Shown here: one piece after another, positions 1 through 64,000 of the stretch
How the letters are laid out: every line of letters begins with the position of its first letter
How positions within the stretch are numbered: position 1 is the stretch's first letter
From: a virus
DNA length: 64,000 bases
Virus record (IMG/VR): IMGVR_UViG_3300027806_000001
Location: 62,001-126,000 of that record
Reading direction: 5' to 3' (one strand)
Notes under the pieces: generated by a model
Told to the model about the DNA's origin: nothing
Seen by the model: the letters and a program-made list of their open reading frames with translations, nothing else
Databases searched by the model: none
Program-made: the position numbers and the translations under genes

Positions 1-63
1 GATCGAAGCCGGAAACAGGGCCTGCATGATGTTGAGGGAGGCGGTGTTCGTCAGGGAACCCAT
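1..63 (-). CDS. Start of an unidentified protein, cut by the window edge
   Basis: Only the first 21 residues are visible, beginning MGSLTNTASLNIMQALFPAS. The ATG is preceded by GGAG about ten bases upstream and by a good promoter 28 nt away, so this is the first gene of a new transcription unit rather than an operon continuation. Too little is present to name a function. Confidence 0.6.
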   Translation of the reverse strand, partial: MGSLTNTASLNIMQALFPASI

Positions 64-91
64 GTGGTGTCAACTCCAGGTTTGGAACTCG

Positions 92-120
92 ATTCTAGCA
101 AAAGGTGCCCCGGCGGGCAA
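92..120 (-). promoter_or_regulatory. Sigma70-like promoter TTGCCC-N17-TAGAAT
   Basis: On the minus strand TTGCCC (115-120) and TAGAAT (92-97) are separated by 17 nt, with an extended -10 TGC just before TAGAAT. It resembles the TTTGCTATAAT element in front of the RNA polymerase gene and should start the transcript of the truncated gene at 1-63. Confidence 0.65.
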
Positions 121-167
121 CTGAAGGCGGACAAAGGAGAAATCAACGTGATCCAGGGACCTGACGG

Positions 168-200
168 CTAAGAAAAAGGCCAGGGCCCCGAAGGGCCCCG
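168..200 (-). terminator. Intrinsic terminator with UUCG tetraloop
   Basis: The minus strand reads GGGGCCC-TTCG-GGGCCC followed by TGGCCTTTTTCTTAGC. A GC stem capped by a UUCG loop and a T tract is a standard intrinsic terminator; it ends the long accessory operon that finishes with the gene at 213-587. The trailing TTAGC recurs after several terminators in the window. Confidence 0.8.
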
Positions 201-212
201 ACCCGGAGGAAA

Positions 213-587
213 TCACGCTTTCCTGAACCCGCGCTCCCGGAGGACCCGGGCGACGGCCTCGAGGGACGCCTCGACGTTCCGCTCCATGGCCTTGCTGTCC
301 TGCAGCTGCTTGCGCGCCGCCGCCGCCAGCACCGGGTCTTCCTGCTCCATCGCCAGGGCCACGTTGACCAGGGACAGAGATCCACTGACCTGGTTCAGCA
401 GGGCGTAGCAGGCCAGCAGGTCGTTGAACCGCTGCAGGTACGCCCACTCGGCCGTCACCGGCCTGAGGTGCAGCTCCAGCAGGACGGTCAGCTCCGGCCG
501 GCCCGAGACCTCCTCGATCCTTCCGTCCTTGAGGACCACGGTGCAGTCCTCCTGTGCGCCCTTGGGCAGTTTCTTCGTCCTCGGCAT
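213..587 (-). CDS. Hypothetical helical protein, 124 aa
   Basis: The start MPRTKKLPKG has GGAG seven bases upstream; a longer reading of the frame runs through the neighbouring genes and is not coding-like. The protein is mostly alpha-helical, with leucine-rich segments around residues 40-80 and a basic C-terminus (ARVLRERGFRKA). No family recognised. Last gene of its operon, directly before an intrinsic terminator. Confidence 0.7.
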   Translation of the reverse strand: MPRTKKLPKGAQEDCTVVLKDGRIEEVSGRPELTVLLELHLRPVTAEWAYLQRFNDLLACYALLNQVSGSLSLVNVALAMEQEDPVLAAAARKQLQDSKAMERNVEASLEAVARVLRERGFRKA

Positions 588-673
588 TCCAGCTCCAATC
601 CGAATTCCACGATCATCTCGTCCATGTGCTCGGCCAGCGCGGCGTGCAGCCCCTCGAGATCCTCGGTCATCAT
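488..673 (-). CDS. Possible small overlapping protein, 61 aa
   Basis: ATGATG preceded by AAGGGGG makes a good initiation site. The first ~30 residues (MMTEDLEGLHAALAEHMDEM...) look like an acidic amphipathic helix, but the rest overlaps the start of the next gene by about 100 nt and is arginine-rich, like a shadow frame. Either the gene is real with a long overlap, or only its initiation region has meaning as a coupler. Confidence 0.4.
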   Translation of the reverse strand: MMTEDLEGLHAALAEHMDEMIVEFGLELECRGRRNCPRAHRRTAPWSSRTEGSRRSRAGRS

Positions 674-697
674 AGCCCCCTTGGTTGAAAAGTCCAG

Positions 698-1024
698 TCA
701 CGCGTTCGAACCCTTGGACGGCCCTCCCCGACGCAGGGCGCCGTCCGCCAGCTTCCACTTGACGAACTCCTGGATCATCCGCTCGGCCCGGACCAGATGG
801 TCGGCCTGGGCCTGCGGCTCCAGGGCGTGGAATGGCACGAAGAGCTTCCTGAGGGGCTCGACGTACTCCTTCGCGATCACGCCCTGGTCGATCATCGAGG
901 CCGCCCACTCGGCCCACATGCCGTGGATCTCCGCGGCGACGGTCTGCCTGAGGATGTCGTGCTGCAGCCTGTCCCGGACATGGGGATCCCTGGGGTCGTA
1001 GAGGTCCTTCGGATCATGCTTCAT
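698..1024 (-). CDS. Hypothetical protein, 108 aa
   Basis: An acidic/basic helical protein beginning MKHDPKDLYDPRDPHVRDRL, with WAEW around residue 38 and a central segment rich in leucine and glutamate. Its tail reads EFVKWKLADGALRRGG. Its start overlaps the end of the zinc-ribbon gene upstream by 11 nt. Function unknown. Confidence 0.7.
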   Translation of the reverse strand: MKHDPKDLYDPRDPHVRDRLQHDILRQTVAAEIHGMWAEWAASMIDQGVIAKEYVEPLRKLFVPFHALEPQAQADHLVRAERMIQEFVKWKLADGALRRGGPSKGSNA

Positions 1025-1286
1025 CCGGCGATCCCCCTGCCATCCGCTGAACCGCGGCCATCGACCGCTCCGGAGTCATGCCGCCGAACGGGTCGGGCGT
1101 GGCTCCGCTGTCGGCGAACTGGTAGCCCTGCCTCTGCGGCGAGTACGAGGGAGTCCTGCCCTGCAGGCCCTCCGTCCAGATGCAGCCGCAGCACGCGCAC
1201 CTGTAGGCCCGCCGTCCATCGGTGGCCCTGCCCTTGTCGTAGGACCTGGCCCGGCACTGCCCGCAACTCCGCCTATCGCTCGTCAT
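1014..1286 (-). CDS. Small zinc-ribbon protein, 90 aa
   Basis: Two cysteine knuckles, CGQC near residue 8 and CACC near residue 30, surround a short basic segment (YDKGRATDGRRAYR), a four-Cys zinc ribbon. The remaining ~50 residues are low-complexity and probably disordered. It overlaps the phosphoesterase gene by 14 nt, so the two are probably translated together. A DNA- or RNA-binding or adaptor role is inference only. Confidence 0.75.
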   Translation of the reverse strand: MTSDRRSCGQCRARSYDKGRATDGRRAYRCACCGCIWTEGLQGRTPSYSPQRQGYQFADSGATPDPFGGMTPERSMAAVQRMAGGSPDEA

Positions 1287-1851
1287 TCGTCCTCTCCTTT
1301 CGAAACGGCTTGAAGTCCTTCCCCGCCATGATCTGCCGCACCTTGGCCAGAGACACCGGGGCGTAGCCGTTGCAGTCGACCCCGACGTCCCAGGACAGAG
1401 CCTGGGGATCGTCAGGCAGCCTGCCGTGGCTGTGCCCGTACAGGTGCCAGGAGCCGTAGTGGGACTTGTTCCACCTGCGCATGGCGTAGTGGCACAGCAC
1501 CACCGGCTGCCGCCTGCCGTCGACCGTCAGGTTCCGCTCGACCAGGGGGCAGACCTCCGTGAACAGCCCGGCGAAGGCCTTGCCCCTCGAGTTGCCCGCC
1601 GGCCACGGATCGTGGTTGCCGGGCACCAGCACGATGTTTCGGCACCGGATCCTGTTCCGGTAGTCCGCGGCCTGCTCCGGCCTGAAGCAGAAGTCGCCCA
1701 GGTGGAACAGCACGTCCTCCTCCCTGACGGACCTGTTGATCGAGTCGATCAGCGCGGCGTCCATCTCCTCTGCCGACGTCCACGGCCTCGAGCAGTGCCT
1801 CAGGATGTTGGCGTGACCGAAGTGCGTGTCCGCTGTGAACCAGTAGGCCAT
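1273..1851 (-). CDS. Calcineurin-like metallophosphoesterase
   Basis: 192 aa with the whole metallophosphoesterase signature: ADTHFGH (D8, H10), LGDF (D53), GNHD (78-81), a histidine at 121 in CHYAMRRW, and GHSHG (139-143). This is the compact single-domain phage/bacterial type that hydrolyses phosphomono- or diesters with two bound metals; the substrate (nucleotide, cyclic nucleotide or RNA/DNA end) cannot be read from sequence. RBS AAGGAGG lies 11 nt before ATG. First gene after the inverted-repeat region at 1892-2006. Confidence 0.92.
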   Translation of the reverse strand: MAYWFTADTHFGHANILRHCSRPWTSAEEMDAALIDSINRSVREEDVLFHLGDFCFRPEQAADYRNRIRCRNIVLVPGNHDPWPAGNSRGKAFAGLFTEVCPLVERNLTVDGRRQPVVLCHYAMRRWNKSHYGSWHLYGHSHGRLPDDPQALSWDVGVDCNGYAPVSLAKVRQIMAGKDFKPFRKERTNDER

Positions 1852-1891
1852 GGGTGCAGTGTACCTCCTTCGAACCCGGCTCGAAACCGTG

Positions 1892-1911
1892 CTATTTCTT
1901 TTAAGAAATAG
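1892..1911. repeat. Perfect 20-bp palindrome
   Basis: CTATTTCTT-TT-AAGAAATAG forms a 9-bp stem with a two-base loop in an AT-rich pocket between two genes. No clean T tract follows on either strand, so an operator or RNA hairpin in the phosphoesterase leader is as likely as a terminator. Confidence 0.6.
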
Positions 1912-1922
1912 GCCTCGACTCC

Positions 1923-2006
1923 TGCGTACGTTAGATGGCCTCTATATACCTAGGGGTTCTACCTATGGGTATACCTATTAGGTTAAACAATCATCTAACG
2001 TACGCA
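1923..2006. promoter_or_regulatory. 15-bp perfect inverted repeat around an AT-rich core
   Basis: TGCGTACGTTAGATG (1923-1937) returns as its exact reverse complement at 1992-2006. The 54-nt core has three ACCTA-type direct repeats (acctagg, acctatg, acctatt) and nested palindromes. It is the only clearly AT-rich intergenic region in the first 20 kb. It could be an operator, a replication or recombination site, or a cruciform-forming element. Confidence 0.65.
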
Positions 2007-2010
2007 ACAG

Positions 2011-2691
2011 TCAGGGGGTCGCCACGACGGTCTTGGAGGTCGCCTGCAGGTACCAGTCCGGGGGCTGCGCGCCCCACTTCCAGGTGGCGAAGGGCTTGCA
2101 CTCCACGTAGAACTTCCGGTAGGCCTCCACGGGGTCGATCCCGTGGAACCGCTCCGGCATCCCCATGTAGAACGGCGTCCGCGGCCCCTTCGGGATGTTG
2201 GCCGGCGGCTCGCTCAGGTGGGACTTGATCAGCTTGCCGGCCTTGTGCGGCTTGCCGCGGCGCCGGGTGAACTCCACGGCCATCTCGAGGCCGTGCTCCG
2301 CCAGCCAGCGGTAGTTCGCGTCCGACGCCCTGGCCCAGACGGTGCAGCCGTGGTTGAGGTGGGTGGTCTTGTACAGGATCTTGTCCAGCGGGTCCGGCAG
2401 GACGAACTCGACCTTCCAGCGGCCGGTCTTGGTCAAGGTCTTGACCGGCTGGCCGGCCAGGACCCGGTGGGCCACGGACAGCATCTGCGCCGTCTCGGTG
2501 ATCATCTTGTTCACGTGCTCGTCGCAGAGGGACCGGGCGGCCTCCCTGGGATCGTCGTCGACCGCGAAGATGTTGAAGTGCATGAACTCCCGCACTTTGT
2601 CGGGATCGATCCACAGGCGGTGGAGCATGTCGCCGATGCAGATGATGGTGGTGTTGCCTGTCCCGCCCAGGAGGATGTCCGTAGGCTTCAC
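2011..2691 (-). CDS. Conserved phage protein of unknown function, 226 aa
   Basis: Contains a pattern seen in many large phages: LCDEHVNKMITETAQML (residues ~55-71), a THLNHGCTVWARAS core, and an FATWKWG...PDWY ending. The homologous region begins at MHFNIFAVDDDP, so an internal ATG about 36 codons in, with CGGGAG upstream, may be the true start; the longer GTG start is coupled by a GTGA overlap to the gene before it. The conserved His and Glu residues hint at an enzyme, but no activity is established that I can name. Confidence 0.75.
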   Translation of the reverse strand: MKPTDILLGGTGNTTIICIGDMLHRLWIDPDKVREFMHFNIFAVDDDPREAARSLCDEHVNKMITETAQMLSVAHRVLAGQPVKTLTKTGRWKVEFVLPDPLDKILYKTTHLNHGCTVWARASDANYRWLAEHGLEMAVEFTRRRGKPHKAGKLIKSHLSEPPANIPKGPRTPFYMGMPERFHGIDPVEAYRKFYVECKPFATWKWGAQPPDWYLQATSKTVVATP

Positions 2692-3098
2692 CTCTTCCCC
2701 GCTTCCAGGATCGGCAGCCCGGCCTCCGTCGGGATGTAGATGACGGAGTTGTTGCCCTTGTCCAGATTTTCGATCCAGAGCCAGCGCAGGTAGGACTCGT
2801 TGTCCTTCAGGCTGTTACCGATGATCTTGTTGGCCTGGGCCACGCCCTCGGCCCGCTTGATCTCGGCCTGCGCCAGGTGGGTGGCGGCGTCCAGCTTGGC
2901 CTGAGCCTCGAGCACGGTGATGCGGCGGTTGCCTTCGGCCTGGGCCAGCTGAGCCTGGCCTTCCTTTTCGGCCGACCAAACGCGGTAGATTGGCGCAAAG
3001 AGCAGCCAGCCTCCGACCACCACCACAATGGCCATCAAAACGATGCCTGCCAGAAAGAGAAACGCCACTTCTGTCTTCTTATCATTGCTGTTGTACAT
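2688..3098 (-). CDS. Mini band-7/SPFH-like membrane protein
   Basis: 136 aa: a short polar N-terminus, one membrane segment (about residues 11-34, FLFLAGIVLMAIVVVVGGWL), then an Ala/Gln/Glu-rich coiled coil (LAQAEGNRRI ... AQAEIKRAEGVAQANKII) and the typical band-7 tail with SYLRWLWIENL and GLPILEAGK. The globular SPFH domain itself is missing; only the anchor, coiled coil and tail remain. Such proteins oligomerise on membranes. RBS AAAGGAATG precedes the ATG. Confidence 0.75.
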   Translation of the reverse strand: MYNSNDKKTEVAFLFLAGIVLMAIVVVVGGWLLFAPIYRVWSAEKEGQAQLAQAEGNRRITVLEAQAKLDAATHLAQAEIKRAEGVAQANKIIGNSLKDNESYLRWLWIENLDKGNNSVIYIPTEAGLPILEAGKR

Positions 3099-3111
3099 GT
3101 TTTCATTCCTT

Positions 3112-3735
3112 TCAGAGATTCATCAGAATTCCGTCGTGCACCGCGCGGTACCGACGGTCGAGCATCGACGCGTTGACCAGGACGGACTTGCCGCGCTGGT
3201 AGTGTCCCCTGGCCTCGTGGATGTGGCCAAAGACGTGCAGCTTCGGCTGGACCCTGTCCAAGGCCCCTAGGAGCTCATTACAGCCGACCTCTTCGCCCTC
3301 TTGCGTACGGTCCCCCAGACCGAACGGCGGGCCGTGCGTGACCAGGACGTCGATCCCTGAGGGAATCAGATCCCACTTGGCCTTCAGGGCCTCGCCACGC
3401 GGCAGGTTGAACGCCCAGTCGTTGAACCACGGTTGCCAGGGCGAACCCCAGATCCTCAGACCCTCGACCGTCACTTCCTCGTCCTGCAGGTAGTGGATGC
3501 CTGCGTCCTTGAACCACTTCGTTGCCGGGTCGCCGTTTTGAAGGCAGAAGTCGTGGTTGCCGGCGATGACCACCTTGTGCGGATGCGGCAACGACTCCAG
3601 CCAGGCCACGGCCTGGGCCATCTCCGACAGTTTGCCTTCCATGGTCAGGTCCCCTGCATGGATCAGCAGGTCGCCGTCGGGCACGAACGAGCCCTCGCAT
3701 CTGTTGTGCGTATCGGAAATCAGGACCACCCTCAT
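3112..3735 (-). CDS. Calcineurin-like metallophosphoesterase (second)
   Basis: 207 aa with SDTH (D8, H10), AGDL (D29), GNHD (59-62), THGPP (131-135) and GHIH (168-171), all metal ligands present. The THGPP and GHIHEARG motifs place it in the small-phosphoesterase group typified by Rv0805/MPPED-like enzymes, distinct from the enzyme at 1273-1851. It overlaps the upstream zinc protein by an ATGA junction. Substrate unknown. Confidence 0.92.
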   Translation of the reverse strand: MRVVLISDTHNRCEGSFVPDGDLLIHAGDLTMEGKLSEMAQAVAWLESLPHPHKVVIAGNHDFCLQNGDPATKWFKDAGIHYLQDEEVTVEGLRIWGSPWQPWFNDWAFNLPRGEALKAKWDLIPSGIDVLVTHGPPFGLGDRTQEGEEVGCNELLGALDRVQPKLHVFGHIHEARGHYQRGKSVLVNASMLDRRYRAVHDGILMNL

Positions 3736-3932
3736 TGCGACATCCCTCCGTAGTTCTTCTTCAAGTCCTCCAGCTGCCGCAGCCTGGCCAGCACGCAGTC
3801 CGTGCAGACCGTCAGCGGCTTTCCAGGTCTGGCTCGGTCAACCGGCAACCTCAGCGGCCACCTGCCGGGGTTGCCGGCAAGTTTGCAGGTCGGATCGCCG
3901 CAGTAGAAGCAGTCTCCGTCTTTGACGTCCAT
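3732..3932 (-). CDS. Small cysteine-rich zinc-binding protein, 66 aa
   Basis: CFYC near residue 8, a Cys at 16, and CTDC near residue 43 make a plausible zinc site; the C-terminus is a short helix (LARLRQLEDLKKNYG). The ATG directly follows the TGA of the GX-repeat gene upstream, whose last codons supply the AAGGAGGAA ribosome-binding site. Function unknown. Confidence 0.7.
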   Translation of the reverse strand: MDVKDGDCFYCGDPTCKLAGNPGRWPLRLPVDRARPGKPLTVCTDCVLARLRQLEDLKKNYGGMSQ

Positions 3933-4250
3933 TCAGCTTCCTCCTTGGCCGTTGCCGTAGTCGTCGCCGGTGCCGTAGCCTGTGCCCCTGCCGTCGCCAT
4001 AACCCCTGCCGTTGCCCATGCCGTAGCCCTTGCCCCCACCGCAGCCGTTGCCGTTGCTGCCGCCGTTGCCCATGCCGCCGCCCCAGCCCATGCCGCTGCC
4101 GCTATCACAGCTGCCGCCCCAGCCGTAACCTCTGCCGGTGCCTTCGCCGCCGCCAATGCCATTGCCGCTGCCGTAGCCGCTGCCATCGCCGTCGCCGTAG
4201 CCGCTGCCGTTACCCCTATGGATGTCCCTCGTTTTGTCCTTGTAGCTCAT
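3933..4250 (-). CDS. GX-repeat glycine-rich protein 1 (105 aa)
   Basis: After a charged leader (MSYKDKTRDIHR) almost every second residue is glycine and the partners are N, S, Y, D, R, W, M, C, K, T. Period-2 glycine rules out collagen (GXY). The last codons (GQGGS) encode the AAGGAGG site of the next gene, and TGA is followed at once by ATG. First of 22 such genes in the window; function unknown. Confidence 0.85.
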   Translation of the reverse strand: MSYKDKTRDIHRGNGSGYGDGDGSGYGSGNGIGGGEGTGRGYGWGGSCDSGSGMGWGGGMGNGGSNGNGCGGGKGYGMGNGRGYGDGRGTGYGTGDDYGNGQGGS

Positions 4251-4637
4251 TCAATTTCCTCCTTGGCCGTTGCCGTAGCCCGCGCAGGTGCCGTAGCCTG
4301 TGCCCTTGCCCTTGCCGTCGCCTCTGCCGTGGCCGCCGCCGCAGCCGTCGCCGGAGCCGCTGCCGCCGCCGCAGCCGCCGCCGCTGCCATCCCAGCCGCT
4401 GCCCCAGCCGTAACCTCTGCCGGTGCCATCGCCGCGACCAATGCCGTACTTTAAGTTGCCTACACCGTAGCCCCTGCCGTCGCCGTAGCCGCTGTCCTGA
4501 TTGCTGCCCCAGCCTCCTCCTTTGCCGTTGCCGTCTCCGCGACCGGTGCCATTGCCGCAGCTGCCCCGGCCCTCACCTGTGCCGTTGCCGAATCCGGCGC
4601 CGCTGCCACAGCCGTAGCCACTGCCTTTGTCGCTCAT
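4251..4637 (-). CDS. GX-repeat glycine-rich protein 2 (128 aa)
   Basis: Starts MSDKGSGYGCGSG at an ATGA overlap with the upstream gene; a longer reading of the frame is arginine/proline shadow. Contains the block AGFGNGTGEG that recurs in the GX gene at 20278-20625. Ends GQGGN, again encoding the ribosome-binding site of the following GX gene. Cysteines and aromatics (Y, W, F) are spaced through the repeat. Confidence 0.85.
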   Translation of the reverse strand: MSDKGSGYGCGSGAGFGNGTGEGRGSCGNGTGRGDGNGKGGGWGSNQDSGYGDGRGYGVGNLKYGIGRGDGTGRGYGWGSGWDGSGGGCGGGSGSGDGCGGGHGRGDGKGKGTGYGTCAGYGNGQGGN

Positions 4638-4984
4638 TGCATCCTGCCTTTCTTGGCCGTTGCGCAGGCCCGGCACGCCGGTCGGCGCAGTCCCAGCCCC
4701 GCTCCTTCGTACCCGCACTCCGCGCAGACCTTCCTGGACCGTTCGGCGTACGCCCGCAGCAGTCCGGAGACGTCCTCGGGCCGGAACCTGCCGGCCAGGG
4801 CCATCGCCAGGCCGTCGCTGGAGGCGAACACCTGGGTGACCTGGAAATTCTTGCCCAGGATGCCCTTGGTCCGCATCTCGTCCAGCTCGTGCAGCAGGCC
4901 GGACACCAGCGTCGTCCAGCCGGGCGGCACGCGGTACACGGTGTCCCTGTTGATCTCGTAGTCGGGATATCCTCCTCGGGTCAT
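4634..4984 (-). CDS. Hypothetical protein with C-terminal zinc knuckles, 116 aa
   Basis: The N-terminal ~85 residues are a mixed helical domain (LVSGLLHELDEMRTKGILG). The C-terminus has CAECG and CRAC about 17 residues apart, a small zinc ribbon, then a basic tail (ATAKKGRMQ) that carries the ribosome-binding site of the next gene. ATGA overlaps on both sides. Function unknown. Confidence 0.75.
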   Translation of the reverse strand: MTRGGYPDYEINRDTVYRVPPGWTTLVSGLLHELDEMRTKGILGKNFQVTQVFASSDGLAMALAGRFRPEDVSGLLRAYAERSRKVCAECGYEGAGLGLRRPACRACATAKKGRMQ

Positions 4985-5172
4985 CGCACCTCCACGCCGA
5001 CGGCGAGCCGCTTGCGCAGCACGAAGTGCTTGATCTCGAGCAGGGTGCGCCGGCTCACCCCTGGGTGCGGATCGGTGTGGCTGAGGACCAGCAGGAGCAT
5101 GTCCTTGTGGTCCTCGAGCTCTCGCTCCAGGGCGGACACCTCGGCCAGGGCCTGCTCGAGCAGCCCTCTCAG
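4981..5172 (-). CDS. Short coiled-coil protein with probable CTG start, 63 aa
   Basis: The plausible coding part runs RGLLEQALAEVSALERELED... to LRKRLAVGVEVR. No ATG, GTG or TTG lies at its beginning; the best candidate is CTG overlapping the preceding TGA (CTGA), mirroring the ATGA junctions used elsewhere. Upstream parts of the frame are shadow sequence of the neighbouring gene. An internal ATG (MLLLVLSHTD) is the alternative. Confidence 0.5.
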   Translation of the reverse strand: MRGLLEQALAEVSALERELEDHKDMLLLVLSHTDPHPGVSRRTLLEIKHFVLRKRLAVGVEVR

Positions 5173-5675
5173 TATGGCCGCGTCCCCGCGGGGTTGTCCA
5201 GGAGCTGCTCGACGCTCGTCAGGACCGTCTCCATCGCCGTCAGCCAGCCGTGTCCCTCCAGTATCCACCCCGCCCTGTTGAAGAGGGAGGTGCGGCACTC
5301 CGTCCCAAGCCTGCGGATCACCGGCCTGCACCGGTGCTTCAGGTCCGCCTGCGCCGAGTGCTGGCTGATCATGGACAGCCTGTCCAGGGCGGCCAAGGCC
5401 GCGGTCCTCGTCTCCGGCGTGACGCGGGGGGAGGCATGCAGCTTCTCCGCCCGCTCCCTCAGGTCCCGGATCCTGCACGTCGTCCAGTCCATCCTGGTCC
5501 TGGCGACCTTTCTCAGCCCCCGCAACAGCTGCGTCGCCTCCCATACGTCCTCCGGGATGGTCACATGCTCCGTCTGCGTCCCCCGCTCTGGCGACCAGTC
5601 GGTCACCGCCATCGTCGTAAACTCCGGGTCCATGCATGGTTCCTGCCTTTTTCGTTCAAGGTTCAAAGCCTTCAT
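5169..5675 (-). CDS. Hypothetical helical protein, 168 aa
   Basis: Begins MKALNLERKR at a TGATG overlap with GGAGGAG just upstream; a second start, MDPEFTTMAV, 14 codons in, also has an AGGCAGGA site. The body is helical and basic (TQLLRGLRKVARTRMDW, LAALDRLSMISQHSAQ). No known domain. Sits in a run of coupled small genes. Confidence 0.7.
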   Translation of the reverse strand: MKALNLERKRQEPCMDPEFTTMAVTDWSPERGTQTEHVTIPEDVWEATQLLRGLRKVARTRMDWTTCRIRDLRERAEKLHASPRVTPETRTAALAALDRLSMISQHSAQADLKHRCRPVIRRLGTECRTSLFNRAGWILEGHGWLTAMETVLTSVEQLLDNPAGTRPY

Positions 5676-6298
5676 CACTCCTCCAGGCCCTCGATGATGC
5701 GGTCCAGGAGGGACTCCTTCGAGTAGCCCGAGCGGTTCCTGCCCCAGCGGCGCCGGACGTGGTAGCTGTCCGGAGGGGCCGTCATCCTCTGCCCCATGCG
5801 CTGCGGCGGCAGGAACGTCCTCAGGGCGAAGCCGAGGCCCAGCCTTCGCATGAAGATGCCTGCCGGCACCAGCAGCTCGGGCTGGCCTCCCCGGCCGCGC
5901 CGCGGCGTCAGCCAGTGCGCAGGCAGCAGGGACGCCCAGAGCTCCTCCTCGTTCATCGTGGCCAGGTCCCTGCGGCGCAGGTCCCTCGCGTCCAGCCGGC
6001 ACGCCTCGCACACCGGCGGATCCTCGAACACCAGGTTCCAGCGGCCGCACCTGGCGTTCACCAGCTGCGGTTTGGCAGGAGGGCGCACGGTGGCCGTGCA
6101 GCGGCGCCAGCCCGGCACGGGGTGCAGCTCCCCGGCCGTGGCGAAGAAGCACGGCTCCCGAAGCCTGCGCCCGTCGCGCCGGCAGTCGGCCAGCGCCCTG
6201 ACGTAGGCGTGCAGCGGATCGGGGTCGGCGCAGAACTCTTCCTTCAGCAGCCGGTCGAACGAGCAGACGCGGTTCTCGATCATCTTCATCCAGCTCAT
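5675..6298 (-). CDS. Hypothetical protein, 207 aa
   Basis: Arginine-rich protein with a Cys pair in CEACR (about residue 96) and the segment LLVPAGIFMRRLGLGFALR. The phrase P-x-GIF recurs in the protein at 59754-60437 (PMPTGIF), and both have tryptophan/arginine-rich surroundings, so distant homology is possible but weak. It ends in LDRIIEGLEE, whose codons carry GGAGGAG for the next gene. Confidence 0.7.
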   Translation of the reverse strand: MSWMKMIENRVCSFDRLLKEEFCADPDPLHAYVRALADCRRDGRRLREPCFFATAGELHPVPGWRRCTATVRPPAKPQLVNARCGRWNLVFEDPPVCEACRLDARDLRRRDLATMNEEELWASLLPAHWLTPRRGRGGQPELLVPAGIFMRRLGLGFALRTFLPPQRMGQRMTAPPDSYHVRRRWGRNRSGYSKESLLDRIIEGLEE

Positions 6299-6480
6299 GC
6301 CTTGCTTCCTTTCTGCCTGGGCGCCTCGGGGTCGAGGTCAGGCACCTCCCTCGGGGACGGCCGTCGAAGCTCACTCTGACTCATGCCCCAGGCGCCCAAG
6401 GGCACCAGTACGGCCTGCACGTACAGCCGGTCTTTTTCGTCGAGGAACTCGACGTGCTCGATCATGACCAAGCGGGTCAC
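6295..6480 (-). CDS. Small hypothetical protein with GTG start, 61 aa
   Basis: GTG at a GTGA overlap gives MTRLVMIEHVEFLDEKDRL..., a beta-rich start followed by a proline-rich tail (RRPSPREVPDLDPEAP). The longer frame upstream is shadow. The final codons encode the AAAGGAAGCAAGGC site of the next ATG. No function assigned. Confidence 0.65.
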   Translation of the reverse strand: MTRLVMIEHVEFLDEKDRLYVQAVLVPLGAWGMSQSELRRPSPREVPDLDPEAPRQKGSKA

Positions 6481-6833
6481 ACCGCCTCCAGGTCGATCAC
6501 GGTCATGCGGTCCTTGACCCGAGTCTCCCGGATCTTCTCCTCCATGCGGTTCAGCACCTCCTGCAGGTCGGCGATCTTGCAGTAGCAGGAGACCGTCCTG
6601 TCGTGGGGCTCGCCGAACGAAACCGACAGCCATGGCTGCGATGCGTGCGCTATCGCCCTCCGCAGCCGGGCGTCGAAGCCGCAGCCCAGGACGACGTGCA
6701 GGTTTTCGAGCTCCGGGCCGTGCCTCACCTGCCACTTGCCGTCCTGCTCGTGCAGGAACAGCGTGCCGCCGGAAGGGACCTCGTCCTTCGACGGCAACCT
6801 CCAGAACACCTTCAGCTTGCTTTTTCCTGCCAT
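6477..6833 (-). CDS. Hypothetical protein, 118 aa
   Basis: A compact alpha/beta protein starting MAGKSKLKVFWRLPSKDEVP with an AAGGAAGAAG-type RBS. The C-terminal third is a charged helix (LQEVLNRMEEKIRETRVKDR). No recognised family. It opens a coupled group with the 61-aa gene after it. Confidence 0.7.
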   Translation of the reverse strand: MAGKSKLKVFWRLPSKDEVPSGGTLFLHEQDGKWQVRHGPELENLHVVLGCGFDARLRRAIAHASQPWLSVSFGEPHDRTVSCYCKIADLQEVLNRMEEKIRETRVKDRMTVIDLEAV

Positions 6834-6834
6834 G

Positions 6835-6951
6835 TCATCTTCTTCCTTTCCGGATCCTCTTGATCAGCCAGTCGGTGATCTTTCCGGCGATCTCACCCAG
6901 GAGCGCCCCGATGATGATCCCCGAGACGGCGGCCAGCACGTACACGCTCAT
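6835..6951 (-). CDS. Single-TM micro-protein, 38 aa
   Basis: MSVYVLAAVSGIIIGALLGE has a membrane segment with small residues (GxxxG-like), followed by IAGKITDWLIKRIRKGRR, a basic amphipathic tail. Coupled by ATGA to the two-TM gene upstream. Size and topology (short TM plus basic tail) would fit a holin or pinholin accessory, but this is only an analogy. Confidence 0.65.
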   Translation of the reverse strand: MSVYVLAAVSGIIIGALLGEIAGKITDWLIKRIRKGRR

Positions 6952-7157
6952 TTCCGACGCTCCAAAATCAGTTTCAGCAAAAAGCCGGTCACGTGCAGCA
7001 AGATCAACGGGGCCACGAGCATGGCCGCAGGCAGCAGCACCAACCACCACGACCAGTCGATTGTTCCTGCCAGCTTCAGCAACAGCAGCGGGAACGCCAG
7101 GAAAAACATGACGAACATGTACGGCGAGCACCCCGGGTTCGAATCGCCGCGGTTCAC
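6948..7157 (-). CDS. Two-TM membrane protein, 69 aa
   Basis: Two hydrophobic segments, about residues 14-30 (FVMFFLAFPLLLLKL) and 38-62 (WLVLLPAAMLVAPLILLHV), with a basic C-terminus LERRK. With the neighbouring 38-aa TM protein and the coiled-coil protein upstream it makes a three-gene set that recalls a lysis cassette (holin, antiholin, spanin-like). No lytic enzyme is adjacent, so this remains a guess. Confidence 0.65.
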   Translation of the reverse strand: MNRGDSNPGCSPYMFVMFFLAFPLLLLKLAGTIDWSWWLVLLPAAMLVAPLILLHVTGFLLKLILERRK

Positions 7158-7387
7158 TGCTGCACCTCCTTCCTGTCAAGCTCGGCGACCCCCAGGGCGT
7201 CGAAGGCCGACCGGTTGATCGCCCGCAGCACGCCGCGCAGCTGCTTGACCTGGGCCTCGAGTTCAGCAATGCGGGCCCTCTGCTGAATGACCTGGTTGGT
7301 CAGCGTTTTGATGAAGTCCGTCGCGTCGGCCACTGCTTCGCGATGCCTCTTGTTCTGCTCCTCTATCGTGACGTTCATGTCTTCCAT
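7154..7387 (-). CDS. Coiled-coil protein, 77 aa
   Basis: MEDMNVTIEEQNKRHREAVA leads into a heptad-like stretch (VIQQRARIAELEAQVKQLRG). The chosen ATG has GCAGGAG seven bases upstream; an ATG six codons earlier lacks an RBS. The final codons GACAGGAAGGAGGTGCAG are the ribosome-binding site of the next membrane gene. Confidence 0.65.
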   Translation of the reverse strand: MEDMNVTIEEQNKRHREAVADATDFIKTLTNQVIQQRARIAELEAQVKQLRGVLRAINRSAFDALGVAELDRKEVQQ

Positions 7388-7472
7388 GGGTTTCTCCTGC
7401 TGCATGTGTTTTTCTCGAACAACGGCCCGTCGATCGCTCCGCTCTGCCGCTCCTGGACCCGGGCAGGTCCGT

Positions 7473-8069
7473 TCAGGGTCCGCGCGCCAGGCTGCCCAAG
7501 GCGGCGCTCCAAGGATGCAGGGCCTTGCCCACCCTGGGCCACGGATCGGTCCTGTTGTACGCCGGCAACAGCTCCTTGCGCTCGCCGGGGCGCAGGCACA
7601 GCGCCTGGAGGAGGTTGTCCTGCAGCTTCCAGTAGTCGAACAGATGGCGAAGCTGTTCGGCCGGGATCTCGTTGATCATGAAGTCGCGCCTGGCGCGCCG
7701 CTCCAGGGAGGCCCGCCAGTCCGCCGCCCCGACCGCCCCTACGATCACCTCCCTGGAGCAGACCAGGCGCCCGTCCGCCGGTAGCTGCATGCCCGGGAGG
7801 TCGTACTCCCTCATGGCCCGGCTCACCGACTTGGCGTGCAGGTCCAGGCTCTCCTGCACGTCCCCCGAGAGGTTTTGCAGGTACCCTCCGTCCTGCAGGT
7901 TCCTGGTGCGCTGGGCCAGGGCCGCGACCAGGTCCGGCGAGTCGACCAGGTGCGTCACCCTCCACGCCTGGAGCAGGGCCTTGCCCACGTCGCGCCTCAT
8001 TCCTCTCGATGTCGTCGCAGCGTAGCTGTCCGCGACAGCCTCCCCGTACTTGTCTTCCAAAGACGCCAT
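7473..8069 (-). CDS. Hypothetical helical protein, 198 aa
   Basis: Starts MASLEDKYGEAVADSYAATT with AAGGGAG nine bases upstream. The protein is long-helical with many Leu/Arg pairs and ends in LHPWSAALGSLARGP. It is the first gene after a TAAACA-N16-GAGAAT promoter and has a GC hairpin (GACGG...CCGTC) in its leader, so it is independently transcribed. Function unknown. Confidence 0.75.
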   Translation of the reverse strand: MASLEDKYGEAVADSYAATTSRGMRRDVGKALLQAWRVTHLVDSPDLVAALAQRTRNLQDGGYLQNLSGDVQESLDLHAKSVSRAMREYDLPGMQLPADGRLVCSREVIVGAVGAADWRASLERRARRDFMINEIPAEQLRHLFDYWKLQDNLLQALCLRPGERKELLPAYNRTDPWPRVGKALHPWSAALGSLARGP

Positions 8070-8109
8070 GCATACTCCCTTCTCGACGGCGGCCGGGAGG
8101 CCGTCGTGT

Positions 8110-8137
8110 ATTCTCACACGAGGCAGGACGCTGTTTA
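8110..8137 (-). promoter_or_regulatory. Phage promoter TAAACA-N16-GAGAAT
   Basis: -35 TAAACA (8132-8137), exactly 16 nt, then TGT-GAGAAT (8110-8115). The TAA of the -35 box is the stop codon of the gene at 8135-8488. One of eleven copies with the same spacing. Confidence 0.8.
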
Positions 8138-8488
8138 CAGGCCCTTCCACTCGTCCCGGTGCTCGAACACCGGGTCGATTCCGGGCCTCGTGCCCAGGTG
8201 CAGGGCATGCTTCCACCTGGCGTCGAGCGCCACGGTCACCAGGTCCTGCCTGCGCTCGAACATGGCGTAGCACCAGGTGCCGCGGCGCCGCCAGTACCGC
8301 TCCCGCAGGGAGGTCGGATCGTCCCCAAGGGCCGAGTACGTGTGCGTCTTGTGCAGAGGCACTCCGTTGAGCTGCATGAACTCCAGGGCCTGCCTCCAGT
8401 CCCTGAACCGGTACCTGACGAACTGCCCCGGCTGCACGGACGACAGGAGGGTCCAGCCTTCCGGCACCTGCTCAGAGGTCTTCGGCAT
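8135..8488 (-). CDS. Hypothetical protein, 117 aa
   Basis: Begins MPKTSEQVPEGWTLLSSVQP and is rich in Trp, Arg and Tyr (YRFRDWRQALEF, RERYWRRRGTWCYAMF), like a small alpha/beta fold. Its TAA stop is the first half of the downstream promoter. It overlaps the membrane gene upstream by 17 nt. No family recognised. Confidence 0.7.
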   Translation of the reverse strand: MPKTSEQVPEGWTLLSSVQPGQFVRYRFRDWRQALEFMQLNGVPLHKTHTYSALGDDPTSLRERYWRRRGTWCYAMFERRQDLVTVALDARWKHALHLGTRPGIDPVFEHRDEWKGL

Positions 8489-8633
8489 CGGAGTCCCTCC
8501 CCTTCTCGGGCAGCTCCCTCAGCAGGCACATTATGCCGATCGCCGACCCTATGCAGATCATGGACGACACCGCCAGGATCACGAACTGAATCTCGCTTAT
8601 CTCGATCACGAACTGAATCTCGCTTATCTCCAT
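8472..8633 (-). CDS. Single-TM protein with duplicated N-terminus, 53 aa
   Basis: The start has AAAGGAGCGAGG upstream. The N-terminus contains EISEIQFVI twice in a row, from an exact 27-bp tandem duplication, and runs into a membrane segment (LAVSSMICIGSAIGIMCLL) and an acidic tail. The duplication lengthens the pre-membrane region by nine residues. Function unknown. Confidence 0.7.
   Translation of the reverse strand: MEISEIQFVIEISEIQFVILAVSSMICIGSAIGIMCLLRELPEKGRDSDAEDL
8577..8630 (-). repeat. Exact 27-bp tandem duplication inside a gene
   Basis: The units at 8577-8603 and 8604-8630 are identical and keep the reading frame, adding nine residues to the small membrane protein. Complete identity suggests a recent event or an assembly artefact. 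Confidence 0.9.
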
Positions 8634-8647
8634 TCCTCGCTCCTTTG

Positions 8648-8773
8648 TCAGAATCCAAGCCACAGCAGGGCCAGGGCCGTCAGCCCGATCATCAGGACCG
8701 CCGCGGCGCCGAAGATCAGCGCGGACAGCGCGGCCTCCCGCCAGGGCCTGGCCTCGAACGGATCACGTCGCAT
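8648..8773 (-). CDS. Single-TM micro-protein, 41 aa
   Basis: MRRDPFEARPWREAALSALI continues into a long hydrophobic helix (FGAAAVLMIGLTALALLWLG) and stops two residues later. It overlaps the end of the 215-aa gene upstream by 11 nt. A tail-anchored membrane micro-protein; function unknown. Confidence 0.6.
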   Translation of the reverse strand: MRRDPFEARPWREAALSALIFGAAAVLMIGLTALALLWLGF

Positions 8774-9410
8774 GCCCGGCCTCCCCTCTCGACACGCTCA
8801 GCCGCCACAGCACGTCCCTGGCCATCTCGAGGACCGTCGGCATGGCGTCCCTGGCCTTCGGCGCACCGCACAGCATGCAGGACCTCCACATGGAGTACGC
8901 CTGCATCACGAGCCAGCCTGGAAGCCGGCCGTCCTTCTCCAGGAAGTGCGCGCAGCAGGCGACCGTGCGGACCAGCGACGCCGCCGAGATGGCCTCCGAC
9001 CAGGTCGCGTTGAACGCCAACGCGGCCCCCGGCTCCATCGTCGACCAGACCGACATCTCCCTGTACTGCGCCACGGTGCCGTCCAGGCCGTCGTCGGCCG
9101 TCCGCAGGATCGCCTTGGCCCCCTGGCGGTCCCGCATGCGCTCGTCGTCGGTCATGGGGGTGCGGCGCCACTCGTGCGTCTTCCAGGCCAGGTACGCGTC
9201 CACCTTCCGCAGGGCCTCGACGGACGAATCGTGCACCAGCAGCGGCTCGACCTCCTCGGTCAGCCTGCGCAGGATCCCCATCTGCCTGAGGGCGGCGTTC
9301 TCGTCCCTGTTCCCCGCATCCAGCCGGTCGGCGATCCTGCCCTCGATCTCCAGCACCTCGATCAGCAGTTTGGCCCTCTGCTCCTCCCAATCTGCATCCT
9401 GCCCGGTCAT
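8763..9410 (-). CDS. Hypothetical helical protein, 215 aa
   Basis: Start MTGQDADWEEQRAKLLIEVL follows an ATGA overlap, with GGAAGGGGG upstream encoded by the previous gene. All-helical, with a CCAHF motif near residue 150 and CMLCG near residue 184, four cysteines that could bind metal. A longer reading of the frame is shadow. No known family. Confidence 0.72.
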   Translation of the reverse strand: MTGQDADWEEQRAKLLIEVLEIEGRIADRLDAGNRDENAALRQMGILRRLTEEVEPLLVHDSSVEALRKVDAYLAWKTHEWRRTPMTDDERMRDRQGAKAILRTADDGLDGTVAQYREMSVWSTMEPGAALAFNATWSEAISAASLVRTVACCAHFLEKDGRLPGWLVMQAYSMWRSCMLCGAPKARDAMPTVLEMARDVLWRLSVSRGEAGHAT

Positions 9411-9829
9411 CGGACCCCCTTCCTGGCGCTCTTGAGCTTCGCCGCGGCCGCGACGTTTCGTAGGAACCTCGACATGGCCGCAACGCTTCGGGCCAGCACC
9501 TTTGCACTGCTGTTTCCAGACTCCATGGCCAGCGCCGCCTCGTCGAATCCGCGCCTCAGGCATTCTATCAGCAGCCTGTCGTGCTCCCACGACCGCCTGT
9601 CGACCTCCTGGTCCTGCTGATCTACCACGTCACCGAGCGCGTCCGAGGCCGTGTCCAGGCTGTCCGCAAAGTCCCGCACCATGCTTCGCAGCGCCATCGC
9701 CTCGTCCTTAGGTGCCTCCGCCACCTTGTCGAACACCTTGGTCAGCCGGCGCAGCTCGGAATCCAGGTCCCTTGACGCAGGGCGGCGCTTCCCGGGTGCG
9801 GCCTTCTTCTTCGTCTTCTTCTTTGCCAT
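9407..9829 (-). CDS. Basic-headed helical protein, 140 aa
   Basis: A lysine-rich N-terminus (MAKKKTKKKAAPGKRRP) resembles a nucleic-acid-binding tail; the rest is helical and heptad-like (LRRLTKVFDKVAEAPKDEAM, LDTASDALGDVVDQQ). ATGA-coupled to the 215-aa gene downstream. Candidate DNA/RNA-associated protein, by composition only. Confidence 0.7.
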   Translation of the reverse strand: MAKKKTKKKAAPGKRRPASRDLDSELRRLTKVFDKVAEAPKDEAMALRSMVRDFADSLDTASDALGDVVDQQDQEVDRRSWEHDRLLIECLRRGFDEAALAMESGNSSAKVLARSVAAMSRFLRNVAAAAKLKSARKGVR

Positions 9830-9838
9830 GTGTCGCTC

Positions 9839-10039
9839 CTAGTTCCCGTCGTCGACGGGACAGTCCAGATATTGGTCCAGCGCGTCCTTGATCTGGAGGT
9901 ACAGCGTGTCGCTCCGGGAGCCGACCGGAGGATCGTCCGGCACCAGCCCCTCGAGGACGAGCACGTTGTAAAGCGCGTTCGTCATGCGGTTCCTAATGGC
10001 GATGCGCTCGCGGTTGTTCAGCTTGATCAGATCCTTCAT
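9839..10039 (-). CDS. Hypothetical protein, 66 aa
   Basis: MKDLIKLNNRERIAIRNRMT suggests a helical N-terminus; the C-terminal half is acidic (YLQIKDALDQYLDCPVDDGN). It starts at a short overlap with the GX-repeat gene upstream, whose codons give GGGAGGGG as RBS. Function unknown. Confidence 0.65.
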   Translation of the reverse strand: MKDLIKLNNRERIAIRNRMTNALYNVLVLEGLVPDDPPVGSRSDTLYLQIKDALDQYLDCPVDDGN

Positions 10040-10287
10040 CCCCTCCCCCTGCCGTCGCCGCTGCCCGTGCCGCCGCCAGTGCCGCAGCCGTAACCGCCGC
10101 CGCAGCCGTCGCCCTTGCCGCCCGCCGTCACGCCGCCGGCGTTGCCGCCGCCCATGCCTCTGCCGTTGCCGTTGCCGCTGCCCTCGCCGCTGCCGTAGCC
10201 GCCGCCGGCGTTGCCGTAGCCGTAGCCCATGCCGTAGCCGTCTCCTCTTCCGCTGGCCGTTCCGCTGCCAGGTTGAATGCCGCTCAT
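10036..10287 (-). CDS. GX-repeat glycine-rich protein 3 (83 aa)
   Basis: Head MSGIQPGSGTASGRGDGYG, then GX alternation with a break at NAGGVTAGG. The phrase GSGEGSGNGNGRGMGGG is shared with the GX gene at 44956-45261, 34 kb away. Coupled by ATGA to the 74-aa gene upstream. Function unknown. Confidence 0.83.
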   Translation of the reverse strand: MSGIQPGSGTASGRGDGYGMGYGYGNAGGGYGSGEGSGNGNGRGMGGGNAGGVTAGGKGDGCGGGYGCGTGGGTGSGDGRGRG

Positions 10288-10508
10288 GCAGTCACCTCCT
10301 TGGGCTCTTCCTCGTCCTTGTAGATCTCGACCCTGTACTCCGTGCCCGTCTTCGTGACCTTGGTCGCGACGTCGTTCAGCCAGTCCGCATCCTCCTGCGC
10401 CTTGGCCCTGGAGTCGTAGATGCAGGGCTTGCCGACGCCCTCGTTGAGCAGGCCGCGGTCGTCCTTGTCCTTCATCAGGCGGACGCACCATCTGCGCTTG
10501 GCCTTCAT
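10284..10508 (-). CDS. Hypothetical protein between GX genes, 74 aa
   Basis: An ordinary small alpha/beta protein, MKAKRRWCVRLMKDKDDRGL..., ending EEEPKEVTA whose codons carry the GGAGGTGAC site of the next GX gene. It begins at a TGATG overlap with the GX gene at 10508-10873. It resembles short phage proteins that report on arguments such as IYDSRAKAQEDADWLN (DUF-type), but no family is certain. Confidence 0.7.
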   Translation of the reverse strand: MKAKRRWCVRLMKDKDDRGLLNEGVGKPCIYDSRAKAQEDADWLNDVATKVTKTGTEYRVEIYKDEEEPKEVTA

Positions 10509-10873
10509 CAGTCCCCCCTTCCGGCGCCGTTGCCGAAGCCTTGGCCGCAGCTCATGCCCCAGCCCCTGCCACTGCCGTTGCCGTTGCCGCCACCATAGGC
10601 AGTGCCGCAGCCGTAGCCGCCGCCGCCAGAGCCGACGCTGCAGCCATAATCACCGCCGTGGCCGTTTGCGCTGCCGTGGCCGAAGCCGCCGCCCCTGCCG
10701 CTGCCTTTGCCATCGCCCCAGCCGCTGCCATCGCCATAGCCCCTGCCGTTGCCGCTGCCACAGCCACTGCCGTAGCCATAGCCGGTGCCATCGCCCCAGC
10801 CGCTGCCGTAGCCGTTGCCCCTGCCGTCTCCCATGCCGCTGGCTGTTCCGTTGCTCTGTCGGTTGTCGCTCAT
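10508..10873 (-). CDS. GX-repeat glycine-rich protein 4 (121 aa)
   Basis: Head MSDNRQSNGTASGMGDG. Its N-terminal half (GYGYGSGCGSGNGRGYGDGS and flanks) matches the GX gene at 43996-44319 nearly base for base, except for one 24-bp unit duplicated there. First gene of its unit, just after a GC hairpin. Function unknown. Confidence 0.85.
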   Translation of the reverse strand: MSDNRQSNGTASGMGDGRGNGYGSGWGDGTGYGYGSGCGSGNGRGYGDGSGWGDGKGSGRGGGFGHGSANGHGGDYGCSVGSGGGGYGCGTAYGGGNGNGSGRGWGMSCGQGFGNGAGRGD

Positions 10874-10922
10874 TTCAGTCCTCCTGCGCCCTGCAGGCTT
10901 TCACAGCTAAGCGCAATGGAAA

Positions 10923-10954
10923 GCAGGGGCCCGGGTGCAGGCCCGGGCCCCTGC
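10923..10954 (-). terminator. Strong GC hairpin, probable terminator
   Basis: GCAGGGGCCCGGG and its complement form a 13-bp stem with a short loop; on the minus strand TGCTTTCC follows. The T tract is poor, so termination may be partial and the hairpin could also protect the 3-prime end of the abundant-looking DUF6948 transcript. Confidence 0.6.
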
Positions 10955-10971
10955 CTCCTGGCGAGACGATG

Positions 10972-11439
10972 TCAGGCCGCTTCGCGAATGGTCTGCACGG
11001 CCTCGTCGGTGCACGGGATGCACTCGATCACGCCGTGGACGTAGATGTCCACCTCGGCGTCGATCTTGCTGTTCTTGGCATTGACGCCGTGCTTGGCGAC
11101 GCCCGACAGGGCGACGCCCTTCTTGCCCGCGGTGATCTCCCACGACCACAGCCGGCGGCCGTGAAGCAGGTAGTACTCGCCGCCCTGGCGGCCGACCATG
11201 AATCCGAAGTGCACGCCCGACTCACCGGAGCGCACGAGGACCCACCTGCCGGCGAACGGGTGCGGCTGCCAGGCGATGCTGGCGATCTCCGGGGCGATCT
11301 CCGGCTTCGAGGTCAGCGAAACGGCCGGGGCGCACTTGAGGCCCTTGACGGCCTTGGCGACCTCGCCGGGCACGACTTCCTTCACCACGTCGGTGATGGC
11401 GGGGCGGAGGGCGTCGACGATTGGATTGCTGCTGCTCAT
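10972..11439 (-). CDS. DUF6948-like phage protein, 155 aa
   Basis: The central WVLVRSGESGVHFGFMVGRQ, LLHGRRLWSWE and the C-terminal IYVHGVIECIPCTDEA match the pattern of DUF6948, small phage proteins that often follow a strong promoter. Here too it has its own TAAACA-type promoter, a 140-nt leader and a 3-prime hairpin, which suggests high expression. Biochemical role unknown. The N-terminal 45 residues are a helical extension. Confidence 0.75.
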   Translation of the reverse strand: MSSSNPIVDALRPAITDVVKEVVPGEVAKAVKGLKCAPAVSLTSKPEIAPEIASIAWQPHPFAGRWVLVRSGESGVHFGFMVGRQGGEYYLLHGRRLWSWEITAGKKGVALSGVAKHGVNAKNSKIDAEVDIYVHGVIECIPCTDEAVQTIREAA

Positions 11440-11500
11440 GTGTCTGTCCTTTTCTCAACTTAGATTTCAATCGGTCCTTGGCGATGGCCAGGACCCTGGC

Positions 11501-11526
11501 TCCGAACATCCGAACATCCGAACCTC
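11501..11526. repeat. Triple CCGAAC(A/C)T direct repeat in a leader
   Basis: tccgaacat, ccgaacat and ccgaacct follow one another in the untranslated leader of the DUF6948-like gene. They could be protein or RNA contact sites; nothing more can be said. Confidence 0.5.
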
Positions 11527-11584
11527 GATGCAACATGACAGGACCCGGTCGTCCCGGCGGAAGGGCGAAACGGCGTGTCAGTCT

Positions 11585-11612
11585 ATTATCACACGCCTGT
11601 GCTGCTTGTTTA
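11585..11612 (-). promoter_or_regulatory. Phage promoter TAAACA-N16-GATAAT
   Basis: -35 TAAACA at 11607-11612, 16-nt spacer ending CGTGT, -10 GATAAT at 11585-11590. The TAA is the stop of the gene at 11610-12272. Drives the DUF6948-like gene. Confidence 0.82.
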
Positions 11613-12272
11613 GCATCCCCTCCGGCGGAATCCCTCGACGATCACCCACAGCGCATGGGGCGCAAACCCCAGGCACGCCACGAGGATGCCGCCGGCGGGG
11701 TTGTCGAAGTAGGTTATGTAGCCCAGCAGCAGGAACAACGGCGTGAGCAGCAGGGTGATCCCCAGCAGGTCGGACCTCAGCGTAGGCTCGACGACGCACG
11801 CTCGGACCCCGAGGGCCGTCCAGACGAACGGCGCCGCGGCGGCCTTGGGGATGCGGACCCACCACGGCCGCCTGCGCAGTCGATCCAGGTTCCACCGTCC
11901 GTCAAAATGGCCTGCGAACCTGGTCATGCAGCTGACGACGTGATCGCACGTATACCCGTCGCCGCGCTCCCTCTGCGCCTCAACCACCCTGAACAGGTCG
12001 ACTCTTCCCGAGGCGTACCGGCGAAGCAGGTAGTCGCCGGCTCTCGGTCGCGGCTCGCCGTCGTCGCAGCTGTAGACGAAGTGGAAGAAGGTGCCGCAGG
12101 TAAGCCCCGCCCCCAGGTGGCCAGGCCCCAGGCCCTGGACGAACACCTTGCCGGCAGGGGCCTGCACCTTGGCCAGCTCCTCCTGCACCTCCTTGACCAG
12201 CTCCACCAGTTCCTCCGGTCCCTGGGTCAGCCCGATGTACCTCTGCAGCCACTGATGACTGTCCTCGCTCAT
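11610..12272 (-). CDS. Membrane protein with cytoplasmic head, 220 aa
   Basis: Residues 1-150 are soluble, with an N-terminal helix (PEELVELVKEVQEELAKVQA) and Cys/His residues; two membrane helices follow (about 170-190, LLGITLLLTPLFLLLGYITY, and 192-212). The tail is FRRRGC. Last gene of its operon, its stop codon embedded in the next promoter. Function unknown. Confidence 0.72.
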   Translation of the reverse strand: MSEDSHQWLQRYIGLTQGPEELVELVKEVQEELAKVQAPAGKVFVQGLGPGHLGAGLTCGTFFHFVYSCDDGEPRPRAGDYLLRRYASGRVDLFRVVEAQRERGDGYTCDHVVSCMTRFAGHFDGRWNLDRLRRRPWWVRIPKAAAAPFVWTALGVRACVVEPTLRSDLLGITLLLTPLFLLLGYITYFDNPAGGILVACLGFAPHALWVIVEGFRRRGC

Positions 12273-12282
12273 GGTTCCTCCT

Positions 12283-12783
12283 CTATGCCTCGGTCAGGCC
12301 CTTGAGCCTCAGCCAGCCCTTGGTGGGAAACCTCTTGGTGGCGATGTCGATGTACAGCTGCATCGCCTTTTTTCGCTCACCAGGAGGAAAATCCCGCTCC
12401 ATGCCCGCGTCGTCGTTGCCCCAGACCGCCACCCTCCACCCGGCGTCTTCCGTAAGGCACAGAAACATGACGCACACGAATCTCGTGTCAGGGTACCTGG
12501 CGTCGTCCACCAGCTTGAAGTTGCCGTACCAGTCCTCCTGCACTGCCACGAAGGCCTCCAGCTTTAGCCCCGGTATGCCGGCAGGATCGCGGTTCAGGCA
12601 CTGCTGCAGCTTCTCGGAGGTGTCGCACTCAGCGGCAAGTGCGTGAGTCGCCTCGTTCAGGCGTTCTTCGAGGAGGGCGTTCTTGCCCTCCAGCCGGTGC
12701 AGCTCGAGTTGAAGCTCGCCGGCCTGCTTGGCCAGACCCTCGGTCTTCATCTGCTCGAGTTTCTCGAGTTTCTCTTTATCCAT
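12283..12783 (-). CDS. Coiled-coil protein, 166 aa
   Basis: MDKEKLEKLEQMKTEGLAKQ begins a ~60-residue coiled coil; the C-terminal part is a globular alpha/beta domain ending KRFPTKGWLRLKGLTEA. The ATG overlaps the end of the TM gene upstream. Its central WYGNFKLVDDARYPDTRFV has no recognised relative. Confidence 0.7.
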   Translation of the reverse strand: MDKEKLEKLEQMKTEGLAKQAGELQLELHRLEGKNALLEERLNEATHALAAECDTSEKLQQCLNRDPAGIPGLKLEAFVAVQEDWYGNFKLVDDARYPDTRFVCVMFLCLTEDAGWRVAVWGNDDAGMERDFPPGERKKAMQLYIDIATKRFPTKGWLRLKGLTEA

Positions 12784-13090
12784 CAGTCGGCTCCTCCGGC
12801 TTTTCTTCACCGAACCTCTGCACGGTCTCCGAGTCGATGACCACCGTCGGAGCGCCCGTCAGGACGACCCTCCGGTTGTCCACCGTGTAGACGACCCAGT
12901 TCGGCTCGTCGTTCGTGGGGGCTCGGAGCAGGCTGGCCGGGTACGAGGACCCGGACGCCGACACCACGGTCATAGACCCCCTCACCTCCACCACCTTGGC
13001 CGGGGTACCTATTATGGCAAAAACTATGACCAACCCTATGACGACCAACGATGCCGCTGCAATAACTGGACCTACCCCATCGTCACGCAT
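12776..13090 (-). CDS. Membrane-anchored protein, 104 aa
   Basis: One N-terminal membrane segment (residues ~8-30, VIAAASLVVIGLVIVFAI) and a beta-rich exported or cytoplasmic domain (VVYTVDNRRVVLTGAPTVVI) with an acidic tail. Overlaps genes on both sides. Function unknown. Confidence 0.7.
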   Translation of the reverse strand: MRDDGVGPVIAAASLVVIGLVIVFAIIGTPAKVVEVRGSMTVVSASGSSYPASLLRAPTNDEPNWVVYTVDNRRVVLTGAPTVVIDSETVQRFGEEKPEEPTDG

Positions 13091-13574
13091 CTGGTTTCTC
13101 CTCGTTCATGTTGTCCGGCTTCTCCGGGGTGTGCGGCGGATCCTCGGGATGAGGCATCCACCACCTGGGATTGGACCCGTCGTTTCCCCATCCCAGGTGG
13201 TCCGTAGCCCAGTACGAAGACGCCGGTTCGTATCCGTTCGGGCTGTTCATGCCGGGGTCCTCCACCCAGCAAGCCGAGTAGACGCACTCGTTGACGTCGT
13301 CCCACAGCAGGACGTACGTTCCATCCCTGGGGGCCGTCTCGATCGGCTGCCACGACTTGGCCTGCAGGGCCTCGTCGCGCTGCTTCTCCAACTTCACGAT
13401 GGTTTCGATGAACTCGCCCTGCTGCTTCCCGAGAGCCTCGTTCTCATTGACATGGGCGGCGAGTTCGGCGCGGAGGCGCTTGTTTTCTTCGACCATTCGC
13501 TCGATGTTGGGGTAGTGCCACTTCGTGCCGTTCCACTCCCTCGCAGCAAGTAGTTCGATTGGCATGTCACTCAT
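13083..13574 (-). CDS. DUF551-like protein with coiled coil, 163 aa
   Basis: An N-terminal coiled coil (IERMVEENKRLRAELAAHVN) is joined to a C-terminal domain with WQPIETAPRDGTYVLLW and PRWWMPHPEDPP, the signature of the phage DUF551 family. Those domains are common in phage accessory regions; their role is unknown. Start MSDMPIE at an ATGA overlap. Confidence 0.75.
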   Translation of the reverse strand: MSDMPIELLAAREWNGTKWHYPNIERMVEENKRLRAELAAHVNENEALGKQQGEFIETIVKLEKQRDEALQAKSWQPIETAPRDGTYVLLWDDVNECVYSACWVEDPGMNSPNGYEPASSYWATDHLGWGNDGSNPRWWMPHPEDPPHTPEKPDNMNEEKPDA

Positions 13575-13933
13575 TGCTCCCCCTTCCGCATCGCGGCGAG
13601 CGTTGCATCGGCAACAGCGACAACCTCGGCTGCCATTGCATCTGGCGACATCCATCCCTCCAGACTCGATGCGCCCGTCAGCGCCGCGCGCACAAGCCGC
13701 TCGCGCAGTTTGCGGTCGCGGTCGGCGGGCGGGTTCTTGGGCGGGATGTAGAAGGCGGTCTTCTCAAGTTCCGCAACGCGCTGCTTCAACCCGTTCCGCT
13801 CCGCGACGAGCGCGGTGAGGGAGGCGTGGTAGTTCCCCGCGACATCGCTTGGGAGCGTGTGACAGGAGTAGCGGTCGGCGCATATGCTCAGATACCCGAG
13901 CAGCGCGTCGATGTCCTTGGTGGGGTCGGTCAT
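13571..13933 (-). CDS. Paralogous coiled-coil protein A, 120 aa
   Basis: Shares LTALVAERN, LRERLVRAAL and the C-terminal ATLAAMRKGE with the genes at 14234-14719 and (more distantly) 14984-15322. The repeated C-terminal AMRK(G/E)E is partly forced by the embedded RBS of the next gene (CGGAAGGGGGA). Part of a local paralogous family with unknown role. Confidence 0.72.
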   Translation of the reverse strand: MTDPTKDIDALLGYLSICADRYSCHTLPSDVAGNYHASLTALVAERNGLKQRVAELEKTAFYIPPKNPPADRDRKLRERLVRAALTGASSLEGWMSPDAMAAEVVAVADATLAAMRKGEQ

Positions 13934-14244
13934 TCGTCCCCCTTCCGTATCGCGGCGTACCTAGAACGCCACCACTCGTCAAACTCCTGATCCGTCATGC
14001 GCTTGCGGTTCCATTCCCGAAGACACGCATGCATGCCGATGCGGGCTTGGATCGCATCCATGATGTATCCGCGTCGGCTGCGCCTTTGGTACTTCGGCGA
14101 TTCCGGCTCGCCAAGTCCGTTGCTCGGCCACTCCCATCGGTTCAGCGTGCACCACCAGACCGCCAGAGTTTGATCGCTCGCAGCCGCAATCGCCTTGCGG
14201 TCGTCGTCGGTGATTGCCGTCGTGCGTTCCGTGTCACTCTCCAT
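13930..14244 (-). CDS. Hypothetical protein, 104 aa
   Basis: Tryptophan-rich helical protein (LAVWWCTLNRWEWPSNG, EFDEWWRSRYAAIRKGDE). It also ends in an IRKGDE tail whose codons make the ribosome-binding site of the downstream gene. ATGA-coupled on both sides. Confidence 0.7.
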   Translation of the reverse strand: MESDTERTTAITDDDRKAIAAASDQTLAVWWCTLNRWEWPSNGLGEPESPKYQRRSRRGYIMDAIQARIGMHACLREWNRKRMTDQEFDEWWRSRYAAIRKGDE

Positions 14245-14719
14245 TCGCCTCCTCCTTCCGCATCGCGGCGAGCGTTGCGTTGGCTATACCTACGACATGG
14301 TCTGCGATAGCCTCTTGAGACACCCAGCCATCCTGACTGCAAGCGCCCTCAAGCGCCGCGCACACCAGCCGCTCGCGCAGGTTGCTGGCGGCTGGTGGCT
14401 GCGCCTCCAGTTCCGCCACGCGCTTCCGCAGTTCGACCATATCCCACACCCGATCCGCCTCCTCATCCTGATGCGCCTTGCACCGAGACCTGAGTGCGTT
14501 GTTTTCCTCCTGCAGCGCGTTCCGCTCCGCGATGAGATCCTTGATCGTCTCGGAATCGAAGCGCCTGCTGCATTGCGCCTTCAGCGCGTTCCGCTCCGCG
14601 ACGAGCGCGGTGAGGGCGGCGTGGTGTCGCTTCAAATCTGCAGTGTGGATGATCCCGCCAAACCGCTTCGGGTCTAAGGCGCGCAACAGCGCGTCGATGT
14701 CGTTCGTGATATCAGCCAT
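14234..14719 (-). CDS. Paralogous coiled-coil protein B, 161 aa
   Basis: An extended version of the 13571-13933 protein: same head (DIDALLRAL), LTALVAERNALK, then an inserted second coiled coil (LIAERNALQEENNALRSRCK) and the shared tail (LRERLVCAALEGACSQDGW, ATLAAMRKEE). The insertion repeats the AERNAL phrase, so the gene probably grew by internal duplication. Confidence 0.72.
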   Translation of the reverse strand: MADITNDIDALLRALDPKRFGGIIHTADLKRHHAALTALVAERNALKAQCSRRFDSETIKDLIAERNALQEENNALRSRCKAHQDEEADRVWDMVELRKRVAELEAQPPAASNLRERLVCAALEGACSQDGWVSQEAIADHVVGIANATLAAMRKEEANGE

Positions 14720-14987
14720 TCGTGTCCTCCTCGATCATCTCGACCACGATCGGGGTGCGAGGCCCGAGCCAGCCGCCCTCGATGTTCACGGAGCAGAACT
14801 CTGAGGCCTGCTCCTCGGTCATGCCGTCACGCTCGACCAGGAGGCGGACGATCCGCCCCCGGTCGTAGACCACCACCGCGGGCTCGCCGCATCGGACCCC
14901 CATGCCGACGACAGCGGCGTCGAGTCCGTCGAACATCACGGCCTCGTCGTCGCGCTCGGCGATCCACTCTCGTGTGCGGTCACTCAT
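14712..14987 (-). CDS. Conserved phage protein, 91 aa
   Basis: The pattern FDGLDAAVVGMGVRCGEP, VVYDRGRIVRLLVERDGMT and NIEGGWLGPRTPI is common in phages of high-GC hosts and in prophage regions; the fold appears alpha/beta with a conserved Asp-Gly-x-Asp. No function has been established that I know of. Overlaps both neighbours. Confidence 0.75.
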   Translation of the reverse strand: MSDRTREWIAERDDEAVMFDGLDAAVVGMGVRCGEPAVVVYDRGRIVRLLVERDGMTEEQASEFCSVNIEGGWLGPRTPIVVEMIEEDTNG

Positions 14988-15322
14988 GCGCCACCTCTCT
15001 TCCGCATCGCGGCGATGGCGGCATCGGCTGCCTCAACGCCTTTCTCGATGTACGAACTGAGTTCATATCGCTCTGCAGGCACGGTGTCATTCCAGCTTGC
15101 CAGCATCACGGGAAACGCCCCCACGACCAGCCGCTCGAAAAGTTCGCGCCGTTGCTTTTCGAGCACTTTGTTCATCGCTTCGCGCTGAAGCTTGCACTCC
15201 TCCTTGTATTTATCCCGATCCTCGACGAGCCTGCGGATGGCTTTAGCCCATCGGAGATCGGCGGACAGACTGCCGTCCAAGTATTCCAGCGCCGCCTCGA
15301 TGTGGATGTCGTTGTCGCTCAT
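14984..15322 (-). CDS. Paralogous helical protein C, 112 aa
   Basis: MSDNDIHIEAALEYLDGSLS followed by a basic helix (KYKEECKLQREAMNKVLEKQ) and a tail (VEAADAAIAAMRKRGG) that echoes proteins A and B. Probably the divergent third member of this family. Function unknown. Confidence 0.7.
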   Translation of the reverse strand: MSDNDIHIEAALEYLDGSLSADLRWAKAIRRLVEDRDKYKEECKLQREAMNKVLEKQRRELFERLVVGAFPVMLASWNDTVPAERYELSSYIEKGVEAADAAIAAMRKRGGA

Positions 15323-15720
15323 TCGTCCTCCTCCGGCGCGGTCACGGCCTTGCCCTCGTCGAACGACATGAGGCGCTCGCCGCAGCAGCCCCACTCGGCC
15401 ACCCACATCGGGGTGGACTCGCTCATGGTGAAGTCCCCGCCCTTGTAGCCCTGCAGGGTCCGGCCCATGACGTCCCTGCACTCCTGCAGGAGCTCCGAGG
15501 CCGGGCGGGTGCCCGCGCCCCGGGAGAACGCCAGGTCCGAGTAGTAGCCCCGGTAGCTGTGCCTGGCGCACAGGTTGTCCACCTGGGCGTCGCCCGGCAT
15601 CTTCTCGAGCACCTCGATCAGCTTGCCGAGGGTCATCTGGGTCCTGGACCTGTCGACGCGGCCCGCCTCGCTCATCGCGTCCACCAGCGCCTGAAGGGGG
15701 CTGATTTTTCCGTTGTTCAT
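15319..15720 (-). CDS. Conserved phage protein, 133 aa
   Basis: MTLGKLIEVLEKMPGDAQVD, HSYRGYYSDLAF, GYKGGDFTM and WGCCGERLMSF form a pattern found in phages, mostly of high-GC hosts. Two cysteines in GCCG may bind metal. Role unknown. A longer reading of the frame upstream is shadow. Confidence 0.78.
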   Translation of the reverse strand: MNNGKISPLQALVDAMSEAGRVDRSRTQMTLGKLIEVLEKMPGDAQVDNLCARHSYRGYYSDLAFSRGAGTRPASELLQECRDVMGRTLQGYKGGDFTMSESTPMWVAEWGCCGERLMSFDEGKAVTAPEEDE

Positions 15721-16214
15721 TCCTTGTTCTCCTTGGCAGGGTCCTTCCCCTGCGATTCGATGAATTCTCCAAACACGTCCTTGTCCTCCGGCCACACCTC
15801 CTCGACCGGCCAGCCCGCCGCCATCCTGGCCTCCTTCAACCGCTCCCGGAGCTCCTCGATCTCTGCGGCATCTCCCTCGCACTTGACCCAGGCTCCCTCC
15901 TGGTAGCCCTGGGCATCCACCGACCGGGACCACTCCCACCGGTACCCCATGCTCTGCAGCTTCTCCACTGCAGCCTCGCCGACGATGTCGCCGCCGTCGG
16001 ACCAGATTGCGATCTCGTCGCCATCCAGGGACCGCCCGTAGACGGCCTTGGGGTTCCTCATGGGGTGGTCCGGATCCGAACCCTCGTCCACGGCCTCCTG
16101 GGCCTTCTCGACGACGCACCTGTAGGTCGCCACCAGCGTGCCGGACGGGGCGGTCCACGCCACCCCGTCGCAGCAGCCTCCGTCCGCACCGTGGGTTTCG
16201 CGCTGCTCGTTCAT
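15717..16214 (-). CDS. Hypothetical acidic protein, 165 aa
   Basis: Begins MNEQRETHGADGGCCDGVAW. A beta-rich middle (AIWSDGGDIVGEAAVEKLQS) is followed by a charged helix (AAEIEELRERLKEARMAAG). The tail PAKENKE carries AAGGAGAACAAGGA for the next start. No family recognised. Confidence 0.68.
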   Translation of the reverse strand: MNEQRETHGADGGCCDGVAWTAPSGTLVATYRCVVEKAQEAVDEGSDPDHPMRNPKAVYGRSLDGDEIAIWSDGGDIVGEAAVEKLQSMGYRWEWSRSVDAQGYQEGAWVKCEGDAAEIEELRERLKEARMAAGWPVEEVWPEDKDVFGEFIESQGKDPAKENKE

Positions 16215-16900
16215 GCTTCCTCCTTTTCTTCGGGTTCCGACGAGGTGTCGAGCTCGTCGTCATCGGCCAGGGGCACGATCGCCAGGTCCCGCCTGGAGGC
16301 CGCCCAGACGATCCGCAGGCAGGGCTGCTCCTTGCCCTCGCCGTCCTCGAAGGTGCCGTCCTCGAGGTGGGCGCCGAGTCCGTGGGCCAGTTCCCAGATG
16401 ACCTCCGCCAGGGTCTTCTTGGAGAGCTTGCTGAGGATCCGCGGCTTCTCCGCCAGCGGCTCGACCGCGGCCTCCTCCTCCAGCATCCCCACCTTGCTCC
16501 TCAGGATGTTCAGGATGCGCTTGGCCTCCAGGCCGCGCGCCTCGTCGGTCATGCCCTGAGGGAAGGCCAGGTCCCGCCGGCCGAGCATGAGGGCGACGTA
16601 GCCGCGCATGCCCGACTCGCGCACCTGGGCCTCCAGGGAGGCCTTGCTCTCCTCGTCCAGCTCGAGCTCGTGGAGCATGATCGTCCGGGCGACCTGGTCC
16701 TGGACGACCAGCTCGATCACGTGCAGCATGGCCTTGTCCATCTGCTCGAGGGCGGCCTTGTGCCGGGCCGTCAGGATACGGGCCTCGAGCAGGACCTTGT
16801 CCACGTCGAAGAACCTGGTCTCGAAGGGCAGCTTGGCCCGCACCTGCCCGATCTCCGCCCTCAGTCCGTCCATCTCCGTCTTGGGATCCTGTGGCTTCAC
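16211..16900 (-). CDS. Hypothetical helical protein, 229 aa
   Basis: Long helices throughout (ALEQMDKAMLHVIELVVQDQ, KILSKL-type segments) and an acidic C-terminus (DDDELDTSSEPEEKEEA). The last codons encode GAAAAGGAGGAAGC, the site for the next gene. Size and composition would suit a structural or scaffold-like role, with no direct evidence. Confidence 0.68.
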   Translation of the reverse strand: MKPQDPKTEMDGLRAEIGQVRAKLPFETRFFDVDKVLLEARILTARHKAALEQMDKAMLHVIELVVQDQVARTIMLHELELDEESKASLEAQVRESGMRGYVALMLGRRDLAFPQGMTDEARGLEAKRILNILRSKVGMLEEEAAVEPLAEKPRILSKLSKKTLAEVIWELAHGLGAHLEDGTFEDGEGKEQPCLRIVWAASRRDLAIVPLADDDELDTSSEPEEKEEA

Positions 16901-17232
16901 TTCTTCCTGCCTTTCTTGTTGGTCTGCTTCCTGGGTGGAAGGATGGTACGCCTCTCAAAACACTCGATCATCTGCCTGACGATCTCGTAGTCCTCCTTCT
17001 TGGTCTTGCCGGGAAGCTCTTCCTCGGGCAGGTCGGCCAGCCAGTTGCGCGCACAAGAGTGAGAACTCTTGGCGATCACGTTCCATTTGTTTGGATCGTC
17101 GATAAGGCTCAGCTTGCTGCCCGTCTCCGGATACCTGAGGTACGTGCCAGACCCTCGGCACCGGAGTAGGTGGTAGAAGTGCACGAAGCTCTTCCTGATC
17201 TTTCCGTCTGACTTCCTGTGTCGCCTGCCCAT
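16897..17232 (-). CDS. Basic protein with KKGRKK tail, 111 aa
   Basis: MGRRHRKSDGKIRKSFVHFY is strongly basic; the middle has WNVIAKSSHSCARNWLADLP. The tail QTNKKGRKK is encoded by AAGAAAGGCAGGAAG, which doubles as the ribosome-binding site for the next gene; the same tail recurs in two genes downstream of the adjacent TM protein. Possible nucleic-acid binder. Confidence 0.68.
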   Translation of the reverse strand: MGRRHRKSDGKIRKSFVHFYHLLRCRGSGTYLRYPETGSKLSLIDDPNKWNVIAKSSHSCARNWLADLPEEELPGKTKKEDYEIVRQMIECFERRTILPPRKQTNKKGRKK

Positions 17233-17235
17233 GTG

Positions 17236-17517
17236 CTACTCCTTGCGCTCGAGCGCGTCTTCCATGCGGAACACCTCGCGCCCCTCGGCGTCGAGGTACA
17301 CGGTCCGGGTGACCTCGTAGGTGCGCACCGTCAGGCCCTCCACCGTCAGTCCGTCCAGCAGGACGCCGGACGTCACGGTGTTGTCCCGGACGTACTGCTC
17401 CTGCCGCTCGTCCTCGGCCTTACGGACCAAGACTATGGCGATCATGCCGCCCATGACCGCGATCACCAGGATCAGCACGAGCACCCCCTGCGACCACTCC
17501 TTGAATTCCTTTTTCAC
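17236..17517 (-). CDS. Single-TM protein, 93 aa
   Basis: A short basic head (MKKEFKEWSQ), a membrane segment (residues ~11-32, GVLVLILVIAVMGGMIAIVL) and a beta-rich domain (DGLTVEGLTVRTYEVTRTVY). Topology fits an inner-membrane protein with its C-terminus outside. Function unknown. Confidence 0.7.
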   Translation of the reverse strand: MKKEFKEWSQGVLVLILVIAVMGGMIAIVLVRKAEDERQEQYVRDNTVTSGVLLDGLTVEGLTVRTYEVTRTVYLDAEGREVFRMEDALERKE

Positions 17518-17819
17518 TTCTTCCTGCCTTTCTTCTTAGCCTGCTTCTTTTTGGACTTCCGGGGTCTGGGGGCGGTCGCCTTTCCGCCACCCTTGGCGTC
17601 GATGCCTCCAAGGGAGTCCGCGACGATCATCCCCGCGGACTCGACATCGTCCAGAGCCTCATCGATCGCGTCGTGCACCTGCTCGAACTTGTGATTGCCG
17701 AGCTCGGCAGCCTGATCGTCGGTCAGAAGCCGGTCGAACGCCAGGAGGGACGTGGTACCTTTGTGCTCCGCCTTGAGCTGCTTCAGCGCGGAGATGTACT
17801 CGTTGATGGTGAGGATCAC
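17514..17819 (-). CDS. Hypothetical protein with GTG start and lysine-rich tail, 101 aa
   Basis: GTG in a GTGA overlap gives a helical domain (INEYISALKQLKAEHKGT, VHDAIDEALDDVESAG) and a long basic tail (PRKSKKKQAKKKGRKK). The tail codons contain the AAGAAAGGCAGGAAG ribosome-binding site of the next gene. The longer frame upstream is shadow. Confidence 0.68.
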   Translation of the reverse strand: MILTINEYISALKQLKAEHKGTTSLLAFDRLLTDDQAAELGNHKFEQVHDAIDEALDDVESAGMIVADSLGGIDAKGGGKATAPRPRKSKKKQAKKKGRKK

Positions 17820-18148
17820 TGCTTCCTGCCTTTCTTCTTGGTCTGCTTGGCCGCATTCTCGCGGCGGTGGATCTCGCTCCATAGACGTGGGCCGCCCGTC
17901 CAGGTCCTGCCCTGGAGCTCGATGTACGCATCCTCGATCAGGGCGGCCAGCTTGGGCGCGTTGCCGGTGAAGGTCTTGGCGTAGAAGTAGCCGTCCCAGT
18001 CGTAAAGAGTCATGCTGGCCGCGGCAATCCTGCGCTCTAGATCCTTGATGCGTTTCTGCGCCTTGAGCAGCTCCGAGGTCGCACACCCGCACGTCGCAGG
18101 CTTGGCCTTGGAGGATCCCGTCTTACGACTCTTTGCCTGCTTGCTCAT
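17816..18148 (-). CDS. Hypothetical protein with basic ends, 110 aa
   Basis: MSKQAKSRKTGSSKAKPATC has a CGC motif, then a coiled coil (LLKAQKRIKDLERRIAAASM) and a mixed domain with YDWDGYFYAKTFTG. Ends KQTKKKGRKQ, the same RBS-encoding tail as its neighbours. ATGA-coupled to the long GX array upstream. Confidence 0.7.
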   Translation of the reverse strand: MSKQAKSRKTGSSKAKPATCGCATSELLKAQKRIKDLERRIAAASMTLYDWDGYFYAKTFTGNAPKLAALIEDAYIELQGRTWTGGPRLWSEIHRRENAAKQTKKKGRKQ

Positions 18149-18447
18149 CCTGCCCCCTTTCCGTTGCCATCGCCATAGCCGTAGCCGCTGACGTAGCCAA
18201 AGCCATAGCCACTGCCGTAGCCGCAGCCTCTGCCGCAGCCGTAGCCTGTGCCATCGCTGCTGCCAGATCCAGTGCCACGGCCGTTGCCCCAGCCGTAGCC
18301 ACTGCCGGTGCCGTGGCCACTGCCCCTGCCATCGCCGAACTCGCCGCCGCACTTGCCGAAGCCTACGCCTCTGCCGGAGCCATCGCCCTCGCCGCAGCCA
18401 CTGCCGCTGCCGTCGCCATTGCAGTACTCGATGTTCTGCGTGCTCAT
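18145..18447 (-). CDS. GX-repeat glycine-rich protein 5 (100 aa)
   Basis: Head MSTQNIEYCNGDG; GX repeat rich in Tyr, Cys, Ser and Arg (CGYGSGYGFGYVSGYGYG). Ends DGNGKGAG, encoding GGAAAGGGGGCAGG plus ATGA for the next gene. Last member of an eight-gene GX array (18145-20696). Function unknown. Confidence 0.86.
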   Translation of the reverse strand: MSTQNIEYCNGDGSGSGCGEGDGSGRGVGFGKCGGEFGDGRGSGHGTGSGYGWGNGRGTGSGSSDGTGYGCGRGCGYGSGYGFGYVSGYGYGDGNGKGAG

Positions 18448-18764
18448 CCTGTCCCCCTTCCGTTGCCATCGCCCTCGCCCCTGCCGTAGCCCCTGCCGTA
18501 GCCTGTGCCGTTGCCCATGCCGCGGCCATAGCCAAAGTCGCCGCCTGCGCCGCCTACTCCGCCACCCACTCCGCTGCCATCGCCCCTGCCGTTACCCCAG
18601 CCTCTGCCGCAGCCGTAGCCTGTGCCATCGCCGTCGCCCCTGCCTTCCGCCCTGCCGCAGCCTGTACCGAGGTATTCGCGGTTGCCATGGCCCCAGCCCC
18701 AGCCGCTGCCGAAGCCTTGGCCGGCAATTGCTCCGCAGCCGTACTCGATCCTCTGCTTGCTCAT
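18444..18764 (-). CDS. GX-repeat glycine-rich protein 6 (106 aa)
   Basis: Head MSKQRIEYGCGAIAGQG, including the phrase NREYLGTG that interrupts the repeat; the following Gly-rich part holds VGGGVGGAGGDFGYG. ATGA overlaps on both sides. Function unknown. Confidence 0.86.
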   Translation of the reverse strand: MSKQRIEYGCGAIAGQGFGSGWGWGHGNREYLGTGCGRAEGRGDGDGTGYGCGRGWGNGRGDGSGVGGGVGGAGGDFGYGRGMGNGTGYGRGYGRGEGDGNGRGTG

Positions 18765-19162
18765 CCTGCCCCCTTTCTGCGGCCATTGCCCCAGCCGCGG
18801 GCCGTGCCGCAACCGTGACCTCTGCCCATGCCGTCGCCGTAGCCGCTGCCCTGGCCGTCTCCAGCAAAGAAGTACGGGCCGCCGCCGGAGCCCTGACCAT
18901 TGGTGTAGCTGGGGCCGAAGAAGCTTGTAGTGCCGTAGCCTGTGCCGTCGCCGCAGCCCTTGCCGTCGCCGTCTCCATAGCCATCGCCGCGGCCATCGCC
19001 ACCAAAGACAAAGCCATGCGCCGAGCCGTGGCCGTAGCCTGTGCCGTCGCCGCAGCCCTTGCCGCTGCCGCTGCCCCAGCCTGCGCCCCAGCCGTCGCCG
19101 TCCGCGTCGCCGCGGCCTGTGCCGAGGCTATTGCAGTTGCCTAAGTTGCGTTTCTTGCTCAT
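18761..19162 (-). CDS. GX-repeat glycine-rich protein 7 (133 aa)
   Basis: Head MSKKRNLGNCNSLGTGRG. Two islands break the repeat: GHGSAHGFVFGGDG and TTSFFGPSYTNGQGSGGGPY. The first lies in a 59-bp stretch (18982-19040) identical to one inside the GX gene at 43583-43999. ATGA-coupled to genes on both sides. Function unknown. Confidence 0.86.
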   Translation of the reverse strand: MSKKRNLGNCNSLGTGRGDADGDGWGAGWGSGSGKGCGDGTGYGHGSAHGFVFGGDGRGDGYGDGDGKGCGDGTGYGTTSFFGPSYTNGQGSGGGPYFFAGDGQGSGYGDGMGRGHGCGTARGWGNGRRKGAG

Positions 19163-19497
19163 CCTGCCCCCTCCCCGTTGCCGGCGCCCAGGGTTGCACC
19201 CCCGCCATTGCCAGTGCCGTTGCCGTTGCCCCTGCCGTTGCCCTGGGCTAAGCCGCCGGTCCAGTTCCGGCCATCGCCGTAGCCATAGCCGCCGCCAGTG
19301 CCGTAGCCGCCGCAGTTGCCGCCGCCGTAGCCGCTGCCACTGCCGTCGCCGTCGCCGCCGTAGCCGGTGCCGCGGCCTTGGCCGCGGCCGCAGCCCTCGC
19401 CGCTGCCGCTGCCCCTGCCCCAGCCTGCGCCCCAGCCGCTGCCGTCGCCATGGCCGGAGGCCGTGCCCTTGCCGTACTCGATGTTCTGCGTGCTCAT
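19159..19497 (-). CDS. GX-repeat glycine-rich protein 8 (112 aa)
   Basis: Head MSTQNIEYGKGTASGHGDG; the repeat includes RNWTGGLAQG and ends GGGATLGAGNGEGAG, a tail nearly shared with the next gene upstream (GETLGAGNGEGTG). Same cassette design with an embedded ribosome-binding site. Function unknown. Confidence 0.86.
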   Translation of the reverse strand: MSTQNIEYGKGTASGHGDGSGWGAGWGRGSGSGEGCGRGQGRGTGYGGDGDGSGSGYGGGNCGGYGTGGGYGYGDGRNWTGGLAQGNGRGNGNGTGNGGGATLGAGNGEGAG

Positions 19498-19856
19498 CCT
19501 GTTCCCTCCCCGTTGCCGGCGCCCAGGGTTTCACCATGGCCGCTGCCACTGCCCATGCCGTTGCCCTTGCCATCGCCCCTGCCGTCGCCGCCGCCGCAGC
19601 CGCTGCCACTGCCCATGCCGTTGCCCTTGCCATCGCCCCTGCCGTCGCCGCCGCCGCAGCCGTTGCCACGGCCTGAGCCGTCGCCACTGCCGTCGCCGAA
19701 CCCGGCGCTGCCGCCGCCGTAGTTGTTGCCATCTCCCCAGCACCGGCCGTAGCCTTGGCTATCGCCGCAGCCTGAGCCGCTGCCGTAGCCCCCGCCTCTG
19801 CCGCAACCGTGGCCGGAGGCCGTGCCGTAGCCGTACTCGATCCTCTGCTTGCTCAT
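19494..19856 (-). CDS. GX-repeat glycine-rich protein 9 (120 aa)
   Basis: Head MSKQRIEYGYGTASGHG. Contains a direct duplication of about 20 residues (GCGGGDGRGDGKGNGMGS twice in tandem), visible as a 60-bp repeat at about 19545-19665. This shows array growth by unequal exchange or slippage. Function unknown. Confidence 0.86.
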   Translation of the reverse strand: MSKQRIEYGYGTASGHGCGRGGGYGSGSGCGDSQGYGRCWGDGNNYGGGSAGFGDGSGDGSGRGNGCGGGDGRGDGKGNGMGSGSGCGGGDGRGDGKGNGMGSGSGHGETLGAGNGEGTG

Positions 19857-20281
19857 CCTGCCCCCTTTCCGTTGCCGTCGCCCATACCTCTCTGAAACCC
19901 GTGGCCATAGCCGCAGCCCCTGCCGTCGCCCTGGCCCCGGCCCCTGACCTGAGCCGACGGGCTACCGTAGGGAAACAGAAGCCCTCCGCAACCGTGACCT
20001 CTGCCCATGCCGTCGCCGTGACCTTGGCCGTAGTCCGGCTGACTGGACTTGACCGTCCTGACCAGAGGCCCGCAACCGTCGCCAGTTCCGTTGCCGTCGC
20101 CGTGGCCACTGCCCCAGGGGGAGTAGCCTTCGTCGCCGCCGTAGCCGTTGCCACAGCCGGCGGTCGACCTGCTCCTGCCGGTGCTCCAGCCCCGGCCTTT
20201 GCCATCGCCTTGGCCTGCGCCATCGCCAAAGCCGCTGCCGCGGCGTGCAAGCGCCTCGGCTGAAAATTCATCGTTGCTCAT
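19853..20281 (-). CDS. GX-repeat glycine-rich protein 10 (142 aa)
   Basis: The most diverged copy: head MSNDEFSAEALARRGSG, with non-GX islands (STGRSRSTAG, GPLVRTVKSSQPDYG, LLFPYGSPSAQVRG). It is still ATGA-coupled with an RBS-encoding GNGKGAG end. The islands could be functional loops or decaying repeat. Function unknown. Confidence 0.82.
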   Translation of the reverse strand: MSNDEFSAEALARRGSGFGDGAGQGDGKGRGWSTGRSRSTAGCGNGYGGDEGYSPWGSGHGDGNGTGDGCGPLVRTVKSSQPDYGQGHGDGMGRGHGCGGLLFPYGSPSAQVRGRGQGDGRGCGYGHGFQRGMGDGNGKGAG

Positions 20282-20625
20282 TTCTTCCCCTTTCCGTTGC
20301 CTCGACCTTGGCCGTTGCCGCTGCCGCAACCATCACCAGAGCCGTTGCCGTTGCCGTCACCGTTAGCGGTTCCGCTGCCGAAACCGAAGCCGCGGCCGTC
20401 GCCCATGCCGCAACAGCAACCACGGCCCATGCCATCGCCGCTGCCGCTGCAATAGCCGGAGCCGCTGCCGTTGCCGCTGCCGATGCCACTGCCGTTGCCA
20501 TAGCCCCAGCCGCTGCCAGTGCCGTTGCCGTAGCCCTCACCTGTGCCGTTGCCGAACCCGGCGCCGCTGCCACTGCCGTAGCCCCTGCCGCTGCCGTCGC
20601 CATAATCGATCCTCTGCGTGCTCAT
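20278..20625 (-). CDS. GX-repeat glycine-rich protein 11 (115 aa)
   Basis: Head MSTQRIDYGDGSGRG; a regular GX repeat with GAGFGNGTGEG (also in the gene at 4251-4637) and GYCSGSG (also in genes at 43583 and 44645). Ends GRGNGKGKK, encoding AAAGGGGAAG for the next start. Function unknown. Confidence 0.86.
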   Translation of the reverse strand: MSTQRIDYGDGSGRGYGSGSGAGFGNGTGEGYGNGTGSGWGYGNGSGIGSGNGSGSGYCSGSGDGMGRGCCCGMGDGRGFGFGSGTANGDGNGNGSGDGCGSGNGQGRGNGKGKK

Positions 20626-20696
20626 CCTGCCCCCTTTCCGTTGCCGTCGCTGCCACCCTGCGCCGAGCCGTGGCCCATGCCGTTGCCTTGAGTCAT
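20622..20696 (-). CDS. Mini GX-repeat protein 12 (24 aa)
   Basis: MTQGNGMGHGSAQGGSDGNG then KGAG and stop. It is flanked by ATGA overlaps on both sides and keeps the family head-to-tail cassette, so it looks like a collapsed or seed copy of the GX gene. The shortest member in the window. Confidence 0.65.
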   Translation of the reverse strand: MTQGNGMGHGSAQGGSDGNGKGAG

Positions 20697-20827
20697 TCGA
20701 AGTCCTCCGTCTCGTGGGGCTCCAGGATCGGGCACCCTGCGCCGACCCAGGAGTCCATGCATTTGTGGCACCACGGCCACGACTCGTTCTCGTCGTATTC
20801 CCGCTTGCAGTTATCGCACTCGGCCAT
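20693..20827 (-). CDS. Zinc-ribbon micro-protein heading the GX operon, 44 aa
   Basis: MAECDNCKREYDENESWPWC continues HKCMDSWVG..., giving CxxC and CxxC knuckles 12 residues apart, a one-zinc ribbon, and an acidic tail (EPHETEDFE). GGGGGC lies upstream of ATG. It is the first cistron after a TAAACA promoter and a 17-bp leader hairpin, and it is ATGA-coupled to the eight GX genes that follow. It could be their regulator or RNA/DNA-binding partner. Confidence 0.7.
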   Translation of the reverse strand: MAECDNCKREYDENESWPWCHKCMDSWVGAGCPILEPHETEDFE

Positions 20828-20846
20828 AAAGCCCCCTTTCAACGGT

Positions 20847-20888
20847 GCAGGGAGGTCCTCCGCCTGATGGCGCGGAGGACCTCCCTGC
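20847..20888 (-). promoter_or_regulatory. 17-bp leader hairpin of the GX operon
   Basis: GCAGGGAGGTCCTCCGC and its exact complement form a 17-bp stem with an 8-nt loop, at the very 5-prime end of the transcript starting near 20883. It may stabilise the mRNA or control translation of the zinc-ribbon start. Confidence 0.7.
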
Positions 20889-20889
20889 T

Positions 20890-20917
20890 ATTCTCACACG
20901 CGCGCCCCCGCTGTTTA
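20890..20917 (-). promoter_or_regulatory. Phage promoter TAAACA-N16-GAGAAT
   Basis: -35 at 20912-20917, -10 at 20890-20895 with TGT before it. The TAA is the helicase stop codon. Drives the zinc-ribbon/GX operon 18145-20827 and probably the genes beyond. Confidence 0.83.
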
Positions 20918-22864
20918 GCGGGTGGATTGCGGGGCCCAGACGCCCACGCAGTTCTCCGCGATCCACGTGAACAGCTCGGCCTTGAGGTCGGACTGGCTGC
21001 TCATGAGCCTGCGGAGCTCCTCCCACTGCGCCTGGGCGATCTCGTCGGTGCCGTAGAGGATCGACCCCGAGGCCAGCTCCTCGTCGAGGATCCGGAGCTT
21101 GTCGAAGTCGCCGCGGATGAACGAGACGTCGATGCCCATCTCCCTGAGCCTGGGGCTGATCATGCGCGCGGCCCGGACGGCGTAACCGTCGCGGATGTCC
21201 TCGAGCTTGTACTCCTCGCCCAGGAGCTCCTGGTCGACGCCTTGCTCCTCCAGGACGGACGAGACGATCGCCTGCAGCTGCTCCAGCCGGGTCTGGCCCG
21301 AGGCCGGATCCAGGGGCACGGCCAGCGCCTCGACCAGGGACGCGTGGATCGCCTGATGCACGGCCGGGCCAAGCACCTGGTCGAGCGGCACGGCCTTGCC
21401 CTCCGCCTCCGGCTGCTTGCCCTTGCGGGAGCTCTTGCCGGTGGCCTTGGGGAACGCCGTGACCAGGATGGGATCGGCCATGTCGTTGATCTGCATCAGG
21501 ATCAGCAGGCAGTTCGTCCTGTCGGTCAGGAACTCCCGCTTGTCCAGCTCCTGGCCCTCCACGGGGTCGGGCAGCATGGGCACGTAGTAGTCGACCTTGA
21601 CGCTATTCTTCAAGGATATGTTGTCCGCGGTTACGAACTTGCGGAATGCACGGCCGATCGTCTGCACGGCTAGGGACGAGCTGCCCTCGGGCGACGTGTG
21701 GTGAATGCGGGAGCAGGGGCACCAGTCGGTGCCCTCGCGGCCCAGCATGCACGTGACCACGACGTCGAACTTGGAATCGCCGTCCTCGGGCTTCTTGGGC
21801 TCCTGCAGCAGCAGGGCCTTGTGAGCGTCCTGGGTGGCCCGGGTGACCAGGTCCAGGATCCGGACGCCGGGCCAGGCCGCCCGGATGTCGTCCATGAGGG
21901 CGCGGATCTGGCCGGTCTCGTCCTGGCCCTTGCCGGCCTTGTCCTCGGTGCGCCACTTCTGGCCGATCGACGGAACGATGACCAGGTGCTTCTGGTCCTG
22001 CTCGCTGGCGATCGCCTGGACGACGTCGACCAGCGGGCCCTGCTCGTGCTCGTACTCGAGGAACTGCACCCGGAAGTCCGCGATCTTCAGAGTCTTCCAG
22101 TGGTCGATCCAGTCGCGCCAGTAGGTCGTGAAGCGGCCCTTGATGGAGTCGTCCAGGATCGCCGTCTGGTCGCCGCGGAACGGCGTGGCGGTCGTCAGCT
22201 GCAGCCGGGCCGAGTCCGCGGCCGGACGGCTAAGGACGAAGTTGCAGATCTTGCCCAGCTTGACCGACTCCTCCGTGCCCTCCTTTTCCGTGACGCCGTT
22301 GACGTGGTGCGCCTCGTCGATGCGGATCGTCAGGTTGCGCACCGCCTGGGCGCGCTCCGTGGCGTCCAGCTCCGACCAGAGGCGGGCCAGGGCGGCGTGG
22401 GAGGTGACCGCCGAGACCAGGCCCGAGCCGTCGGACTGGCGGAGGAGCCAGCGCTTCAGGTCGGCCATGATGGTCGGCGAGGAGGTGTTGCAGAAGTCGT
22501 GGCGGATGGCCCAGGTGAGGGTCTCCCACGTGGTGCGGATCTGGACCTCGGCGCCGTCGTCCCACTTGCTGAAGCCGCCGGAGATGTGGCTCTGCGGCAC
22601 GACGATGAGCTGCCGCTGGCGGAACCTCGTGTGCTCGGCCTCGTAGGCCGCGAGGGCGCACTGCAGGGTGGACTTGCCCGCGCCGCAGGGGGCGACGAGG
22701 AAGCTGTGCTCCGCGAGGTGCAGCTTGAGGAAGGCGTCGGGCTGCCAGTCCCGGAGCTCGCGGACGCCGGAGACGGCCTTGGGCTCGAGGACGATGGTGC
22801 TCCAGGTCGGGTTGGTGCCCGAGGTCGAGAGACGTGAGTTGCTGCGTGTCTTGGTCTTGTTCAT
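20915..22864 (-). CDS. Superfamily 2 DNA/RNA helicase (DEAH)
   Basis: 649 aa. Walker A APCGAGKS (58-65), DEAH (183-186), motif III TATPFR (225-230), motif V GREGTDW (375-381) and motif VI QTIGRAFR (401-408) are all present, so the ATPase is intact. The order and spacing fit the type III restriction/UvrB-like SF2 group. The 240 residues after the helicase core are helical and unassigned (KKGKQPEAEG-like linker near 470). Start ATG overlaps the stop of the last repeat protein (ATGA), placing it at the end of an operon with three modular-repeat proteins. Candidate roles are replication/recombination or a DNA-targeting complex. Confidence 0.92.
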   Translation of the reverse strand: MNKTKTRSNSRLSTSGTNPTWSTIVLEPKAVSGVRELRDWQPDAFLKLHLAEHSFLVAPCGAGKSTLQCALAAYEAEHTRFRQRQLIVVPQSHISGGFSKWDDGAEVQIRTTWETLTWAIRHDFCNTSSPTIMADLKRWLLRQSDGSGLVSAVTSHAALARLWSELDATERAQAVRNLTIRIDEAHHVNGVTEKEGTEESVKLGKICNFVLSRPAADSARLQLTTATPFRGDQTAILDDSIKGRFTTYWRDWIDHWKTLKIADFRVQFLEYEHEQGPLVDVVQAIASEQDQKHLVIVPSIGQKWRTEDKAGKGQDETGQIRALMDDIRAAWPGVRILDLVTRATQDAHKALLLQEPKKPEDGDSKFDVVVTCMLGREGTDWCPCSRIHHTSPEGSSSLAVQTIGRAFRKFVTADNISLKNSVKVDYYVPMLPDPVEGQELDKREFLTDRTNCLLILMQINDMADPILVTAFPKATGKSSRKGKQPEAEGKAVPLDQVLGPAVHQAIHASLVEALAVPLDPASGQTRLEQLQAIVSSVLEEQGVDQELLGEEYKLEDIRDGYAVRAARMISPRLREMGIDVSFIRGDFDKLRILDEELASGSILYGTDEIAQAQWEELRRLMSSQSDLKAELFTWIAENCVGVWAPQSTR

Positions 22865-23736
22865 GGTTTCTTCGCTTTCTTGTTGGTTGTGCGTGAGTTT
22901 CTTAGCTGTGTGGAACGAGTGAACCAGTCCGGCCTCAAGGACCGGAGCTCCTGGTCGAACACCGGGTCGTAACTGTCGGACTTGGAGTTGGTGTAATCGC
23001 AGAGAGGATGGCCCAGCGGGTGCTTTTTCGCATTAGGCCTAGACTCCTCCCTCAGGGCCATGGCCTTGAGCTCGGCCTTGTTTAGTGCGGCAGTGTCCAG
23101 GAACCAATCGGGCCTGAGGGCCCGGATCTCCTGATCGAAGGAAGGGTCGTAGTTGTTGGACTTGGGGTTGGTGTAACGGCAGAGCGCTCCGCCCATCGGA
23201 TGCTTTTTCTGATTAGGCCTAGACTCCTCCCTCAGGGCCATGGCCTTGAGCTCGGCCTTGTTTAGTGCGGCAGTGTCCAGGAACCAATCGGGCCTGAGGG
23301 CCCGGATCTCCTGATCAAAAACCTGGTCGTAGCAAGCCCGAGAGGGGTGAGTGTACTCGCAGAGAGGATGGCCCAGTGGGTGCTTTTTCTTGCCGTTTTT
23401 TGAAGGCCTTGGATCGCCCCGCAGAGCCATGGCCTTGAGTTCGGCCTTTTTGCTTGTTGAGTCCTTGTCGCCCCACCACTGTGGTGCAACCGCCCTCAAC
23501 CTGGCCTCGAACTCAGGTTTATAGCTCGAGCTGCTTGGGTTCTTGTAGTTGTGCAGCGCACTCTTCAGCTGCTGCACCTTGAACCCCGTGGCCTCCGCCA
23601 CGGCCTCCCACAGCTTCCTGCTGTTGCCCTCGCCCCACTGCACCTCCGGCAGCTGCTCCGGGGCGATGCCGAGCTTCCCGCAGATGGCCTCGGTGACGGC
23701 CTTAATCTTCTCCCCTGTCAGGTGCCTGAGGTGCAT
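22861..23736 (-). CDS. Modular-repeat protein C (three repeats), 291 aa
   Basis: An N-terminal domain (1-~95) with ICGKLGIAPEQLPEVQWGEG and SALHNYKNPSSSSYKPEF, then three ~57-residue repeats with consensus KAELKAMALRxExRP-xx-KHPLGxxLCxYT-x4-YDPxFDQEIRALRPDWF. Two of the repeats are almost identical, including LDTAALNKAELKAMALRE twice, which shows recent duplication. Basic tail. RBS AAGGAGCAGGC is coded by the end of the preceding gene. Likely a DNA- or protein-recognition solenoid; family not recognised. Confidence 0.8.
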   Translation of the reverse strand: MHLRHLTGEKIKAVTEAICGKLGIAPEQLPEVQWGEGNSRKLWEAVAEATGFKVQQLKSALHNYKNPSSSSYKPEFEARLRAVAPQWWGDKDSTSKKAELKAMALRGDPRPSKNGKKKHPLGHPLCEYTHPSRACYDQVFDQEIRALRPDWFLDTAALNKAELKAMALREESRPNQKKHPMGGALCRYTNPKSNNYDPSFDQEIRALRPDWFLDTAALNKAELKAMALREESRPNAKKHPLGHPLCDYTNSKSDSYDPVFDQELRSLRPDWFTRSTQLRNSRTTNKKAKKP

Positions 23737-24440
23737 GCCTGCTCCTTCTTCTTCTTGGCGCGTGTTTTCCTGCGCTTGTCGGATCGTGTGAACCAGTCCG
23801 GCCTTAGGGCCCGGATCTCCTGGTAGAACACGGGGTCGTAGGACTTGGAACTGGGGTCGGTGTAGTTGCTGAGCACCCTGCCCAGGGGGTGCTTGTTCTT
23901 GCCTTTGGACACTGGCCTCGGCTCTCCCCTCAGGGCCATGGCCAGGAGCTCGGCCTTCTTAATGTCGGCTTTCTCAGATTGCGAGACAAACCAGTCCGGC
24001 CTCAAGGCCCGGATTTCCTGGTCGAACACCGGGTCGTAGGACCTGGACGAGCGGATGGTGTAGAGGACGAGCGCGTGCCCCAACGGGTGCTTGTCTCCAG
24101 CAGGCCTCGGCTCTCCCCGCAGGGCCATGGCCAGGAGCTCGGCCTTCTTGCCCTCCGGGTCGGCACTGCTCCACCACTGCGGCGCAACCACCTTCCACCT
24201 GGCGGCGAGCGCAGGCCTATAGGAGCAGTGGCTAGGGGTCTTGTAGCTACTCAACGCAGTGCTCAGCTGCTTTTCCGGGAATCCCACGACCTCATGGGCG
24301 ACGCTCCAGACGACCTTGGACCTGTCACGGTTCCAGTCGACCTTCCCTCCCTGGAGATCCTCCACGGTCACCCCCAGCCTGGAGCACATGAGCTCCAGCA
24401 TCCGGCTCTTTATTCCCTCCGTCAGACTGTTCCTAGGCAT
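23718..24440 (-). CDS. Modular-repeat protein B (two repeats), 240 aa
   Basis: Same N-terminal domain (SLTEGIKSRMLELMCSRLGV, KVDWNRDRSKVVWSVAHEVV) and two ~60-residue repeats (KKAELLAMALRGEPRP ... FDQEIRALRPDWF). One repeat has FYQEIRAL in place of FDQEIRAL. Start MPRNSLTEG, with AAGAAGGAGCAGGC upstream. Ends KKKKEQACTSGT, running 19 nt into the next gene, so its last residues are set by that gene's ribosome-binding site and start. Confidence 0.8.
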   Translation of the reverse strand: MPRNSLTEGIKSRMLELMCSRLGVTVEDLQGGKVDWNRDRSKVVWSVAHEVVGFPEKQLSTALSSYKTPSHCSYRPALAARWKVVAPQWWSSADPEGKKAELLAMALRGEPRPAGDKHPLGHALVLYTIRSSRSYDPVFDQEIRALRPDWFVSQSEKADIKKAELLAMALRGEPRPVSKGKNKHPLGRVLSNYTDPSSKSYDPVFYQEIRALRPDWFTRSDKRRKTRAKKKKEQACTSGT

Positions 24441-25504
24441 GCCTGCTCCTTCTTCTTGGCTGCGCGCGAGTTTTTGAGCTTGTCGGATCGCGTGAACCAC
24501 TGCGGGGCCAGGGCCCGGATCTCCTGATCGAACACAGGGTCGTAGCACTTGGAACCGGAGTTGGTGTAGTTGTAAAGCGCCCTGCCCAGCGGATGCTTGC
24601 CTGCAACAGGCTTGGGCTCACCCCGCAGGGCCATGGCCAGGAGTTCGGCCTTGTTCAGGTTAGCTTTCTCAGATTGCGAGACAAACCAGTCCGGCCTGAG
24701 GGCCCGGATCTCCTGGTCGAACACGGGGTCGTAAGAATCGGACGAGGGGTTGGTGTAGTCGCAGAGCACCGCACCCAGCGGGTGCTTGCCTGCAACAGGC
24801 TTGGGCTCACCCCGCAGGGCCATGGCCTTGATCTCAGCCTTCTTCAGGTCGGCTTTGTCAGATTTTGAGACAAACCAGCTTGGAGCCAGGGCCCGGATCT
24901 CCTGGTCGAACACGGGGTCGTAAGAATCGGACGAGGGGTTGGTGTAGTTCTTGAGCACCGCACCCAGCGGGTGCTTGCCTGCAACAGGCTTGGGCTCACC
25001 CCGCAGGGCCATGGCCTTGAGTTCAAGCTTGTTCTGAGCCGCGGTATCGACGAACCAGTCCGGTCTGGCGGCGCGAATCTCTTTGTCGAACACCGGGTCG
25101 TAGGAGTTGGACGAGAGGTTGGTGTACATGCAGAGCACCGCACCCAGCGGGTGCTTCTTATTTGGCCTCGGCTCGCCCCTCAGGGCCATGGCCAGGAGCT
25201 CGGCCTTCCTACCCTCCGGGTCGGCCGTGCTAAACCACTGCGGCGCAACCACCCTCAACCTGGCCTCGAACTTAGGTCGATATGTGTCCCTGTTGCTCGG
25301 ATTCTTGTAGTTGTGCAGCGCATTCTTCAGCTGCCCCTCCGAGAATCCCACCACCTCATGGGCCACGCTCCACACGGCCTTGGACTTGTCCCGGTTCCAG
25401 TCGACCTTCCCTCCGCGGAGATCCTCCACGGTCACTCCCAGCCTGGAGCACATGAGCTCCAGCATCCGCTGCTTCATGCCCTCCGTCAGGTTGTTCCTGT
25501 TCAT
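24422..25504 (-). CDS. Modular-repeat protein A (four repeats), 360 aa
   Basis: N-terminal domain (MNRNNLTEGMKQRMLELMCS...SVAHEVVGFSEGQLKNALHN) that ends in a half-repeat (YRPKFEARLRVVAPQWF), then four full repeats, e.g. KLELKAMALRGEPKPVAGKH and PLGAVLCDYTNPSSDSYDPV. Repeats 2, 3 and 4 are nearly identical (EPKPVAGKHPLG), and variable positions cluster at the LC(D/M)YT and SSxSYD sites. With B and C this gives 4, 2 and 3 units in consecutive genes, a copy-number pattern typical of modular recognition arrays. Function inferred, not shown. Confidence 0.8.
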   Translation of the reverse strand: MNRNNLTEGMKQRMLELMCSRLGVTVEDLRGGKVDWNRDKSKAVWSVAHEVVGFSEGQLKNALHNYKNPSNRDTYRPKFEARLRVVAPQWFSTADPEGRKAELLAMALRGEPRPNKKHPLGAVLCMYTNLSSNSYDPVFDKEIRAARPDWFVDTAAQNKLELKAMALRGEPKPVAGKHPLGAVLKNYTNPSSDSYDPVFDQEIRALAPSWFVSKSDKADLKKAEIKAMALRGEPKPVAGKHPLGAVLCDYTNPSSDSYDPVFDQEIRALRPDWFVSQSEKANLNKAELLAMALRGEPKPVAGKHPLGRALYNYTNSGSKCYDPVFDQEIRALAPQWFTRSDKLKNSRAAKKKEQACLGTV

Positions 25505-26120
25505 TCTTCTTTCCTTTCTTCAGAATGTACGTCGTCATGGTCAGCTTGGACCCTGAGTTCAGATAGGTAAAACACTCGATCGCGCCCCGGAGGCCCCACT
25601 GAGAGCACTCCCGTTCCGAAAGGTGCGAGTCGATGCGGTTCAGCATGTCCAGGGTCTTCCTGCTGCGCGGGTCCCTGGTGATGGCGTTCACGAACACCGG
25701 CACCCCGTCGGGCACCCTCGTCATCGTCGCCCGGACCAGCCGGGCCAGCTCTGGGCTGCCCGAGTGGCACATCGTGTCCAGGTTGACCACCGCCGGCCTG
25801 AACTCCCCGGCCAGCACCGCGGCGTTCAGCACGTCCTCCCAGTCGCCCTCGTGCCAGTGCGCCGAGGGATGGACCCGGAGGTTGGCCCGGACGACCTTGG
25901 CGTTCCGGTCGACCCCGTGGAACTGCTCCGGCTTCAGGAAGCCTGCCCTCGAGAGCTGCCCGAGCTCGGACCTGGGCGACGCGTCCTGGACGCTGCACAG
26001 GGTCCAGTACTGCAGGTCCCGGGGAACCGAGGGTCCGCCCAGGATCCGCCTCGCCCGCTGCACCAGCTCCACCCGGGACAGGACCTTCTGGTCCGCCGAC
26101 TTGCCGCCGAACTCCGTCAT
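25356..26120 (-). CDS. Possible Rossmann-type methyltransferase-like protein, up to 254 aa
   Basis: Start ATG with GGAGGAACATC upstream. Features: a helical head (LVQRARRILGG), HGVDRNAKVVRANL, VVNLDTMCHSGSPELARLV, VPVFVNAITRDPRSRKTLD and a final strand TMTTYILKKGK. The Asp-rich strand after a helix and the DTMC motif suggest a class I SAM-dependent methyltransferase fold, but the glycine-rich SAM motif is not clear. The last ~50 residues lie in the shadow frame of the following gene, so the real C-terminus may be read-through of low value. First gene of the helicase operon. Confidence 0.55.
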   Translation of the reverse strand: MTEFGGKSADQKVLSRVELVQRARRILGGPSVPRDLQYWTLCSVQDASPRSELGQLSRAGFLKPEQFHGVDRNAKVVRANLRVHPSAHWHEGDWEDVLNAAVLAGEFRPAVVNLDTMCHSGSPELARLVRATMTRVPDGVPVFVNAITRDPRSRKTLDMLNRIDSHLSERECSQWGLRGAIECFTYLNSGSKLTMTTYILKKGKKNEQEQPDGGHEAADAGAHVLQAGSDRGGSPRREGRLEPGQVQGRVERGP

Positions 26121-26136
26121 GATGTTCCTCCTGGAA

Positions 26137-26164
26137 CGCCCGTGGTAGGACTCGAACCTGCAAC
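26137..26164 (-). tRNA. Orphan tRNA 3-prime fragment (T-arm and acceptor strand)
   Basis: The minus strand reads GTTGCAGGTTCGAGTCCTAC then CACGGGCG, a T-arm (one mismatch) and a 3-prime acceptor strand. No matching 5-prime half (GCCCGTG) is found nearby. It is likely a tRNA remnant left upstream of the helicase operon. Confidence 0.5.
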
Positions 26165-26213
26165 TTGAGGTATACTAGGTGTGACTCTAAACCTTTAAGT
26201 ATCGGATCTATAC

Positions 26214-26747
26214 ATGCGCCTGTGCCAAAAGTGCAACTCCTGCATACCGAGCCGAGCTCTCGTGAACGGAGTGGTGAAGGGCCTGAACACCAGGAAGTTC
26301 TGCTTATCCTGCTCTCCTTTTGGCGGCCGCAACAATCGCAATCTTTGCATTCCGAAAGACAAAAACGGGCTGCCCGAGAAGAAGACATGCGCCATGTGCG
26401 GCTTCGTCAAGCCCAGTTCTAATTTCTATAAAAGACGAAACAGGTCAACTCTCCTGTCTTACTGCAAAAGTTGCGTGGCGGCGCAGTCCAAGAGCCGCTC
26501 AGTCAAGCTAAAAGCCGATTGTGTCAAACACAAAGGCGGAAAATGCTCTCTGTGCGGATACTCCAAGTGCCTTGCTGCCTTGGAGTTTCATCACATAGAT
26601 CGGAGTAAAAAGCAATTTGGCGTAGGTGGAAAAAGGTCCACGACTTTCGAGAACCTCAAGGAGGAACTGGAAAAGTGCGTTTTGCTGTGCGCCAACTGCC
26701 ACAGGGAGGTGGAATACGGAACTTCTGCAATTCCGGACTCCGTCTAA
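26214..26747 (+). CDS. HNH endonuclease, free-standing homing type
   Basis: 177 aa on the plus strand, opposite to almost everything. N-terminal zinc fingers (CQKCNSC, CLSC, CAMCG, CKSC), then a C-terminal HNH with CSLCGY, LEFHHIDRSKK, a conserved Asn/Leu run and LLCANCHREVEY. The base composition is visibly lower in GC than its neighbours, so it has probably been transferred. It ends one base before the 3-prime end of the tRNA-Arg gene on the other strand, a position typical of homing endonucleases beside tRNAs. No Shine-Dalgarno is obvious at ATG. Confidence 0.85.
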   Translation: MRLCQKCNSCIPSRALVNGVVKGLNTRKFCLSCSPFGGRNNRNLCIPKDKNGLPEKKTCAMCGFVKPSSNFYKRRNRSTLLSYCKSCVAAQSKSRSVKLKADCVKHKGGKCSLCGYSKCLAALEFHHIDRSKKQFGVGGKRSTTFENLKEELEKCVLLCANCHREVEYGTSAIPDSV

Positions 26748-26748
26748 G

Positions 26749-26822
26749 CGTCCGCACCAGGACTTGAACCTGGAACCGCCTCGTTAGGACCGAGATGCGC
26801 TATCCAATTGCGCCATGCGGAC
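26749..26822 (-). tRNA. tRNA-Arg (anticodon CCT)
   Basis: Complete cloverleaf: acceptor GTCCGCA/TGCGGAC fully paired, D-arm GCGC/GCGC, anticodon loop GTCCTAA (anticodon CCT, T33 present), T-arm CCAGG-TTCAAGT-CCTGG, discriminator G. CCA is not encoded. It would read AGG, rare in many high-GC hosts. Confidence 0.92.
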
Positions 26823-26835
26823 AACAAGCTTTCAT

Positions 26836-26859
26836 TCTATCCAGCTGAGCTAAGAGGGC
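26836..26859 (-). tRNA. Orphan tRNA 5-prime fragment
   Basis: GCCCTCTTAGCTCAGCTGGA then TAGA gives a 5-prime acceptor strand and most of a D-arm, after which tRNA similarity stops. No partner AGAGGGC strand occurs near. It lies just upstream of tRNA-Arg in the same orientation. Confidence 0.55.
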
Positions 26860-26866
26860 AAAACCC

Positions 26867-26891
26867 CTGGCGGCCCGGATGAAGCCGCCAG
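26867..26891 (-). terminator. 8-bp GC hairpin before the tRNA region
   Basis: CTGGCGGC and GCCGCCAG enclose nine bases; on the minus strand GGGGTTTTG follows. It sits between the promoter at 26952-26979 and the tRNA, so it may be an attenuator or a processing signal rather than a full terminator. Confidence 0.5.
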
Positions 26892-26951
26892 AGGCAGAAA
26901 AGAAAAGCGCGCCCGCATGCAACCTTGACGGCTACGCGCGGTGCGCACTTT

Positions 26952-26979
26952 ATTCTAACCTGCGAGGTGGGGTTGTTTA
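26952..26979 (-). promoter_or_regulatory. Phage promoter TAAACA-N16-TAGAAT
   Basis: -35 at 26974-26979, -10 TAGAAT at 26952-26957, spacer 16. The TAA is the stop of the gene at 26977-27687. Its downstream product is the tRNA-Arg region and perhaps the helicase operon. Confidence 0.78.
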
Positions 26980-27687
26980 GCCCTTCTTCTTGTTCTTCTT
27001 TTTGCCCTTGGACTGCGCCCTGGCCAGCTCGGCCGCCTGCACCTTGTCATAGGCGCGGGTTCCGTAGTAGCCCAGCGGAAGTCCGGCGGCGATCAACCCT
27101 CCGGCGATGTCTCCGCCCACGGCGGCAAAGGGCTTGAAGCCGTATTCGCTGGCCTCCTCGGGATCGATCCGACCCTTCATGGCCTCGATGGCCTTGGCCC
27201 GGCCGAGGTCGTGGGATCCGCCCAAAAAGAACAAAGACGAACTGGGCTCGAAGGCCTGCGGCTTCTTGGATCGAGCCTTGTCGAACTTCGCGGCGATGTC
27301 GTGCATCTTGTTGCGACGGATGGCCGACGCGATGAGATGGCCCAGGAACGCGCCGGCGACGCCTCCCCCGATCGCTCCCAGGCCCTGGACGTCGGGATCG
27401 CCGCTTGCCAGGTTGCCTATGCCATAGCCGGCCCCTGCGCCGAGGGCTATTCCCGGCAAGGTCATCAGGGCTCCGCTGGTCAGCGGGTTCTTGACGAAGA
27501 AGCCTGGATCCTCGCCGATGGCCTCGGCCATGGCGGTGGCCCGGCCTGGCCTGGACTCGAAGGCCGTGTTCCAGCCGGCAGGCCCCCAGTAGTCGCTGAA
27601 CAGACCTCCGCCCGAATCCATGTCGAGCAGTTCCTTGGCCTTGAGGGCCTGCTTGTAGCCAGGGAGATGGTGGAAGTAGTATGACAT
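26977..27687 (-). CDS. Virion-like glycine-zipper membrane protein, 236 aa
   Basis: Starts MSYYFHHLPGYKQ, one of five proteins here with a Y-Y-x-H-H/P head. Glycine/alanine-rich segments around residues 72-115 (LPGIALGAGAGYGIGNLA, AIGGGVAGAFLGHLIASA) and 185-205 (VGGDIAGGLIAAGLPLG) look membrane-active. Basic tail KGKKKNKKKG. Position directly behind the RNA polymerase suggests an internal head or ejection protein, as inference. Confidence 0.75.
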   Translation of the reverse strand: MSYYFHHLPGYKQALKAKELLDMDSGGGLFSDYWGPAGWNTAFESRPGRATAMAEAIGEDPGFFVKNPLTSGALMTLPGIALGAGAGYGIGNLASGDPDVQGLGAIGGGVAGAFLGHLIASAIRRNKMHDIAAKFDKARSKKPQAFEPSSSLFFLGGSHDLGRAKAIEAMKGRIDPEEASEYGFKPFAAVGGDIAGGLIAAGLPLGYYGTRAYDKVQAAELARAQSKGKKKNKKKG

Positions 27688-27690
27688 GGT

Positions 27691-28182
27691 TTAGCCCTTG
27701 ACCTGAGCCTTGCTCTTCTGCTTCTTCTTACCTATCGAGTCGATGAGCTTGTCCGCGAGGAGGTAGCCGCCGAGGCCGCCTGCGCCTGCACCGAGGAGAC
27801 CTCCTCCGCCCAGCCCAAGGAGGGCGGAGCCGCCGGCGCCTGCCGCTTCGTCCATGTTGTGCCTCATCATGGCATCGGCTTCTTCGGCGGACCGAGCCTG
27901 CGTGGGGTCGACGCCGTCGAATCCATGGGCCTTGACTCCGGTGTACGCGCCAAGGCTTGCGCCCGTCAGGCCGCCCAGGATCATGCCCAGGTCCGCGCCC
28001 ATGCCCTTGCCTGCGCCGCGGAGGATCTCCCTGAAGATCGGCTCGTCGTCGTCCGCCGCGGCTCCGTGGATGAGCGCGCTGACGGTGGTGCCGATGAGGG
28101 CCTGCTTGCTGCGGGTCTGCTCGCCGTAGAGGCGCTCGAGGTTGGCTGCGATCTTGATCATGGGTGTTCCGGGATAGGTCAC
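27691..28182 (-). CDS. Virion-like glycine-rich protein, 163 aa
   Basis: GTG start in a GTGA overlap (MTYPGTPMIK...), or ATG at MIKIAANLE seven codons in. Contains ILGGLTGASLGAYTG and a striking LLGLGGGGLLGAGAGGLGGY stretch near residue 122-142, then a basic tail (KKKQKSKAQVKG). Glycine zippers of this kind insert in membranes. Inferred virion or ejection role. Confidence 0.72.
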   Translation of the reverse strand: MTYPGTPMIKIAANLERLYGEQTRSKQALIGTTVSALIHGAAADDDEPIFREILRGAGKGMGADLGMILGGLTGASLGAYTGVKAHGFDGVDPTQARSAEEADAMMRHNMDEAAGAGGSALLGLGGGGLLGAGAGGLGGYLLADKLIDSIGKKKQKSKAQVKG

Positions 28183-28628
28183 CGCTGGAGCGGCATGTTT
28201 TGAATTCCTCGGGCATCGGCGAGCGACTGAGCGCCCGGCCGGAGGTTGGCTCCAAGGAGCTCAGCCTCGACCAGGCCCCTAGCCGCCTGATTCATCTCGG
28301 GAGTGTTGGGGTTGCGAGGATCATTCATGAGGGTGTCCACCAGGCCGAGCAGCGCCTGGCGCTTCCTGTCGGCTCCGGTCATCTGGCCGTAGGCTGCGCC
28401 GAGGCCGGCGCCCGCCAGGCCTCCGATGCCTCCGCCGACCATGGCGTCGTTGAGCCTGTAGTCGGTTCCGACGATGCCGGTCGCCTGTCGTCCCAGAGGA
28501 AGCAGCGCTGAATTCATGGAGTTGATTTCGTTTGCGGCAGCCTGATTAGCGGCCCGCCCGGCCTGGGCGATCTGATCCTGGATGCCTGCGCGCTTGGTGC
28601 GGGGAAGGGGGTGGGAGTAGTAGGCCAT
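28179..28628 (-). CDS. Virion-like protein with YYSHP head, 149 aa
   Basis: MAYYSHPLPRTKRAGIQDQI, then an Ala-rich helix (AGRAANQAAANEINSMNS), a glycine-rich middle (MVGGGIGGLAGAGLGAAYG) and a helical tail. RBS GAGGACACC precedes ATG; a TATAAT -10 box lies 34-39 nt upstream. Shares its N-terminal motif with four neighbours. Confidence 0.75.
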   Translation of the reverse strand: MAYYSHPLPRTKRAGIQDQIAQAGRAANQAAANEINSMNSALLPLGRQATGIVGTDYRLNDAMVGGGIGGLAGAGLGAAYGQMTGADRKRQALLGLVDTLMNDPRNPNTPEMNQAARGLVEAELLGANLRPGAQSLADARGIQNMPLQR

Positions 28629-28636
28629 GGGTGTCC

Positions 28637-29269
28637 TCAGCTGAAGCGTTCGTAGCGTCGGATTATATCGGCAAATCGCTTATCGCTCTTTGCGCGGTTC
28701 CTGGCGATGGCATGGCCCGCGAGGCCGCCCAGCAGGGCGCCCAAGGTGCCCGCGCCTCCGGCCTCGAGCACCGGGGTCAGCGTCGGGCCGAACTTGTCGT
28801 GGCCCGCGGCGTAGGCGCCGGCGCCCGTGCCCAGGGCGGCCAGCAGGCCCGAGACGACGGCCCACCTGGTGGAGGTGCCGCTGATGTCGTCCAGCAGCTC
28901 GCGCTCCCTGGGGGTGAAGGACTCCTCGGCCTCCTCGAGGCGTCCCTTTTCCTTGGAGTAGAGATGGGTCTGGCCCATGAGCTTGCCGATGGCCAGGCCG
29001 GCCAGGGCGCCCGGCAGGCCTCCCCCGAGGTAGTACCCGGCTGCCGCGCCCGGCACCGCGTAGGCGCCCTGGTAGAGGGCCGTGTCGCCGAGCTCGAGCA
29101 GGCGCTCCTTGTTCATCAGCGACGGGCCGAAGTACTGCTGCTTCAGGTCCTCGTAGCCCCGCAGCGGGGTCTGTCCGCGATCGGCCTTGCCGACGGTGAC
29201 CCGCTCGACCGCGGTGCCGGGCAGCGAGGCGACGTCCTGGATGTTGCGCAGGTAGGGATCGGCCGGCAT
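28637..29269 (-). CDS. Virion-like protein with repeated glycine zippers, 210 aa
   Basis: Head MPADPYLRNIQDVASLPG. Segments YAVPGAAAGYYLGGGLPGAL (residues ~70-90), VSGLLAALGTGAGAYAAGH and GAGTLGALLGGLAGHAIA are hydrophobic and glycine-rich; between them is an acidic linker (EEAEESFTPRERELLDD). Likely membrane-interacting; exact role unknown. Confidence 0.74.
   Translation of the reverse strand: MPADPYLRNIQDVASLPGTAVERVTVGKADRGQTPLRGYEDLKQQYFGPSLMNKERLLELGDTALYQGAYAVPGAAAGYYLGGGLPGALAGLAIGKLMGQTHLYSKEKGRLEEAEESFTPRERELLDDISGTSTRWAVVSGLLAALGTGAGAYAAGHDKFGPTLTPVLEAGGAGTLGALLGGLAGHAIARNRAKSDKRFADIIRRYERFS
28662..28667 (-). promoter_or_regulatory. -10 box TATAAT before a virion-like gene
   Basis: TATAAT inside the last codons of the upstream gene, 34 nt before the ATG at 28628. 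No convincing -35, so a weak or activator-dependent internal promoter. Confidence 0.4.
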
Positions 29270-29272
29270 TCG

Positions 29273-29782
29273 TCACCTCTTCAACTGGCCGTACAACTCG
29301 AACGGATCGACCACGCCGCGCATCGGATTTCGCTCGCTGTTCCACCGGTTGTAGGCATCGACGGCCATGGTCGGCCCCTGGCGCCGCGCGATGGAGGAGG
29401 CGCTGTCCGAGATGCTCTGGCCCAGGTGGCCGGCCTGAGCAGACTGCTTCCCAAGGCCTGACAGCGAGTGGCCGTAGGGCTGGTTGCTCAGGTAGAAGGG
29501 GGCCTGGGAGACAGGCGGAGGAACGGCTGCGGCAGGCAGGTCGGCCGGCGCAGGAGGTCCCACGAAGTCAGGATGGCCGTAGGAGATCACAGGACTGGCG
29601 GCCGGATGACGCAGGGAGTCGCGGGCTGGATTGTACGCGACCGGCTTGTTGAACTTGGTGAGGTTCTTCGCGGCCATGAACGGAGAGCTTCTGGTGGTCC
29701 GGCTGACCGCCTCGAGGAATTTGGCCACGCCGTCGGCCGGGCCTGCCGAGGACTTCACATGGTGGGAGTAGGGTCGGGTCAT
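29273..29782 (-). CDS. Virion-like protein with PYSHHVK head, 169 aa
   Basis: MTRPYSHHVKSSAGPADGVA matches the head of the 635-aa protein (MPKPYDHHVKSAQGPGPG) over 16 positions. The rest is Pro/Ala/Ser-rich and probably disordered (PPAPADLPAAAVPPPVSQAP). ATGA-coupled to the RNA polymerase gene. Suggests co-packaging with the polymerase. Confidence 0.73.
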   Translation of the reverse strand: MTRPYSHHVKSSAGPADGVAKFLEAVSRTTRSSPFMAAKNLTKFNKPVAYNPARDSLRHPAASPVISYGHPDFVGPPAPADLPAAAVPPPVSQAPFYLSNQPYGHSLSGLGKQSAQAGHLGQSISDSASSIARRQGPTMAVDAYNRWNSERNPMRGVVDPFELYGQLKR

Positions 29783-32700
29783 TCCAGGATCCTGACCGTG
29801 TCGGTCGCCGACACCTCGCCGCGGTTGAACGCCTTGATGGCGTCCTCGCGGGTGCGGAAGGTCTTGGCCACGTTCTTGTCGGCCTTCTGCCGGCTGGCCA
29901 GGTACAGGCCGTAGAGGAACTCGTTCTTGATGAAGGGCTGCGCCTGGAAGGTCGCCGCCGAGAGCAGGTTGCGGCTAGGCAGCATCTTGCGGTAGGCCTC
30001 GTCGACCGCGGCCTGGGTGCTGGGCACGTGCAGGCGCATCTGGTCGCCGTCGAAGTCCGCGTTGAAGCCGACGACGACCGACGGGCTCAGCCTAAGGGTC
30101 GGCCCCGCGGTGAGCACCGGCCTGGCCGCCATGAAGTTGTACTTGTGCAGCACGGGCGCGCGGGTGATCATCACCGGGCGCCGCTGCATCTCGGCCAGCA
30201 GGGCGCGGTTGGCGGTGGGCGTCCTGGACTCCACCTGCTTCATGGCCTCGAGGGGCGACGCCCCGCTGGCCACCAGGGCGCGCACCACGTACGGCCTGAA
30301 GACCGAGTAGGCCATGTCCTCGGGCACGCCCACGTGGTCCATGTCCAGGGACGGATCCGGGGTGATGACCGCGTTGCCGACGCCCTCGACGGTCGAGGAC
30401 AGCACCTTGCGCTGGAACATCGAGAACTTGGGGTTGCTGCCCAGGATGTGCCGGATCAGGCCGTTGACGTTCTTCTGGCGCAGCTTGGCGCTGGCGGGAT
30501 CCGCCAGGCCGACCGTGGCCTTGACCATGTTGTACAGCGCCAGGCGCTCCTTGCCGGACGCCTCCTGGCCGAGCTCGCCCTGCAGGTCCTTCAGGTTGCG
30601 GTTCATGCCGAAGAGCTCCTTGTACAGGTAGTTCATGTCGGCGACCATCTGCATGTTGCCCGTGTCGGTGATGGGCCGGAACCGCGGCGGCAGCACCGGC
30701 ATGTCCTCCCAGAGGAAGTCCGACGGCTTGAGGTTCCGCTTCGTCATGCCCTCGAGGTACGAGAGCCTCGAGATGGCGTTGCTGCGGCGCTGGCCCCTGG
30801 CGGTGGCGATCTCCTTGCGGGCCATCTCGGCCTCGGCCTTGAGGTCCATGCCGCCGAGGCGCTGCTCCAGGCCCGCCATGCCGTCCACGCCCTTGACCTT
30901 CTCGCCTGAGATGACCCGCTCGAGGTCCTTCTTGGTGAAGCCCATGAGCGACCTGACGGCGTCCTCCATGACGGGGTTGACCACCTTGGCCGCCAGGGGG
31001 AAGTGGCCGAACTTCGACTGGTTGGTGCCGAAGATCTTGTCGTCGAAGAAGCCGCCGTCGTAGGCCTTGCCGGTGCGGAAGTCGATGTCCCGCGGATCCT
31101 GGATCTCGCCGCCCGAGAGCTTCTTGACGTCGGAGCCGGTCATGCCATAGATGTTCACGGCGCCGCCCTGGCGCTCGACGTTGACGCCGGCGCCCTTCAG
31201 CTGGGAGACGAACTTGTCCCAGACGAACGGCACGTTGACCGCGGGGACGGGGGTGCCCATCTTGACCGCGCGCCAGTACTCGTCGTTCTTCTGGCCCCGG
31301 ACCAGGCGGGCGTCCTTGATGACGTCGATCGCGCCGTGGGCCAGCAGGGCGTTGATGTCGCTGATGGAGATGCGCTTGGCGCCCTCCTCGCCGCCCTTCA
31401 CGGGGGCCTCCTCGGTGCTGTAGCCTCCGAGGTCGCGGGCCGTGAGCTTCTTCTCCGCCTGGTGGTGCAGGTTCATGAAGTAGCGGTTGCCGGTGAAGAT
31501 GCCCTCGATGTTCCGGCCGAGCCTGGGATCGAACAGCGTCTCGGTGTCGGTCAGGCCGTTCTTCTTCAGCTCGCGCTGGGCCATGTCGATGTAGGACTCG
31601 TCGACGAAGGCCGGCAGCTTGTAGGGCACCCCGGTCTTCACCGCGATCTTGCCCAGGGCGGCCTCGACGGCCTGCACCGGGTTGACGCGGCTGGTGAGCG
31701 CCAGCGGGTTGAAGGCGATCTCGTAGGGGTTGCCGTCCTTGTCCTGCGGCATGTCCTTGTCGTCGACCACGGCCGAGACGACGCCCTTGTCGCCGTACCT
31801 GCCGACGAGCTTGTCGCCGACGCCCATGGGCTTGTAGCTCTTGATGGCCACCTGCCAGCCGCTGCGGGTGCGGGTGACGTCGGTGACGACGCCGGGCTGG
31901 CTGTGGTCCCAGGTCTGCGCCCGGTTGCTGTACGCCGGGCGGGTGCGCTTGACCAGGCCGAAGGTGTCGCCCTGGCGCTCGCCGACGCCCAGGATGACCG
32001 GGTCGCCGGGATTGACCATGGTGCCGACCTTGACGACGCCGGACCCGGCGTCGATGGCCTTGAGCTGCTCCTGGGAGTAGACGCCTGGGAACAGCGAGAC
32101 GAACCGGGAGTAGTCGGCCGAGTAGTCGTCCTTGGAGTCGTAGCCGATGGTGTACATGTGCTCCGAGGACATCTTCTCGGCCGCGGTCTTGGACATCACC
32201 ACGCCGTCCTCGAAGTTGGCGCCGCCGAGCTCCGGGTCGCCCCACACCGTGTAGGCCACGCGCAGGTTCTTGCCCATGGCGAGCCGGCCCTTGTCGTCGG
32301 TGTAGTTCGACTTGGCCAGGAGCTGCCCCGGCTGCACCTGGTCGCCCACCTTGACCATCGCCGTGTTGTGCAGGAACGTGTTGTGAATGACCAGGCCGCA
32401 GTTCACGGCGAAGACGTGGCTGTTGGCCACGGTGAAGTCGTAGACCCGCTCCTCGGCAGGCGCCTCGACGACCTCCTCGACGATGTCCCACATGACGTCG
32501 GACTTCGCCCAGGCCTCGAACGGACCCCTGGCGTTTTGGCGCGACACCTTTCCTGCGGATGCGTCCTTGTAGGCGCGCATCGGAACATCGTGCTCAAACC
32601 CGGCATAGACCAGCTGCCTGCTCTTGGCCGGCAGCGGTATGAACTCGAACACGGAGGTTCGGTAGGAAGAAGACCTCAACGACGAAAGTTTGAGGTTGCG

Positions 32701-35700
32701 GTCGGAATAGAGGAACCACTTGTCCAGCTTGGCCAGATGCGTCGAGATGACCCTGAGGCCGTAGGCATCCGCCCAATTCGGATTAGTGGAACTGAGCTGC
32801 CTGTCGGAAAGAACCGTGGAGAACACCCCGAGGCCGGACAGAAGATCGATGAGAGCGTCACGCATGGCGCGGGAAGTGGTCCATGCTTCCAATTGAACCG
32901 CGCCATTCGAGTCCTCGTGCAGGCATCCGTCGCCTGCGAAATAGCCTGCGACAAGGCCATGCCTGAACGCTTCGGAGCGGTCGAAGGCTCTTTCGGACGG
33001 ACACTTGTGAGCGCTGCCGTGGCCAAATTCAGCCACCAGCCACGACGCCACTTCGGAGGAGGTAAAGCTGACCTTGCCGGCGTCCGCCTTGTTGTCGTGA
33101 GGCTTCAAGCCCAGTTGAACAATCAGTTGCTCGAGTTCAGCCCTGCGAGAAGCATCCTTCACCGCGAGGATGACCATGTTCGGCTGCGAAGGCGGAACAT
33201 GGCCCTCGGCCAGGTAGATGCCGGCCAGAAGACCCCATTCGTGGGAATCGCGTTTATCGACGGAGTCCTTCGGATTGTCCATTGCGCATACCGGCAGTCG
33301 AGTCGTGCCGACCACGCACTCGTCCGGGTACAGGGGCACCAGCTTTCCGTCCTCTCCCATGGTGACCAGGGAGTGGTCCTCGGTGACGACCACGGTCCTG
33401 CCACCGCGGGTGCGCACCTGGACCATCCTGCGGTCGTTGGTCAGCTCGACGAAGGCCGTCACGGGCTCCCACGAGGACCTGCAGGTCTCCGGATCGATCG
33501 AGCGGATGAGGTCTCCTGCCGCGAAGGCGTACTGGTCCGCGCGCACGTGCATCCTGCGGTCACCCCGCAGAATCCACACCTTGGTGGACCCCTTGACGCA
33601 CTTCCTGTTGAACGGGAAGTTGTTGTAGGTCTCGTACCTGCGCTTCGTCTTGCCGTGCTTCACCTCGACGAAGTCCGGGTCGACCGCGGTGACGACGCCG
33701 GGGCCCAGCTCCTTCTCCGCCGTCACGGCCGCCAGGGCCGACTGCAGCTGCTCCTCGTAGGCGCGGCCCTCGGGATCCTCGGAGTCGAGGCCCTGCACCA
33801 GGGGCGACTCGGCGTCCCGCACCGGCAGGGCCTGGGTGAAGTACTTGCTGCCCATCAGCAGGCGGCCGCCCTTGATGCCCGACACGCCGGGCACGAGGTT
33901 CGAGTTCACGTTGAACATCGCGTTGTGCGACGGCAGCTCGAACTGCACCGCCTTGGGGTCGACGTAGGAGATCTCGCCGCCGACCATGGCGCGGACCATG
34001 TCGCCGGTCTTGGCGGCCTTGGCCAGTTCGCCCGGGAAGGCCACGATGGAGTCGGTCACCTGGCGCGCGGGCACGGGCTTGACCTCGCCGGTCCTCGGGT
34101 CGCGCAACCTGGAGTAGAGCTGGCCGTCGGTGCCCTTGATGGCGCCCACGGTGAGGCGGAGGTCGACGCCGACGCTGGAGCTCTCGGGCGTTCGAACGGG
34201 ATCGATGAACCCGAAGTGCGACGGCTGCACCGACCGGCTGTCGATGGGAATGCCGTGGGCGCCCGAGGAGATGCCGCCCTCGCCGGTGCGGATGACGCGC
34301 ATGTTCTGGTCGAGGATCTCCATGGGGTTCACCTCCTCGATCGGAGCGCCAAGGCCGGAGCCCATGAGCACGCCGTTGAGGGCCGGGGTGAACACGCCGT
34401 TCTTCAGCGGCTCGAGGTTGCCGCGGTTGGTCGCCTTGAACAGGGCCGTCCGCAGGATGCCGCCGGCGTCCTTCTCGATGCGCTCCGAGAAGAAGTCCTC
34501 CGGGCCGAGGAACTTCTGGTAGGCCAGGCTGTCGCGGTCGTCCTGGTCCTCGAGGCCCTTCTGAGCGTTGAGGATCTTCTGGCTGGCCCTCAGCAGGGTG
34601 CGGCCCGAGATCTTGCCGAAGTCGTCGTCCGTGAGATCGACCGGGGTCATCGGCCCGATCTCCACCGGGGCGGCCTCCTTGGTCTCCATCAGGGTGTTGA
34701 GGTCGGCCGCGGCCTTGACCCCGACCGACAGGCGGAATCCGCCGCGCGGCTTGGGGTCGAGCAGCAGGCTGCGACGGAGCTGCTCCAGCTCGGGGCACTC
34801 GATCTCGACGCAGTACTCGCCGCTCATCGGCGGCAGCACCTTGACCAGGTCGTAGGTGAAGCGGCGGCCGGAGCCGCAGGTCGCCTCGAAGTCCTTGCGG
34901 AAGACCTTGCGCAGCTTCTTGATCTCGTCCGCCTCGATGACGGTCAGCCTGCCGTCGCCCTTGGCGATGCCGGGAGCCTTGTCCGAGTCCCTGAGGGCGT
35001 AGTACACGCCGTCGATCAGGCCGGATGGAACCGTGATGTAGCCCTCGGAGTCGATGCGCAGGGTGCCGCGGATGGGCACGGAGGCGGCCTTGGCGCGGTA
35101 GCCCAGCGTGCGCCGCGTCACCTCGGGGTCGAGCACCGTGGACTCGAGGGCGGTGCGGATGCCGGAGTAGATCGTGTTCTCGTCGAGGTCCTTGGACGGC
35201 TCGTTGGTCAGGCGCTCGTAGATGCGCCCTGCGTCGTAGGCCGAGCCTTCCTTGCTGGACGCCAGCAGGTCCTTGCCCCACGTCTTTTCAAGTTCATCAT
35301 CGGTGACGCCCAGGGCGCGGAACATGGGGTAGGCCGGGGCGACGGACTGGCCGATCTCCACGACGAACTTGCCGGTGTCCGGCATGAGGGCCATGCGGAA
35401 GCCGCGGCCCTTGCCCGGCAGGGTGTTGAAGTGAGCCTCGTACTCGCCCGACTTCCTGCGGCGGACGAACGGGCCCGGCAGGAGGCGGGACTGGTTGGTC
35501 ACCACGTACTCGCTGCCGTTGGAGATGAAGGTGCCGCGCGGGGTGAGGTACGGCACGCGGGCCAGGGTGACCGGCTTGTCGGTCTGATCGATGACCGCCC
35601 CGGTGGCGTTGTCCTTCATGACCAGGTGCCCGCGCAGCGGGGTGTACAGGCTCTGGCCCTGCATGAGGGCCTTCTGCTGGTCCTTCAGGGTGTACTCGGG

Positions 35701-35883
35701 GGCGCCGGCGTAGTCGACGTCGGCGGCCTCGACCGTGTACCGGGAGTTGGACAGGGGGAACCTTGCGGCGACGGCCTTCCGGACGCCGTCCAGGATGTTC
35801 CGGCGGATCGTGGAGTAGTCGTCGAAGCGCCGCATCTCGGGCTGGGCGGGGGCCAGCAACGAGTTCAGGTCCTGGGGAGGCAT
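29779..35883 (-). CDS. Fused RNA polymerase beta / beta-prime (N-terminal part) with intein
   Basis: 2034 aa. Beta: GTFISNGSEYVV (118-129), FGFIDPVRTPESSSVGVDLR (557-576), GKNLRVAYTVW and NFEDGVVMS after the intein, GDKLVGRYGDKGVV (1356-1369) and FNPLALTSRVNPVQ (1391-1404). Beta-prime begins near 1594 with IQDPRDIDFRTGKAYDGGFF and reaches NADFDGDQM (1941-1949), the three metal-binding Asp of the catalytic loop. The beta-prime zinc-binding segment after KIFG is deleted. The protein stops ~85 residues past the active site, so bridge helix and trigger loop must lie in another gene, not in this window. An intein occupies 762-1168. A -10 box exactly 6 nt before ATG predicts a leaderless mRNA. Surrounding virion-like genes suggest a packaged (virion) RNA polymerase, as in phiKZ-type phages. 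Confidence 0.95.
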   Translation of the reverse strand: MPPQDLNSLLAPAQPEMRRFDDYSTIRRNILDGVRKAVAARFPLSNSRYTVEAADVDYAGAPEYTLKDQQKALMQGQSLYTPLRGHLVMKDNATGAVIDQTDKPVTLARVPYLTPRGTFISNGSEYVVTNQSRLLPGPFVRRRKSGEYEAHFNTLPGKGRGFRMALMPDTGKFVVEIGQSVAPAYPMFRALGVTDDELEKTWGKDLLASSKEGSAYDAGRIYERLTNEPSKDLDENTIYSGIRTALESTVLDPEVTRRTLGYRAKAASVPIRGTLRIDSEGYITVPSGLIDGVYYALRDSDKAPGIAKGDGRLTVIEADEIKKLRKVFRKDFEATCGSGRRFTYDLVKVLPPMSGEYCVEIECPELEQLRRSLLLDPKPRGGFRLSVGVKAAADLNTLMETKEAAPVEIGPMTPVDLTDDDFGKISGRTLLRASQKILNAQKGLEDQDDRDSLAYQKFLGPEDFFSERIEKDAGGILRTALFKATNRGNLEPLKNGVFTPALNGVLMGSGLGAPIEEVNPMEILDQNMRVIRTGEGGISSGAHGIPIDSRSVQPSHFGFIDPVRTPESSSVGVDLRLTVGAIKGTDGQLYSRLRDPRTGEVKPVPARQVTDSIVAFPGELAKAAKTGDMVRAMVGGEISYVDPKAVQFELPSHNAMFNVNSNLVPGVSGIKGGRLLMGSKYFTQALPVRDAESPLVQGLDSEDPEGRAYEEQLQSALAAVTAEKELGPGVVTAVDPDFVEVKHGKTKRRYETYNNFPFNRKCVKGSTKVWILRGDRRMHVRADQYAFAAGDLIRSIDPETCRSSWEPVTAFVELTNDRRMVQVRTRGGRTVVVTEDHSLVTMGEDGKLVPLYPDECVVGTTRLPVCAMDNPKDSVDKRDSHEWGLLAGIYLAEGHVPPSQPNMVILAVKDASRRAELEQLIVQLGLKPHDNKADAGKVSFTSSEVASWLVAEFGHGSAHKCPSERAFDRSEAFRHGLVAGYFAGDGCLHEDSNGAVQLEAWTTSRAMRDALIDLLSGLGVFSTVLSDRQLSSTNPNWADAYGLRVISTHLAKLDKWFLYSDRNLKLSSLRSSSYRTSVFEFIPLPAKSRQLVYAGFEHDVPMRAYKDASAGKVSRQNARGPFEAWAKSDVMWDIVEEVVEAPAEERVYDFTVANSHVFAVNCGLVIHNTFLHNTAMVKVGDQVQPGQLLAKSNYTDDKGRLAMGKNLRVAYTVWGDPELGGANFEDGVVMSKTAAEKMSSEHMYTIGYDSKDDYSADYSRFVSLFPGVYSQEQLKAIDAGSGVVKVGTMVNPGDPVILGVGERQGDTFGLVKRTRPAYSNRAQTWDHSQPGVVTDVTRTRSGWQVAIKSYKPMGVGDKLVGRYGDKGVVSAVVDDKDMPQDKDGNPYEIAFNPLALTSRVNPVQAVEAALGKIAVKTGVPYKLPAFVDESYIDMAQRELKKNGLTDTETLFDPRLGRNIEGIFTGNRYFMNLHHQAEKKLTARDLGGYSTEEAPVKGGEEGAKRISISDINALLAHGAIDVIKDARLVRGQKNDEYWRAVKMGTPVPAVNVPFVWDKFVSQLKGAGVNVERQGGAVNIYGMTGSDVKKLSGGEIQDPRDIDFRTGKAYDGGFFDDKIFGTNQSKFGHFPLAAKVVNPVMEDAVRSLMGFTKKDLERVISGEKVKGVDGMAGLEQRLGGMDLKAEAEMARKEIATARGQRRSNAISRLSYLEGMTKRNLKPSDFLWEDMPVLPPRFRPITDTGNMQMVADMNYLYKELFGMNRNLKDLQGELGQEASGKERLALYNMVKATVGLADPASAKLRQKNVNGLIRHILGSNPKFSMFQRKVLSSTVEGVGNAVITPDPSLDMDHVGVPEDMAYSVFRPYVVRALVASGASPLEAMKQVESRTPTANRALLAEMQRRPVMITRAPVLHKYNFMAARPVLTAGPTLRLSPSVVVGFNADFDGDQMRLHVPSTQAAVDEAYRKMLPSRNLLSAATFQAQPFIKNEFLYGLYLASRQKADKNVAKTFRTREDAIKAFNRGEVSATDTVRILE
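32380..33600 (-). mobile_element. LAGLIDADG intein in the beta part of the polymerase
   Basis: 407 aa, Cys1 (residue 762) to His-Asn (1167-1168) with Thr as +1 residue. Block A CVKGSTKVWI, block B VVVTEDHSLV, LAGLIDADG helices GLLAGIYLAEGH (884-895) and GLVAGYFAGDG (976-986), then VYDFTVANSHVFAVNCGLVI before HN. It splits the highly conserved FNRK / TFLHNTAMV region that precedes GDQVQPGQLLA. Splicing residues are all present, so both splicing and homing activities look intact. Confidence 0.93.
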
Positions 35884-35889
35884 TCCCGG

Positions 35890-35895
35890 ATTATA
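35890..35895 (-). promoter_or_regulatory. Extended -10 promoter TGCTATAAT of the RNA polymerase gene
   Basis: TTTGC-TATAAT lies six bases from ATG (CCGGGA between), so transcription should begin at or beside the start codon. The upstream -35 region has no good match. Confidence 0.7.
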
Positions 35896-35912
35896 GCAAA
35901 GTCAGGCAGGGC

Positions 35913-36938
35913 TCAGAGCTTGAACTTGACGTTGCCGTCCTGCTCCTCGAGGTCGATGCCGGAGTGCAGCACCTCCTCGCCGGTCTGGCGCCGAAGCAGC
36001 GCGTTGAGCTCCTTGAGCTTGCGCCGCTCCGGGTCCTCCTTCATGCTCTCGTTCATGAGCTTCCAGCCGACCAGGCCTCCGATGCCCACGGGCAGGCCCA
36101 TGAGCAGGTAGCTGAGGTTGCCGGGGAAGTTCGTCAGGCCGTGGGCTTCCACAGGCGGCCTTTCCTTGATGACCGCGACGCTCGGATCCAGGCCAGGCAC
36201 CGCGCGAACGCCGTCCTCGGCCTGCTTGACCGAATCGGCCAGCTCGTCGAGCGCCGAGGAGATCTTCGAGGTGGGCTCGTTCAGCGCCGCCTCGAACTCG
36301 CGCTTGGCCTTCTTCAGCTCGTCGTCGATGCGCTGCTTGCGCCGCATGTCCACCAGGCGCGTGCCCAGGATGTACGTCGCGACGCCGGGGGCGATGGCCG
36401 CGATGGGCCACGCCGCTCCTGCCAGGACCGGCCCCGTGAGCCATCGGTCGATGGCGCCGTCCTCGGACTGCTTGAGGGAGGATTCGTTCCCCATGTCCTC
36501 CATCTCCTCGCCGGAGAGGCCGGACTGCTCGGACTTCCCCTCGGGCAGCATCTTGTCGGCCTCGGGAGGCTGCTCCTCGACCGACTTGCGGCTGCGTGGG
36601 ATCTGCACGCGCTTGCGGTACTTGTTCTTCCTGATCTCGTCCAGCTCGCTCAGGTCGCGCAGCTCCTTGGCCCCGCCGTAGCCGGCCGAGAGGGCCAGGC
36701 CGCCCAGGGCGCTGGTGCCGGCCAGGGCGGCCAGCACGGCGGCATCCGCCGAGCTGAGGCCCAGGGCGGACTTCTTCTCGGGCAGGCCCTTCCGCGGCGT
36801 GGAGGCGAAGTCGGTCACGTCCTTGCCGGACATGCTCGAGGCGGCCTCGCGGGCCTTGGACGATCCGGTGGCCTTGCCCTCCTGGATCGCCTTGACGAGG
36901 CCGAAGAACCGCTGCTGCTTCTTGCTGGTGGATGGCAT
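35913..36938 (-). CDS. Virion-like protein with DUF3008-type head, 341 aa
   Basis: MPSTSKKQQRFFGLVKAIQE, SMSGKDVTDFAST and GLPEKK form the short DUF3008-type motif found at the N-terminus of many phage and prophage proteins. Then Ala/Gly membrane-like stretches (AVLAALAGTSALGGLALSAG; LAGAAWPIAAIAPGVATYIL; LLMGLPVGIGGLVGWKLM). Acidic linker at ~120-160. GGAGC sits upstream of the chosen ATG. Probably a virion inner-membrane or ejection component. Confidence 0.75.
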   Translation of the reverse strand: MPSTSKKQQRFFGLVKAIQEGKATGSSKAREAASSMSGKDVTDFASTPRKGLPEKKSALGLSSADAAVLAALAGTSALGGLALSAGYGGAKELRDLSELDEIRKNKYRKRVQIPRSRKSVEEQPPEADKMLPEGKSEQSGLSGEEMEDMGNESSLKQSEDGAIDRWLTGPVLAGAAWPIAAIAPGVATYILGTRLVDMRRKQRIDDELKKAKREFEAALNEPTSKISSALDELADSVKQAEDGVRAVPGLDPSVAVIKERPPVEAHGLTNFPGNLSYLLMGLPVGIGGLVGWKLMNESMKEDPERRKLKELNALLRRQTGEEVLHSGIDLEEQDGNVKFKL

Positions 36939-36952
36939 CGCGCTGCTCCTGG

Positions 36953-37525
36953 TCAACCGCCTGAATTGTTGTTCTCGAACGGACGCCAGTCCCAGTCAAC
37001 CGGACGGTTGCCTTGCTCGTAGTACGGCTTGGGAGCCTCTCCGCCGAACATGGAGTCCCACGCCGTGCGGTTGATGGCCGCATCGGCCACGGCGCCCTGG
37101 TGGACCAGCTGCTCGACCGTTCCCTTGTGCTCGGGACTCTTGCTGAGCGTCTGTGCGGCGGTGCCGTACTGCTCGGGATTGTCGAAGTACTGCGCCTCGT
37201 CTGCAAGGCGCGAGTTGACGAAGTAGCGGCCGCCGAGGCCAAGACCAAGGCCGGCCAGGGCTCCGATGCCTCCAAGGCCCGACTCGCCGCGGCGACGGCC
37301 GCGCAGGCGGTCCAGGATGGAGCCGACGCCGTAGCCCAGCAGGGCGCCGCCGGCGCCGTAGAGCAGGTTGTTGCCCAGGCCGCTGTCGGCTCCGAACGGA
37401 TTGACGAATCCGTGCAGGTCCCTGGCGTTCCACTGGCCAGGCGCAGCCGCAGCGTAGTAGGGCGTGTCCGCCTGCTTGCTCTCGGTTTCGGCCCGCTTCT
37501 GCATGTGGTGGGAGTAGTAGGCCAT
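36953..37525 (-). CDS. Virion-like protein with YYSHH head, 190 aa
   Basis: MAYYSHHMQKRAETESKQAD, then two glycine zippers (LLYGAGGALLGYGVGSILD; GIGALAGLGLGLGGRYFV) and an acidic C-terminus with many Asn (PFENNNSGG). RBS AAGGAAT is present and a TACAAT -10 lies ~35 nt upstream. Inferred virion protein. Confidence 0.76.
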   Translation of the reverse strand: MAYYSHHMQKRAETESKQADTPYYAAAAPGQWNARDLHGFVNPFGADSGLGNNLLYGAGGALLGYGVGSILDRLRGRRRGESGLGGIGALAGLGLGLGGRYFVNSRLADEAQYFDNPEQYGTAAQTLSKSPEHKGTVEQLVHQGAVADAAINRTAWDSMFGGEAPKPYYEQGNRPVDWDWRPFENNNSGG

Positions 37526-37527
37526 GG

Positions 37528-37923
37528 TCAGGATTCCTTGGGGCTGCAGGAAATGCGCATTGTATCAAGGTCGCCCAGGTACTGGGGCAGCTCCTCGGCG
37601 GGGATGGTCAGGTTGACGGCGTACTTGATCCAGGAGATCCAGTTCTCCTTCGCGGGTATGAACTCCGACTCCTCGGTGAACTGGCACCAGCCGCGGCTCT
37701 GCCACTTGACCAGCACGTCGTTCAGCTTGTTGTACTCCTCGAGGTCCTCTTCGTTCCACAGGCGGAACTGCCGGCTGCGGAAGAAGGGAATCTCCTGGGG
37801 CAGCGACTGGGGAGGATCGGTCGGCTTGATGATCGGCCGGACGGATCCCATGAAGGGCGCCCCGTCGCCGAGCTGCGAGAAGCCTCCGAGCATGATGCTG
37901 GCGGGTCCCAGGGGGTCGCTCAC
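37528..37923 (-). CDS. Hypothetical protein in the virion block, 131 aa
   Basis: Soluble, Trp-rich protein (LVKWQSRGWCQFTEESEFIP, ENWISWIKYAVNLT) with a proline-rich start (IIKPTDPPQSLPQEIP). ATGA-coupled to the KEKAK-tail gene upstream. It could be a small head or neck component, but no family is recognised. Confidence 0.7.
   Translation of the reverse strand: MSDPLGPASIMLGGFSQLGDGAPFMGSVRPIIKPTDPPQSLPQEIPFFRSRQFRLWNEEDLEEYNKLNDVLVKWQSRGWCQFTEESEFIPAKENWISWIKYAVNLTIPAEELPQYLGDLDTMRISCSPKES
37559..37564 (-). promoter_or_regulatory. Extended -10 TGATACAAT
   Basis: TTGA-TACAAT, within the end of the preceding gene, 34 nt before the ATG at 37525. Similar placement to the TATAAT in front of the YYSHP gene. 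No clear -35. Confidence 0.45.
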
Positions 37924-38231
37924 TTGGATTCTCCCTTGGCCTTTTCCTTGGCCTTTTCCTTAGCCTTCTCGCCCAGGTCCAAGGCCCTGGCGTTGCCCTC
38001 GGCCGTCCTCTTGGCGATGTCCTCCGGGGTGGTCGGCGCATCGGGCGCCGCGTCCCACTGCTGCTTGGCCTTTGCGGATCCGTAGCCCAAGCCTCCGCCC
38101 AGGCCGGCGCCTCCCAGGCCCATCATGACCGCGGCCAGCTCGTCGTTCGGCTTGACCAGCTTGCCGAGGCCGTAGCCACTGGTGCCGCCGATGCCTGCGC
38201 CGAGCAGGGCCCAGAGCAGTTCCTGGTTCAT
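37920..38231 (-). CDS. Glycine-zipper membrane protein, 103 aa
   Basis: Two zippered helices (LLWALLGAGIGGTSGYGLGK, VMMGLGGAGLGGGLGYGSAK) and a long charged tail ending KAKEKAKEKAKGESK; the KEKAK repeats come from short DNA repeats at 37930-37970. Likely inserts in membranes with a cytoplasmic or capsid-facing tail. Confidence 0.73.
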   Translation of the reverse strand: MNQELLWALLGAGIGGTSGYGLGKLVKPNDELAAVMMGLGGAGLGGGLGYGSAKAKQQWDAAPDAPTTPEDIAKRTAEGNARALDLGEKAKEKAKEKAKGESK

Positions 38232-38617
38232 GCCAGTCCCTTTCGAACCTCGTTGGTCGCCTGGCGGTACTTGGCCAGCAGGTGCAGCTTCTTGGCCTCG
38301 TCGGCCTCCGAGAACTCGGGCAGGATCTGGCCCTCGGGATCGACCACGTCGGTGCCCTTGTTGTACATCCAGTTGGCGCCGGCTCCGGCGATGCCGCCGC
38401 CCACGAGGCCCAGCGCGGCCAGGGTCAGCGCCAGGTTGACGGCGCCCTGTCCAGTGTTGACGGCCTTCTCGCCTGCGCCGAACGTCTTGGAGGCCACGTC
38501 GGAGACGGCGTCAAAGAATCCCTGCTTGCACATGAGCAGTTCCGACGGAGTGAATCCCAGCTCGGCCGCCCTGGTGCAGAACCCGACCTTGAACCGCATT
38601 TTCGCTGCTTCGTCCAT
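38228..38617 (-). CDS. Virion-like TM protein, 129 aa, leaderless
   Basis: KVGFCTRAAELGFTPSELL is a motif of small phage structural proteins. One membrane segment (LALTLAALGLVGGGIAGAGA, ~60-80), then VVDPEGQILPEFSEADEAKK. TAGACT with TTGAGC at 17-nt spacing lies so close that the transcript should start at ATG. Function unknown. Confidence 0.73.
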   Translation of the reverse strand: MDEAAKMRFKVGFCTRAAELGFTPSELLMCKQGFFDAVSDVASKTFGAGEKAVNTGQGAVNLALTLAALGLVGGGIAGAGANWMYNKGTDVVDPEGQILPEFSEADEAKKLHLLAKYRQATNEVRKGLA

Positions 38618-38623
38618 CGCAGT

Positions 38624-38652
38624 AGTCTACCTTATGCGGAGCCTAGGCTCAA
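38624..38652 (-). promoter_or_regulatory. Promoter TTGAGC-N17-TAGACT for a leaderless mRNA
   Basis: -35 at 38647-38652 (inside the preceding gene), -10 at 38624-38629, six bases (ACTGCG) to ATG. Confidence 0.6.
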
Positions 38653-39860
38653 ATGCCGAGTTTTCCAAGGTTGATGAGAGTGCCTAGCGCGGCGCCGGTG
38701 CCTTGCATGACGCGCTGCTCGGTCGGGCTGATGTTCATGAAGAGGCCGATGCCCTTGGCGGCCACTGTGCCTGCCAGCGCTCCGGCCCCAGCGCCGACCG
38801 CGGCATGCGCCACGTCCCGCACGGTGAACCACGGCTTGTCCGGCCGGGCCCGGCCCGCGCTGTTCATCAGGCCCAGCGCCTGGGCGTAGGTGATCTGGCC
38901 GTCCTGCCACTGCTCGGCCAGAGTGTCGGCCAGGTGCGCCTTGGAGAGCTGCAGGCTCAGGGGGATGGCGGAGTTGGCCTTGACGGTGTGCTCCGGCTCC
39001 GGGTCGCCCGGCACCACGGCGTTGCGGTTGATCCTGGCTATGGTGGCCCGGGACCTGGCGGCCTGGTCGGCCTGCATCTCCGGGGTGTAGTCCTCGTTCT
39101 TGACGGCGCCCAGCCTCGAGAGATCGGACACCGTGCCAGGGAAGGTGGCCAGCCATGGGGCGCTCATGCCGGCCAGCACGGCCAGCGCGCCCAGCGCCTT
39201 GCCCTTGCGCTGGAACCTCTCGGGGAAGAAGTACTGCAGGGCCGGCACCGCGGCCAGGCCCAGGGCGGACAGTCCCGCCCCGGTCACCACGTTGCCGATG
39301 CGCCTCTGGGCGTCGGCCGAGTACTGGCCCTCTCCGTACCAGGCGCCGGGGGAGTACCCCAGGTACTTCTGCAGGTCGCCCACGGTCGCGCCCTGCTTCA
39401 TGCCCGGCTGAGCCTGGGGCTGCGCCTTGCGAGCCTGGAACTCCCTGGTGGCCTTGAACATGTCGCGCATGGGGTCGGCGGCCGGGGCGGCCGCGGCGTC
39501 GCCCTCGGGCTTGGCCTTCAGAGTGTCGTTGGTCAGCTTGCCCTTGAGCCTGGAGGTGGGCCTGGTCATCTTTGAGACGGTGCCGCCCGGGGTCGGCATG
39601 CCGAAGCCCGCCCCGATCGCGGCGGGAGCCGCGGCCTTGACCCTGGACTCCAGCTCCAGGCCATGCACCACCTCGCGCGGGACGTGGATGCGGAACCCGG
39701 TGGGCTGGTGGGTCAGCCCCACGATGCCGCCCTGCTCGGAGTCGATGTAGAACTCCGCGGGAGCCTGGCGCACCAGCTGGTTGACCAGCGAGTGCTTGGC
39801 GCCGTACTGCCGCACGTCGGAGTAGCCCTTGGCCTGCTTGAGGTCCGAGACGTTCGCCAT
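38649..39860 (-). CDS. Virion-like protein, 403 aa
   Basis: MANVSDLKQAKGYSDVRQYG, with FYIDSEQGGIVGLTHQPTGF, a Pro/Ala linker (KAKPEGDAAAAPAADP), a membrane-like region (VVTGAGLSALGLAAVPALQY; ALAVLAGMSAPWLATFPGT) and a C-terminal zipper (VGAGAGALAGTVAAKGIGLF). Long protein with several hydrophobic stretches, as expected of an ejection protein. GAGGACC before ATG; one base after the preceding stop. Confidence 0.74.
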   Translation of the reverse strand: MANVSDLKQAKGYSDVRQYGAKHSLVNQLVRQAPAEFYIDSEQGGIVGLTHQPTGFRIHVPREVVHGLELESRVKAAAPAAIGAGFGMPTPGGTVSKMTRPTSRLKGKLTNDTLKAKPEGDAAAAPAADPMRDMFKATREFQARKAQPQAQPGMKQGATVGDLQKYLGYSPGAWYGEGQYSADAQRRIGNVVTGAGLSALGLAAVPALQYFFPERFQRKGKALGALAVLAGMSAPWLATFPGTVSDLSRLGAVKNEDYTPEMQADQAARSRATIARINRNAVVPGDPEPEHTVKANSAIPLSLQLSKAHLADTLAEQWQDGQITYAQALGLMNSAGRARPDKPWFTVRDVAHAAVGAGAGALAGTVAAKGIGLFMNISPTEQRVMQGTGAALGTLINLGKLGI

Positions 39861-39861
39861 G

Positions 39862-41769
39862 TCAGTTGGTCCTCGTGGCGTAGTTCCCGTAGGGGGACCG
39901 GCCCTGGTCAGGTGGTCCAAGGACGGCCTGCAGCAGGGCGGGATCGTTCAGCAGCATCGTCATCGTGGCCGGATCGACCGCCTGGCTCAGCCTTCTGGAG
40001 GCATCGACGGTAGGCGCAGGGGACTGCAGAGCTTCCTCCCGGCTCCTGTACCAGTTGGCCAGGGTCTGGTAGGCCTGGGGATCGGAAGCGGCCAGCTCGC
40101 CAAGTTCCGCCTGGGTGCGGGAGTTCTCCGGAATCGCTCCGTAGATCGAGTCCCTGAGTTCCGGACTGACCCTCTGCAGCACATCCATGACGGCCTGCGG
40201 CGACTGGCCCAGGCCCACCAGCCTCTGGGTCAGTTCGGAGCCCAGGCCCTGCCGGTTCAAGGCTGCCTGCTCGCGGTCGAACTCGGCCCTGGCCTTGCGC
40301 TGGGAGTAGGTCTCGAGCCCCTTGAACGGAGCCGAGGCCTCCATGGCGCCGGTGGCCAGGCGGACAAATGCGTTGTCCGGAATGTCCTGCTCGAGCTGAG
40401 AGCGGATCACGTCGAGTTCCTTGGTGTCGGGATAGCTGACGTTGCCGTACTGATCCACGGGAACCCCCTGTTCGGTCGCGGATCGCAGCACATTCTCCCG
40501 GAGAGGGGCTTTGGAGAGAAGGGAGGCGGGAATGGTAAAGGCCTGCGCGGTGTTCGGGAGGCCGGTCATGCGCTGGGCCGGACCCACGGCGAGCTCCCTT
40601 GCGACTTCGCCAAAGGACGCGTTCGGATTGTCGCCCAGCAGCTCGCCTGCCGAGGAGAGGCCTGCCTCCGCACCCTGGGCGAAGTTGCCCAACCCCCAGC
40701 CGCGGCCCAGGGATCCTAAGGCGAACTGCGTCAGTTGACCCGGCACCGTCGCCGTCGCCCCGGAGCCGGAGAGGACTGCCGGAGCCATCCTGGAGCCGGA
40801 GATGGACCAGAGGGGATTGAGCGCGCTGCCGAAGGCGTTGAAGACTCCCTTGGCCCCTTGTTCACCGAACCCTGCAACCGTGCGCAAGGCGCCGGGGGAG
40901 AGCTTGGAGGAGAACTGAGGCAAGGCGAACGCCCCCTCGTACAAAGCCTTGGGGACGACCCTGCCTGCGGAGCTGACCGCCTGGCCTGCCCGGGCGACGA
41001 CCGGAGCCACCTTGGCCGGCACCGCGGACATGATTTTGCCTCCGGCGGCGGTGACGAGGTTGCCTGCCCGGGATGCCAAAGAGGGCAGCACCGCCTTGGT
41101 TGCTCCGGCTCTGCCGGCGTTGGCGACAAGGGCGGCGTTTCCCTGCCCGCCGGTGGCTGCCGCGGTCAGGGCGTGGGCTCCTGTAGCAAGTGAGGTGCCT
41201 GCCCAGTTCTGCAAGGAATTACGCGCGAGCACGGGATCCCGCTCCATGGCGTCGTACATCAGGAAGGAGTTGACGCCCGCCTTGCCTGCGTCGGGCAGGT
41301 ATTTGGTGTAGTAGGCGCCCTGATCCTCCAGGCCTTCCTGGACGGCCTGCTGGTTGTCTGTCATGTAGTTGTAGGCGATGCCTGGCCAGCTCATGTTCCA
41401 CGCCGCGCTGGCGTACGGCTGCACGGTGTCCCGCCAGAACTCCCTTGGCCTCGCGTTCCTGACGTAGGCCGGAGGCAGCAGGTCCTCCTCGGTCATCCTG
41501 CGGCCCATGATCGGAACGACCGCCGGCACGGCCTGACGACCAGGCTGATCGTAGATGCCGCCGGCGGCCCGGGAGCTGGACGCGGCGCCGGGCCGCGGCT
41601 CAGGCAGGGACGCCCCCACCGGTTCCGGTTGCCGAGTCCTTGCGTTCGACTGGACGCGGCCTGCCGGCGACATCATGCCCATCAGGTTCTGGTTCTGGAT
41701 GCTCTCCAGGGAGTTGCCGGGACCTGGGCCCTGCGCTGACTTGACGTGATGGTCGTATGGCTTGGGCAT
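39862..41769 (-). CDS. Large virion-like protein with PYDHHVK head, 635 aa
   Basis: MPKPYDHHVKSAQGPGPGNS, almost the same head as the 169-aa protein next to the polymerase. A Pro/Arg/Ser-rich region (1-100) is followed by long Ala/Gly/Val-rich parts (AGTSLATGAHALTAAATGGQ; AGNLVTAAGGKIMSAVPAKV) and a charged helical C-terminus (ETYSQRKARAEFDREQAALN). First gene of the leftward virion block; its leader has a TACAAT box and CAGGACC RBS. Candidate internal virion/ejection protein. Confidence 0.74.
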   Translation of the reverse strand: MPKPYDHHVKSAQGPGPGNSLESIQNQNLMGMMSPAGRVQSNARTRQPEPVGASLPEPRPGAASSSRAAGGIYDQPGRQAVPAVVPIMGRRMTEEDLLPPAYVRNARPREFWRDTVQPYASAAWNMSWPGIAYNYMTDNQQAVQEGLEDQGAYYTKYLPDAGKAGVNSFLMYDAMERDPVLARNSLQNWAGTSLATGAHALTAAATGGQGNAALVANAGRAGATKAVLPSLASRAGNLVTAAGGKIMSAVPAKVAPVVARAGQAVSSAGRVVPKALYEGAFALPQFSSKLSPGALRTVAGFGEQGAKGVFNAFGSALNPLWSISGSRMAPAVLSGSGATATVPGQLTQFALGSLGRGWGLGNFAQGAEAGLSSAGELLGDNPNASFGEVARELAVGPAQRMTGLPNTAQAFTIPASLLSKAPLRENVLRSATEQGVPVDQYGNVSYPDTKELDVIRSQLEQDIPDNAFVRLATGAMEASAPFKGLETYSQRKARAEFDREQAALNRQGLGSELTQRLVGLGQSPQAVMDVLQRVSPELRDSIYGAIPENSRTQAELGELAASDPQAYQTLANWYRSREEALQSPAPTVDASRRLSQAVDPATMTMLLNDPALLQAVLGPPDQGRSPYGNYATRTN

Positions 41770-41800
41770 GCAGGGTCCTGTTCAGGCGGTCAATCTGGAA

Positions 41801-41806
41801 ATTGTA
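41801..41806 (-). promoter_or_regulatory. -10 box TACAAT heading the virion block
   Basis: Leftward TACAAT 32-37 nt before the ATG of the 635-aa protein; back to back with the rightward box at 41866-41871. No convincing -35 seen. Confidence 0.45.
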
Positions 41807-41865
41807 CCTGCTGGTCCGCTCGGCTGCATCTTCGCAGGCCAAGGTCGGTCCTCGGCGATTTCCTG

Positions 41866-41871
41866 TAGAAT
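41866..41871 (+). promoter_or_regulatory. -10 box TAGAAT, six bases before ATG (leaderless)
   Basis: TAGAAT-TCCGGC-ATG repeats the 6-nt distance seen at the RNA polymerase gene and at 38617. The -35 region is weak. Confidence 0.55.
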
Positions 41872-41877
41872 TCCGGC

Positions 41878-42591
41878 ATGAACACGCGCGTCGACTACAG
41901 CCCCCTTCGCCAACATCTCATGGAGAAGACGGCCTTCCTGGGCGATCTGCTTGGATCAAGCAAGTACGAGCCGCAGATTCTGGAGGACGTACCGTCGATT
42001 GACGACTTCGATCCTATGACCCAGGACTACGAGCAGGCCCTGGACAAATACTGGAAGAGCCTGGGCTACTCGGACGTGCGGCGGCACGACTACGCCCCAT
42101 CAGGAACTCCGTACACCATGAAGGGCCCCGACGGCCGCTACTACGAGGCCGCCATGAACGAGGACCTGGGCAAGTGGGAGCTGACTCCCATGGGCGGTCC
42201 TCAGCACGACATGGCCGAGCACCCCGACGATCTGCCGGATACCTACAACCGCAAGGGTCCGAGCCTGGGCAGGGACAAGAACTCCATGGACTACAGCCTC
42301 CTTCGCCAGCACCTCATGGAGAAGATCGCAGCCTCTCCGGCCTGGACCAGGGCCGAGGGCAAGAACCCCGAGGGCGGCCTCAACGCCAAGGGCCGGGCCA
42401 GCTACAAGGCGCAGACGGGCGGCACCCTGCGTCCGCCGGTCACCAAGGATCGCGCCGACAAGAGCCCCAAGGACGCCAAGCGCCGGGCCAGCTTCTGCGC
42501 TCGAAGCGCAGGCCAGATGAAGATGTGGCCGGAGGCCGCCAAGGATCCGGAGAGTAGGCTCAGGAAGGCCCGCCGGGCCTGGGACTGCTGA
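41878..42591 (+). CDS. DUF6321-like protein with duplicated head motif, 237 aa
   Basis: Only plus-strand virion-area gene. Two copies of a head motif: VDYSPLRQHLMEKTAF at residue 5 and MDYSLLRQHLMEKIAA near 138. The C-terminal part (AEGKNPEGGLNAKGRASYKA, KRRASFCARSAGQMKMW, SRLRKARRAWDC) matches DUF6321, found in phage and marine viral proteins. An internal ATG before the second motif could yield a separate ~100-aa product. Ends before a bidirectional terminator. Leaderless start. Confidence 0.75.
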   Translation: MNTRVDYSPLRQHLMEKTAFLGDLLGSSKYEPQILEDVPSIDDFDPMTQDYEQALDKYWKSLGYSDVRRHDYAPSGTPYTMKGPDGRYYEAAMNEDLGKWELTPMGGPQHDMAEHPDDLPDTYNRKGPSLGRDKNSMDYSLLRQHLMEKIAASPAWTRAEGKNPEGGLNAKGRASYKAQTGGTLRPPVTKDRADKSPKDAKRRASFCARSAGQMKMWPEAAKDPESRLRKARRAWDC

Positions 42592-42600
42592 GCCTCCGAC

Positions 42601-42648
42601 AGCTAAAAGAAAGACCCTCGGTTTTGGCCGGGGGTCTTTCTTTTAGCT
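42601..42648. terminator. Bidirectional intrinsic terminator
   Basis: AGCTAAAAGAAAGACCC and its exact complement (17 bp each) flank a 14-nt loop; both strands end with CTTTCTTTTAGC. It separates the plus-strand gene from the GX array on the minus strand. Confidence 0.9.
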
Positions 42649-42671
42649 GCTCACTCTCACTCATCGCATGC

Positions 42672-42959
42672 TCATTCGGAGACTCCTTTGCCGTCGCCGC
42701 GGCCGCTGCCACCGCCCATGCCGCTGCCGCAGACGCTGCCGTAGCCCCAGCCTCTGCCATTGCCGTCGCCGCGGCCGCTGCCACCGCCCATGCCGCTGCC
42801 GCAGACGCTGCCGTAGCCCCAGCCTGTGCCGCTGCCATCGCCGCCGCCGCTGCCGCCGCTGCTGTGGTCCCAGCCTCTGCCGTCGCCGTTGCCTCTGCCG
42901 TTGCCGCCGCCCTTGCCCCTGCCATCGCCATCACCGTGGCCATTACCTGGGTTGCTCAT
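42672..42959 (-). CDS. GX-repeat glycine-rich protein 13 (95 aa)
   Basis: Head MSNPGNGHGDGDG. Carries an internal duplication (GWGYGSVCGSGMGGGSGRGD twice). Last copy of the second large GX array; after it the frame ends VSE with an ATGA into a 4-codon ORF and then the terminator. Function unknown. Confidence 0.86.
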   Translation of the reverse strand: MSNPGNGHGDGDGRGKGGGNGRGNGDGRGWDHSSGGSGGGDGSGTGWGYGSVCGSGMGGGSGRGDGNGRGWGYGSVCGSGMGGGSGRGDGKGVSE

Positions 42960-43240
42960 GATGAACCTCCTTCGCCGTTGCCACTGCCGTTGCCATCGCC
43001 GCTGCCGGCGCCGTCGCCGTAGCCCCTGCCGTTGCCGTAACCTTTGCCGTTGCCCCGGCCTTCGCCATCGCCGCCGCCGTTGCCGCTGCCCCAGCCTGTG
43101 CCGTGGCCGCAGCCTGTGCCGCGGCCTATGCCGTAGCCCATGCCGCTGCCCTCGCCGTCACCCGAGCCGCTGCTCCAGCCCTTGCCGTCCCCCATGCCGT
43201 TGCCCTCGCCCTCGCCATGGCCATTACCTGGGTTGCTCAT
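42956..43240 (-). CDS. GX-repeat glycine-rich protein 14 (94 aa)
   Basis: Head MSNPGNGHGEGEGNGMGDG, then a regular GX repeat with no interruptions longer than one residue. Ends GEGGSS, encoding GAAGGAGGTTCATC plus ATGA for the next gene. Function unknown. Confidence 0.86.
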   Translation of the reverse strand: MSNPGNGHGEGEGNGMGDGKGWSSGSGDGEGSGMGYGIGRGTGCGHGTGWGSGNGGGDGEGRGNGKGYGNGRGYGDGAGSGDGNGSGNGEGGSS

Positions 43241-43586
43241 TCGAAACCTCCTTCGGCATCCTCGAGTAGATCGGCTCGCGCAGCCTGAGGATGTAGTGGT
43301 CGCCCTCGCTCTGAGGCCCGACCTCCACGTCTATCATGGCCGCCTGCACCAGGTCGCACATCAGGGGGTGCACGTCCCTGAGGCGCAGCCTGAACATACC
43401 GGCCACGTCGCGCAGCTGGACGCCCGCCGGCCCCGCGGCCGACACCAGGGCCATCACGGCCTTCCTGCGGTCCGCCGAGCGCAGCAGCCGCCGGCCGGGG
43501 CCTGCCGCCTTGCGCCGGACCCTGTGCCGCTCGGCAAGCTGCTCGGCAAGCATGCGGAGCCTCGTGTCGATCGCCGGACCGCTCAT
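43224..43586 (-). CDS. Winged-helix-like protein inside a GX array, 120 aa
   Basis: Not glycine-rich. A basic N-terminal helix (LAERHRVRRKAAGPGRRLLR) is followed by a winged-helix-like unit (AVMALVSAAGPAGVQLRDVA, DLVQAAMIDVEVGPQ, HYILRLREP). The C-terminus (MPKEVSNEQPR) reads 17 nt into the next GX gene, set by its ribosome-binding site. The only ordinary protein in this array; a possible DNA-binding regulator. Confidence 0.72.
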   Translation of the reverse strand: MSGPAIDTRLRMLAEQLAERHRVRRKAAGPGRRLLRSADRRKAVMALVSAAGPAGVQLRDVAGMFRLRLRDVHPLMCDLVQAAMIDVEVGPQSEGDHYILRLREPIYSRMPKEVSNEQPR

Positions 43587-43999
43587 GCCGAGCCTCCTTT
43601 GCCGTTGCCCTTGCCGTTGCCGTAACCTTTGCCGTCGCCCCGGCCTTCGCCATCGCCGCGGCCATCGCCACCAAAGACAAAGCCATGCGCCGAGCCGTGG
43701 CCGTAGCCTTTGCCGTTGCCGTAGCCCCTGCCGCTACCGCTGCCATAGCCGCGGCCGTAACCCCTGCCGTTGCCGCTGCCGTCGCCATCACCGTGGCCCT
43801 CGCCGAAGCCGCTGCCGAGTCCATTGCCTGCGTTGCCATGGCCGCCGCCGTCACCCGTGCCATCGCCCCAGCCGCTGCCGTAGCCATGGCCGTCGCCCAT
43901 GCCGCTGCCGCGGCCGCTGCCTTCACCGCTGCCGCTGCAATAGCCGGAGCCGCTGCCGTTGCCCTCGCCGCTGCCGTTGCCGTTACCTGGGTTGCTCAT
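43583..43999 (-). CDS. GX-repeat glycine-rich protein 16 (138 aa)
   Basis: Head MSNPGNGNGSGEGNGSGSG. Contains GHGSAHGFVFGGDGRGDG on a 59-bp segment (43650-43708) identical to one in the GX gene 25 kb away at 18761-19162, plus HGNAGNGLGSGFG shared with the next gene. Longest GX copy in this array. Function unknown. Confidence 0.87.
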   Translation of the reverse strand: MSNPGNGNGSGEGNGSGSGYCSGSGEGSGRGSGMGDGHGYGSGWGDGTGDGGGHGNAGNGLGSGFGEGHGDGDGSGNGRGYGRGYGSGSGRGYGNGKGYGHGSAHGFVFGGDGRGDGEGRGDGKGYGNGKGNGKGGSA

Positions 44000-44319
44000 T
44001 CGGAACCTCCTTTGCCGTTGCCCACGCCGCTGACGCTGCCGAAGCCGCTGCCGAGTCCATTGCCTGCGTTGCCATGGCCGCTGCCGTAGCCCCCGCCGTC
44101 ACCCGTGCCATCGCCCCAGCCGCTGCCGCTGCCTTTGCCATCGCCCCAGCCGCTGCCATCGCCATAGCCCCTGCCGTTGCCGCTGCCATAGCCCCTGCCG
44201 TTGCCGCTGCCACAGCCACTGCCGTAGCCATAGCCGGTGCCATCGCCCCAGCCGCTGCCGTAGCCGTTGCCCCTGCCACAACCGTGGCCGTTGCCGTTGC
44301 CACTACCTGGGTCGCTCAT
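43996..44319 (-). CDS. GX-repeat glycine-rich protein 17 (107 aa)
   Basis: Head MSDPGSGNGNGHGCG. About 44127-44276 matches 10699-10824 in the GX gene at 10508, but with one extra 24-bp unit (GSGNGRGY repeated). Shares HGNAGNGLGSGFG with its neighbour. Function unknown. Confidence 0.87.
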   Translation of the reverse strand: MSDPGSGNGNGHGCGRGNGYGSGWGDGTGYGYGSGCGSGNGRGYGSGNGRGYGDGSGWGDGKGSGSGWGDGTGDGGGYGSGHGNAGNGLGSGFGSVSGVGNGKGGSE

Positions 44320-44648
44320 TCGGAACCTCCTTTGCCGTTGCCCCATCCGTAGCCGGTGCCCCATCCGTAGCCGGTGCCCCAGCCGCTGCCATCGCCGCTG
44401 CCGTTACCCCAGCCGGTGCCGTAGCCATAGCCGGTGCCATCGCCCCAGCCGATGCCATGGCCGTAGCCGTCGCCGCTGCCGTCGCCGTTGCCCCAGCCGT
44501 TGCCGCTGCCCGTGCCGCCGCCGTCGTTTTGGCCAAAACCGCCGCCGAAGCCCCTGCCGTCGCCATCGCCCCTGCCGCTGCCGTAGCCGCTGCCGCAGCC
44601 ATGGCCGCGGCCGCTGCCCTCACCCTGGCCGTTACCTGGGTTGCTCAT
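44316..44648 (-). CDS. GX-repeat glycine-rich protein 18 (110 aa)
   Basis: Head MSNPGNGQGEGSGRG. Unusually rich in Trp and Tyr toward the end (WGTGYGWGTGYGWGNG), encoded by three near-perfect 18-bp repeats at 44340-44385. Contains GFGGGFGQNDG, shared with the next gene. Function unknown. Confidence 0.86.
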   Translation of the reverse strand: MSNPGNGQGEGSGRGHGCGSGYGSGRGDGDGRGFGGGFGQNDGGGTGSGNGWGNGDGSGDGYGHGIGWGDGTGYGYGTGWGNGSGDGSGWGTGYGWGTGYGWGNGKGGSE

Positions 44649-44959
44649 TCGGAGCCTCCCTTGCCGTTGCCCATGCCGCCGCCAGTGCCGCAGCCGTAGC
44701 CGCCGCCGTCTCCTCTTCCGCCGCATTTGCCAAAGCCATGGCCGGTGCCGTCACCGAAGCCCTTACCTCTGCCGAAGCCCTTACCGTTGCCCCAGCCGCT
44801 GCCTTTGCCATCGCCCCAGCCGTAGCCGTCAGCGCTGCCCATGCCGCGGCCGCCGCCGTAGCCGCTGCAATAGCCGGAGCCGCTGCCGTCGTTTTGGCCA
44901 AAACCGCCGCCGAAGCCCCTGCCGCTGCCGTTGCCATTGCCACTACCTGGGTCGCTCAT
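44645..44959 (-). CDS. GX-repeat glycine-rich protein 19 (104 aa)
   Basis: Head MSDPGSGNGNGSGRGFGGGF, with QNDGSGSGYCSGYGG and Lys/Phe-rich KGFGRGKGFGDG. Shares blocks with GX proteins 11, 16 and 18. ATGA-coupled on both sides. Function unknown. Confidence 0.86.
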   Translation of the reverse strand: MSDPGSGNGNGSGRGFGGGFGQNDGSGSGYCSGYGGGRGMGSADGYGWGDGKGSGWGNGKGFGRGKGFGDGTGHGFGKCGGRGDGGGYGCGTGGGMGNGKGGSE

Positions 44960-45261
44960 TCGGAGCCTCCTTTGCCGTTGCCACTGCCGTCGCCGATGCC
45001 GTAGCCCTCGCCGAAGCCCTTGCCATTGCAGTAGCCCCAGCCGAAGCCCCAGCCACTGCCATCGCCGTAGCCTCTGCCGAAGCCATCGCCGCCGCCGCTG
45101 CCGCGGCCGTTGCCGAGGCCCTCGCCGTTGCCGCTGCCGCCGCCCATGCCTCTGCCGTTGCCGTTGCCGCTGCCCTCGCCGCTGCCGCTGCCCATGCCTC
45201 CGCCCCTGCCGTTGCCGTCGCCATCACCCTGGCCGCTACCTTGTAAGTAGTTACCCATCAT
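44956..45261 (-). CDS. GX-repeat glycine-rich protein 20 (101 aa)
   Basis: Head MMGNYLQGSGQGDGDGNG, different from the MSNPGNG heads, as expected for the first copy of the array. Contains NGNGRGMGGGSGNGEG, close to the GX gene at 10036. Overlaps the TM gene upstream by 11 nt. Function unknown. Confidence 0.85.
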   Translation of the reverse strand: MMGNYLQGSGQGDGDGNGRGGGMGSGSGEGSGNGNGRGMGGGSGNGEGLGNGRGSGGGDGFGRGYGDGSGWGFGWGYCNGKGFGEGYGIGDGSGNGKGGSE

Positions 45262-45463
45262 GCCTCCTCATGTGCCGAGCGTTGAGGAAGAGCAGGGCCA
45301 GCACCCAGATAACCGAGGCCAGACAGGCGGCCACCCACACGACGGTGACCCATCCGGGACTGTTGGCGCCGTCAGCCTTGAGGACCAGGTTGGTCAGGAG
45401 CCCACTCCCTGTGAGAACAAGGCACGACCGCGCCCAAATGTATTCGTACTTTCTGGTTTTCAT
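45251..45463 (-). CDS. Two-TM membrane protein, 70 aa
   Basis: Head MKTRKYEYIWARS, two hydrophobic segments (CLVLTGSGLLTNLVL, ~14-29; VTVVWVAACLASVIWVLALL, ~39-59) and a basic tail HMRRHDG. It precedes the GX array. Function unknown. Confidence 0.68.
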   Translation of the reverse strand: MKTRKYEYIWARSCLVLTGSGLLTNLVLKADGANSPGWVTVVWVAACLASVIWVLALLFLNARHMRRHDG

Positions 45464-46170
45464 GGCTTCTCCTTCACTTTCTCCAGCAGCTGCTGGTACC
45501 TGGCATGCGCCGAGGCAAGGCACGAGTGGTGCTCCGCGCTCAGGAGATGCGACAACTTCGCGTCGAAGCCGCACCTGTACCGGGCGGTTGTCTTGATACG
45601 CTGCGGGTCGCTCCCGTCGCGTGGCGCAGCTCGGACTGCCGACATGGATTCGATCAAGGATCCGCTGACGATCGTCGGCTGGGGTCCGGAGATGGTCATA
45701 CGGAACCCCGTCACCCAGCCGTTCCTGGACCAGACCTCTTCCGTCAGCTCCTCGGGCTTGGCCTCTTCCTCGCCTTCCAGGATCTTCCACCGGTCATGCC
45801 TGGGCTTCAGCAGCCACCAGGTGCTGCCCCAGAGGTAGCAGACCGTGCGCTCCTCCGTGCCTCCGAACGGCAGCTGCAAGGACGTCAGCCGCAGCTGCGG
45901 ATTGACAGACACCGACCACTCCTTCCTGTCGAAGACGATCGCCTGGTCCCCGATGTACCTGAGGGTCAACGTCTTGAAGACTAGCTTGCTGAAGGTGTCG
46001 TGGCAGGTGCCGACGACATCTCCGACCTTGAGCCCCCACTTGCGGGCATGCTCGGCGTCCGACCCGCGGTTGCCTGGCCTTTCGGTGGAAGCAGTTTCGG
46101 GAGCCGCCAGACGGACCGACTCGTAGCCCAGGTTGTGGAAAACCTTCTCAGCGCATTCTTCCGACCTCAT
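45460..46170 (-). CDS. Hypothetical protein, 236 aa
   Basis: Contains KWGLKVGDVVGTCHDTF, a phrase shared with the protein at 47796-48518 (TWGLKVGDVISGVERYT), and further WLLKPRHDRWKILEG. The C-terminus is a long helix (SCLASAHARYQQLLEKVKEK). The two proteins probably descend from one ancestor. No known domain. Confidence 0.7.
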   Translation of the reverse strand: MRSEECAEKVFHNLGYESVRLAAPETASTERPGNRGSDAEHARKWGLKVGDVVGTCHDTFSKLVFKTLTLRYIGDQAIVFDRKEWSVSVNPQLRLTSLQLPFGGTEERTVCYLWGSTWWLLKPRHDRWKILEGEEEAKPEELTEEVWSRNGWVTGFRMTISGPQPTIVSGSLIESMSAVRAAPRDGSDPQRIKTTARYRCGFDAKLSHLLSAEHHSCLASAHARYQQLLEKVKEKP

Positions 46171-46571
46171 TGTGCCTCCTGTCCGGCCGTCACGCCGTAG
46201 GTAAAGGTGCTGACCTTCATGTTTTTATTCTCGTCGATCTCGACGCTCCTGACGATCCTGCCCTCGGAATCGAACCGCTCCTCCTTGGAGGACAGCTCGA
46301 CGGCGTCCCTGCCCCACTCAGGGTCGCTGCGAATCAGCACGGCCTTCCTGCAGACCAGCCTTTCATCGCGGTCGTAGACCTCCGTGGTGGTCCACCTGCA
46401 ATGCAGCCCTGGACCCGGGGTCTTGCAGACCACTTCGCAACCGCCCAGGACATTCCAGGTCTCAGTTCGGTTCGCGCCCATGACCAGCCGGACATGCCCG
46501 TTGGGGTAGAGGACGATGCTCTCGCCCGGACGGTACTTGCAGTGCATTGTCCTGATCGCGTTATTGCTCAT
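46167..46571 (-). CDS. Hypothetical beta-rich protein, 134 aa
   Basis: Many short strands (RPGESIVLYPNGHVRLVMG, YDRDERLVCRKAVLI, DSEGRIVRSVEIDENKNM) give a beta-sandwich look, similar in style to the second half of the 47796-48518 protein (HARDGSCKTTSRYVDGDSL). Starts MSNNAIRTMH at an ATGA overlap. Function unknown. Confidence 0.7.
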   Translation of the reverse strand: MSNNAIRTMHCKYRPGESIVLYPNGHVRLVMGANRTETWNVLGGCEVVCKTPGPGLHCRWTTTEVYDRDERLVCRKAVLIRSDPEWGRDAVELSSKEERFDSEGRIVRSVEIDENKNMKVSTFTYGVTAGQEAQ

Positions 46572-46885
46572 TTGTCCTCCTTGGTTTGCTGTTTCTTAAA
46601 CAGGTGGTTCCAGCCTCTTTCGGCGGCGACACCTTCGGGCGTGTTCACTTCGTGTCCGGTTTCGTACCGCCGCATTGCATCGTCGTAGCAAATATCCTCC
46701 TGAGCCTCGTCGCGCTGCTCGATCGCGGCGGCAAGTTCGGCGCGGAGGTGTTCTACCTCGCGCATTCCCTGCCGCAGCATGTCGCCCTCACGGCTGTTGG
46801 GCCATGCGTAGGTTCCATCCGTCTGCGCATATGCGTGGTGCAGATTCAGGAGGAAAATCGACCCTGTCTGCTTGCCGTTGCTCAT
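46568..46885 (-). CDS. KEDR-tail family protein A, 105 aa
   Basis: Coiled-coil middle (LRAELAAAIEQRDEAQEDI) and C-terminus RGWNHLFKKQQTKEDK, matching the tails of two genes further upstream (GWGYLYNEQETKEDR; GWGYLYNQREAKEDR). The KEDR/K end is forced by AAGGAGGACA ribosome-binding sites, but the GWxxLY part is real homology. Function unknown. Confidence 0.72.
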   Translation of the reverse strand: MSNGKQTGSIFLLNLHHAYAQTDGTYAWPNSREGDMLRQGMREVEHLRAELAAAIEQRDEAQEDICYDDAMRRYETGHEVNTPEGVAAERGWNHLFKKQQTKEDK

Positions 46886-47190
46886 TCGGAACCTCCCTGG
46901 CCGTTGCCAAAGCCGAAGCGATAGCCATGGCCATAGCCATGGCCAACGCCATTGCCATGGTCGCCACCATAGGCGAGGCCGTAGCCGCAGCCATGGCCGC
47001 TGCCCCAGCCCCTGCCGTTTCCGCTGCCGCGACCAATGCCGTGACCAAAACCGTTGCCCTTGCCCTCGCCGTAACCCTCGGCATTGCCGCCGCCGTAGCC
47101 GCGGCGCCTGCCATCGCCGCTGCCTTGCGCAGTGCCGCCGCCGTAGCCGCTGCCGTCGCCGAAACCGGGGTCATTACTCGGGTTGCTCAT
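46882..47190 (-). CDS. GX-repeat glycine-rich protein 21 (102 aa)
   Basis: Head MSNPSNDPGFGDGSGYGGG. Includes GDGRRRGYGGGNAEGYGEG and a Tyr/His/Phe-rich end (GHGYGHGYRFGFG). Coupled to the KEDR-tail gene after it (GQGGSE encodes CAGGGAGGTTCCGA). Function unknown. Confidence 0.86.
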   Translation of the reverse strand: MSNPSNDPGFGDGSGYGGGTAQGSGDGRRRGYGGGNAEGYGEGKGNGFGHGIGRGSGNGRGWGSGHGCGYGLAYGGDHGNGVGHGYGHGYRFGFGNGQGGSE

Positions 47191-47498
47191 TAGGAACCTC
47201 CTTTGCCATTGCCCATGCCATTGCCCATGCCGCTGCCATAGCTGCTGCCGCTGCCATCGCCGTTGCCCTCGCCGTATCCATCGCCACTGCTACGGCCACG
47301 GCCGTGGCCGTAGCCCCCGCCGTTGCCGCAGCCGTTGCCTTCACCTTCGCCGTGGCCTCGGCCGTAGCCGCCTCCGCTGACATTACCATGGCCACTACCC
47401 CTGCCATCTCCAAAGCCGCCGCCGTTGCCCCTGCCCATGCCGTTGCCCCTGCCGTCACCACCACCATCGCCCCTACCTGGGTTGCCCGGGTTGCTCAT
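47190..47498 (-). CDS. GX-repeat glycine-rich protein 22 (102 aa)
   Basis: Head MSNPGNPGRGDGGGDGRG. Here the stop is TAA sharing one base with the following ATG (TAATG), a slight variation of the ATGA cassette. Gly/Arg/Asp-rich with NVSGGGYGRGHG. Function unknown. Confidence 0.86.
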   Translation of the reverse strand: MSNPGNPGRGDGGGDGRGNGMGRGNGGGFGDGRGSGHGNVSGGGYGRGHGEGEGNGCGNGGGYGHGRGRSSGDGYGEGNGDGSGSSYGSGMGNGMGNGKGGS

Positions 47499-47812
47499 TC
47501 GGAACCTCCTTTGCCGTTGCCGTAGCCATTACCCCGGCCATCGCCGTAGCCCCTGCCATCGCCGTGGCCTACGCCTATGCCTGCACCGTAGCCCTGACCG
47601 TAACCGCTGCCATTGCCGCTGCCACTGCCCCAGCCACCGCCATCGCAGCCCCTGACGATGCCATCGCCGCAGCCACTGCCGTTGCCATTGCCCTGGCCAT
47701 CGCCCCGGCCGTAGCCCCTGCCACCGCCCCAGCCGCCACCTGAGCCGCCTGCGCTGCCCTCGCCACAGCCTCGACCGTTGCCATTACCTTGGCCATTACC
47801 TGGGTTGCTCAT
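47495..47812 (-). CDS. GX-repeat glycine-rich protein 23 (105 aa)
   Basis: Head MSNPGNGQGNGNGRGCGEG, with one interruption DGIVRGCDGGGWG. First copy of the three-gene GX run; its start lies inside the end of the 240-aa gene upstream, which supplies GGAGGACAG as RBS. (This is the 22nd family gene; number 15 in the series is the non-GX gene at 43224.) Function unknown. Confidence 0.86.
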   Translation of the reverse strand: MSNPGNGQGNGNGRGCGEGSAGGSGGGWGGGRGYGRGDGQGNGNGSGCGDGIVRGCDGGGWGSGSGNGSGYGQGYGAGIGVGHGDGRGYGDGRGNGYGNGKGGSE

Positions 47813-48518
47813 CTGTCCTCCTGCTGCTTGATCGCTCCACCGTGGTGGTGGTGACGGAGTCCCCTACGGTGATGACCTCCTTGACCATCTTGTCGTCCCG
47901 GTCGAGCCAGGTCTCGATGGTGTTGCCGCTGATCGCGGCGATGGCCAGCTTCTGCGTGCTGAGCAGTTCGCCGGAGGGGGACCAGAGGCGGGTGGTCACC
48001 GTGGTGAGAGAATCCCCGTCCACGTATCTGGAGGTAGTCTTGCAGCTTCCATCCCGGGCGTGGAGATGCGTCGTTCCATTGGAATCCTCGAGCTCGACGT
48101 CGCCGTTCTCACGCAGGGTCACCTTGAGGACGCTCATGCCCCTGGCGTGGATGACGCGGTCCTTGGCCGGCTCCGCCTTCGGCTCCGGGATCCGCTCCAT
48201 GAGGCGCCAGTGCCTGCAGGACAGGGAGTACGACGAGGTCTCGGGACACGTTCTGCAGGCTTTGGAGTCCACGTCGTCGGCAAAGAAGTCGTACATCTGC
48301 TCCTCCCACAGCACGCACCTCAGCCCGATGTGCAGCACCCGCAGGAAGACGATGTTTCCTACGCCTTTGTCGCAGGCGGTGTAGCGCTCGACTCCGGAGA
48401 TCACGTCCCCTACCTTGAGCCCCCATGTCCTCGCGGTTGCTGCCGGAGGCTCCACCATGTCCCCCCGGCCCAGCTCCCGGACCACCCGGTAGCCGTTCAC
48501 TTCCTGGAAATCGCTCAT
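47796..48518 (-). CDS. Hypothetical protein, 240 aa
   Basis: N-terminal part with WGLKVGDVISGVERYTACDK (shared with the 45460 gene), a Cys pair (ACRTC), and a C-terminal beta-rich half (LTTVTTRLWSPSGELLSTQK, GDSVTTTTVERSSS). It looks like a fusion of the two neighbouring genes at 45460 and 46167, with the join near residue 110. RBS AAGGAGGACAG. Confidence 0.72.
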   Translation of the reverse strand: MSDFQEVNGYRVVRELGRGDMVEPPAATARTWGLKVGDVISGVERYTACDKGVGNIVFLRVLHIGLRCVLWEEQMYDFFADDVDSKACRTCPETSSYSLSCRHWRLMERIPEPKAEPAKDRVIHARGMSVLKVTLRENGDVELEDSNGTTHLHARDGSCKTTSRYVDGDSLTTVTTRLWSPSGELLSTQKLAIAAISGNTIETWLDRDDKMVKEVITVGDSVTTTTVERSSSRRTDEQPR

Positions 48519-49003
48519 CTGTCCTCCTTGGTTTCTTGTTCGTTGTACAGGTAGCCCCAGCCGCAGACTTCCGCGACCGACTCGGGAGTCGTGCACTCCA
48601 CCGTCTTCCCGTCGACTCGGCGGTACACGCCACCCATTCGCGCACACAGCTCGCAAACCCGGATCCGCGCCTCGTCGCGCTCCTTGACCGCGTCCAGGAG
48701 TTCCCTGCGCAGGACCAGGATCTCATCGGCCTGGCTCAGGCGCTCTTCGCCCTTCGGAGTTCCGTCCGGGTAGGCCCACTTGTGCCTTGTGGGGTAGTCG
48801 ACCAAGGAGCTCAGGTAGAGGATCCTGCCCTCTTTGGTCGGCTTCCAGATCCGCCTCCAGGCCCCGGTCTCGCCGTGAGACTGGTGGGAGCACGTGGCTA
48901 TGAAGCTCCAAGTACTGCTTCGGGGGTACTGCTCAAGCAGCCACCTGAGCGCAGGCTTGTCCTCCTCTGAAGAGTTTGACTCTATCTCCTTGATGATGCT
49001 CAT
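48515..49003 (-). CDS. KEDR-tail family protein B, 162 aa
   Basis: N-terminal globular region (PALRWLLEQYPRSSTWSFIA), a helix (LVLRRELLDAVKERDEARIR), Cys motif CELCARMGG, and the shared tail GWGYLYNEQETKEDR. Together with A and C it forms a local family that is fused to different N-termini. Function unknown. Confidence 0.72.
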   Translation of the reverse strand: MSIIKEIESNSSEEDKPALRWLLEQYPRSSTWSFIATCSHQSHGETGAWRRIWKPTKEGRILYLSSLVDYPTRHKWAYPDGTPKGEERLSQADEILVLRRELLDAVKERDEARIRVCELCARMGGVYRRVDGKTVECTTPESVAEVCGWGYLYNEQETKEDR

Positions 49004-49317
49004 CTGTCCTCCTTGGCTTCTCGCTGGTTGTACAGGTAGCCCCAGCCGCGGATCCTGGCGTGCCTGGCCGCGTCGTCGATGCTGCCGTTGGAGCTCAGCT
49101 CGCAGACCTCGATCCTGGCGTTGTCCCGCTCCTTGATCAGGGATTCCAGGTTGCGCAGGTGCTCCATTGCGACTTCGTGATGCTGCCTGTTCGCGCCCTT
49201 CATTGCGTCCAGCATCTCGGTGCGAGCCCGTTGCTCGCCCCGTACCGCCACGACGATGAAGATGGAGAACACGATCGAAGAGAAGACGATCGCCGCGCTG
49301 ATCATTGATTCAAACAT
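49000..49317 (-). CDS. KEDR-tail family protein C, membrane-anchored, 105 aa
   Basis: N-terminal membrane segment (MISAAIVFSSIVFSIFIVVA, ~5-24), coiled coil (HLRNLESLIKERDNARIEVC) and GWGYLYNQREAKEDR tail. The KERD-AR-I-VCEL phrase is shared with protein B. Anchors this family to the membrane. Confidence 0.72.
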   Translation of the reverse strand: MFESMISAAIVFSSIVFSIFIVVAVRGEQRARTEMLDAMKGANRQHHEVAMEHLRNLESLIKERDNARIEVCELSSNGSIDDAARHARIRGWGYLYNQREAKEDR

Positions 49318-49735
49318 TCTTTGTCTCCTTGTTCATGAGGTAGTTCCTGATCCGAACCATCTCCTCGCACCGGTAGAACGTGGCCACCCAGATCCTCGTC
49401 TCCCCGTCGTGGGCACTGCTCCGCACGTTGTGGCCGTTCACGGCCATGTAGTCCTCCAGGCCCTTCCTGGTGAGGGAGATCATGACGGTCTCCCACCGGT
49501 CCACGTAGCCGAACTCCTCGATCCCCTCCCGGTCCTCGTCCTCGGGCTCCGGCACCTCCTCGTAGTCGCCGGACAGCATGTCGATCCAGACGGTCTTGCC
49601 GTCGGAGTAGTTGGGGTCGAACCCCCGGTCGCGCACCTTGATCTGCAGGCAGAACATGGGGTCGCGCGTGCCGTGGTCGTTGCTGGCGGCGTCCGCCCTG
49701 AGCCGCTCCGAGATGTCCGAGATGTCGTCAGTCAT
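49310..49735 (-). CDS. Hypothetical acidic protein, 141 aa
   Basis: MTDDISDISERLRADAASND, an acidic linker (EEVPEPEDEDREGIEEFGYV) and a beta/alpha C-terminal part (WVATFYRCEEMVRIRNYLMN). Begins beyond an AAAAGAGGAAAAAAGAA leader. No recognised family. Confidence 0.68.
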   Translation of the reverse strand: MTDDISDISERLRADAASNDHGTRDPMFCLQIKVRDRGFDPNYSDGKTVWIDMLSGDYEEVPEPEDEDREGIEEFGYVDRWETVMISLTRKGLEDYMAVNGHNVRSSAHDGETRIWVATFYRCEEMVRIRNYLMNKETKNV

Positions 49736-49756
49736 TTCTTTTTTCCTCTTTTTCTT

Positions 49757-49975
49757 TCAGAACTTCTTGAGGCAGTACGCCACGATGTCGGTCAAGTCGT
49801 GGACCTTTCTTCGCTCCTCCCCTGCGAGGGTGTGCCACTTGTCGCCGTTCAGCTTGGCACAGTGAAGCTCATGCTCGAGCTGTGCCACCTTGGCCTTCAG
49901 ATCCTTGACCTGCTTCTTCAGGGAATCCGCCTCGCCCGGTTCCAGCTTTTCATTCGGCGTGTTGTTGTTGCTCAT
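49757..49975 (-). CDS. Coiled-coil protein, 72 aa
   Basis: MSNNNTPNEKLEPGEADSLK followed by heptads (KKQVKDLKAKVAQLEHELHC) and a helical end (VHDLTDIVAYCLKKF). ATGA-coupled upstream. Likely a small oligomer or adaptor. Confidence 0.68.
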   Translation of the reverse strand: MSNNNTPNEKLEPGEADSLKKQVKDLKAKVAQLEHELHCAKLNGDKWHTLAGEERRKVHDLTDIVAYCLKKF

Positions 49976-50301
49976 GGCTCGGTCTCCTGCTGCGGCTTGA
50001 TCATCCCCAGCACCTCGAAGATGTCAACCGCCTTGAATTCGATCGGCGTGCGCCCCGCCGCACCCTCATCCGGGCCATCCTTGGTCAGGGGGTGGCTGCT
50101 GTCCGTTCCGGGATTGAGGTCGATCTCGTATTCGTAGAAATCGACCTCCGACGGGTTGTCGCCCGAGTAGTTGTCGAGAATCCACTGCTTCCGCTCCGCC
50201 CTCTTCTCGGCCGAATCGAATGCCTCGGCTCCGGTCTTGAAGACAGTCCAATCCTCCGATGCACCCGTATCCTCGTCCGCGAACAGAATGTACAACTTCA
50301 T
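49972..50301 (-). CDS. Hypothetical acidic protein, 109 aa
   Basis: MKLYILFADEDTGASEDWTV suggests a beta-strand start; a charged helix follows (AFDSAEKRAERKQWILDNYS). The end FEVLGMIKPQQETEP carries CAGCAGGAGACC as RBS. Function unknown. Confidence 0.68.
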   Translation of the reverse strand: MKLYILFADEDTGASEDWTVFKTGAEAFDSAEKRAERKQWILDNYSGDNPSEVDFYEYEIDLNPGTDSSHPLTKDGPDEGAAGRTPIEFKAVDIFEVLGMIKPQQETEP

Positions 50302-50549
50302 GGCTTGGCTCCCTTTCGCTTGGTTTTCTTCCTCTTGGCCGGCAGCAGGTACTCCCAGCCCCGCTGCTTTAGCTCCTGCCTCAGTTCCCGGGCGGACCAG
50401 CGCTCCCGCCAGCAGGCGATCAGCTCCGCCCTGGAGGCATCGCGCTCCTGCTCGATCATGGCGGACACCTCGGCAGGCACCGCCTTGACGTCACCCAGCC
50501 AGCACAGGGCGTGGAACGTGTTCTCGGATGTCCTAGTGGTCCTGGTCAT
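50298..50549 (-). CDS. Hypothetical basic protein, 83 aa
   Basis: Helical (VSAMIEQERDASRAELIACW, RERWSARELRQELKQRGWEY) with a lysine-rich tail (PAKRKKTKRKGAKP). The RGWEYL phrase recalls the RGWxYL element of the KEDR family. Overlaps the next gene upstream by 17 nt. Confidence 0.68.
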   Translation of the reverse strand: MTRTTRTSENTFHALCWLGDVKAVPAEVSAMIEQERDASRAELIACWRERWSARELRQELKQRGWEYLLPAKRKKTKRKGAKP

Positions 50550-50928
50550 TCTCCGCCTCCTTGAGTCCGGAGGTCAGCTCCTCGGGCCTGCGCGACAGGG
50601 CGAGCGCCCTGCGCATCAGCTCGCCTGCGCGGGCCGACTGCCCATTGAAGTAGTAGGCGGCGGAGGCATGCCCCTTCCACACCTTCCTCAGCAGGGCATG
50701 CAGGCGGTGCAGCTCGTCCGCGGCCTGCGCATGGGTCCGCGCCCTCTCCAGCAAATCGAGGGTCTCCGTTATATCGACGTGCAGCTTGTCCAGCTCCTTC
50801 AGCACCCCCGTCACCCTGCTGTCCGGCAGGGCGGCATAGGCAGCCTGCTCCTTGAGCGACCGCAGCGGCGGCACGGGCACGCCGTCCACCCACATGTCCG
50901 GGGCCAGCCGCTTCCTCTTCTTAGCCAT
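50533..50928 (-). CDS. Hypothetical helical protein, 131 aa
   Basis: MAKKRKRLAPDMWVDGVPVP then helices (ALLRKVWKGHASAAYYFNGQ, ELMRRALALSRRPEELTSGL) that resemble TPR-like pairs. RBS AAAGGAGAATC. It starts just downstream of a double hairpin, so it opens a transcription unit or is separated from the gene before it. Confidence 0.68.
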   Translation of the reverse strand: MAKKRKRLAPDMWVDGVPVPPLRSLKEQAAYAALPDSRVTGVLKELDKLHVDITETLDLLERARTHAQAADELHRLHALLRKVWKGHASAAYYFNGQSARAGELMRRALALSRRPEELTSGLKEAENDQDH

Positions 50929-50984
50929 CCGATTCTCCTTTCATTGCTAAAGGACGCGCATGGGCGCACGTCCTGGGCGCAAAA

Positions 50985-51021
50985 GCCCGGCCGGGGGGTC
51001 GGGTGTACCCCCCGGCCGGGC
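50985..51021 (-). terminator. Intrinsic terminator
   Basis: GCCCGGCCGGGGGGT...CCCCCCGGCCGGGC folds to a 13-14-bp stem, followed on the minus strand by TTTTGCGCCC; a second hairpin (GGACGTGCGCCCATGCGCGT-CC) ends in TTTAGC at 50946. They end the transcript of the winged-helix gene at 51037. Confidence 0.75.
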
Positions 51022-51036
51022 AAGCGTGTCCCGGGC

Positions 51037-51489
51037 TCAGCCCTGGGACTTGATGGAGACGGACACGATGCGTCCGTTTCCGTTCTTCGTGACCACGAGG
51101 CCCAGCTCGCGGTCCGCGGCGAGGTGCCGCAGGTTCTGGCCGACGCGCTGGCCGCTGGCGCGGAGGCGGCTGGCCAGCTTGACGGCCGTGATGCCGTCCT
51201 CGCCGGCCTCCTTGACCAGGGCGAGGATCTGGTCCTTCAGCGCCTTGCGGCGCTCGAGGAGGACCGGGTAGGACACCCGGCGCTTGCGGCGGACCTTGCG
51301 GGGCTTGGCCTTGGGCGCGGCCTCGAGGTCGGCCTCGGCGACCGAGTTCTTCGAGCGCTTGTCGCCGGCCGGCACCAGGCTGACCTGCAGGTCGAAGCCC
51401 GCCACCTCGGCGAGGCCGCGGGCCTGCTCGACCATTGCGATGATGCCAGCCATGGGGCCGTACACGTTGCTGCTGTTCTTGTTCTTCAT
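51037..51489 (-). CDS. DNA-binding winged-helix-like protein, 150 aa
   Basis: N-terminal helical part, basic linker (KAKPRKVRRKRRVSYP) and a C-terminal winged helix (QILALVKEAGEDGITAVKLA; SRLRASGQRVGQNLRHLAAD; LVVTKNGNGRIVSVSIK). It has its own strong leader hairpin, RBS AAAGGG, and a double terminator, so it is probably an abundant transcript. Likely a nucleoid-like or regulatory DNA-binding protein. Confidence 0.77.
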   Translation of the reverse strand: MKNKNSSNVYGPMAGIIAMVEQARGLAEVAGFDLQVSLVPAGDKRSKNSVAEADLEAAPKAKPRKVRRKRRVSYPVLLERRKALKDQILALVKEAGEDGITAVKLASRLRASGQRVGQNLRHLAADRELGLVVTKNGNGRIVSVSIKSQG

Positions 51490-51543
51490 ATCTGAACCCT
51501 TTCTTGCCGGACGGTCTCCGGCGGGACACGCTTGCTGACTGAC

Positions 51544-51566
51544 GGCCCGGGGAACACCCCCGGGCC
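51544..51566 (-). promoter_or_regulatory. Leader hairpin of the winged-helix gene
   Basis: GGCCCGGGGGTGTTCCCCGGGCC (10-bp stem) sits ~55 nt upstream of the ATG, in a leader with further palindromes (CCGGAGACCGTCCGG). No promoter was recognised here; it may be processed from the upstream transcript. Confidence 0.55.
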
Positions 51567-51586
51567 TGCCTGACATCCTGCGCGGG

Positions 51587-52165
51587 CTACACCCGCTCGC
51601 GCCGGATCCGCCTGAGCCTCGCCTTGAGGATCAAGCCCTGTTCCCACGACAGGTGGGGCCATGGCCCCTCCTCGTCGCCCTGTAACGTCCTGGCCGTGGC
51701 CAGGGCCTGCTCAGGGCTCACCGGCGACGCCACGCCGTCGGTGAGCACCCAGCCTCCCGGCCACCACTCGGGGCACGTATTGAGCGCCTCGGGCGGGCAC
51801 ATCTCCCGCAGCTCCTGGGCGTCGTCCCCCTGCGCCAGGCCGATGCGGCCGTGGGCGGGCAGCACGACCTTGACCAGCGGGGTGGCCAGCGCGACACGGA
51901 TGTCCCGCTCCCACATCCAGACATGGCCGGCCGGATGCGGGCCCTCCCCGTGATGGACCACCAGCATCTCGTGGCCCGTGCCCGTCCACGAGAGGAGGTA
52001 CTCGTAGAGGCTCTCCATCGCCAGCACCTGCCGCTGGTCCATGCCGGACGGATCCCGCATGGCGTGGAGCAGATCCGAGATGACCAGCAGGCACTGCTGC
52101 TCGGAGAGCGTCCACGGGCAGATCGTCTGGTACTTGGACCAGATCTCCAAGGCCTTCGCCTTCAT
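51587..52165 (-). CDS. Hypothetical protein, 192 aa
   Basis: A mixed alpha/beta protein (MKAKALEIWSKYQTICPWTL, EQQCLLVISDLLHAMRDPSG, HEMLVVHHGEGPHPAGHVWM) with a basic end (LILKARLRRIRRERV). Starts in an ATGA overlap with the transglycosylase-like gene. No family recognised. Confidence 0.68.
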   Translation of the reverse strand: MKAKALEIWSKYQTICPWTLSEQQCLLVISDLLHAMRDPSGMDQRQVLAMESLYEYLLSWTGTGHEMLVVHHGEGPHPAGHVWMWERDIRVALATPLVKVVLPAHGRIGLAQGDDAQELREMCPPEALNTCPEWWPGGWVLTDGVASPVSPEQALATARTLQGDEEGPWPHLSWEQGLILKARLRRIRRERV

Positions 52166-52641
52166 GCCCTTTCCTTTCTGGCCTTCGCGGCCTTGAGCAC
52201 CTTGGCCCAGTAGGCCTTGGTGCCCTGCTTGGAGTGGCCCTTTGGACCACCGTTGTGGATTCTGGCCAGGTCCTCCCAGGTGGCGCCCTTGGGGGCGTAC
52301 CTGGTCAGGTAGGCCTTGACGACCTCCCGGGCATACGCCCGGTTGGTCACGGCAGAGTAGCCTTGAGCCTTCAGGTCAGGCCTGCGCTCGACAGCGTCGA
52401 GCCAGTAGACACGCCAGATCTGAAAAGCCCCTAGCGCCTTGCCTCCGTCTCCGACGGCTTGGTCAGGGTTCGACTCTCCTCCGGACTCCACGGCCTGGAG
52501 CGCGTCCAGGAACGTGTCCCAGTCGAGGTCGACCCCTCCTACATCGCGGACATCCTGTCCACGGAGTTCGCCCTTGGCGAATGCCTCGGGCTGGCTGGCC
52601 GCCACGAGGGCGGCCACGATGAGAATGAGAACGGTCTTCAT
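52162..52641 (-). CDS. Exported lysozyme/transglycosylase-like protein, 159 aa
   Basis: Signal peptide MKTVLILIVAALVAASQPEA (cleavage near AFA-K). The mature domain has WDTFLDALQAVESGGESNP with the catalytic-type Glu52, GAFQIWRVYW, TNRAYAREVVKAYLTRYAP and LARIHNGGPKG, the layout of SLT-type muramidase folds in phage. It would cut peptidoglycan after secretion by the host Sec system; an endolysin or an infection-stage cell-wall enzyme. First gene behind a TAAACA promoter with a leader hairpin. Confidence 0.8.
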   Translation of the reverse strand: MKTVLILIVAALVAASQPEAFAKGELRGQDVRDVGGVDLDWDTFLDALQAVESGGESNPDQAVGDGGKALGAFQIWRVYWLDAVERRPDLKAQGYSAVTNRAYAREVVKAYLTRYAPKGATWEDLARIHNGGPKGHSKQGTKAYWAKVLKAAKARKERA

Positions 52642-52729
52642 TGAAGTTCCTTCCTCACCCTTCTCTCCTCCGTGCCGGGCTACGCCGCCCGGCAGGTCAT
52701 CCTGGGAATGCTACGGGCATCCCCGTCTT

Positions 52730-52757
52730 ATTGTCACACGGGCACGCCCCGTGTTTA
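52730..52757 (-). promoter_or_regulatory. Phage promoter TAAACA-N16-GACAAT
   Basis: -35 at 52752-52757, -10 GACAAT at 52730-52735, CGTGT before it. TAA is the stop of the gene at 52755. The leader contains the hairpin TGCCGGGC-GGCGTA-GCCCGGCA. Confidence 0.83.
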
Positions 52758-53177
52758 GCACCTGACGTCGTCCTCCGGGGGAGGCTTGGACACCGAGGCC
52801 TGCTGCTTGGCCTCGCGGCTCTTGCGAATCCGATCCGCCGTCGCCTGCTCCTCCTCGGGGGTCATGCCGACGGTGACGAACTTCCGGGCCAGGCCCAGGC
52901 TCATCCCCGAGCTGTCGGCGATCTCCCTGGCCTCCCGCTCGGTCCGCTCCTTCTGCAGCAGGGCCTTGACCCGGACCTCAAGCTCGTCCAGGCGGGCGTC
53001 TATGGCCTCAATCAGCGCCTGCCTGAGGCGATCCTCGGCCTCGTCGCAGGCCTTGTCGAACTCGTAGCCGCTGTAGCCCCAGCAGTATCCACCGTTCTTG
53101 ATGTGCTTGCGCAAGGCCTCATCCCGCTCCTGCTCGCGCTTCAGCGACTCTCGCAGCGCCTTGATCAGGTCCTTCAT
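52755..53177 (-). CDS. Charged helical protein, 140 aa
   Basis: Long helices with strong heptad character (MKDLIKALRESLKREQERDE; LRQALIEAIDARLDELEVRV; KALLQKERTEREAREIADSS) and a C-terminal EEEQATADRIRKSREAKQQA. A GYCWGYSGYEF aromatic patch lies at ~30-40. ATGA-coupled to the gene upstream. Function unknown. Confidence 0.7.
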   Translation of the reverse strand: MKDLIKALRESLKREQERDEALRKHIKNGGYCWGYSGYEFDKACDEAEDRLRQALIEAIDARLDELEVRVKALLQKERTEREAREIADSSGMSLGLARKFVTVGMTPEEEQATADRIRKSREAKQQASVSKPPPEDDVRC

Positions 53178-53440
53178 GGCTTGGCCTGCCCTTCTTCTGC
53201 CGCCCTCAGGGCCAGCATGCGGGAGCTGGCGAACGCGAGCGCCTCGGCGAGATCGCGGTGCTGCTTCAAGTCCGCGATGTCGGACAAGGCCTCCACACCG
53301 GTGTCTACGCCGGGATGCAGGAACGCGACCGACGTTTTCGTCCTGCTCGCCGTGCTGGTCACGTACACGTCCACGAGGGAGGACGTGTGCACGATCCTGA
53401 TGTCCCCTTCCTGGGTCTCTATTGTGGTGAACATGTGCAT
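53174..53440 (-). CDS. Hypothetical beta-rich protein, 88 aa
   Basis: MHMFTTIETQEGDIRIVHTS then VDVYVTSTASRTKTSVAFLH, and a helical tail (DLAEALAFASSRMLALRAAE). Preceded by GAGAGGAATGC and a GC-rich leader hairpin at ~53462-53497. Function unknown. Confidence 0.68.
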   Translation of the reverse strand: MHMFTTIETQEGDIRIVHTSSLVDVYVTSTASRTKTSVAFLHPGVDTGVEALSDIADLKQHRDLAEALAFASSRMLALRAAEEGQAKP

Positions 53441-53503
53441 TCCTCTCAGTTGTCGTCCCGGCGGGATCCAGGCTACGCCGCCCGTATCCCGCCGCGGTAC
53501 TCG

Positions 53504-54097
53504 TCATGCATCCCGGTCGGGCTGCCTGTCCTTGTCCTGGCCGCCCACGTACCGCAGGAACCCCTCTCGGAGCTCCTGCTCCCCCATGATCACGTCCATG
53601 GTGGCGTCGAAGTCCGACAGGACCTCCGCGAGGTCGCGGCCGACGACCACGTTCCGGAAGTCGTGGTACGCCTGGCCCACCACCTGACCTTCCTTGGAGT
53701 AGAAGAACGACACTCCGGTGATCCGGCTGTTCAGGTGGTTCAGGAACTTGAGGGCCTTGGGGTCCTCCGCGTTCCCCGGCAGCCCGCGCCACATGGCCGA
53801 GACGACGATGCGGTCGAGCCCCTTCGGCACCATCTGGACGTCGAGGATGATCACGGGCTTGAACCTGGGCTCGGCATCGGCCGTCCGGTCGAGGACGAGC
53901 ATGCCATCCTGCTCCGAGAGCCACGTGGTCTCCCAGTCGCTGGAGATCCCCTGCAGGGCCTTCACCAGGAGCCTGCCCCCCTGGGCGTCGTCGGTTCCCG
54001 AGTACACGAAGTCCGCGGACTCCGGCGGGGGCGCGGCCCCGGCCATAAGCGTGCATGCCGCCACGGTCACGATCTTGATGCTGTTCCTCACAAGCAT
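53504..54097 (-). CDS. Putative lipoprotein, 197 aa
   Basis: N-terminus MLVRNSIKIVTVAACTLMAG has a lipobox-like VAAC, then a Pro-rich linker. The mature part is alpha/beta (LLVKALQGISSDWETTWLSE; RFKPVIILDVQMVPKGLDRI; FLNHLNSRITGVSFFYS) ending in a charged helix. A surface or periplasmic lipoprotein could serve superinfection exclusion. GGAGG precedes the ATG. Confidence 0.7.
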   Translation of the reverse strand: MLVRNSIKIVTVAACTLMAGAAPPPESADFVYSGTDDAQGGRLLVKALQGISSDWETTWLSEQDGMLVLDRTADAEPRFKPVIILDVQMVPKGLDRIVVSAMWRGLPGNAEDPKALKFLNHLNSRITGVSFFYSKEGQVVGQAYHDFRNVVVGRDLAEVLSDFDATMDVIMGEQELREGFLRYVGGQDKDRQPDRDA

Positions 54098-54126
54098 GCT
54101 TGCCTCCATTGCTAAAAACTGCGTGC

Positions 54127-54155
54127 GGAGGCCCGGGCACGGTGCCCGGGCCTCC
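54127..54155 (-). terminator. Intrinsic terminator in the 54098-54306 gap
   Basis: GGAGGCCCGGGCACCGTGCC pairs with itself (13 bp), followed on the minus strand by GCACGCAGTTTTTAGC. A second hairpin around 54190-54250 (GCCCTGGCCGCC...GGCGGTCGGGGC then TTTCATCTTTT) ends the gene upstream. Nothing else coding-like was seen in this gap. Confidence 0.75.
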
Positions 54156-54306
54156 CTCCTGTCGAAGCCCTGGCCGCACCGCGAGGCACGGCCAGGGCCA
54201 AGGGGAAAAGATGAAAGCCCCGACCGCCTTGGAGGGCGGCCAGGGCCTGGAGGGGGATAGAAAGGCCCACGGCCCCCACCGGGACCGCAGGCCAGGGATG
54301 TATGGG

Positions 54307-54861
54307 TCATGCCTTGACGTCGATCACGGGATCCTTGAGCCGCTGCTCGTTGATCCACTCGATCAGCTTCCTGGCCAGGATGTCGAATTCGCCGAGCTCG
54401 ATGTCCTCGAACTCCGGGGTACTCAAGGCCGGCCAGTGGCCATAGGTGCGGACTGCCCGCCGGAAGGCCACGGCCTTCACCCCTGCGGCCACGTCGTGGG
54501 CCAGATCCCGCAACGTGTCCTTGCGGTAGGTCTCGGCCTGGGTGGGAGAGTCGCAGCACCTGTCGCCCCTGTCCATGTTCTCGAGATCCACCTTGATCTC
54601 CAAGGCCGCGCCCTGCAGCCCCTTCTTCCAGGCGCCCGGCCAGATCTCCATGGCCGCAGAGGGCTCGGCCGGGGGCGGCCAGGTCATCTCGGGCCTGCGC
54701 TGCTCCAGAGGCAGCGCCTCCTCCTGGGCCAGGAGGGTCAGGACCCAGCTGGCTGCCCGGCGGGCCTCCTGCTCGTCCTCTAGGTAGACGGCCAGGGCCT
54801 GGTTGGCCTGGGCCGGGGTGCGTCGAGTCGACCTGGGGGCCATTGGTTGACGTTCTCTCAT
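54307..54861 (-). CDS. Hypothetical protein, 184 aa
   Basis: MRERQPMAPRSTRRTPAQAN, helical central part (NQALAVYLEDEQEARRAASW) and a C-terminal alpha/beta region (FEDIELGEFDILARKLIEWI). AAAAGGAAGG precedes ATG. It is the first gene after the intron-split tRNA. No family recognised. Confidence 0.68.
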   Translation of the reverse strand: MRERQPMAPRSTRRTPAQANQALAVYLEDEQEARRAASWVLTLLAQEEALPLEQRRPEMTWPPPAEPSAAMEIWPGAWKKGLQGAALEIKVDLENMDRGDRCCDSPTQAETYRKDTLRDLAHDVAAGVKAVAFRRAVRTYGHWPALSTPEFEDIELGEFDILARKLIEWINEQRLKDPVIDVKA

Positions 54862-54938
54862 CGTTTCCTTCCTTTTCTCCTGGGTTGCGCCAGGTGTTGA
54901 GTGGACCGGGTGGGATTCGAACCCACGCCTTATCGATT

Positions 54939-55706
54939 CAGGTTTGTGTGACTTTAGTCACTCCCTGGACCATCTCATCGCCTTGGCCTTGAAGGGCTTT
55001 AGGCGTCGGACGCTGACTCCGGTAATTAAGAGGACTTCACCTCTCCGGTGGTCTCTGCACCTTCCGCAGGTGTACCTGCGGCTTGGCTCAGGATTGCCTT
55101 GTGGAGGCGGTAGTGCCGCATCCATTTCCTTACGGCGTTGTCGCTCACGCCGTATTTTCTACCTATGGCAAGAAGGGAGTTTTCAGCAAGATCCTGTGTT
55201 AGATCATGTTTGCTGGGCCTTCTTGATCGGGAGGAGATGGCTTGTTTTCGGCACTGCTCTGAACATGTGGCCTTTTGGGCTCCCTGCAGGGTGGCTTCGC
55301 AGCCTTCACAATATTCAGCCTTTTTCCATTTAGGTTTCCCTGAATTCATCCGATTCGCACCCTCAGCTTTCGCTGAGGGGGCACCGCACGACAGCCAATG
55401 CTCGATCCTGGAATGCTGACCTCTGGTAAGCACCAGCAGGTTAGACAGGCGGTTGTTTGCCTTGTCCCCATCCAGATGATGGGTGACTTCGTCCTCCGTC
55501 AAAGGCCTCTCAAGTGACTGTTCCACCACCAGGATATGCTCGTACACATACCCCTTCCAGTTACTCGAGGTCATTGCAGAAGGATGATCTGGACGGTACA
55601 ACACCCTGTAGCCATTCAAGATTCGAGCTGACTTGTCGCCCATGCTGTGTTCTCCTAAGGGCTGCATTATAGCAGCCTCTCATTTGAACCTAGGTCATGG
55701 GTGCAG
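54939..55706 (-). mobile_element. Group I-like intron in tRNA-Met, with HNH gene
   Basis: 768 nt between anticodon T36 and A37. The 5-prime exon ends in T and the intron ends in G, as required for group I splicing; GAGATGGTCC near the 3-prime end resembles the conserved S element. CTCAT could pair with ATGAG 20-30 nt into the intron (P1). The full P3-P8 core was not folded here. The HNH open frame lies inside. Confidence 0.8.
55026..55643 (-). CDS. Intron-encoded HNH homing endonuclease, 205 aa
   Basis: Start MGDKSARIL, with AGGAG nine bases upstream (a longer start eight codons earlier lacks it). HNH_3 core: YVYEHILVVEQSL, EVTHHLDGDKANNRLSNLLV, LTRGQHSRIEHWL. A second Cys cluster (CEGCEATLQGAQKATCSEQC) and a C-terminal helix-turn-helix (LLAIGRKYGVSDNAVRKWMR) give zinc-finger plus HTH DNA recognition, like phage intron endonucleases of the I-TevIII/I-HmuI type. 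It would cut intronless tRNA-Met and spread the intron. Confidence 0.9.
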   Translation of the reverse strand: MGDKSARILNGYRVLYRPDHPSAMTSSNWKGYVYEHILVVEQSLERPLTEDEVTHHLDGDKANNRLSNLLVLTRGQHSRIEHWLSCGAPSAKAEGANRMNSGKPKWKKAEYCEGCEATLQGAQKATCSEQCRKQAISSRSRRPSKHDLTQDLAENSLLAIGRKYGVSDNAVRKWMRHYRLHKAILSQAAGTPAEGAETTGEVKSS

Positions 55707-55743
55707 ATGAGTCGACGGCTCTGGACCGCTGAGCTACCAGTCC

Positions 55744-55780
55744 GAAAAAAGAGGCCAGGCGGGTTTGACCCCGCCTGGCC
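55744..55780 (-). terminator. Intrinsic terminator of the large non-coding RNA
   Basis: GGCCAGGCGGG-TCAAA-CCCGCCTGGCC followed by TCTTTTTTC. An 11-bp GC stem and six T: the best intrinsic terminator in this region, directly upstream of the tRNA-Met 5-prime exon. Confidence 0.9.
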
Positions 55781-56303
55781 CTTGCATGTATCAATTACGC
55801 TAGCTCCCCTGGACCCGGACATGCAGCCGGCCAGGATCACTCTACGCGACATGCCACGCGCTTTCCATGGCATGAAGGGGGTCGAGGGGAGAATCCAGCC
55901 TTACCCCCTCTCTGTAGGCCCACCCCGAGGGGGCCTGAGCTGCGCCATGGTAGCTGGGCGTACCATGCGCTGAGGCTGCTCAGCCTGCGCTTGCTCCGCA
56001 ATGAAGGACGGCCGGCGCTTTGCCAACCCTGCCGTCCGCTGGCGCCGGTTTGCACCTGGAGAGTCCCAGGTGCGCTCCCCGGCCGGGGAGCCCGGCATCC
56101 AGCCGCGAGAAGAGCAGGGCGGCCCGGGTGGAGCCGCCCTGCCCGATTGCAGGACTCCCAGGCGACATTCGCCTGGGTGCCATATTAGCTCGCCTGGTCA
56201 TTTGCCAGGCTGGTTTCACGCGGTCGCCGCCCTGCCAGCGCCGCAACCGGAGTCCCTGGGGTGCAGGGGCTCGCGGGTTATCCGTGCGTCCGAATGATCG
56301 GAG
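55745..56303 (-). ncRNA. Large multi-hairpin non-coding RNA, about 550 nt
   Basis: No convincing gene lies between the promoter at 56310-56337 and the terminator at 55744-55780. The transcript has at least nine clear hairpins in a row, e.g. CCTGG/CCAGG, CCCAGGCGA/TCGCCTGGG, GCAGGGCGGC/GCCGCCCTGC, GCTCCCCGG/CCGGGGAGC, CACCTGG/CCAGGTG, GCTGAG/CTCAGC, CATGGTA/TACCATG, CATGCCA/TGGCATG. Size, structure and position next to tRNAs recall large phage RNAs such as ROOL and GOLLD, but no family motif was checked. Frames inside lack ribosome-binding sites. Confidence 0.75.
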
Positions 56304-56309
56304 CTAGTA

Positions 56310-56337
56310 ATACTACCCCGAATGACGTCCTTGTTTA
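56310..56337 (-). promoter_or_regulatory. Phage promoter TAAACA-N16-TAGTAT
   Basis: -35 at 56332-56337, -10 at 56310-56315, spacer 16, just behind the stop of the gene at 56342. Drives the large non-coding RNA. Confidence 0.82.
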
Positions 56338-56341
56338 GCCG

Positions 56342-56554
56342 TCAGGAAAGGTCGTCCAGGATGTCGTCGGGGTCGTCCTGGACGGGCGGCAGGGGCTCCG
56401 GCCTGCGGCTGCGGCGCCCGGAGTGCTGGCCCTTGGGCCTTTCCATGGCCGAGGACCAGGCGCGCTGCGCCCGCTCGTACTCGTCCGGCCCGATGTAGGC
56501 CGAACTGACGATGTCCACGTAGGAGAATCCCGCTTCCTTCCGGCGCCTGCCCAT
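56342..56554 (-). CDS. Small basic/acidic protein, 70 aa
   Basis: MGRRRKEAGFSYVDIVSSAY has a basic head; the C-terminus is acidic (QDDPDDILDDLS). Own TAAACA promoter upstream. Role unknown; being encoded between two regulated units suggests a small regulator. Confidence 0.65.
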   Translation of the reverse strand: MGRRRKEAGFSYVDIVSSAYIGPDEYERAQRAWSSAMERPKGQHSGRRSRRPEPLPPVQDDPDDILDDLS

Positions 56555-56606
56555 GGTCCCTGCCTCCGAGCTTCGGTTGAAGGCTCTGATGAACCTTGAT
56601 TACTTC

Positions 56607-56634
56607 ATTGTAACCGGGTATCCGTCCTTGTTTA
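56607..56634 (-). promoter_or_regulatory. Phage promoter TAAACA-N16-TACAAT
   Basis: -35 at 56629-56634 (TAA is the phosphoesterase stop), -10 TACAAT at 56607-56612, spacer 16. Drives the 70-aa gene. Confidence 0.8.
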
Positions 56635-57384
56635 GCCGCGCTTCGAGCGGCCCTTGCGGCGCCTCGAGGCCTTGCGGACGGAGTGCTTGACGCCGTCCAC
56701 CGCGGCGAACGACTTTCGAATGGCAGCCAGGTCCATGGTCTCGATGTACGGCTCCCCGTCGATGACCACTCCGCAGGCCACGATGGGCTTCTTGAGGTAC
56801 GCCGAGCCGTACTGCATGAACAGATGGTTGCGGTCCACGCCGCAGCCGACGTTCATGCCCCAGACCTTGGCCGTGGGACCTGCCTGGTAGGCGATGCCGC
56901 AGGCGCTGTGGTAGTGCCCGATGACCGTGGGCTGCATGCGCATCTTGGCGGCGTTGAACGCGGGGTGCTGCCCTCCGCAGCCCTCGCCGTGGTAGTAGTA
57001 GACGCCGTCGATCTCGACGTAGTCCTTCCACTTCCAGCTGTCCGTGCCGTACAGCTCGTTGAAGCCCTTGAGGTACAGCGATGGGATGCCGGCCTTGGCG
57101 TTCAGGCGCATGACCCGGCGGTCGTGGTTGCCGATGGTGATCTCCAGGTCGGGGAAGGCCTGGTGCAGGGCCTGCACCTGGGCGCAGGCGTTGCGGTACT
57201 CGTCGACTGCGCCCATGCTGTCGGGGTGCTTCTCGTGGAAGCTGATGCAGTGGTGGTCGACCACGTCCCCGATGTGCACGTTGCGGTCGGTGCGGTACTT
57301 GGACTGGACCCGGGCCAGCTGCCTGATGTAGTGCCTGTGCATGGCCGGCGCGTGGGTATCCCCTAGCACTAGTACTCTGGACAA
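56632..57384 (-). CDS. Calcineurin-like metallophosphoesterase (third)
   Basis: 250 aa, TTG start with AGGAGG four bases upstream. LGDTH (D9, H11), IGDVVDHH (D40), GNHD (85-88) and GHYH (156-159) give a complete active site. The insertion between GNHD and GHYH is larger than in the other two copies and includes YHGEGCGGQHPAF. Basic tail (SRRRKGRSKRG). Sequence class suggests a phage DNA- or nucleotide-processing phosphoesterase; substrate unknown. It has a consensus-like promoter. Confidence 0.92.
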   Translation of the reverse strand: MSRVLVLGDTHAPAMHRHYIRQLARVQSKYRTDRNVHIGDVVDHHCISFHEKHPDSMGAVDEYRNACAQVQALHQAFPDLEITIGNHDRRVMRLNAKAGIPSLYLKGFNELYGTDSWKWKDYVEIDGVYYYHGEGCGGQHPAFNAAKMRMQPTVIGHYHSACGIAYQAGPTAKVWGMNVGCGVDRNHLFMQYGSAYLKKPIVACGVVIDGEPYIETMDLAAIRKSFAAVDGVKHSVRKASRRRKGRSKRG

Positions 57385-57411
57385 GTTGCCTCCTGCGCAA
57401 AGCGCAGGTGA

Positions 57412-57439
57412 AGCCTAGTGCCTTGCCGCGGGATGTCAA
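57412..57439 (-). promoter_or_regulatory. Consensus -35 promoter TTGACA-N16-TAGGCT
   Basis: TTGACA (57434-57439) is a perfect host sigma70 -35; -10 TAGGCT (57412-57417) is weaker, spacer 16 like the phage-type promoters. A CCTGCGC...GCGCAGG hairpin (57392-57408) starts the leader, overlapping the RBS. Serves the phosphoesterase gene. Confidence 0.65.
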
Positions 57440-57590
57440 GCCCGAAAGCGCGACAGCTAAGAAAAGGGGCGGGCTCGTCGCATTTCACGACGATCCAGGT
57501 CCGTGAGCCCCGACGAGGGGCCGGATGTGGCGCAAGGAGGATACGCCCTGCACCCGCCCCTGCCCCTAGGGGATCGTGCCGCGGCGCCCC

Positions 57591-57623
57591 CCGGGCCAGG
57601 CGGAAACGTTCCGCCTGGCCCGG
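57591..57623 (-). terminator. GC hairpin after the 78-aa gene (non-coding gap 57440-57640)
   Basis: CCGGGCCAGGCGG-AACGTTT-CCGCCTGGCCCGG, a 13-bp stem without T tract. Further down, GGGCTC...GAGCCCGCCCCTTTTCTTAGC (57445-57515) is the likely true terminator. No gene was seen in this ~200-nt gap. Confidence 0.55.
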
Positions 57624-57640
57624 GGTGTCACGAAAGGATG

Positions 57641-57877
57641 CTACTGCACCTCGAGGATGCCGATCCGGGACGCCCCGGACTCACCCTCGAGTACTGCGCT
57701 GTCCCACACGTCCAGGGCCTTGGAGGCCTGGGCCGGCACCTGGGTGCCGACGATGTGGGGGTTGGACAGCCGCCCACGGGCGGCCGCCAGCAGGCCGGCG
57801 ACGTCGCCGGCCTGCAGCTCCAGGGACTGGCCGGTGCGGTTGCCGGCCGGGTCGGTCAGATGGAGGACGCCCTTCAT
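57641..57877 (-). CDS. Small beta-rich protein, 78 aa
   Basis: MKGVLHLTDPAGNRTGQSLE, LQAGDVAGLLAAARGRLSNP and WDSAVLEGESGASRIGILEV. Likely a compact sandwich fold. ATGA-coupled to the two-TM gene upstream. Function unknown. Confidence 0.68.
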   Translation of the reverse strand: MKGVLHLTDPAGNRTGQSLELQAGDVAGLLAAARGRLSNPHIVGTQVPAQASKALDVWDSAVLEGESGASRIGILEVQ

Positions 57878-58509
57878 GAGACCTCCTCCTCTTCCATGGC
57901 CAGGTCGTGCTGGCCTGCGGACGTCTTCGCGGGGGCCTTCGCCCCCCGAGGCTCCCCCGCGGAGGACTTCTCCTCCTGAGGGATGTAGAGGCGCCCTTCG
58001 GAATCCCGGCGCATAGCCTGGACCACCTGAAACACGTTGTTCAGCCTCTGGCGCTGAGCATCTCGGTCGGCCAGCTCGCCGAGCCGACGGTCCTGGGCGT
58101 CGGCCGCGGCCTGCCGCTGGGCCGGCGTGTTGAGCTGCTCCTTGCGGCCGGCCGGGGTCAGGCACGCGGCGATGAGCCACACGCCTCCCAGCACCGCCGC
58201 GACCGTCATGGCGACGGCCGTGAGGCTCATGCTCGTGATCGAGCTGTTGAAGCTCGATGCGACGGCCTGAGCCCCGGCGGACTCAGCGACGAGGACCGCT
58301 GTCTCGGCGGCCTCGGTGGCGCCCCAGGTGCTGGGCGACCACCAGGACTCCTCGATCTTCGGCATCTCGACCTTGGGCATCGCCGGCTTCGTGTCGGCGA
58401 ACATCGCGAGCGCGATCCACATCGGGATCGCGACGGCTGCGGCCATCGGGATGACCACCAGAAGCGCCCATCCGAGCCCTGACTTTCCGCTGTCCTTGAA
58501 GTTTGCCAT
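57874..58509 (-). CDS. Two-TM membrane protein, 211 aa
   Basis: MANFKDSGKSGLGWALLVVI: first TM at ~12-33 (ALLVVIPMAAAVAIPMWIAL), second at ~95-118 (LTAVAMTVAAVLGGVWLIAA), with a ~55-residue loop in between and a long charged C-terminus (RRLGELADRDAQRQRLNNVF). GAAGG RBS. Leader with a GCACCCGGG/CCCGGGTGC hairpin. Function unknown. Confidence 0.72.
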   Translation of the reverse strand: MANFKDSGKSGLGWALLVVIPMAAAVAIPMWIALAMFADTKPAMPKVEMPKIEESWWSPSTWGATEAAETAVLVAESAGAQAVASSFNSSITSMSLTAVAMTVAAVLGGVWLIAACLTPAGRKEQLNTPAQRQAAADAQDRRLGELADRDAQRQRLNNVFQVVQAMRRDSEGRLYIPQEEKSSAGEPRGAKAPAKTSAGQHDLAMEEEEVS

Positions 58510-58586
58510 TTGTCTTTTTCTTCCTTTCTTGAAGGCACCCGGGTCCGGCAACGCGCCTTTCCCGGGTGCTATTGACGTGGCATGTA

Positions 58587-58614
58587 ATACTCACACGCAA
58601 ACGCCCGTTGTTTA
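58587..58614 (-). promoter_or_regulatory. Phage promoter TAAACA-N16-GAGTAT
   Basis: -35 at 58609-58614, -10 GAGTAT at 58587-58592 with CGTGT before it, spacer 16. It lies just after a terminator, so it serves only the two-TM gene operon. Confidence 0.83.
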
Positions 58615-58640
58615 GCCCGCCCCTTGAGGGCTAAAAGAAA

Positions 58641-58666
58641 CCCCCGGCGCCACATGGCGCCGGGGG
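58641..58666 (-). terminator. Intrinsic terminator
   Basis: CCCCCGGCGCC-ATGT-GGCGCCGGGGG followed by TTTCTTTTAGC. Ends the transcript of the Ala/Pro-rich exported protein. Confidence 0.9.
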
Positions 58667-58687
58667 ATCTCGGTGGGGGAACTCAGC

Positions 58688-59323
58688 TCAGCTGTTCCAC
58701 CACCACTTGATCCGGGCGATGATGCCCGGATTCGACATGCTCTCAATCTCGCGCTCGTCCTCCAGACGAGCGCGGATGACCTCCTCGGTCATCTGGATAT
58801 CGCCGCTGATCGCGGCGAGCACCTGCGCCTCGGCGTATGCCGGGACGTGCAACTGATCCTGGCCGAGGGTGTTCTTGATGAACACCTCTCCTCGGACCTC
58901 GGCCGCCTGCAGGCGTCCAGCCTGCAGGTGATCCGGGGAGGACACAGCCTTCGCCGTGTCCTGGACGATGACCGTGCCCGCCAGGGCACGGTCGGTGATC
59001 ACTTCGCCCCGGTAGACCGGGACAAGGTGATTAAGGGTCTGCCCCGCGGTCGGGGCAGTCTCGAGGGACTTGAGGAGGTCGATGACCTCATTCGCCTTCG
59101 ACTCAGCCGCGGCCTTCTTGGCCGCCGCCACCGCCGCGGCCTTCTTGGCCTTGGCGGTCTCCGCGGCCGTAGCCGCGGGAGTGGCGGCCGGAGCCGCCGG
59201 GGTGGTGGCGGCCGGAGCCGCCGCGGGAGTGGCGGCCGGAGCCGCCGGGGTCGTCGCCGTCGCGGCGCTCCCCATGGCCAGGAAGGCGAGCGCGGCGACG
59301 ACGGTACGGATGAGAGTCTTCAT
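58688..59323 (-). CDS. Exported protein with Ala/Pro-rich linker, 211 aa
   Basis: Signal peptide MKTLIRTVVAALAFLAMGSA, then PAAPAATPAAAPAAT-type repeats (to ~50), an Ala/Lys helix (AKAKKAAAVAAAKKAAAESK) and a globular beta-rich domain (HLVPVYRGEVITDRALAGTV; ISGDIQMTEEVIRARLEDER) ending WWWNS. Two tandem promoters and an intrinsic terminator suggest strong expression. An exported or surface-exposed phage protein, perhaps acting in the periplasm. RBS AAAGGAAC. Confidence 0.75.
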   Translation of the reverse strand: MKTLIRTVVAALAFLAMGSAATATTPAAPAATPAAAPAATTPAAPAATPAATAAETAKAKKAAAVAAAKKAAAESKANEVIDLLKSLETAPTAGQTLNHLVPVYRGEVITDRALAGTVIVQDTAKAVSSPDHLQAGRLQAAEVRGEVFIKNTLGQDQLHVPAYAEAQVLAAISGDIQMTEEVIRARLEDEREIESMSNPGIIARIKWWWNS

Positions 59324-59431
59324 TGTGTTCCTTTCGTGAACAGGGTGCCCCCGAGGTCTAGGCAGCCGGCACCCCGGCTGCCAGGAATAGACCTGCAGGC
59401 AACGTGCCAACAGGTATTCCCGACCTATGTA

Positions 59432-59459
59432 TGGATACCACGGAAAGGCACCCTGTTTA
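59432..59459 (-). promoter_or_regulatory. Phage promoter TAAACA-N16-TATCCA
   Basis: -35 at 59454-59459, -10 at 59432-59437, spacer 16, followed by TACATAGG. The proximal of two promoters for the exported protein; its leader has a long hairpin (AGGTCTA...TAGACCT, with GGCAGCCGG...CCGGCTGCC inside). Confidence 0.75.
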
Positions 59460-59487
59460 GGGTGGAACCGGTGCGGACCCACATAGA

Positions 59488-59515
59488 ATAATAACACAAA
59501 AAGGGCCCTTATTTA
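59488..59515 (-). promoter_or_regulatory. Phage promoter TAAATA-N16-TATTAT
   Basis: -35 variant TAAATA at 59510-59515, TATTAT at 59488-59493, spacer 16. Second, upstream promoter of the exported-protein gene. Confidence 0.78.
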
Positions 59516-59540
59516 GCCCCCTCCGGGACCCCCTCCAAGG

Positions 59541-59726
59541 GCTAAAAAAGAGGGTTGGCGCCTGCAGCGCCTGCCTATCCCTCTTAGCCATCATCCGGCC
59601 AGGCTCACCCATTTGGTTACCCGGTGGTATTCCGGGCCCGGCTCATGGTGCCGGGGCTGTCATTGTAAGTCCCTGTTTGTTGGATCCCAGTTGGGCCTCT
59701 GGGCAGGAGCAACTGGTAATTGCTCC
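59541..59726 (-). ncRNA. Probable small non-coding RNA, about 190 nt
   Basis: Runs from the promoter at 59733-59760 to a terminator (GCTAAGAGGG...CCCTCTTTTTTAGC, 59541-59587). It has a GAGCAATTACCAGTTGCTC hairpin at its 5-prime end and an inner GGCGC/GCGCC stem. The only frame inside is a 9-codon ORF without RBS. Could be a small RNA or the leader of the gene below. Confidence 0.6.
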
Positions 59727-59732
59727 TATGTA

Positions 59733-59760
59733 TGGATAACGCAAAACAGGCCCCTATTTA
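59733..59760 (-). promoter_or_regulatory. Phage promoter TAAATA-N16-TATCCA
   Basis: -35 variant at 59755-59760 (TAA is the stop of the 227-aa gene), -10 at 59733-59738 followed by TACATAGG, as in the copy at 59432. Drives the small RNA. Confidence 0.78.
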
Positions 59761-60437
59761 GCCTCCTCCGGGCTGGTCCGGTTCCTGTGCAGGGGCAGGG
59801 GCCAGGGGCACGGAGGCACGTCCTTGCGGACCAGGAACTCCCGGCGGATGGTCCTCCAGTTCAGGCTCCCGGAGTGCTGGTCGCCTTTCGGGGTCCGGGC
59901 CCTGGAGTACCTGCGGTCCTTGGGCCTGGGGCAGCAGGCGTGGTAGGCGCCCAGGTCGAAGTCCTGCGGCAGCTCCACGGCCACGAGCAGCCCTGCCATG
60001 GGGATGGACCTGGACGACAAGAAGATTCCGGTCGGCATCGGCAGCGGAGCCTGGCGGTCCGAGGCCTTGAAGCACAGATCGTAGGCGGGCAGGTTAGGCG
60101 TCCAGTGCATGGGCAGGCACCGCTTCATGACCGCGTGGACGGCGGCCTTCTTCCGGGCGATGATCTCCTCCTCGCGCTTGAGCCCGCGGCGCCGCCTTCG
60201 CCCGGAAGACGTCACCCAGGGCTGCCATTTCTGCAAGGCCCCCGTCCACTGCCCCAGGTCCGCCCACACGGTGTCCCCGTCGTAGTGCAGCAGCGGGTAA
60301 CCGTGCAGCATCAGCACGGAGCCCCTGTCGCCCACCTCCACGTACATGTTCAGGTTGCGGCTGTCGGCGTAGTCGACCGGGCGCATCCAGCAGAAGCCGC
60401 GGCCCAGGTTCGTGATCTTCTCGTCTAGATCGGTCAC
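59754..60437 (-). CDS. Hypothetical protein, 227 aa
   Basis: Trp/Arg/Tyr-rich (RGFCWMRPVDYADSRNLNMY; WTGALQKWQPWVTSSGRRRR), with KEEEIIARKKAAVHAVMKRC and PMPTGIFLSSRSIPM. The last ~30 residues are Pro/Arg-rich. The GIF phrase and composition faintly resemble the 207-aa protein at 5675-6298. RBS AAGGAGGATCGG. Function unknown. Confidence 0.7.
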   Translation of the reverse strand: MTDLDEKITNLGRGFCWMRPVDYADSRNLNMYVEVGDRGSVLMLHGYPLLHYDGDTVWADLGQWTGALQKWQPWVTSSGRRRRRGLKREEEIIARKKAAVHAVMKRCLPMHWTPNLPAYDLCFKASDRQAPLPMPTGIFLSSRSIPMAGLLVAVELPQDFDLGAYHACCPRPKDRRYSRARTPKGDQHSGSLNWRTIRREFLVRKDVPPCPWPLPLHRNRTSPEEAK

Positions 60438-60469
60438 TCCGATCCTCCTTGAGGTTGGTTCATGCTACA

Positions 60470-60501
60470 GCAAGGCCCGGGGTTTTACCCCCGGGCCTTG
60501 C
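60470..60501 (-). terminator. GC hairpin after the portal-like gene
   Basis: GCAAGGCCCGGGGG-TAAAA-CCCCGGGCCTTGC, a 13-bp stem without T tract. Read from the portal-like gene side it could slow or protect the mRNA end; the gene at 59754 follows. Confidence 0.6.
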
Positions 60502-60528
60502 CGAGAAAGGGAAGAGTCCTTGTCGCGG

Positions 60529-62421
60529 TCACTGCGGAGGCGGCACCGGCTGCCTCAGCTGGTCGCGGCCCTGGCCTTCGGCCTGGGCTGTGGCCTGGTC
60601 GAGCATGCTCTTGACGACGGCGTGCATGTTCGGATCCTGGCTCTTGATCTGGTCGAGTATCTGCCTGCGCTGCGGGCTGCCCAGCGGCGCCGTGGCCATG
60701 ATCTCCTGGACCCGGGCGTTGGCGTCCGCGAAGAAGCTGTCGATGTCCCTGGACGGTCCCGCCGCGGTGGGGCCCGCGACGCCGTTCTGAGGCATGGACT
60801 GGGGCGCCGCGGCCGGAGGAGCCCCAGGGCCGCCCATCATGAGGTTCGGCCCGCCGGGCACGCCCTCGCCCGCCATGGCCTGGCCGGGGGCGGCTATGAA
60901 GGCTCCCGGAGGAGCGCCGAGCACCTGCTCGTTCTCCTGGGCCTTCTGCATGCGGTCCATGTAGGCCTTCTCCGCCTTCATCTTGAACTCCTGCTCGGCC
61001 TGGCGCTTCTTGTAGGTGTCCTTCCAGTCCAGGTTGAACAGGTTGAGGACGTCCTGCTCCGCGGCCACGCCCTGCATCATCATCTGGAGCATGATCATGC
61101 GGCGCTCCATGTCGTCGGCGTGCGTCGGGCGGACCAGCCGGGCCTCGCAAGGCAGCCAGCTGAGGATGGCCGAGACGCGGTCGACGATCCAGGAGAGGAC
61201 GTCCTGGATGCCGTGCAGGAAGATGGACTCGCCGGCCTCGAACAGGCGGGCGGCGAAGGGCGCCGTCTGGGCGCTGAGGTTCTTGCGGTAGAGCTCCACC
61301 GGAATGCCGAGGCCGTTCAGGAAGTCCGCCTGGGCGTTCTGGAGCAGCTCGGGGGTGACGAAGTTCTTGCCCTCGCCGCCGAGCAGCTGGTAGTTGACCG
61401 GGGTGGGCAGCCACTGCCAGCCGGTGGGGTCCTTGCGGGCGCGCTCGATCGAGCGGGTCACCTGCTGGCCGAAGCTGCCGATGTTGACGCCCTTCATGAC
61501 GTCGCCGCCCGCACCGACGGACTGGGGGCTGATGAGCCTGATGGGCAGCATGTGGTCGAGGGCGATGCACTCGTTGTTGCGCTTCAGGATCTGCGCCAGG
61601 TAGGCGTCGCGGAAGCCTGCGATGACCGGGGGCAGGCCCCAGGGGCCCAGCTTGATGTCGCTGAGGTTGCCCAGGCTGGTGTGGTGGACCATGCCGGGGC
61701 TGAACTTGAACATCCTGCCCTGGCGGACCGACTGCACGATGCCCCACGGCACCGACTCCAGGTAGGCGCGGTCGGACTTGGAGATGGAGCCGATCTCGGC
61801 CGTGGGTACCTCGTAGTAGTACTCGGGCTGGCCGCCGTAGTCGTGGGCCACGATGCGCATCTGCTTGACGTGCCACCGCTTGAGGTGGACGCGGTTCTCC
61901 TCCCTGGTGGGCATGTCGCTGGGATCCAGGACCTTGACCTCCTGGCCGCACTGGCAGCGGAACCTGAAGCCGTGCTTGAGCTCGAACCTGTAGTCGACCT
62001 GCTCGATAGGGGCCGCAAAGCCGCACTCGGGGCACTGCAGCATGCGCTTGAACGGCGCCAGGACGGAGATGAAGCTGTTGCCGTAGACCTTGACGTCCCT
62101 GCCGATGGAGAACAGGGCCGACTTGAGGGACATCTTCTCGAGCAGGAATTTCTTGTATTCCTGCTGCTTGTCCTCGTCGAGGGAGTCGTTGGCACCGCCG
62201 ATCTCGATGTCGGTGCCGACGAAGTAGGACACGACGTACTCGATGGCCTGGGCGAAGGTCCGGTTGCTGTAGTACATCAGCTCGGCGATCTCGAACGCCT
62301 CGTTGAGGTTGGTCGGCAGGTAGAGGGACGCGTAGTCCAGGAACGGGCTCGGAGCATGCTCGGAGTGCTCCAGCATGCGCTTGCCGCCGCCTCCGGAAGG
62401 GTTCATGGATCCCATCGTCAT
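60529..62421 (-). CDS. Portal-like protein with zinc-finger insertion, 630 aa
   Basis: Start MTMGSMNPSGG with GAGGG upstream; a longer frame start lies in the upstream gene. Sequence features match large-phage portals: LDYASLYLPTNLNEAFEIAE, ALDHMLPIRLISPQS (288-302), FLNGLGIPVELYRKN, a long C-terminal helix/wing (RQAEQEFKMKAEKAYMDRMQ) and a Gly/Pro-rich tail. A CPEC (130-133) and CQC (156-158) pair, an apparent zinc finger, is inserted early in the fold, which is unusual. The portal forms the dodecameric DNA channel of the head. Confidence 0.72.
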   Translation of the reverse strand: MTMGSMNPSGGGGKRMLEHSEHAPSPFLDYASLYLPTNLNEAFEIAELMYYSNRTFAQAIEYVVSYFVGTDIEIGGANDSLDEDKQQEYKKFLLEKMSLKSALFSIGRDVKVYGNSFISVLAPFKRMLQCPECGFAAPIEQVDYRFELKHGFRFRCQCGQEVKVLDPSDMPTREENRVHLKRWHVKQMRIVAHDYGGQPEYYYEVPTAEIGSISKSDRAYLESVPWGIVQSVRQGRMFKFSPGMVHHTSLGNLSDIKLGPWGLPPVIAGFRDAYLAQILKRNNECIALDHMLPIRLISPQSVGAGGDVMKGVNIGSFGQQVTRSIERARKDPTGWQWLPTPVNYQLLGGEGKNFVTPELLQNAQADFLNGLGIPVELYRKNLSAQTAPFAARLFEAGESIFLHGIQDVLSWIVDRVSAILSWLPCEARLVRPTHADDMERRMIMLQMMMQGVAAEQDVLNLFNLDWKDTYKKRQAEQEFKMKAEKAYMDRMQKAQENEQVLGAPPGAFIAAPGQAMAGEGVPGGPNLMMGGPGAPPAAAPQSMPQNGVAGPTAAGPSRDIDSFFADANARVQEIMATAPLGSPQRRQILDQIKSQDPNMHAVVKSMLDQATAQAEGQGRDQLRQPVPPPQ

Positions 62422-62425
62422 CGAA

Positions 62426-62752
62426 TCAGCCCTCGCGGCGCACCCTGGCAAGCAGGTTGGCGCCGAATCCGTTGTTGCCCAGGACCGCCCAGTCGTAGGC
62501 GGTCAGGCCGTCGTGATCCTCTGCCGCGGGATCGAGGTCCCTGGAGGCGATCACATGGAAGGAGATCAGGTAGGTCAGGATGGCGGGGTCGCCGTGGTAG
62601 GCCGCGTGCATGAGCAGGGTGCGACCCTGCTTGTCCCTCAGCGAGAGCAGGCGGGGGAACCTGTTCAGCAGCATGTTGGCGCCGACCAGATCTCCGTCCA
62701 CGAGCGTGCGGACCATCGCCGGGATGGCCTCCTGGATGTTCTTGATGGTCAT
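62426..62752 (-). CDS. Ankyrin-repeat protein, 108 aa
   Basis: At least two ankyrin units: DKQGRTLLMHAAYHGDPAIL (~50-69) and EDHDGLTAYDWAVLGNNGFG (~81-100), with a shorter helical cap before them (ALVRTLVDGDLVGANMLLNR-like). GGAGGCG precedes ATG. Between the portal gene and a Cys-rich gene; phage ankyrins are uncommon and may bind host or virion partners. Confidence 0.8.
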   Translation of the reverse strand: MTIKNIQEAIPAMVRTLVDGDLVGANMLLNRFPRLLSLRDKQGRTLLMHAAYHGDPAILTYLISFHVIASRDLDPAAEDHDGLTAYDWAVLGNNGFGANLLARVRREG

Positions 62753-62937
62753 CGCGCCTCCTGGTCCAGGGCCGCCCTGCGGCAGCCGCACCGGCCGCAG
62801 CAGCCGGCCTTGGGAGGCGGGACCTCCGCAGCGGCCTTGACGGCCTGGTCGGAGTCGGTGACGACTGGCGTCTCCTCGGTCTCCCCCTGCACGACTCCCT
62901 GCTTGATGAAAGGCTCGTTGTTCATGTTTATAATCAA
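62749..62937 (-). CDS. Small Cys-rich protein, 62 aa
   Basis: MNNEPFIKQGVVQGETEETP (ATG at 62925, or TTG at 62937) and a C-terminal cluster GCCGRCGCRR, four cysteines that may bind metal. The upstream AT-rich stretch (TTGATTATAAAC) may hold a promoter. Ends in an ATGA overlap with the ankyrin gene. Confidence 0.62.
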   Translation of the reverse strand: MIINMNNEPFIKQGVVQGETEETPVVTDSDQAVKAAAEVPPPKAGCCGRCGCRRAALDQEAR

Positions 62938-62985
62938 CTTTCGTGGAATTTTTGGCGAAGAGGCCGTTTTTCAGGTCAGAATTTT

Positions 62986-63642
62986 TTACGGGCTAAGTTC
63001 TTTTATCACCCGAAGAACAAGCAGGTATCTTGCCTCGGACCTGTCGAACAGCTCCACGTTGAGCATCTCGCATCGTAGCCGTCGTCCGTGCACCAGGCAA
63101 TCGAATTCCGGCACCGACATTCTACCATCTTCCTCCAGCACCGATACGGGGGGCAGCCAGCCCGGACGGCCCGTGGAGAGGTCCAGCTCCAGCTCCAGCA
63201 TCAGCCAGCCCTGGCCGCCGCGGGACGTGCCCTCGGACTGGAAGACCGCCCTGACGCACGGGATGGACAGCTTGGCTCCGTGCCAGTCGATCTGCACCGT
63301 CACGGATGCAGTCCTCGGCTCCACCCGTGCAGGCCGGGCGACCGGAGCCGCCTGGACCTCGGCATCCTCCTCCGCTTCCTCCTGCCCGGACTCCGGATGG
63401 GCTTCCTGCGGCACGGCCGCCGGAGGGGGCAGGACGCCCCCTCCGACGAGCACAGGCCTGAACCCCAGCGGAGCGCGGAAGTTCCTGAACTGGGAGTCCG
63501 GGGGAACCGCGGTGCCGCGCACCTGCGACCATCCGTCGGAGTTGTCGGTGACCTTCACCGGCTGCTTGCCGGAGGAGGCCCGCATCGCGGGCTTCATTCC
63601 AAGTGGTGCTTCCGGCTTAGGTCTCTTCATGGCAGGTATCAC
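62986..63642 (-). CDS. Hypothetical protein, 218 aa
   Basis: Pro-rich N-terminus (RPKPEAPLGMKPAMRASSGK; GGGVLPPPAAVPQEAHPESG) and a C-terminal domain (VTVQIDWHGAKLSIPCVRAV; WLMLELELDLSTGRPGWLPP; RRLRCEMLNVELFDRSEARY) ending VLRVIKELSP. GTG start in a GTGA overlap. The Pro-rich linker and beta-rich end resemble small head or decoration proteins, without proof. Confidence 0.68.
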   Translation of the reverse strand: MIPAMKRPKPEAPLGMKPAMRASSGKQPVKVTDNSDGWSQVRGTAVPPDSQFRNFRAPLGFRPVLVGGGVLPPPAAVPQEAHPESGQEEAEEDAEVQAAPVARPARVEPRTASVTVQIDWHGAKLSIPCVRAVFQSEGTSRGGQGWLMLELELDLSTGRPGWLPPVSVLEEDGRMSVPEFDCLVHGRRLRCEMLNVELFDRSEARYLLVLRVIKELSP

Positions 63643-64000
63643 TCGTCGTCCGCGGCGGCGCTCGGCGAAAGGTCCGCCTGGCTGAGGGGAGCGAGGATCC
63701 CCTCCTGCGCGATGGCCGTGGACAGCGCCTTCCTGGCCACACTATACCACGACTCCCTGGGCAGGAGCGCCGTGACCAGCGGACCCATTCCGACAGTGAC
63801 GTGCCCGGCCTCCAGCGCCGGATCGTGCTCCTCCAGGGACTTGCCCATCAGGTTCCTGAAGTCCTGTGCGGAGATCAGGCCGCAGGAGTACATGACGACG
63901 CAGGCCACCTTCGGATCGCTGCTGTTGATCTGCTGGGGAGTCAGGCGGCAGTAGAACCTCTCGGTGTTGGAGATCAGGTTGCTCTCGGCCGGCACGAACC
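63639..64000 (-). CDS. C-terminal part of a larger protein (cut by window end)
   Basis: Open frame from the window edge: ...VPAESNLISNTERFYCRL, CRLTPQQINSSDPKVACVV, MYSCGLISAQDFRNLMGK and an acidic end (LSQADLSPSAAADDE). A GTG at 63995 is not a convincing start; the gene likely begins beyond 64000. Function unknown. Confidence 0.6.
   Translation of the reverse strand, partial: FVPAESNLISNTERFYCRLTPQQINSSDPKVACVVMYSCGLISAQDFRNLMGKSLEEHDPALEAGHVTVGMGPLVTALLPRESWYSVARKALSTAIAQEGILAPLSQADLSPSAAADDE

Follow-up and report, generated by a model that had tools for sequence, protein, structure and literature searches.

Fusions of the two large RNA polymerase subunits are found in Helicobacter and Wolbachia, in which the C terminus of beta is joined to the N terminus of beta-prime and the whole of beta-prime stays in the chain. 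According to the accessible part of PMC7598289, phiKZ vRNAP, phiKZ nvRNAP and cyanobacterial RNA polymerase share a break in beta-prime after the double-psi barrel, and the accessible part of PMC7481178 describes the multimeric-RNAP-encoding Caudovirales (mReC) as tailed phages from IMG/VR metagenomes. The main text of the latter paper uses the words "fused" and "fusion" once each, for crAssphage, and "split" and "intein" zero times. Inteins in eukaryotic RNA polymerase genes have also been published previously (PMC1635734, in the part available to us).

The DNA analyzed here (the window) is a 64-kb stretch, C1:62001-126000, of a virus record of 183,468 bases. Its minus strand encodes an RNA polymerase precursor with the following features:

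29779..35883, minus strand: fused beta/beta-prime-N RNA polymerase ORF, 2,034-aa precursor (ORF call, Pfam, alignment)
33601..35883, minus strand: beta N-terminal extein, aa 1-761 (alignment)
32380..33600, minus strand: intein of 407 aa, aa 762-1168, from Cys1 to His-Asn and then Thr (Pfam, relatives' alignment)
32779..32958, minus strand: LAGLIDADG-like endonuclease stretch in the intein, aa 976-1035 (Pfam)
31159..32379, minus strand: beta C-terminal extein, aa 1169-1575, with the beta catalytic barrel (Pfam, family HMM)
31783..31824, minus strand: GVGDKLVGRYGDKG, aa 1354-1367, holding Lys1358 and Lys1366 (56 aligned rows)
29782..31143, minus strand: beta-prime N-terminal part, aa 1581-2034, N-terminal zinc domain absent, ending at about E. 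coli beta-prime residue 552 (alignment)
30037..30063, minus strand: catalytic metal-binding loop NADFDGDQM, aa 1941-1949 (alignment)

The ORF begins with ATG, has zero internal stops and carries in a single chain the Pfam domains Rpb2_3 and Rpb2_6 of beta followed by Rpb1_1 and Rpb1_2 of beta-prime; Rpb1_1 scored 35.8 bits, under its 39.7 cut-off, when the ORF was searched alone, and above the cut-off when it was searched with its frame neighbours. The original prediction, made from this DNA without database searches, had described one polypeptide with beta and with beta-prime up to NADFDGDQM plus about 85 residues, and the ORF, the Pfam order and the 85 residues that separate the loop from the chain end agree with it. 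The beta module ends near aa 1575 and beta-prime starts near aa 1581, leaving a near-zero linker; we take this join to be topologically that of bacterial rpoB-rpoC fusions. Lys1358 and Lys1366 of beta, presumably the equivalents of the E. coli catalytic lysines K1065 and K1073, are unchanged across the 56 aligned rows. The beta-prime zinc-binding segment after KIFG, predicted to be deleted, is indeed missing in the alignment to Salmonella RpoC, and it is likewise missing in five family rows (L051, L084, L012, L081 and L108). While the layout thus stood as first described, the 407-aa intein had been overlooked.

All hallmarks of an intein are present: a Cys start, a His-Asn end, a +1 Thr, a splicing-domain match (Intein_splicing, 1.2e-10, alongside LAGLIDADG_3, 4e-9) and absence of the insertion in relatives, as evidenced by the uninterrupted sequence ...NFPFNRK|T... 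at the same site in the close relatives L015 and L018. The predicted spliced product of the fused precursor has 1,627 aa. Six other loci (L019, L035, L042, L043, L063 and L118) carry a homologous insert at this site, with Cys or Ser first and His-Asn|Thr last. Inserts of 138-165 aa just upstream of the site (e.g. in L085, L089 and L097) were considered as mini-inteins and rejected, as they have neither a Cys/Ser start nor a His-Asn end. Across the collected loci, 33 inserts of at least 300 aa were found in 26 of 174 (a total that includes seven comparator records) at about a dozen sites, some of which adjoin the catalytic loop (L030) or fall within the trigger-loop region (L022, L047, L184); most begin with Cys or Ser, end with Asn and are putative inteins. 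Loci with large intein-like inserts include L022, L024, L030, L031, L035, L047, L074 and L184. Endonuclease genes or introns interrupt some loci elsewhere (L014, L022, L023, L035).

The rest of beta-prime had been reported as absent from the window. This is so within the 64 kb, where the family HMM found no beta-prime C-terminal module, but the remainder is encoded in the same record: the proposed full-record search for the missing gene led to a beta-prime-C gene of 619 aa outside the window (G000:C1:53372-55231, minus strand), which contains the one Rpb1_5 match of the record (C1:53804-54691, minus strand; Pfam search). The stop of the fused ORF is therefore a normal gene end. In alignment, beta-prime-C keeps the sequence of the bridge helix and, in the trigger-loop region, the His, while Met-Arg of the trigger loop is replaced; the second zinc site has lost its cysteines in the window phage, L051 and L081 and retains them in L084, L012 and L108. 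The gap between the fused gene and the beta-prime-C gene is 36,547 bases in the window phage's record and 33,728 in the relative 3300020196_000026. Within the window's clade (own C1:53372-55231, L011, L003), beta-prime-C lies 34-37 kb off in two records.

Predicted structures were obtained by AlphaFold2 with family alignments for window aa 1169-2034 (beta-C/beta-prime-N; mean pLDDT 86.7, pTM 0.76) and for the beta-prime-C of L003, which is 80% identical to that of the window phage (mean pLDDT 86.0, pTM 0.74). In the L003 model the bridge-helix sequence lies in a helix of 35 residues (184-218), and the best PDB matches of this model are bacterial beta-prime chains. The beta-C/beta-prime-N model matches beta-prime or gamma chains of bacteria, cyanobacteria and plastids in the PDB, the best three by Foldseek being cyanobacterial gamma chains; the VIA-align matches listed span model residues from about 403 on, which is beta-prime-N, and barely cover the beta portion.

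An alignment-based scan of IMG/VR gave at least 493 encoding relatives, of which 80 were retained; further loci came from additional searches, and 20 duplicate loci (same contig or genome) were taken out by hand before counting. In all 158 distinct loci with both the beta C-terminal and the beta-prime N-terminal modules in view, beta and beta-prime-N lie in a single ORF; 144 of these ORFs stop shortly after beta-prime-N, 12 continue through beta-prime-C and two leave the contig. The split chains end a median of 3 residues, and at most 58, past the beta-prime-N module. In the fully fused relative L081, a few residues link beta-prime-N and beta-prime-C. The metal loop reads NADFDGD or NADYDGD in at least 65 of the 158 loci, and the beta-prime-C gene lies 0.5-7.4 kb downstream of the fused gene on the same strand in 117 of the 144 split loci. 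The fused-then-split layout is thus standard for a large phage family. Among the seven comparators, four have separate beta and beta-prime ORFs and three phages (Va2, RHph_Y65 and 1.031.O) have a whole beta-prime, with no beta match within the genome stretch examined. Acinetobacter phage MD-2021a (L187, CAKLQF020000005.1) was considered as a phage whose rpoB and rpoC are separate genes and was rejected, since its contig has a bacterial nusG-rplK-rplA-rplJ-rplL-rpoB-rpoC block and looks like host chromosome filed as phage; it served as a cellular outgroup only.

Both genes are under strong purifying selection, with a dN of 0.19 over 1,627 codons for the fused gene against L018 and of 0.17 over 619 codons for the beta-prime-C gene, synonymous sites being saturated in each case. 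Because the same fused ORF, with the same end, is retained in the closest relatives, and dN is low against saturated synonymous sites, the fused ORF is confirmed as a genuine gene, neither chance nor artefact.

The two genes, established here together with their homology, active-site residues, intein signature, conservation and family-wide layout, very probably encode a two-chain RNA polymerase of the cellular (double-psi barrel) type, made of the spliced 1,627-aa chain and the 619-aa chain, that would work without alpha and serve phage genes. As judged from the sequences, the 2,034-aa precursor would shed its 407-aa intein to leave a 1,627-aa chain comprising all of beta and beta-prime to just past the catalytic aspartate loop; the 619-aa protein would add the secondary-channel region, the bridge helix, the trigger loop and the C-terminal part of beta-prime; and the two chains would join into one active centre. 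The covalent link from beta to beta-prime probably makes the alpha-subunit assembly platform dispensable, and the assembled enzyme would transcribe phage genes of a class that we can only infer. In line with this, RNA_pol_L (PF01193), a single Pfam family searched in one record of uncertain completeness, gave no match for alpha in the window phage's own record. Weighed against the two-chain reading were the 36.5-kb gap between the genes, which bears on their co-expression, the changed trigger-loop Met-Arg, the changed second zinc site and the lack of a sigma match. Sigma regions 2 and 4, which would account for promoter recognition, were without a match in the phage's own record. Across the family, Sigma70_r2 occurs in 8 of 24 records, including both isolates (Arash and D69), and exactly one Rpb2_6 match was found in the window phage's record and in each of the 24 (records possibly incomplete), unlike the two-polymerase, sigma-free plan of phiKZ.

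The enzyme might be packaged in the virion and injected for early genes, like phiKZ vRNAP, a possibility we hold tentatively and consider somewhat doubtful. The original prediction had favoured packaging on account of the neighbouring genes; a PHROGs search with the genes tested beside the fused gene in the window turned up no structural family. In favour of packaging, Arash carries an annotated portal gene (gp204) two genes upstream of gp206, L106 has a portal match upstream of its fused gene and, in the window phage's record, a gene with a weak head-maturation-protease match lies about 7.5 kb from beta-prime-C; the portal gene near the Arash fused gene and the protease match are hints only. 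Packaging may also be favoured by an N-terminal leader, Y.HH[VML], common to four proteins around the fused gene (window 26977-27687, 29273-29782, 36953-37525 and 39862-41769, all minus strand), where composition would lead one to expect 0.012 such proteins among 414 ORFs; it is possibly a packaging or processing signal, and no locus outside the phage's own genome was found with the motif. The single beta gene per record (24 of 24), as opposed to a vRNAP/nvRNAP pair, argues against packaging, and the sigma-like protein in 8 of 24 records, both isolates included, fits an enzyme made after infection.

Several other features of the neighbourhood were recorded. The positions in L015 and L018 orthologous to the leader begin with PYS.Y-like sequences instead of Y.HH. 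At window 23718-25504 (minus strand), neighbouring ORFs have repeat units like KAELLAMALRGEP...KHPLG...YT...SYDPVFDQEIRALRPDWF; window 42560-47812 (minus strand) holds a run of small overlapping Gly-rich ORFs with MSNPGNG... repeats, and an HNH endonuclease (PHROG 15471, E 4e-28) lies at window 55026-55667 (minus strand).

A quick IQ-TREE tree was built from 84 representatives of 161 rows, clustered at 75% identity, over 867 columns, with phiKZ rows left out. The 67 split rows formed one side of a branch (SH-aLRT 98) and six separate rows another (SH-aLRT 100), with 11 whole-chain rows placed between them; paraphyly of the whole-chain rows was unsupported in this tree, as a single clade of whole rows was not rejected (p-AU 0.459). 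With cellular rows as the outgroup, and because cellular beta-prime is unsplit, the tree reads as fusion first and a single split later. We think it likely that beta and beta-prime first fused as a complete, alpha-less chain that was later cut once after the catalytic barrel, the chain border no longer coinciding with the beta/beta-prime border; 12 of the 158 loci still have the complete single-chain form. This order is drawn from parsimony only, because the AU test fails to reject the whole rows as one clade. That same result (p 0.459) suits the reverse order, in which the break after the barrel would date from the ancestor and the 12 whole-chain relatives would have joined the pieces again, an unlikely course given that the outgroup's unsplit beta-prime makes an early split cost an extra step and that all split rows fall together in a single clade (SH-aLRT 98).

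Nor is the enzyme at all likely to be a phiKZ-like multisubunit polymerase whose beta pieces were re-fused with beta-prime-N. The shared beta-prime split site (PMC7598289, in its accessible part) speaks for such an origin; against it, tblastn of the fused protein against phages gave bacterial-type and Arash-like matches, with AR9 appearing only as a 3% match at 9e-6 among the 40 matches listed of 45, the structure matches were led by cyanobacterial and bacterial chains, and the split clade lies nested within fused relatives that are unsplit in the tree, which was made without phiKZ rows. A misassembly, a frameshift error or a truncated gene in decay, which the ORF end in mid beta-prime and the metagenomic origin of the record could suggest, is already refuted by the relatives, given the same stop place in 144 of 158 family loci, two cultured-phage groups with the same layout, the remainder of beta-prime in the same record and a dN of 0.17-0.19 at saturated synonymous sites.

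No printed description of a fused beta/beta-prime-N phage enzyme, or of a fused-then-split architecture, was found in the open-access papers searched. The fusion join, the beta-prime cut and the absence of a detected alpha each have precedent; what is new, as far as our searches reach, is their combination, together with the relatives that have one chain and the single origin of the split, and the idea that the fusion of beta to beta-prime-N makes a distinct polymerase architecture of phages is supported. Beta and beta-prime, it appears, can be re-partitioned, and nature thereby provides a test case for asking why in cells the two stay separate subunits assembled through alpha. Since the layout is common in metagenomes and also occurs in phages that can be cultured (Arash, D69), alpha-free assembly, sigma use, packaging and intein control are directly testable.

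The cultured relatives have the same layout as the window phage: Salmonella phage Arash has a fused gp206 of 1,525 aa and a separate beta-prime-C, gp216, its genes being annotated 'RNA polymerase subunit beta', and Vibrio phage D69 has a fused gene of 1,527 aa and a separate beta-prime-C gene, with Vibrio phages D181 and D148 matching in the same way (GenBank records). In D181 (L014, 5926-11440), a homing endonuclease stretch divides the fused gene into two CDS, perhaps as an intron. The Arash and Vibrio phage proteins are about 30-32% identical to those of the window phage, and their beta-prime-C genes lie about 0.6-5 kb from the fused gene as against 36.5 kb; Arash has no intein at the window's site, and sigma-like genes are present in Arash and D69, whereas none was found in the window phage's record. 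Compared with bacterial rpoB-rpoC fusions, the window chain ends after beta-prime-N, a complete beta-prime in the chain occurring in 12 of 158 family loci.

Like the RNA polymerases of crAss-like phages and of P23-45, as set out in the accessible parts of PMC7481178 and PMC10770324, the window enzyme has a cellular-RNAP homologue in one chain, but the crAss enzyme is described there as highly divergent (PMC7481178), whereas the window enzyme retains recognisable bacterial domains. With the mReC the family shares a cell-like beta and beta-prime, a deep branch and a tailed phage; in the part of PMC7481178 available to us, beta and beta-prime of the mReC are spoken of as subunits. In length (at least 800 aa) and in its NADxDGD motif, the window ORF would fit the mReC description, which also includes beta and beta-prime matches (COG0085/COG0086 models). 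Gp23-type capsid (PF07068) and TerL (PF03237) gave no match in the phage's own, possibly incomplete record, nor did PF07068 in the 24 family records, a Pfam family for which there was no positive control; no contigs from the mReC metagenome 3300017989 are among the loci listed, which include the close identifiers 3300017960, 17987, 17991 and 17992. Compared by description, the family may be the mReC lineage of PMC7481178 in more detail.

The split point, first thought to differ from known ones, falls where cyanobacteria and, by the accessible part of PMC7598289, phiKZ-like phages split beta-prime. On E. coli beta-prime, the profile match of the fused chain reaches residue 550 and that of beta-prime-C begins at 571; in cyanobacteria, the former covers the gamma subunit (RpoC1, 624-625 aa) up to 555-556 and the latter starts at residues 6-12 of RpoC2. 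To within a few tens of residues, the cut thus falls on the inter-domain boundary at which cyanobacterial beta-prime is divided. RpoC1, the top Foldseek match, extends about 69 residues beyond the end of the profile match, and cyanobacterial beta is separate. In phiKZ-like vRNAP and nvRNAP, as here, alpha was not found and beta-prime is cut after the double-psi barrel (PMC7598289, same part), but their beta is in two or more chains whereas that of the window phage is unbroken and fused to beta-prime-N, their genomes hold two polymerase sets where this family has a single enzyme per genome, and their plan is sigma-free whereas some relatives of the window phage carry a sigma-like protein. If phiKZ-like phages, cyanobacteria and the window family were indeed cut independently at one boundary, this would point to a break point that the structure tolerates.

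Follow-up and report, generated by a model that had tools for sequence, protein, structure and literature searches.

Almost all genes of a glycine-X (GX) repeat family in a large phage carry, in their last codons, the Shine-Dalgarno (SD) site of the gene that follows, in overlapping gene pairs. Judged from sequence, it is likely that the stop-start junction between these genes is a DNA module, that the SD in this module is kept by selection, and that genes have been exchanged at the module.

The window (the whole stretch of DNA that was analysed, 64,000 nt) comprises bases 62001-126000 of a 183,468-base virus record. At 29779-35883 it encodes a fused RpoB-RpoC polymerase that carries a LAGLIDADG intein; the polymerase is ~70% identical, over the matched stretch, to that of six other uncultivated contigs and ~30% identical to that of Salmonella phage Arash and Vibrio phage D69. 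The GX array region is an accessory operon. Genes were called with our own codon-usage caller, run both with and without credit for SD sites; the tail-SD statistics (synonymous recoding, and the comparison of 51 coupled non-GX genes with 89 uncoupled genes) are from the SD-blind calls, so that start choice does not enter the tail-SD result. A promoter scan gave no hits.

GX genes and their junctions

At least 20 GX genes are present in the window, every one of them on the minus strand; elsewhere in the record there are none. The products are paralogous proteins, mostly of ~100 residues, made of Gly-X repeats with varied X residues. The overlap with the next start is -4 (ATGA) in 16 of 21 GX genes and -1 in two of 21. 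PHROGs gave no match for the two GX proteins tried, Pfam and PHROGs gave no match for the non-GX genes of the array, and literature searches yielded nothing relevant on Gly-X repeat gene arrays in phages. The presence of ~20 paralogous Gly-X genes in one phage is arguably stranger than the junctions themselves. Outside the main array, the GX genes lie as follows:

3933..4637, minus strand: GX cluster of two genes; CAAGGAGGAARYTGA directly before ATG (gap 0)
10036..10873, minus strand: GX cluster of two genes with G-rich SD tails and a non-GX gene between them
18145..20625, minus strand: second GX cluster; mostly GAG/GTG tails, with the SD as AAGGGGG or GGGGAGGG
20622-20696: mini GX gene of 24 residues, SD tail kept, just upstream of the second GX cluster

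C-terminal ends in these clusters are GAG, GTG, GQGGN and GRGRG. Further mini GX genes are present in a related contig, L003, at 8219-8323 (34 residues, SD tail kept) and at 8977-9055 (25 residues); the mini genes are perhaps collapsed copies. A strong hairpin-like inverted repeat (GGGAGGTCCTCCGC...GCGGAGGACCTCCC) is located at 20840-20900, just upstream of the second GX operon.

The main array, at 42672-47812, holds ten GX genes, with tails that read NGKGGSE and a junction consisting of AAAGGAGGTTCCGA and then ATGA. The array and its surroundings comprise:

42600..42652, no strand: inverted repeat, a hairpin resembling a terminator, separating the array from convergent gene 41878-42591; also in L003; read directly, not returned by a simple scan
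42672..42959, minus strand: GX, array end; tail GKGVSE, damaged SD GGAGT; a 4-codon ORF and the hairpin follow
42956..43240, minus strand: GX, tail GEGGSS (GAAGGAGGTTCATC then ATGA)
43224..43586, minus strand: non-GX; 3' end runs through a GX-type junction in a different frame (KEVSNEQPR); overlaps the next gene by 17 nt
43583..43999, minus strand: GX, tail GKGGSA; follower non-GX (coupled)
43996..44319, minus strand: GX, tail GKGGSE
44316..44648, minus strand: GX, tail GKGGSE
44645..44959, minus strand: GX, tail GKGGSE (AAGGGAGGCTCCGA)
44956..45258, minus strand: GX, tail GKGGSE; 24-nt tail DNA recurs as the 3' end of the L003 ortholog of 43224
45251..45463, minus strand: small non-GX gene, looks membrane-like, not in L003
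45460..46170, minus strand: non-GX; tail KVKEKP here, KVKEVPNERPR in L003
46167..46571, minus strand: non-GX; ribosome-binding site (RBS) from 46568 here, from a GX tail in L003
46568..46885, minus strand: inserted or lost gene, KEDK tail (AAGGAGGACAA then ATGA), boundaries at AATGAGCAA
46882..47190, minus strand: GX, tail GQGGSE; identical tail in L003 with another follower
47190..47498, minus strand: GX, tail GGS, TAATG (-1) overlap, SD spacing unchanged
47495..47812, minus strand: GX, tail GKGGSE, first gene of the array
47796..48518, minus strand: non-GX; KEDR-type junction read in another frame (RRTDEQPR)
48515..49003, minus strand: non-GX, KEDR tail
49000..49317, minus strand: non-GX, KEDR tail

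The 46568 protein shares 35% identity with the 48515 family, which also has a KEDR tail. On the plus strand, a 338-aa antisense ORF (43336-44352) is open across several GX genes and is probably a by-product of GGCNNC repeats. A preliminary description of this DNA had reported GX genes with Gly-rich tails running into ATGA, and these are as described: GGAGG is present in nine of the ten GX genes and GGAGT in the last (42672), and the GAG tails assigned to the array are found outside it, at 18145-20281.

SD sites in tail codons

GGA accounts for 27 of 60 Gly codons (45%) in the last six codons of GX genes vs. 30 of 1000 (3%) in the bodies of the same genes (Fisher p=1.5e-21, for genes that are paralogs and not independent). 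Recoding of GX tails with synonymous codons at genome usage yields an SD in a mean of 1.6 of 16 tails, with a maximum of 6, vs. 11 of 16 observed. The SD-ATGA junction pattern AAGGAGGNNNCNAATGAGC (up to two mismatches) has 13 matches in the window vs. 0.19 expected from shuffles. Predicted anti-SD pairing averages -11.5 kcal/mol for followers of GX genes vs. -7.7 kcal/mol for starts after gaps of >15 nt (p=9e-6), and the start regions of GX followers are predicted to be no more structured than those of other genes; strong SDs with ordinary start-region structure would also allow independent initiation.

AGGAG or GGAGG is also present in 23 of the 51 non-GX genes with an ATGA overlap vs. 14 of 89 uncoupled genes (p=0.0003). 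Synonymous recoding of the non-GX tails already gives 17 with an SD vs. the 23 observed; the non-GX signal lies mainly in the choice of amino acids, which is consistent with SD-shaped tails. The earlier proposal that C-terminal sequence is set by the RBS of the next gene thus holds in that SD demand shapes tail codons, as seen in GGA bias and recoding, but is not universal, since 28 of the 51 non-GX genes lack both motifs in SD-blind calls. In annotated-phage controls the tail-SD enrichment was not significant in D29 (5/22 vs. 3/22) or in T4 1-50 kb (0/9), indicating that a signal this strong is not a feature of every phage.

GX genes at which coupling ends bear on the same point. Counted over both phages, all 13 coupled GX tails of this array type have an intact GGAGG, vs. 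neither of the two terminal ones (p=0.0095). Gene 42672, the only array gene with a broken core, still holds AAGGAG (AAAGGAGTC) and is followed by just the 4-codon ORF and the hairpin; the last L003 gene (8977-9055) has no SD tail. The preliminary description had reasoned that tails should not be conserved where no gene follows, and on this the two array ends differ, the damaged but retained AAGGAG of 42672 speaking against it and the last L003 gene speaking for it.

SD spacing and tail peptide

ATGA fixes the reading frame, so SD spacing modulo 3 determines the tail peptide, an arithmetic that matches the data: an SD at 6 nt reads as GG, an SD at 4 or 7 nt reads as KE (KG with GGGGG), and an SD at 5 or 8 nt reads as RR-type. 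GG is the register of the GX array and KE that of 18 of 26 non-GX genes; in the second GX cluster KE predominates, with GGGGG, preserving Gly alternation. At five gene ends the junction DNA is read in other frames, yielding peptides that include KEVSNEQPR, KEAPNEYLR and KEVPNERPR; because the same junction DNA is read in other frames, the unit is the DNA and not the peptide. The first 17 nt of GX genes (e.g. 47812 and 43240), ATGAGCAACCCAGGTAA, carry stops in both other frames (ATGA, GGTAA), so that an upstream gene in another frame terminates there, with NEQPR/DEQPR tails.

Three further tail families had been said to follow the same rule. KEDR tails before ATGA do so, as KEDR/KEDK at 48515, 49000 and 46568. 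KKKGRKK/Q tails are present in three genes (16897, 17514 and 17816), but these genes end in GTGA and not ATGA, with a weak SD (AAAGG). KKKEQA tails are present in two genes (23718 and 24422), but run on for 5-6 residues and overlap the next gene by 19 nt.

Gene content at junctions in a relative

Protein scans (45460, 39862, 47796 and RNAP) and DNA patterns (junction, GX tail and second-cluster head) found one relative with GX genes, L003, a 17.5-kb contig with ~86-95% DNA identity over the backbone and a shorter array. The searched contigs of the 70% RNAP relatives contain no GX genes; a further candidate, L022, matched the head pattern yet is without any GX gene. In one 70% relative, L018, two markers that are ~9.6 kb apart in the window are separated by ~1.1 kb, and by this comparison the array region is accessory.

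Between the window and L003, four differences coincide with gene ends. First, GX gene 46882 is followed by 46568 in the window and by the 46167 ortholog in L003, with an identical 46882 tail in both; 46568, which is absent from L003, begins and ends at AATGAGCAA, and the RBS of 46167 is GGAGGACAA in the window, where 46568 is present, vs. GGAGGTTCCGA in L003. Second, the 45460 tail is KVKEKP in the window, where a small gene follows, and KVKEVPNERPR in the L003 ortholog, where a GX gene follows; the two sequences diverge inside the SD, after GTGAAGGAG. Third, the 43224 ortholog in L003 ends AACGGCAAAGGAGGCTCCGAATGA, 24 nt identical to the tail of GX gene 44956 and read in another frame (TAKEAPNE). 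Fourth, the two phages have different genes upstream of 49310: L003 has a KRKEQKK tail that is coupled, whereas the start in the window is uncoupled. Three to four of the differences, a small number from one relative, fit gene gain or loss bounded at the repeated junction. The stretches shared at the boundaries are only ~9 nt, which would be too short to mislead the usual assemblers, making misassembly an unlikely source of the differences.

Since L003 is the only relative found to have GX genes, cassette movement rests on three or four events. The suggestions that tails vary with the identity of the follower, and that the genes are portable cassettes, each bringing the RBS of its follower, fare accordingly: the 45460 tail differs with its follower but the 46882 tail is identical with two followers, and gain or loss of 46568 swapped the RBS of 46167, in one relative and among few events.

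Alternative explanations

The GX genes could simply be recent tandem duplicates, with tails and heads copied together, an ordinary SD and nothing portable. Array members have near-identical heads (MSNPGNG) and tails (GKGGSE), absence of GX genes from the searched 70% relatives indicates that the family is probably young, and, the GX tails being paralogous, much of their uniformity may be descent. We nevertheless consider descent unlikely as the sole explanation. GX bodies diverged but GGAGG did not, and the bases beside it vary (AAA/AAG/CAG/GAA; GGT/GGC); the junction DNA recurs, in a different frame, in unrelated non-GX genes (43224; 45460 in L003); and sequence-distinct tails fill the same SD role before the follower, as GGAGG at 6 nt, AAGGGGG at 4 nt, GGGGAGGG at 7 nt and CAAGGAGG at gap 0. 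In 84,980 species genomes, DNA for GNGKGGSE-stop has one match, in the CRISPR Cmr operon of a Deltaproteobacteria MAG (L023), in which an unrelated RAMP gene ends GNGKGGSE and its AAAGGAGGTTCGGAATGA runs into the cmr5 start; GX ancestry is thus not required for the tail, which can arise at any ATGA preceded by an SD at 6 nt.

That the junction is mainly a recombination site, a short repeat with a secondary role in translation, is improbable: the structural differences between the window and L003 are indeed located at junctions, but boundary stretches have only ~9 nt in common, the junction sequence varies between clusters while the SD is kept, and the predicted SD pairing is unusually strong. 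Selection on the KGGSE peptide, e.g. as a recognition tag with the SD as by-product, would account for its constancy in most array genes but is highly improbable, because reading the same DNA in other frames gives KEVSNEQPR, KEAPNEYLR and KEVPNERPR, 47190 terminates a residue sooner but has the same SD spacing, proteins of the other GX clusters have GAG, GTG, GQGGN or GRGRG ends, and the GGA codon bias is synonymous.

Proposed mechanism and implications

We propose that the junction is a DNA module, roughly [AAGGAGG, 4-7 nt][ATGA][GCAAC...], in an accessory phage operon. The last codons of each gene would carry the SD of the next gene, the start of which would overlap the stop (ATGA), and the codon bias suggests that selection for follower translation maintains this SD. 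The comparison with L003 suggests that the boundaries of gene gain, loss and duplication lie inside the module, in which case any follower would inherit its RBS from whichever gene precedes it. Translation would then probably proceed by termination-reinitiation or SD-assisted entry, both established in other systems. More tentatively, and with less than even confidence, the stop-start junction may be the exchange point of an evolving gene array, leaving gene order and number free to vary; under this reading, GX heads with stops in both other frames, together with SD tails, would allow genes in different frames to be joined and still be translated.

If correct, the proposal would explain gene gain and loss in dense, overlapping phage operons, with the shared coding piece as an interchangeable part. 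C-terminal peptides in overlapping operons may reflect the RBS of a neighbour and not protein function, which calls for caution in identifying conserved C-terminal motifs.

Comparison with known systems

SD-bearing 3' ends are common at prokaryotic overlaps, and the coupling arrangement is therefore known biology. An SD is present in about half or more of overlapping pairs in 20 of 24 prokaryote groups, and removing such an SD often lowers reinitiation (PMC6728339); overlapping pairs with an intragenic SD and termination-reinitiation are described in PMC6728339 and PMC10666635 and reviewed in PMC12548453. The window phage shares with these pairs the -4 ATGA overlap and the SD in the 3' end of the upstream gene, and differs from them in having ~20 paralogous low-complexity genes, one repeated junction module, two frames, and gene-content differences at junctions. 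The cmr operon of L023 has a single junction, whereas junctions are repeated along the array in the window phage.

In ccdA-ccdB, the ccdB RBS lies inside ccdA codons 70-71, and in mutation tests codon substitutions in ccdA changed this RBS (PMC9555053). As in the window phage, C-terminal codons there are constrained by the RBS of the following gene, but ccdA-ccdB is a single pair, without array or cassette exchange. Start-Associated Sequences (SAS) of Cluster K mycobacteriophages are 13-bp GGGATAGGAGCCC elements, mostly in intergenic gaps of >50 bp (PMC3203893). SAS and window junctions are both repeated SD-bearing sequences beside starts of unrelated phage genes; the window repeat, however, is inside overlapping coding sequence and spans the stop, whereas SAS are mostly intergenic, and the SAS consensus has one match with two mismatches in the window vs. 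three expected by chance. Integron cassettes need an integrase beside the array and attC sites, and for the latter the overlapping genes of the window leave no intergenic room. The comparison suggests, as far as sequence can tell, that what is less usual here is not the coupling but the use of a single junction module by unrelated genes, in two frames, and the location of gene-content changes at this module.
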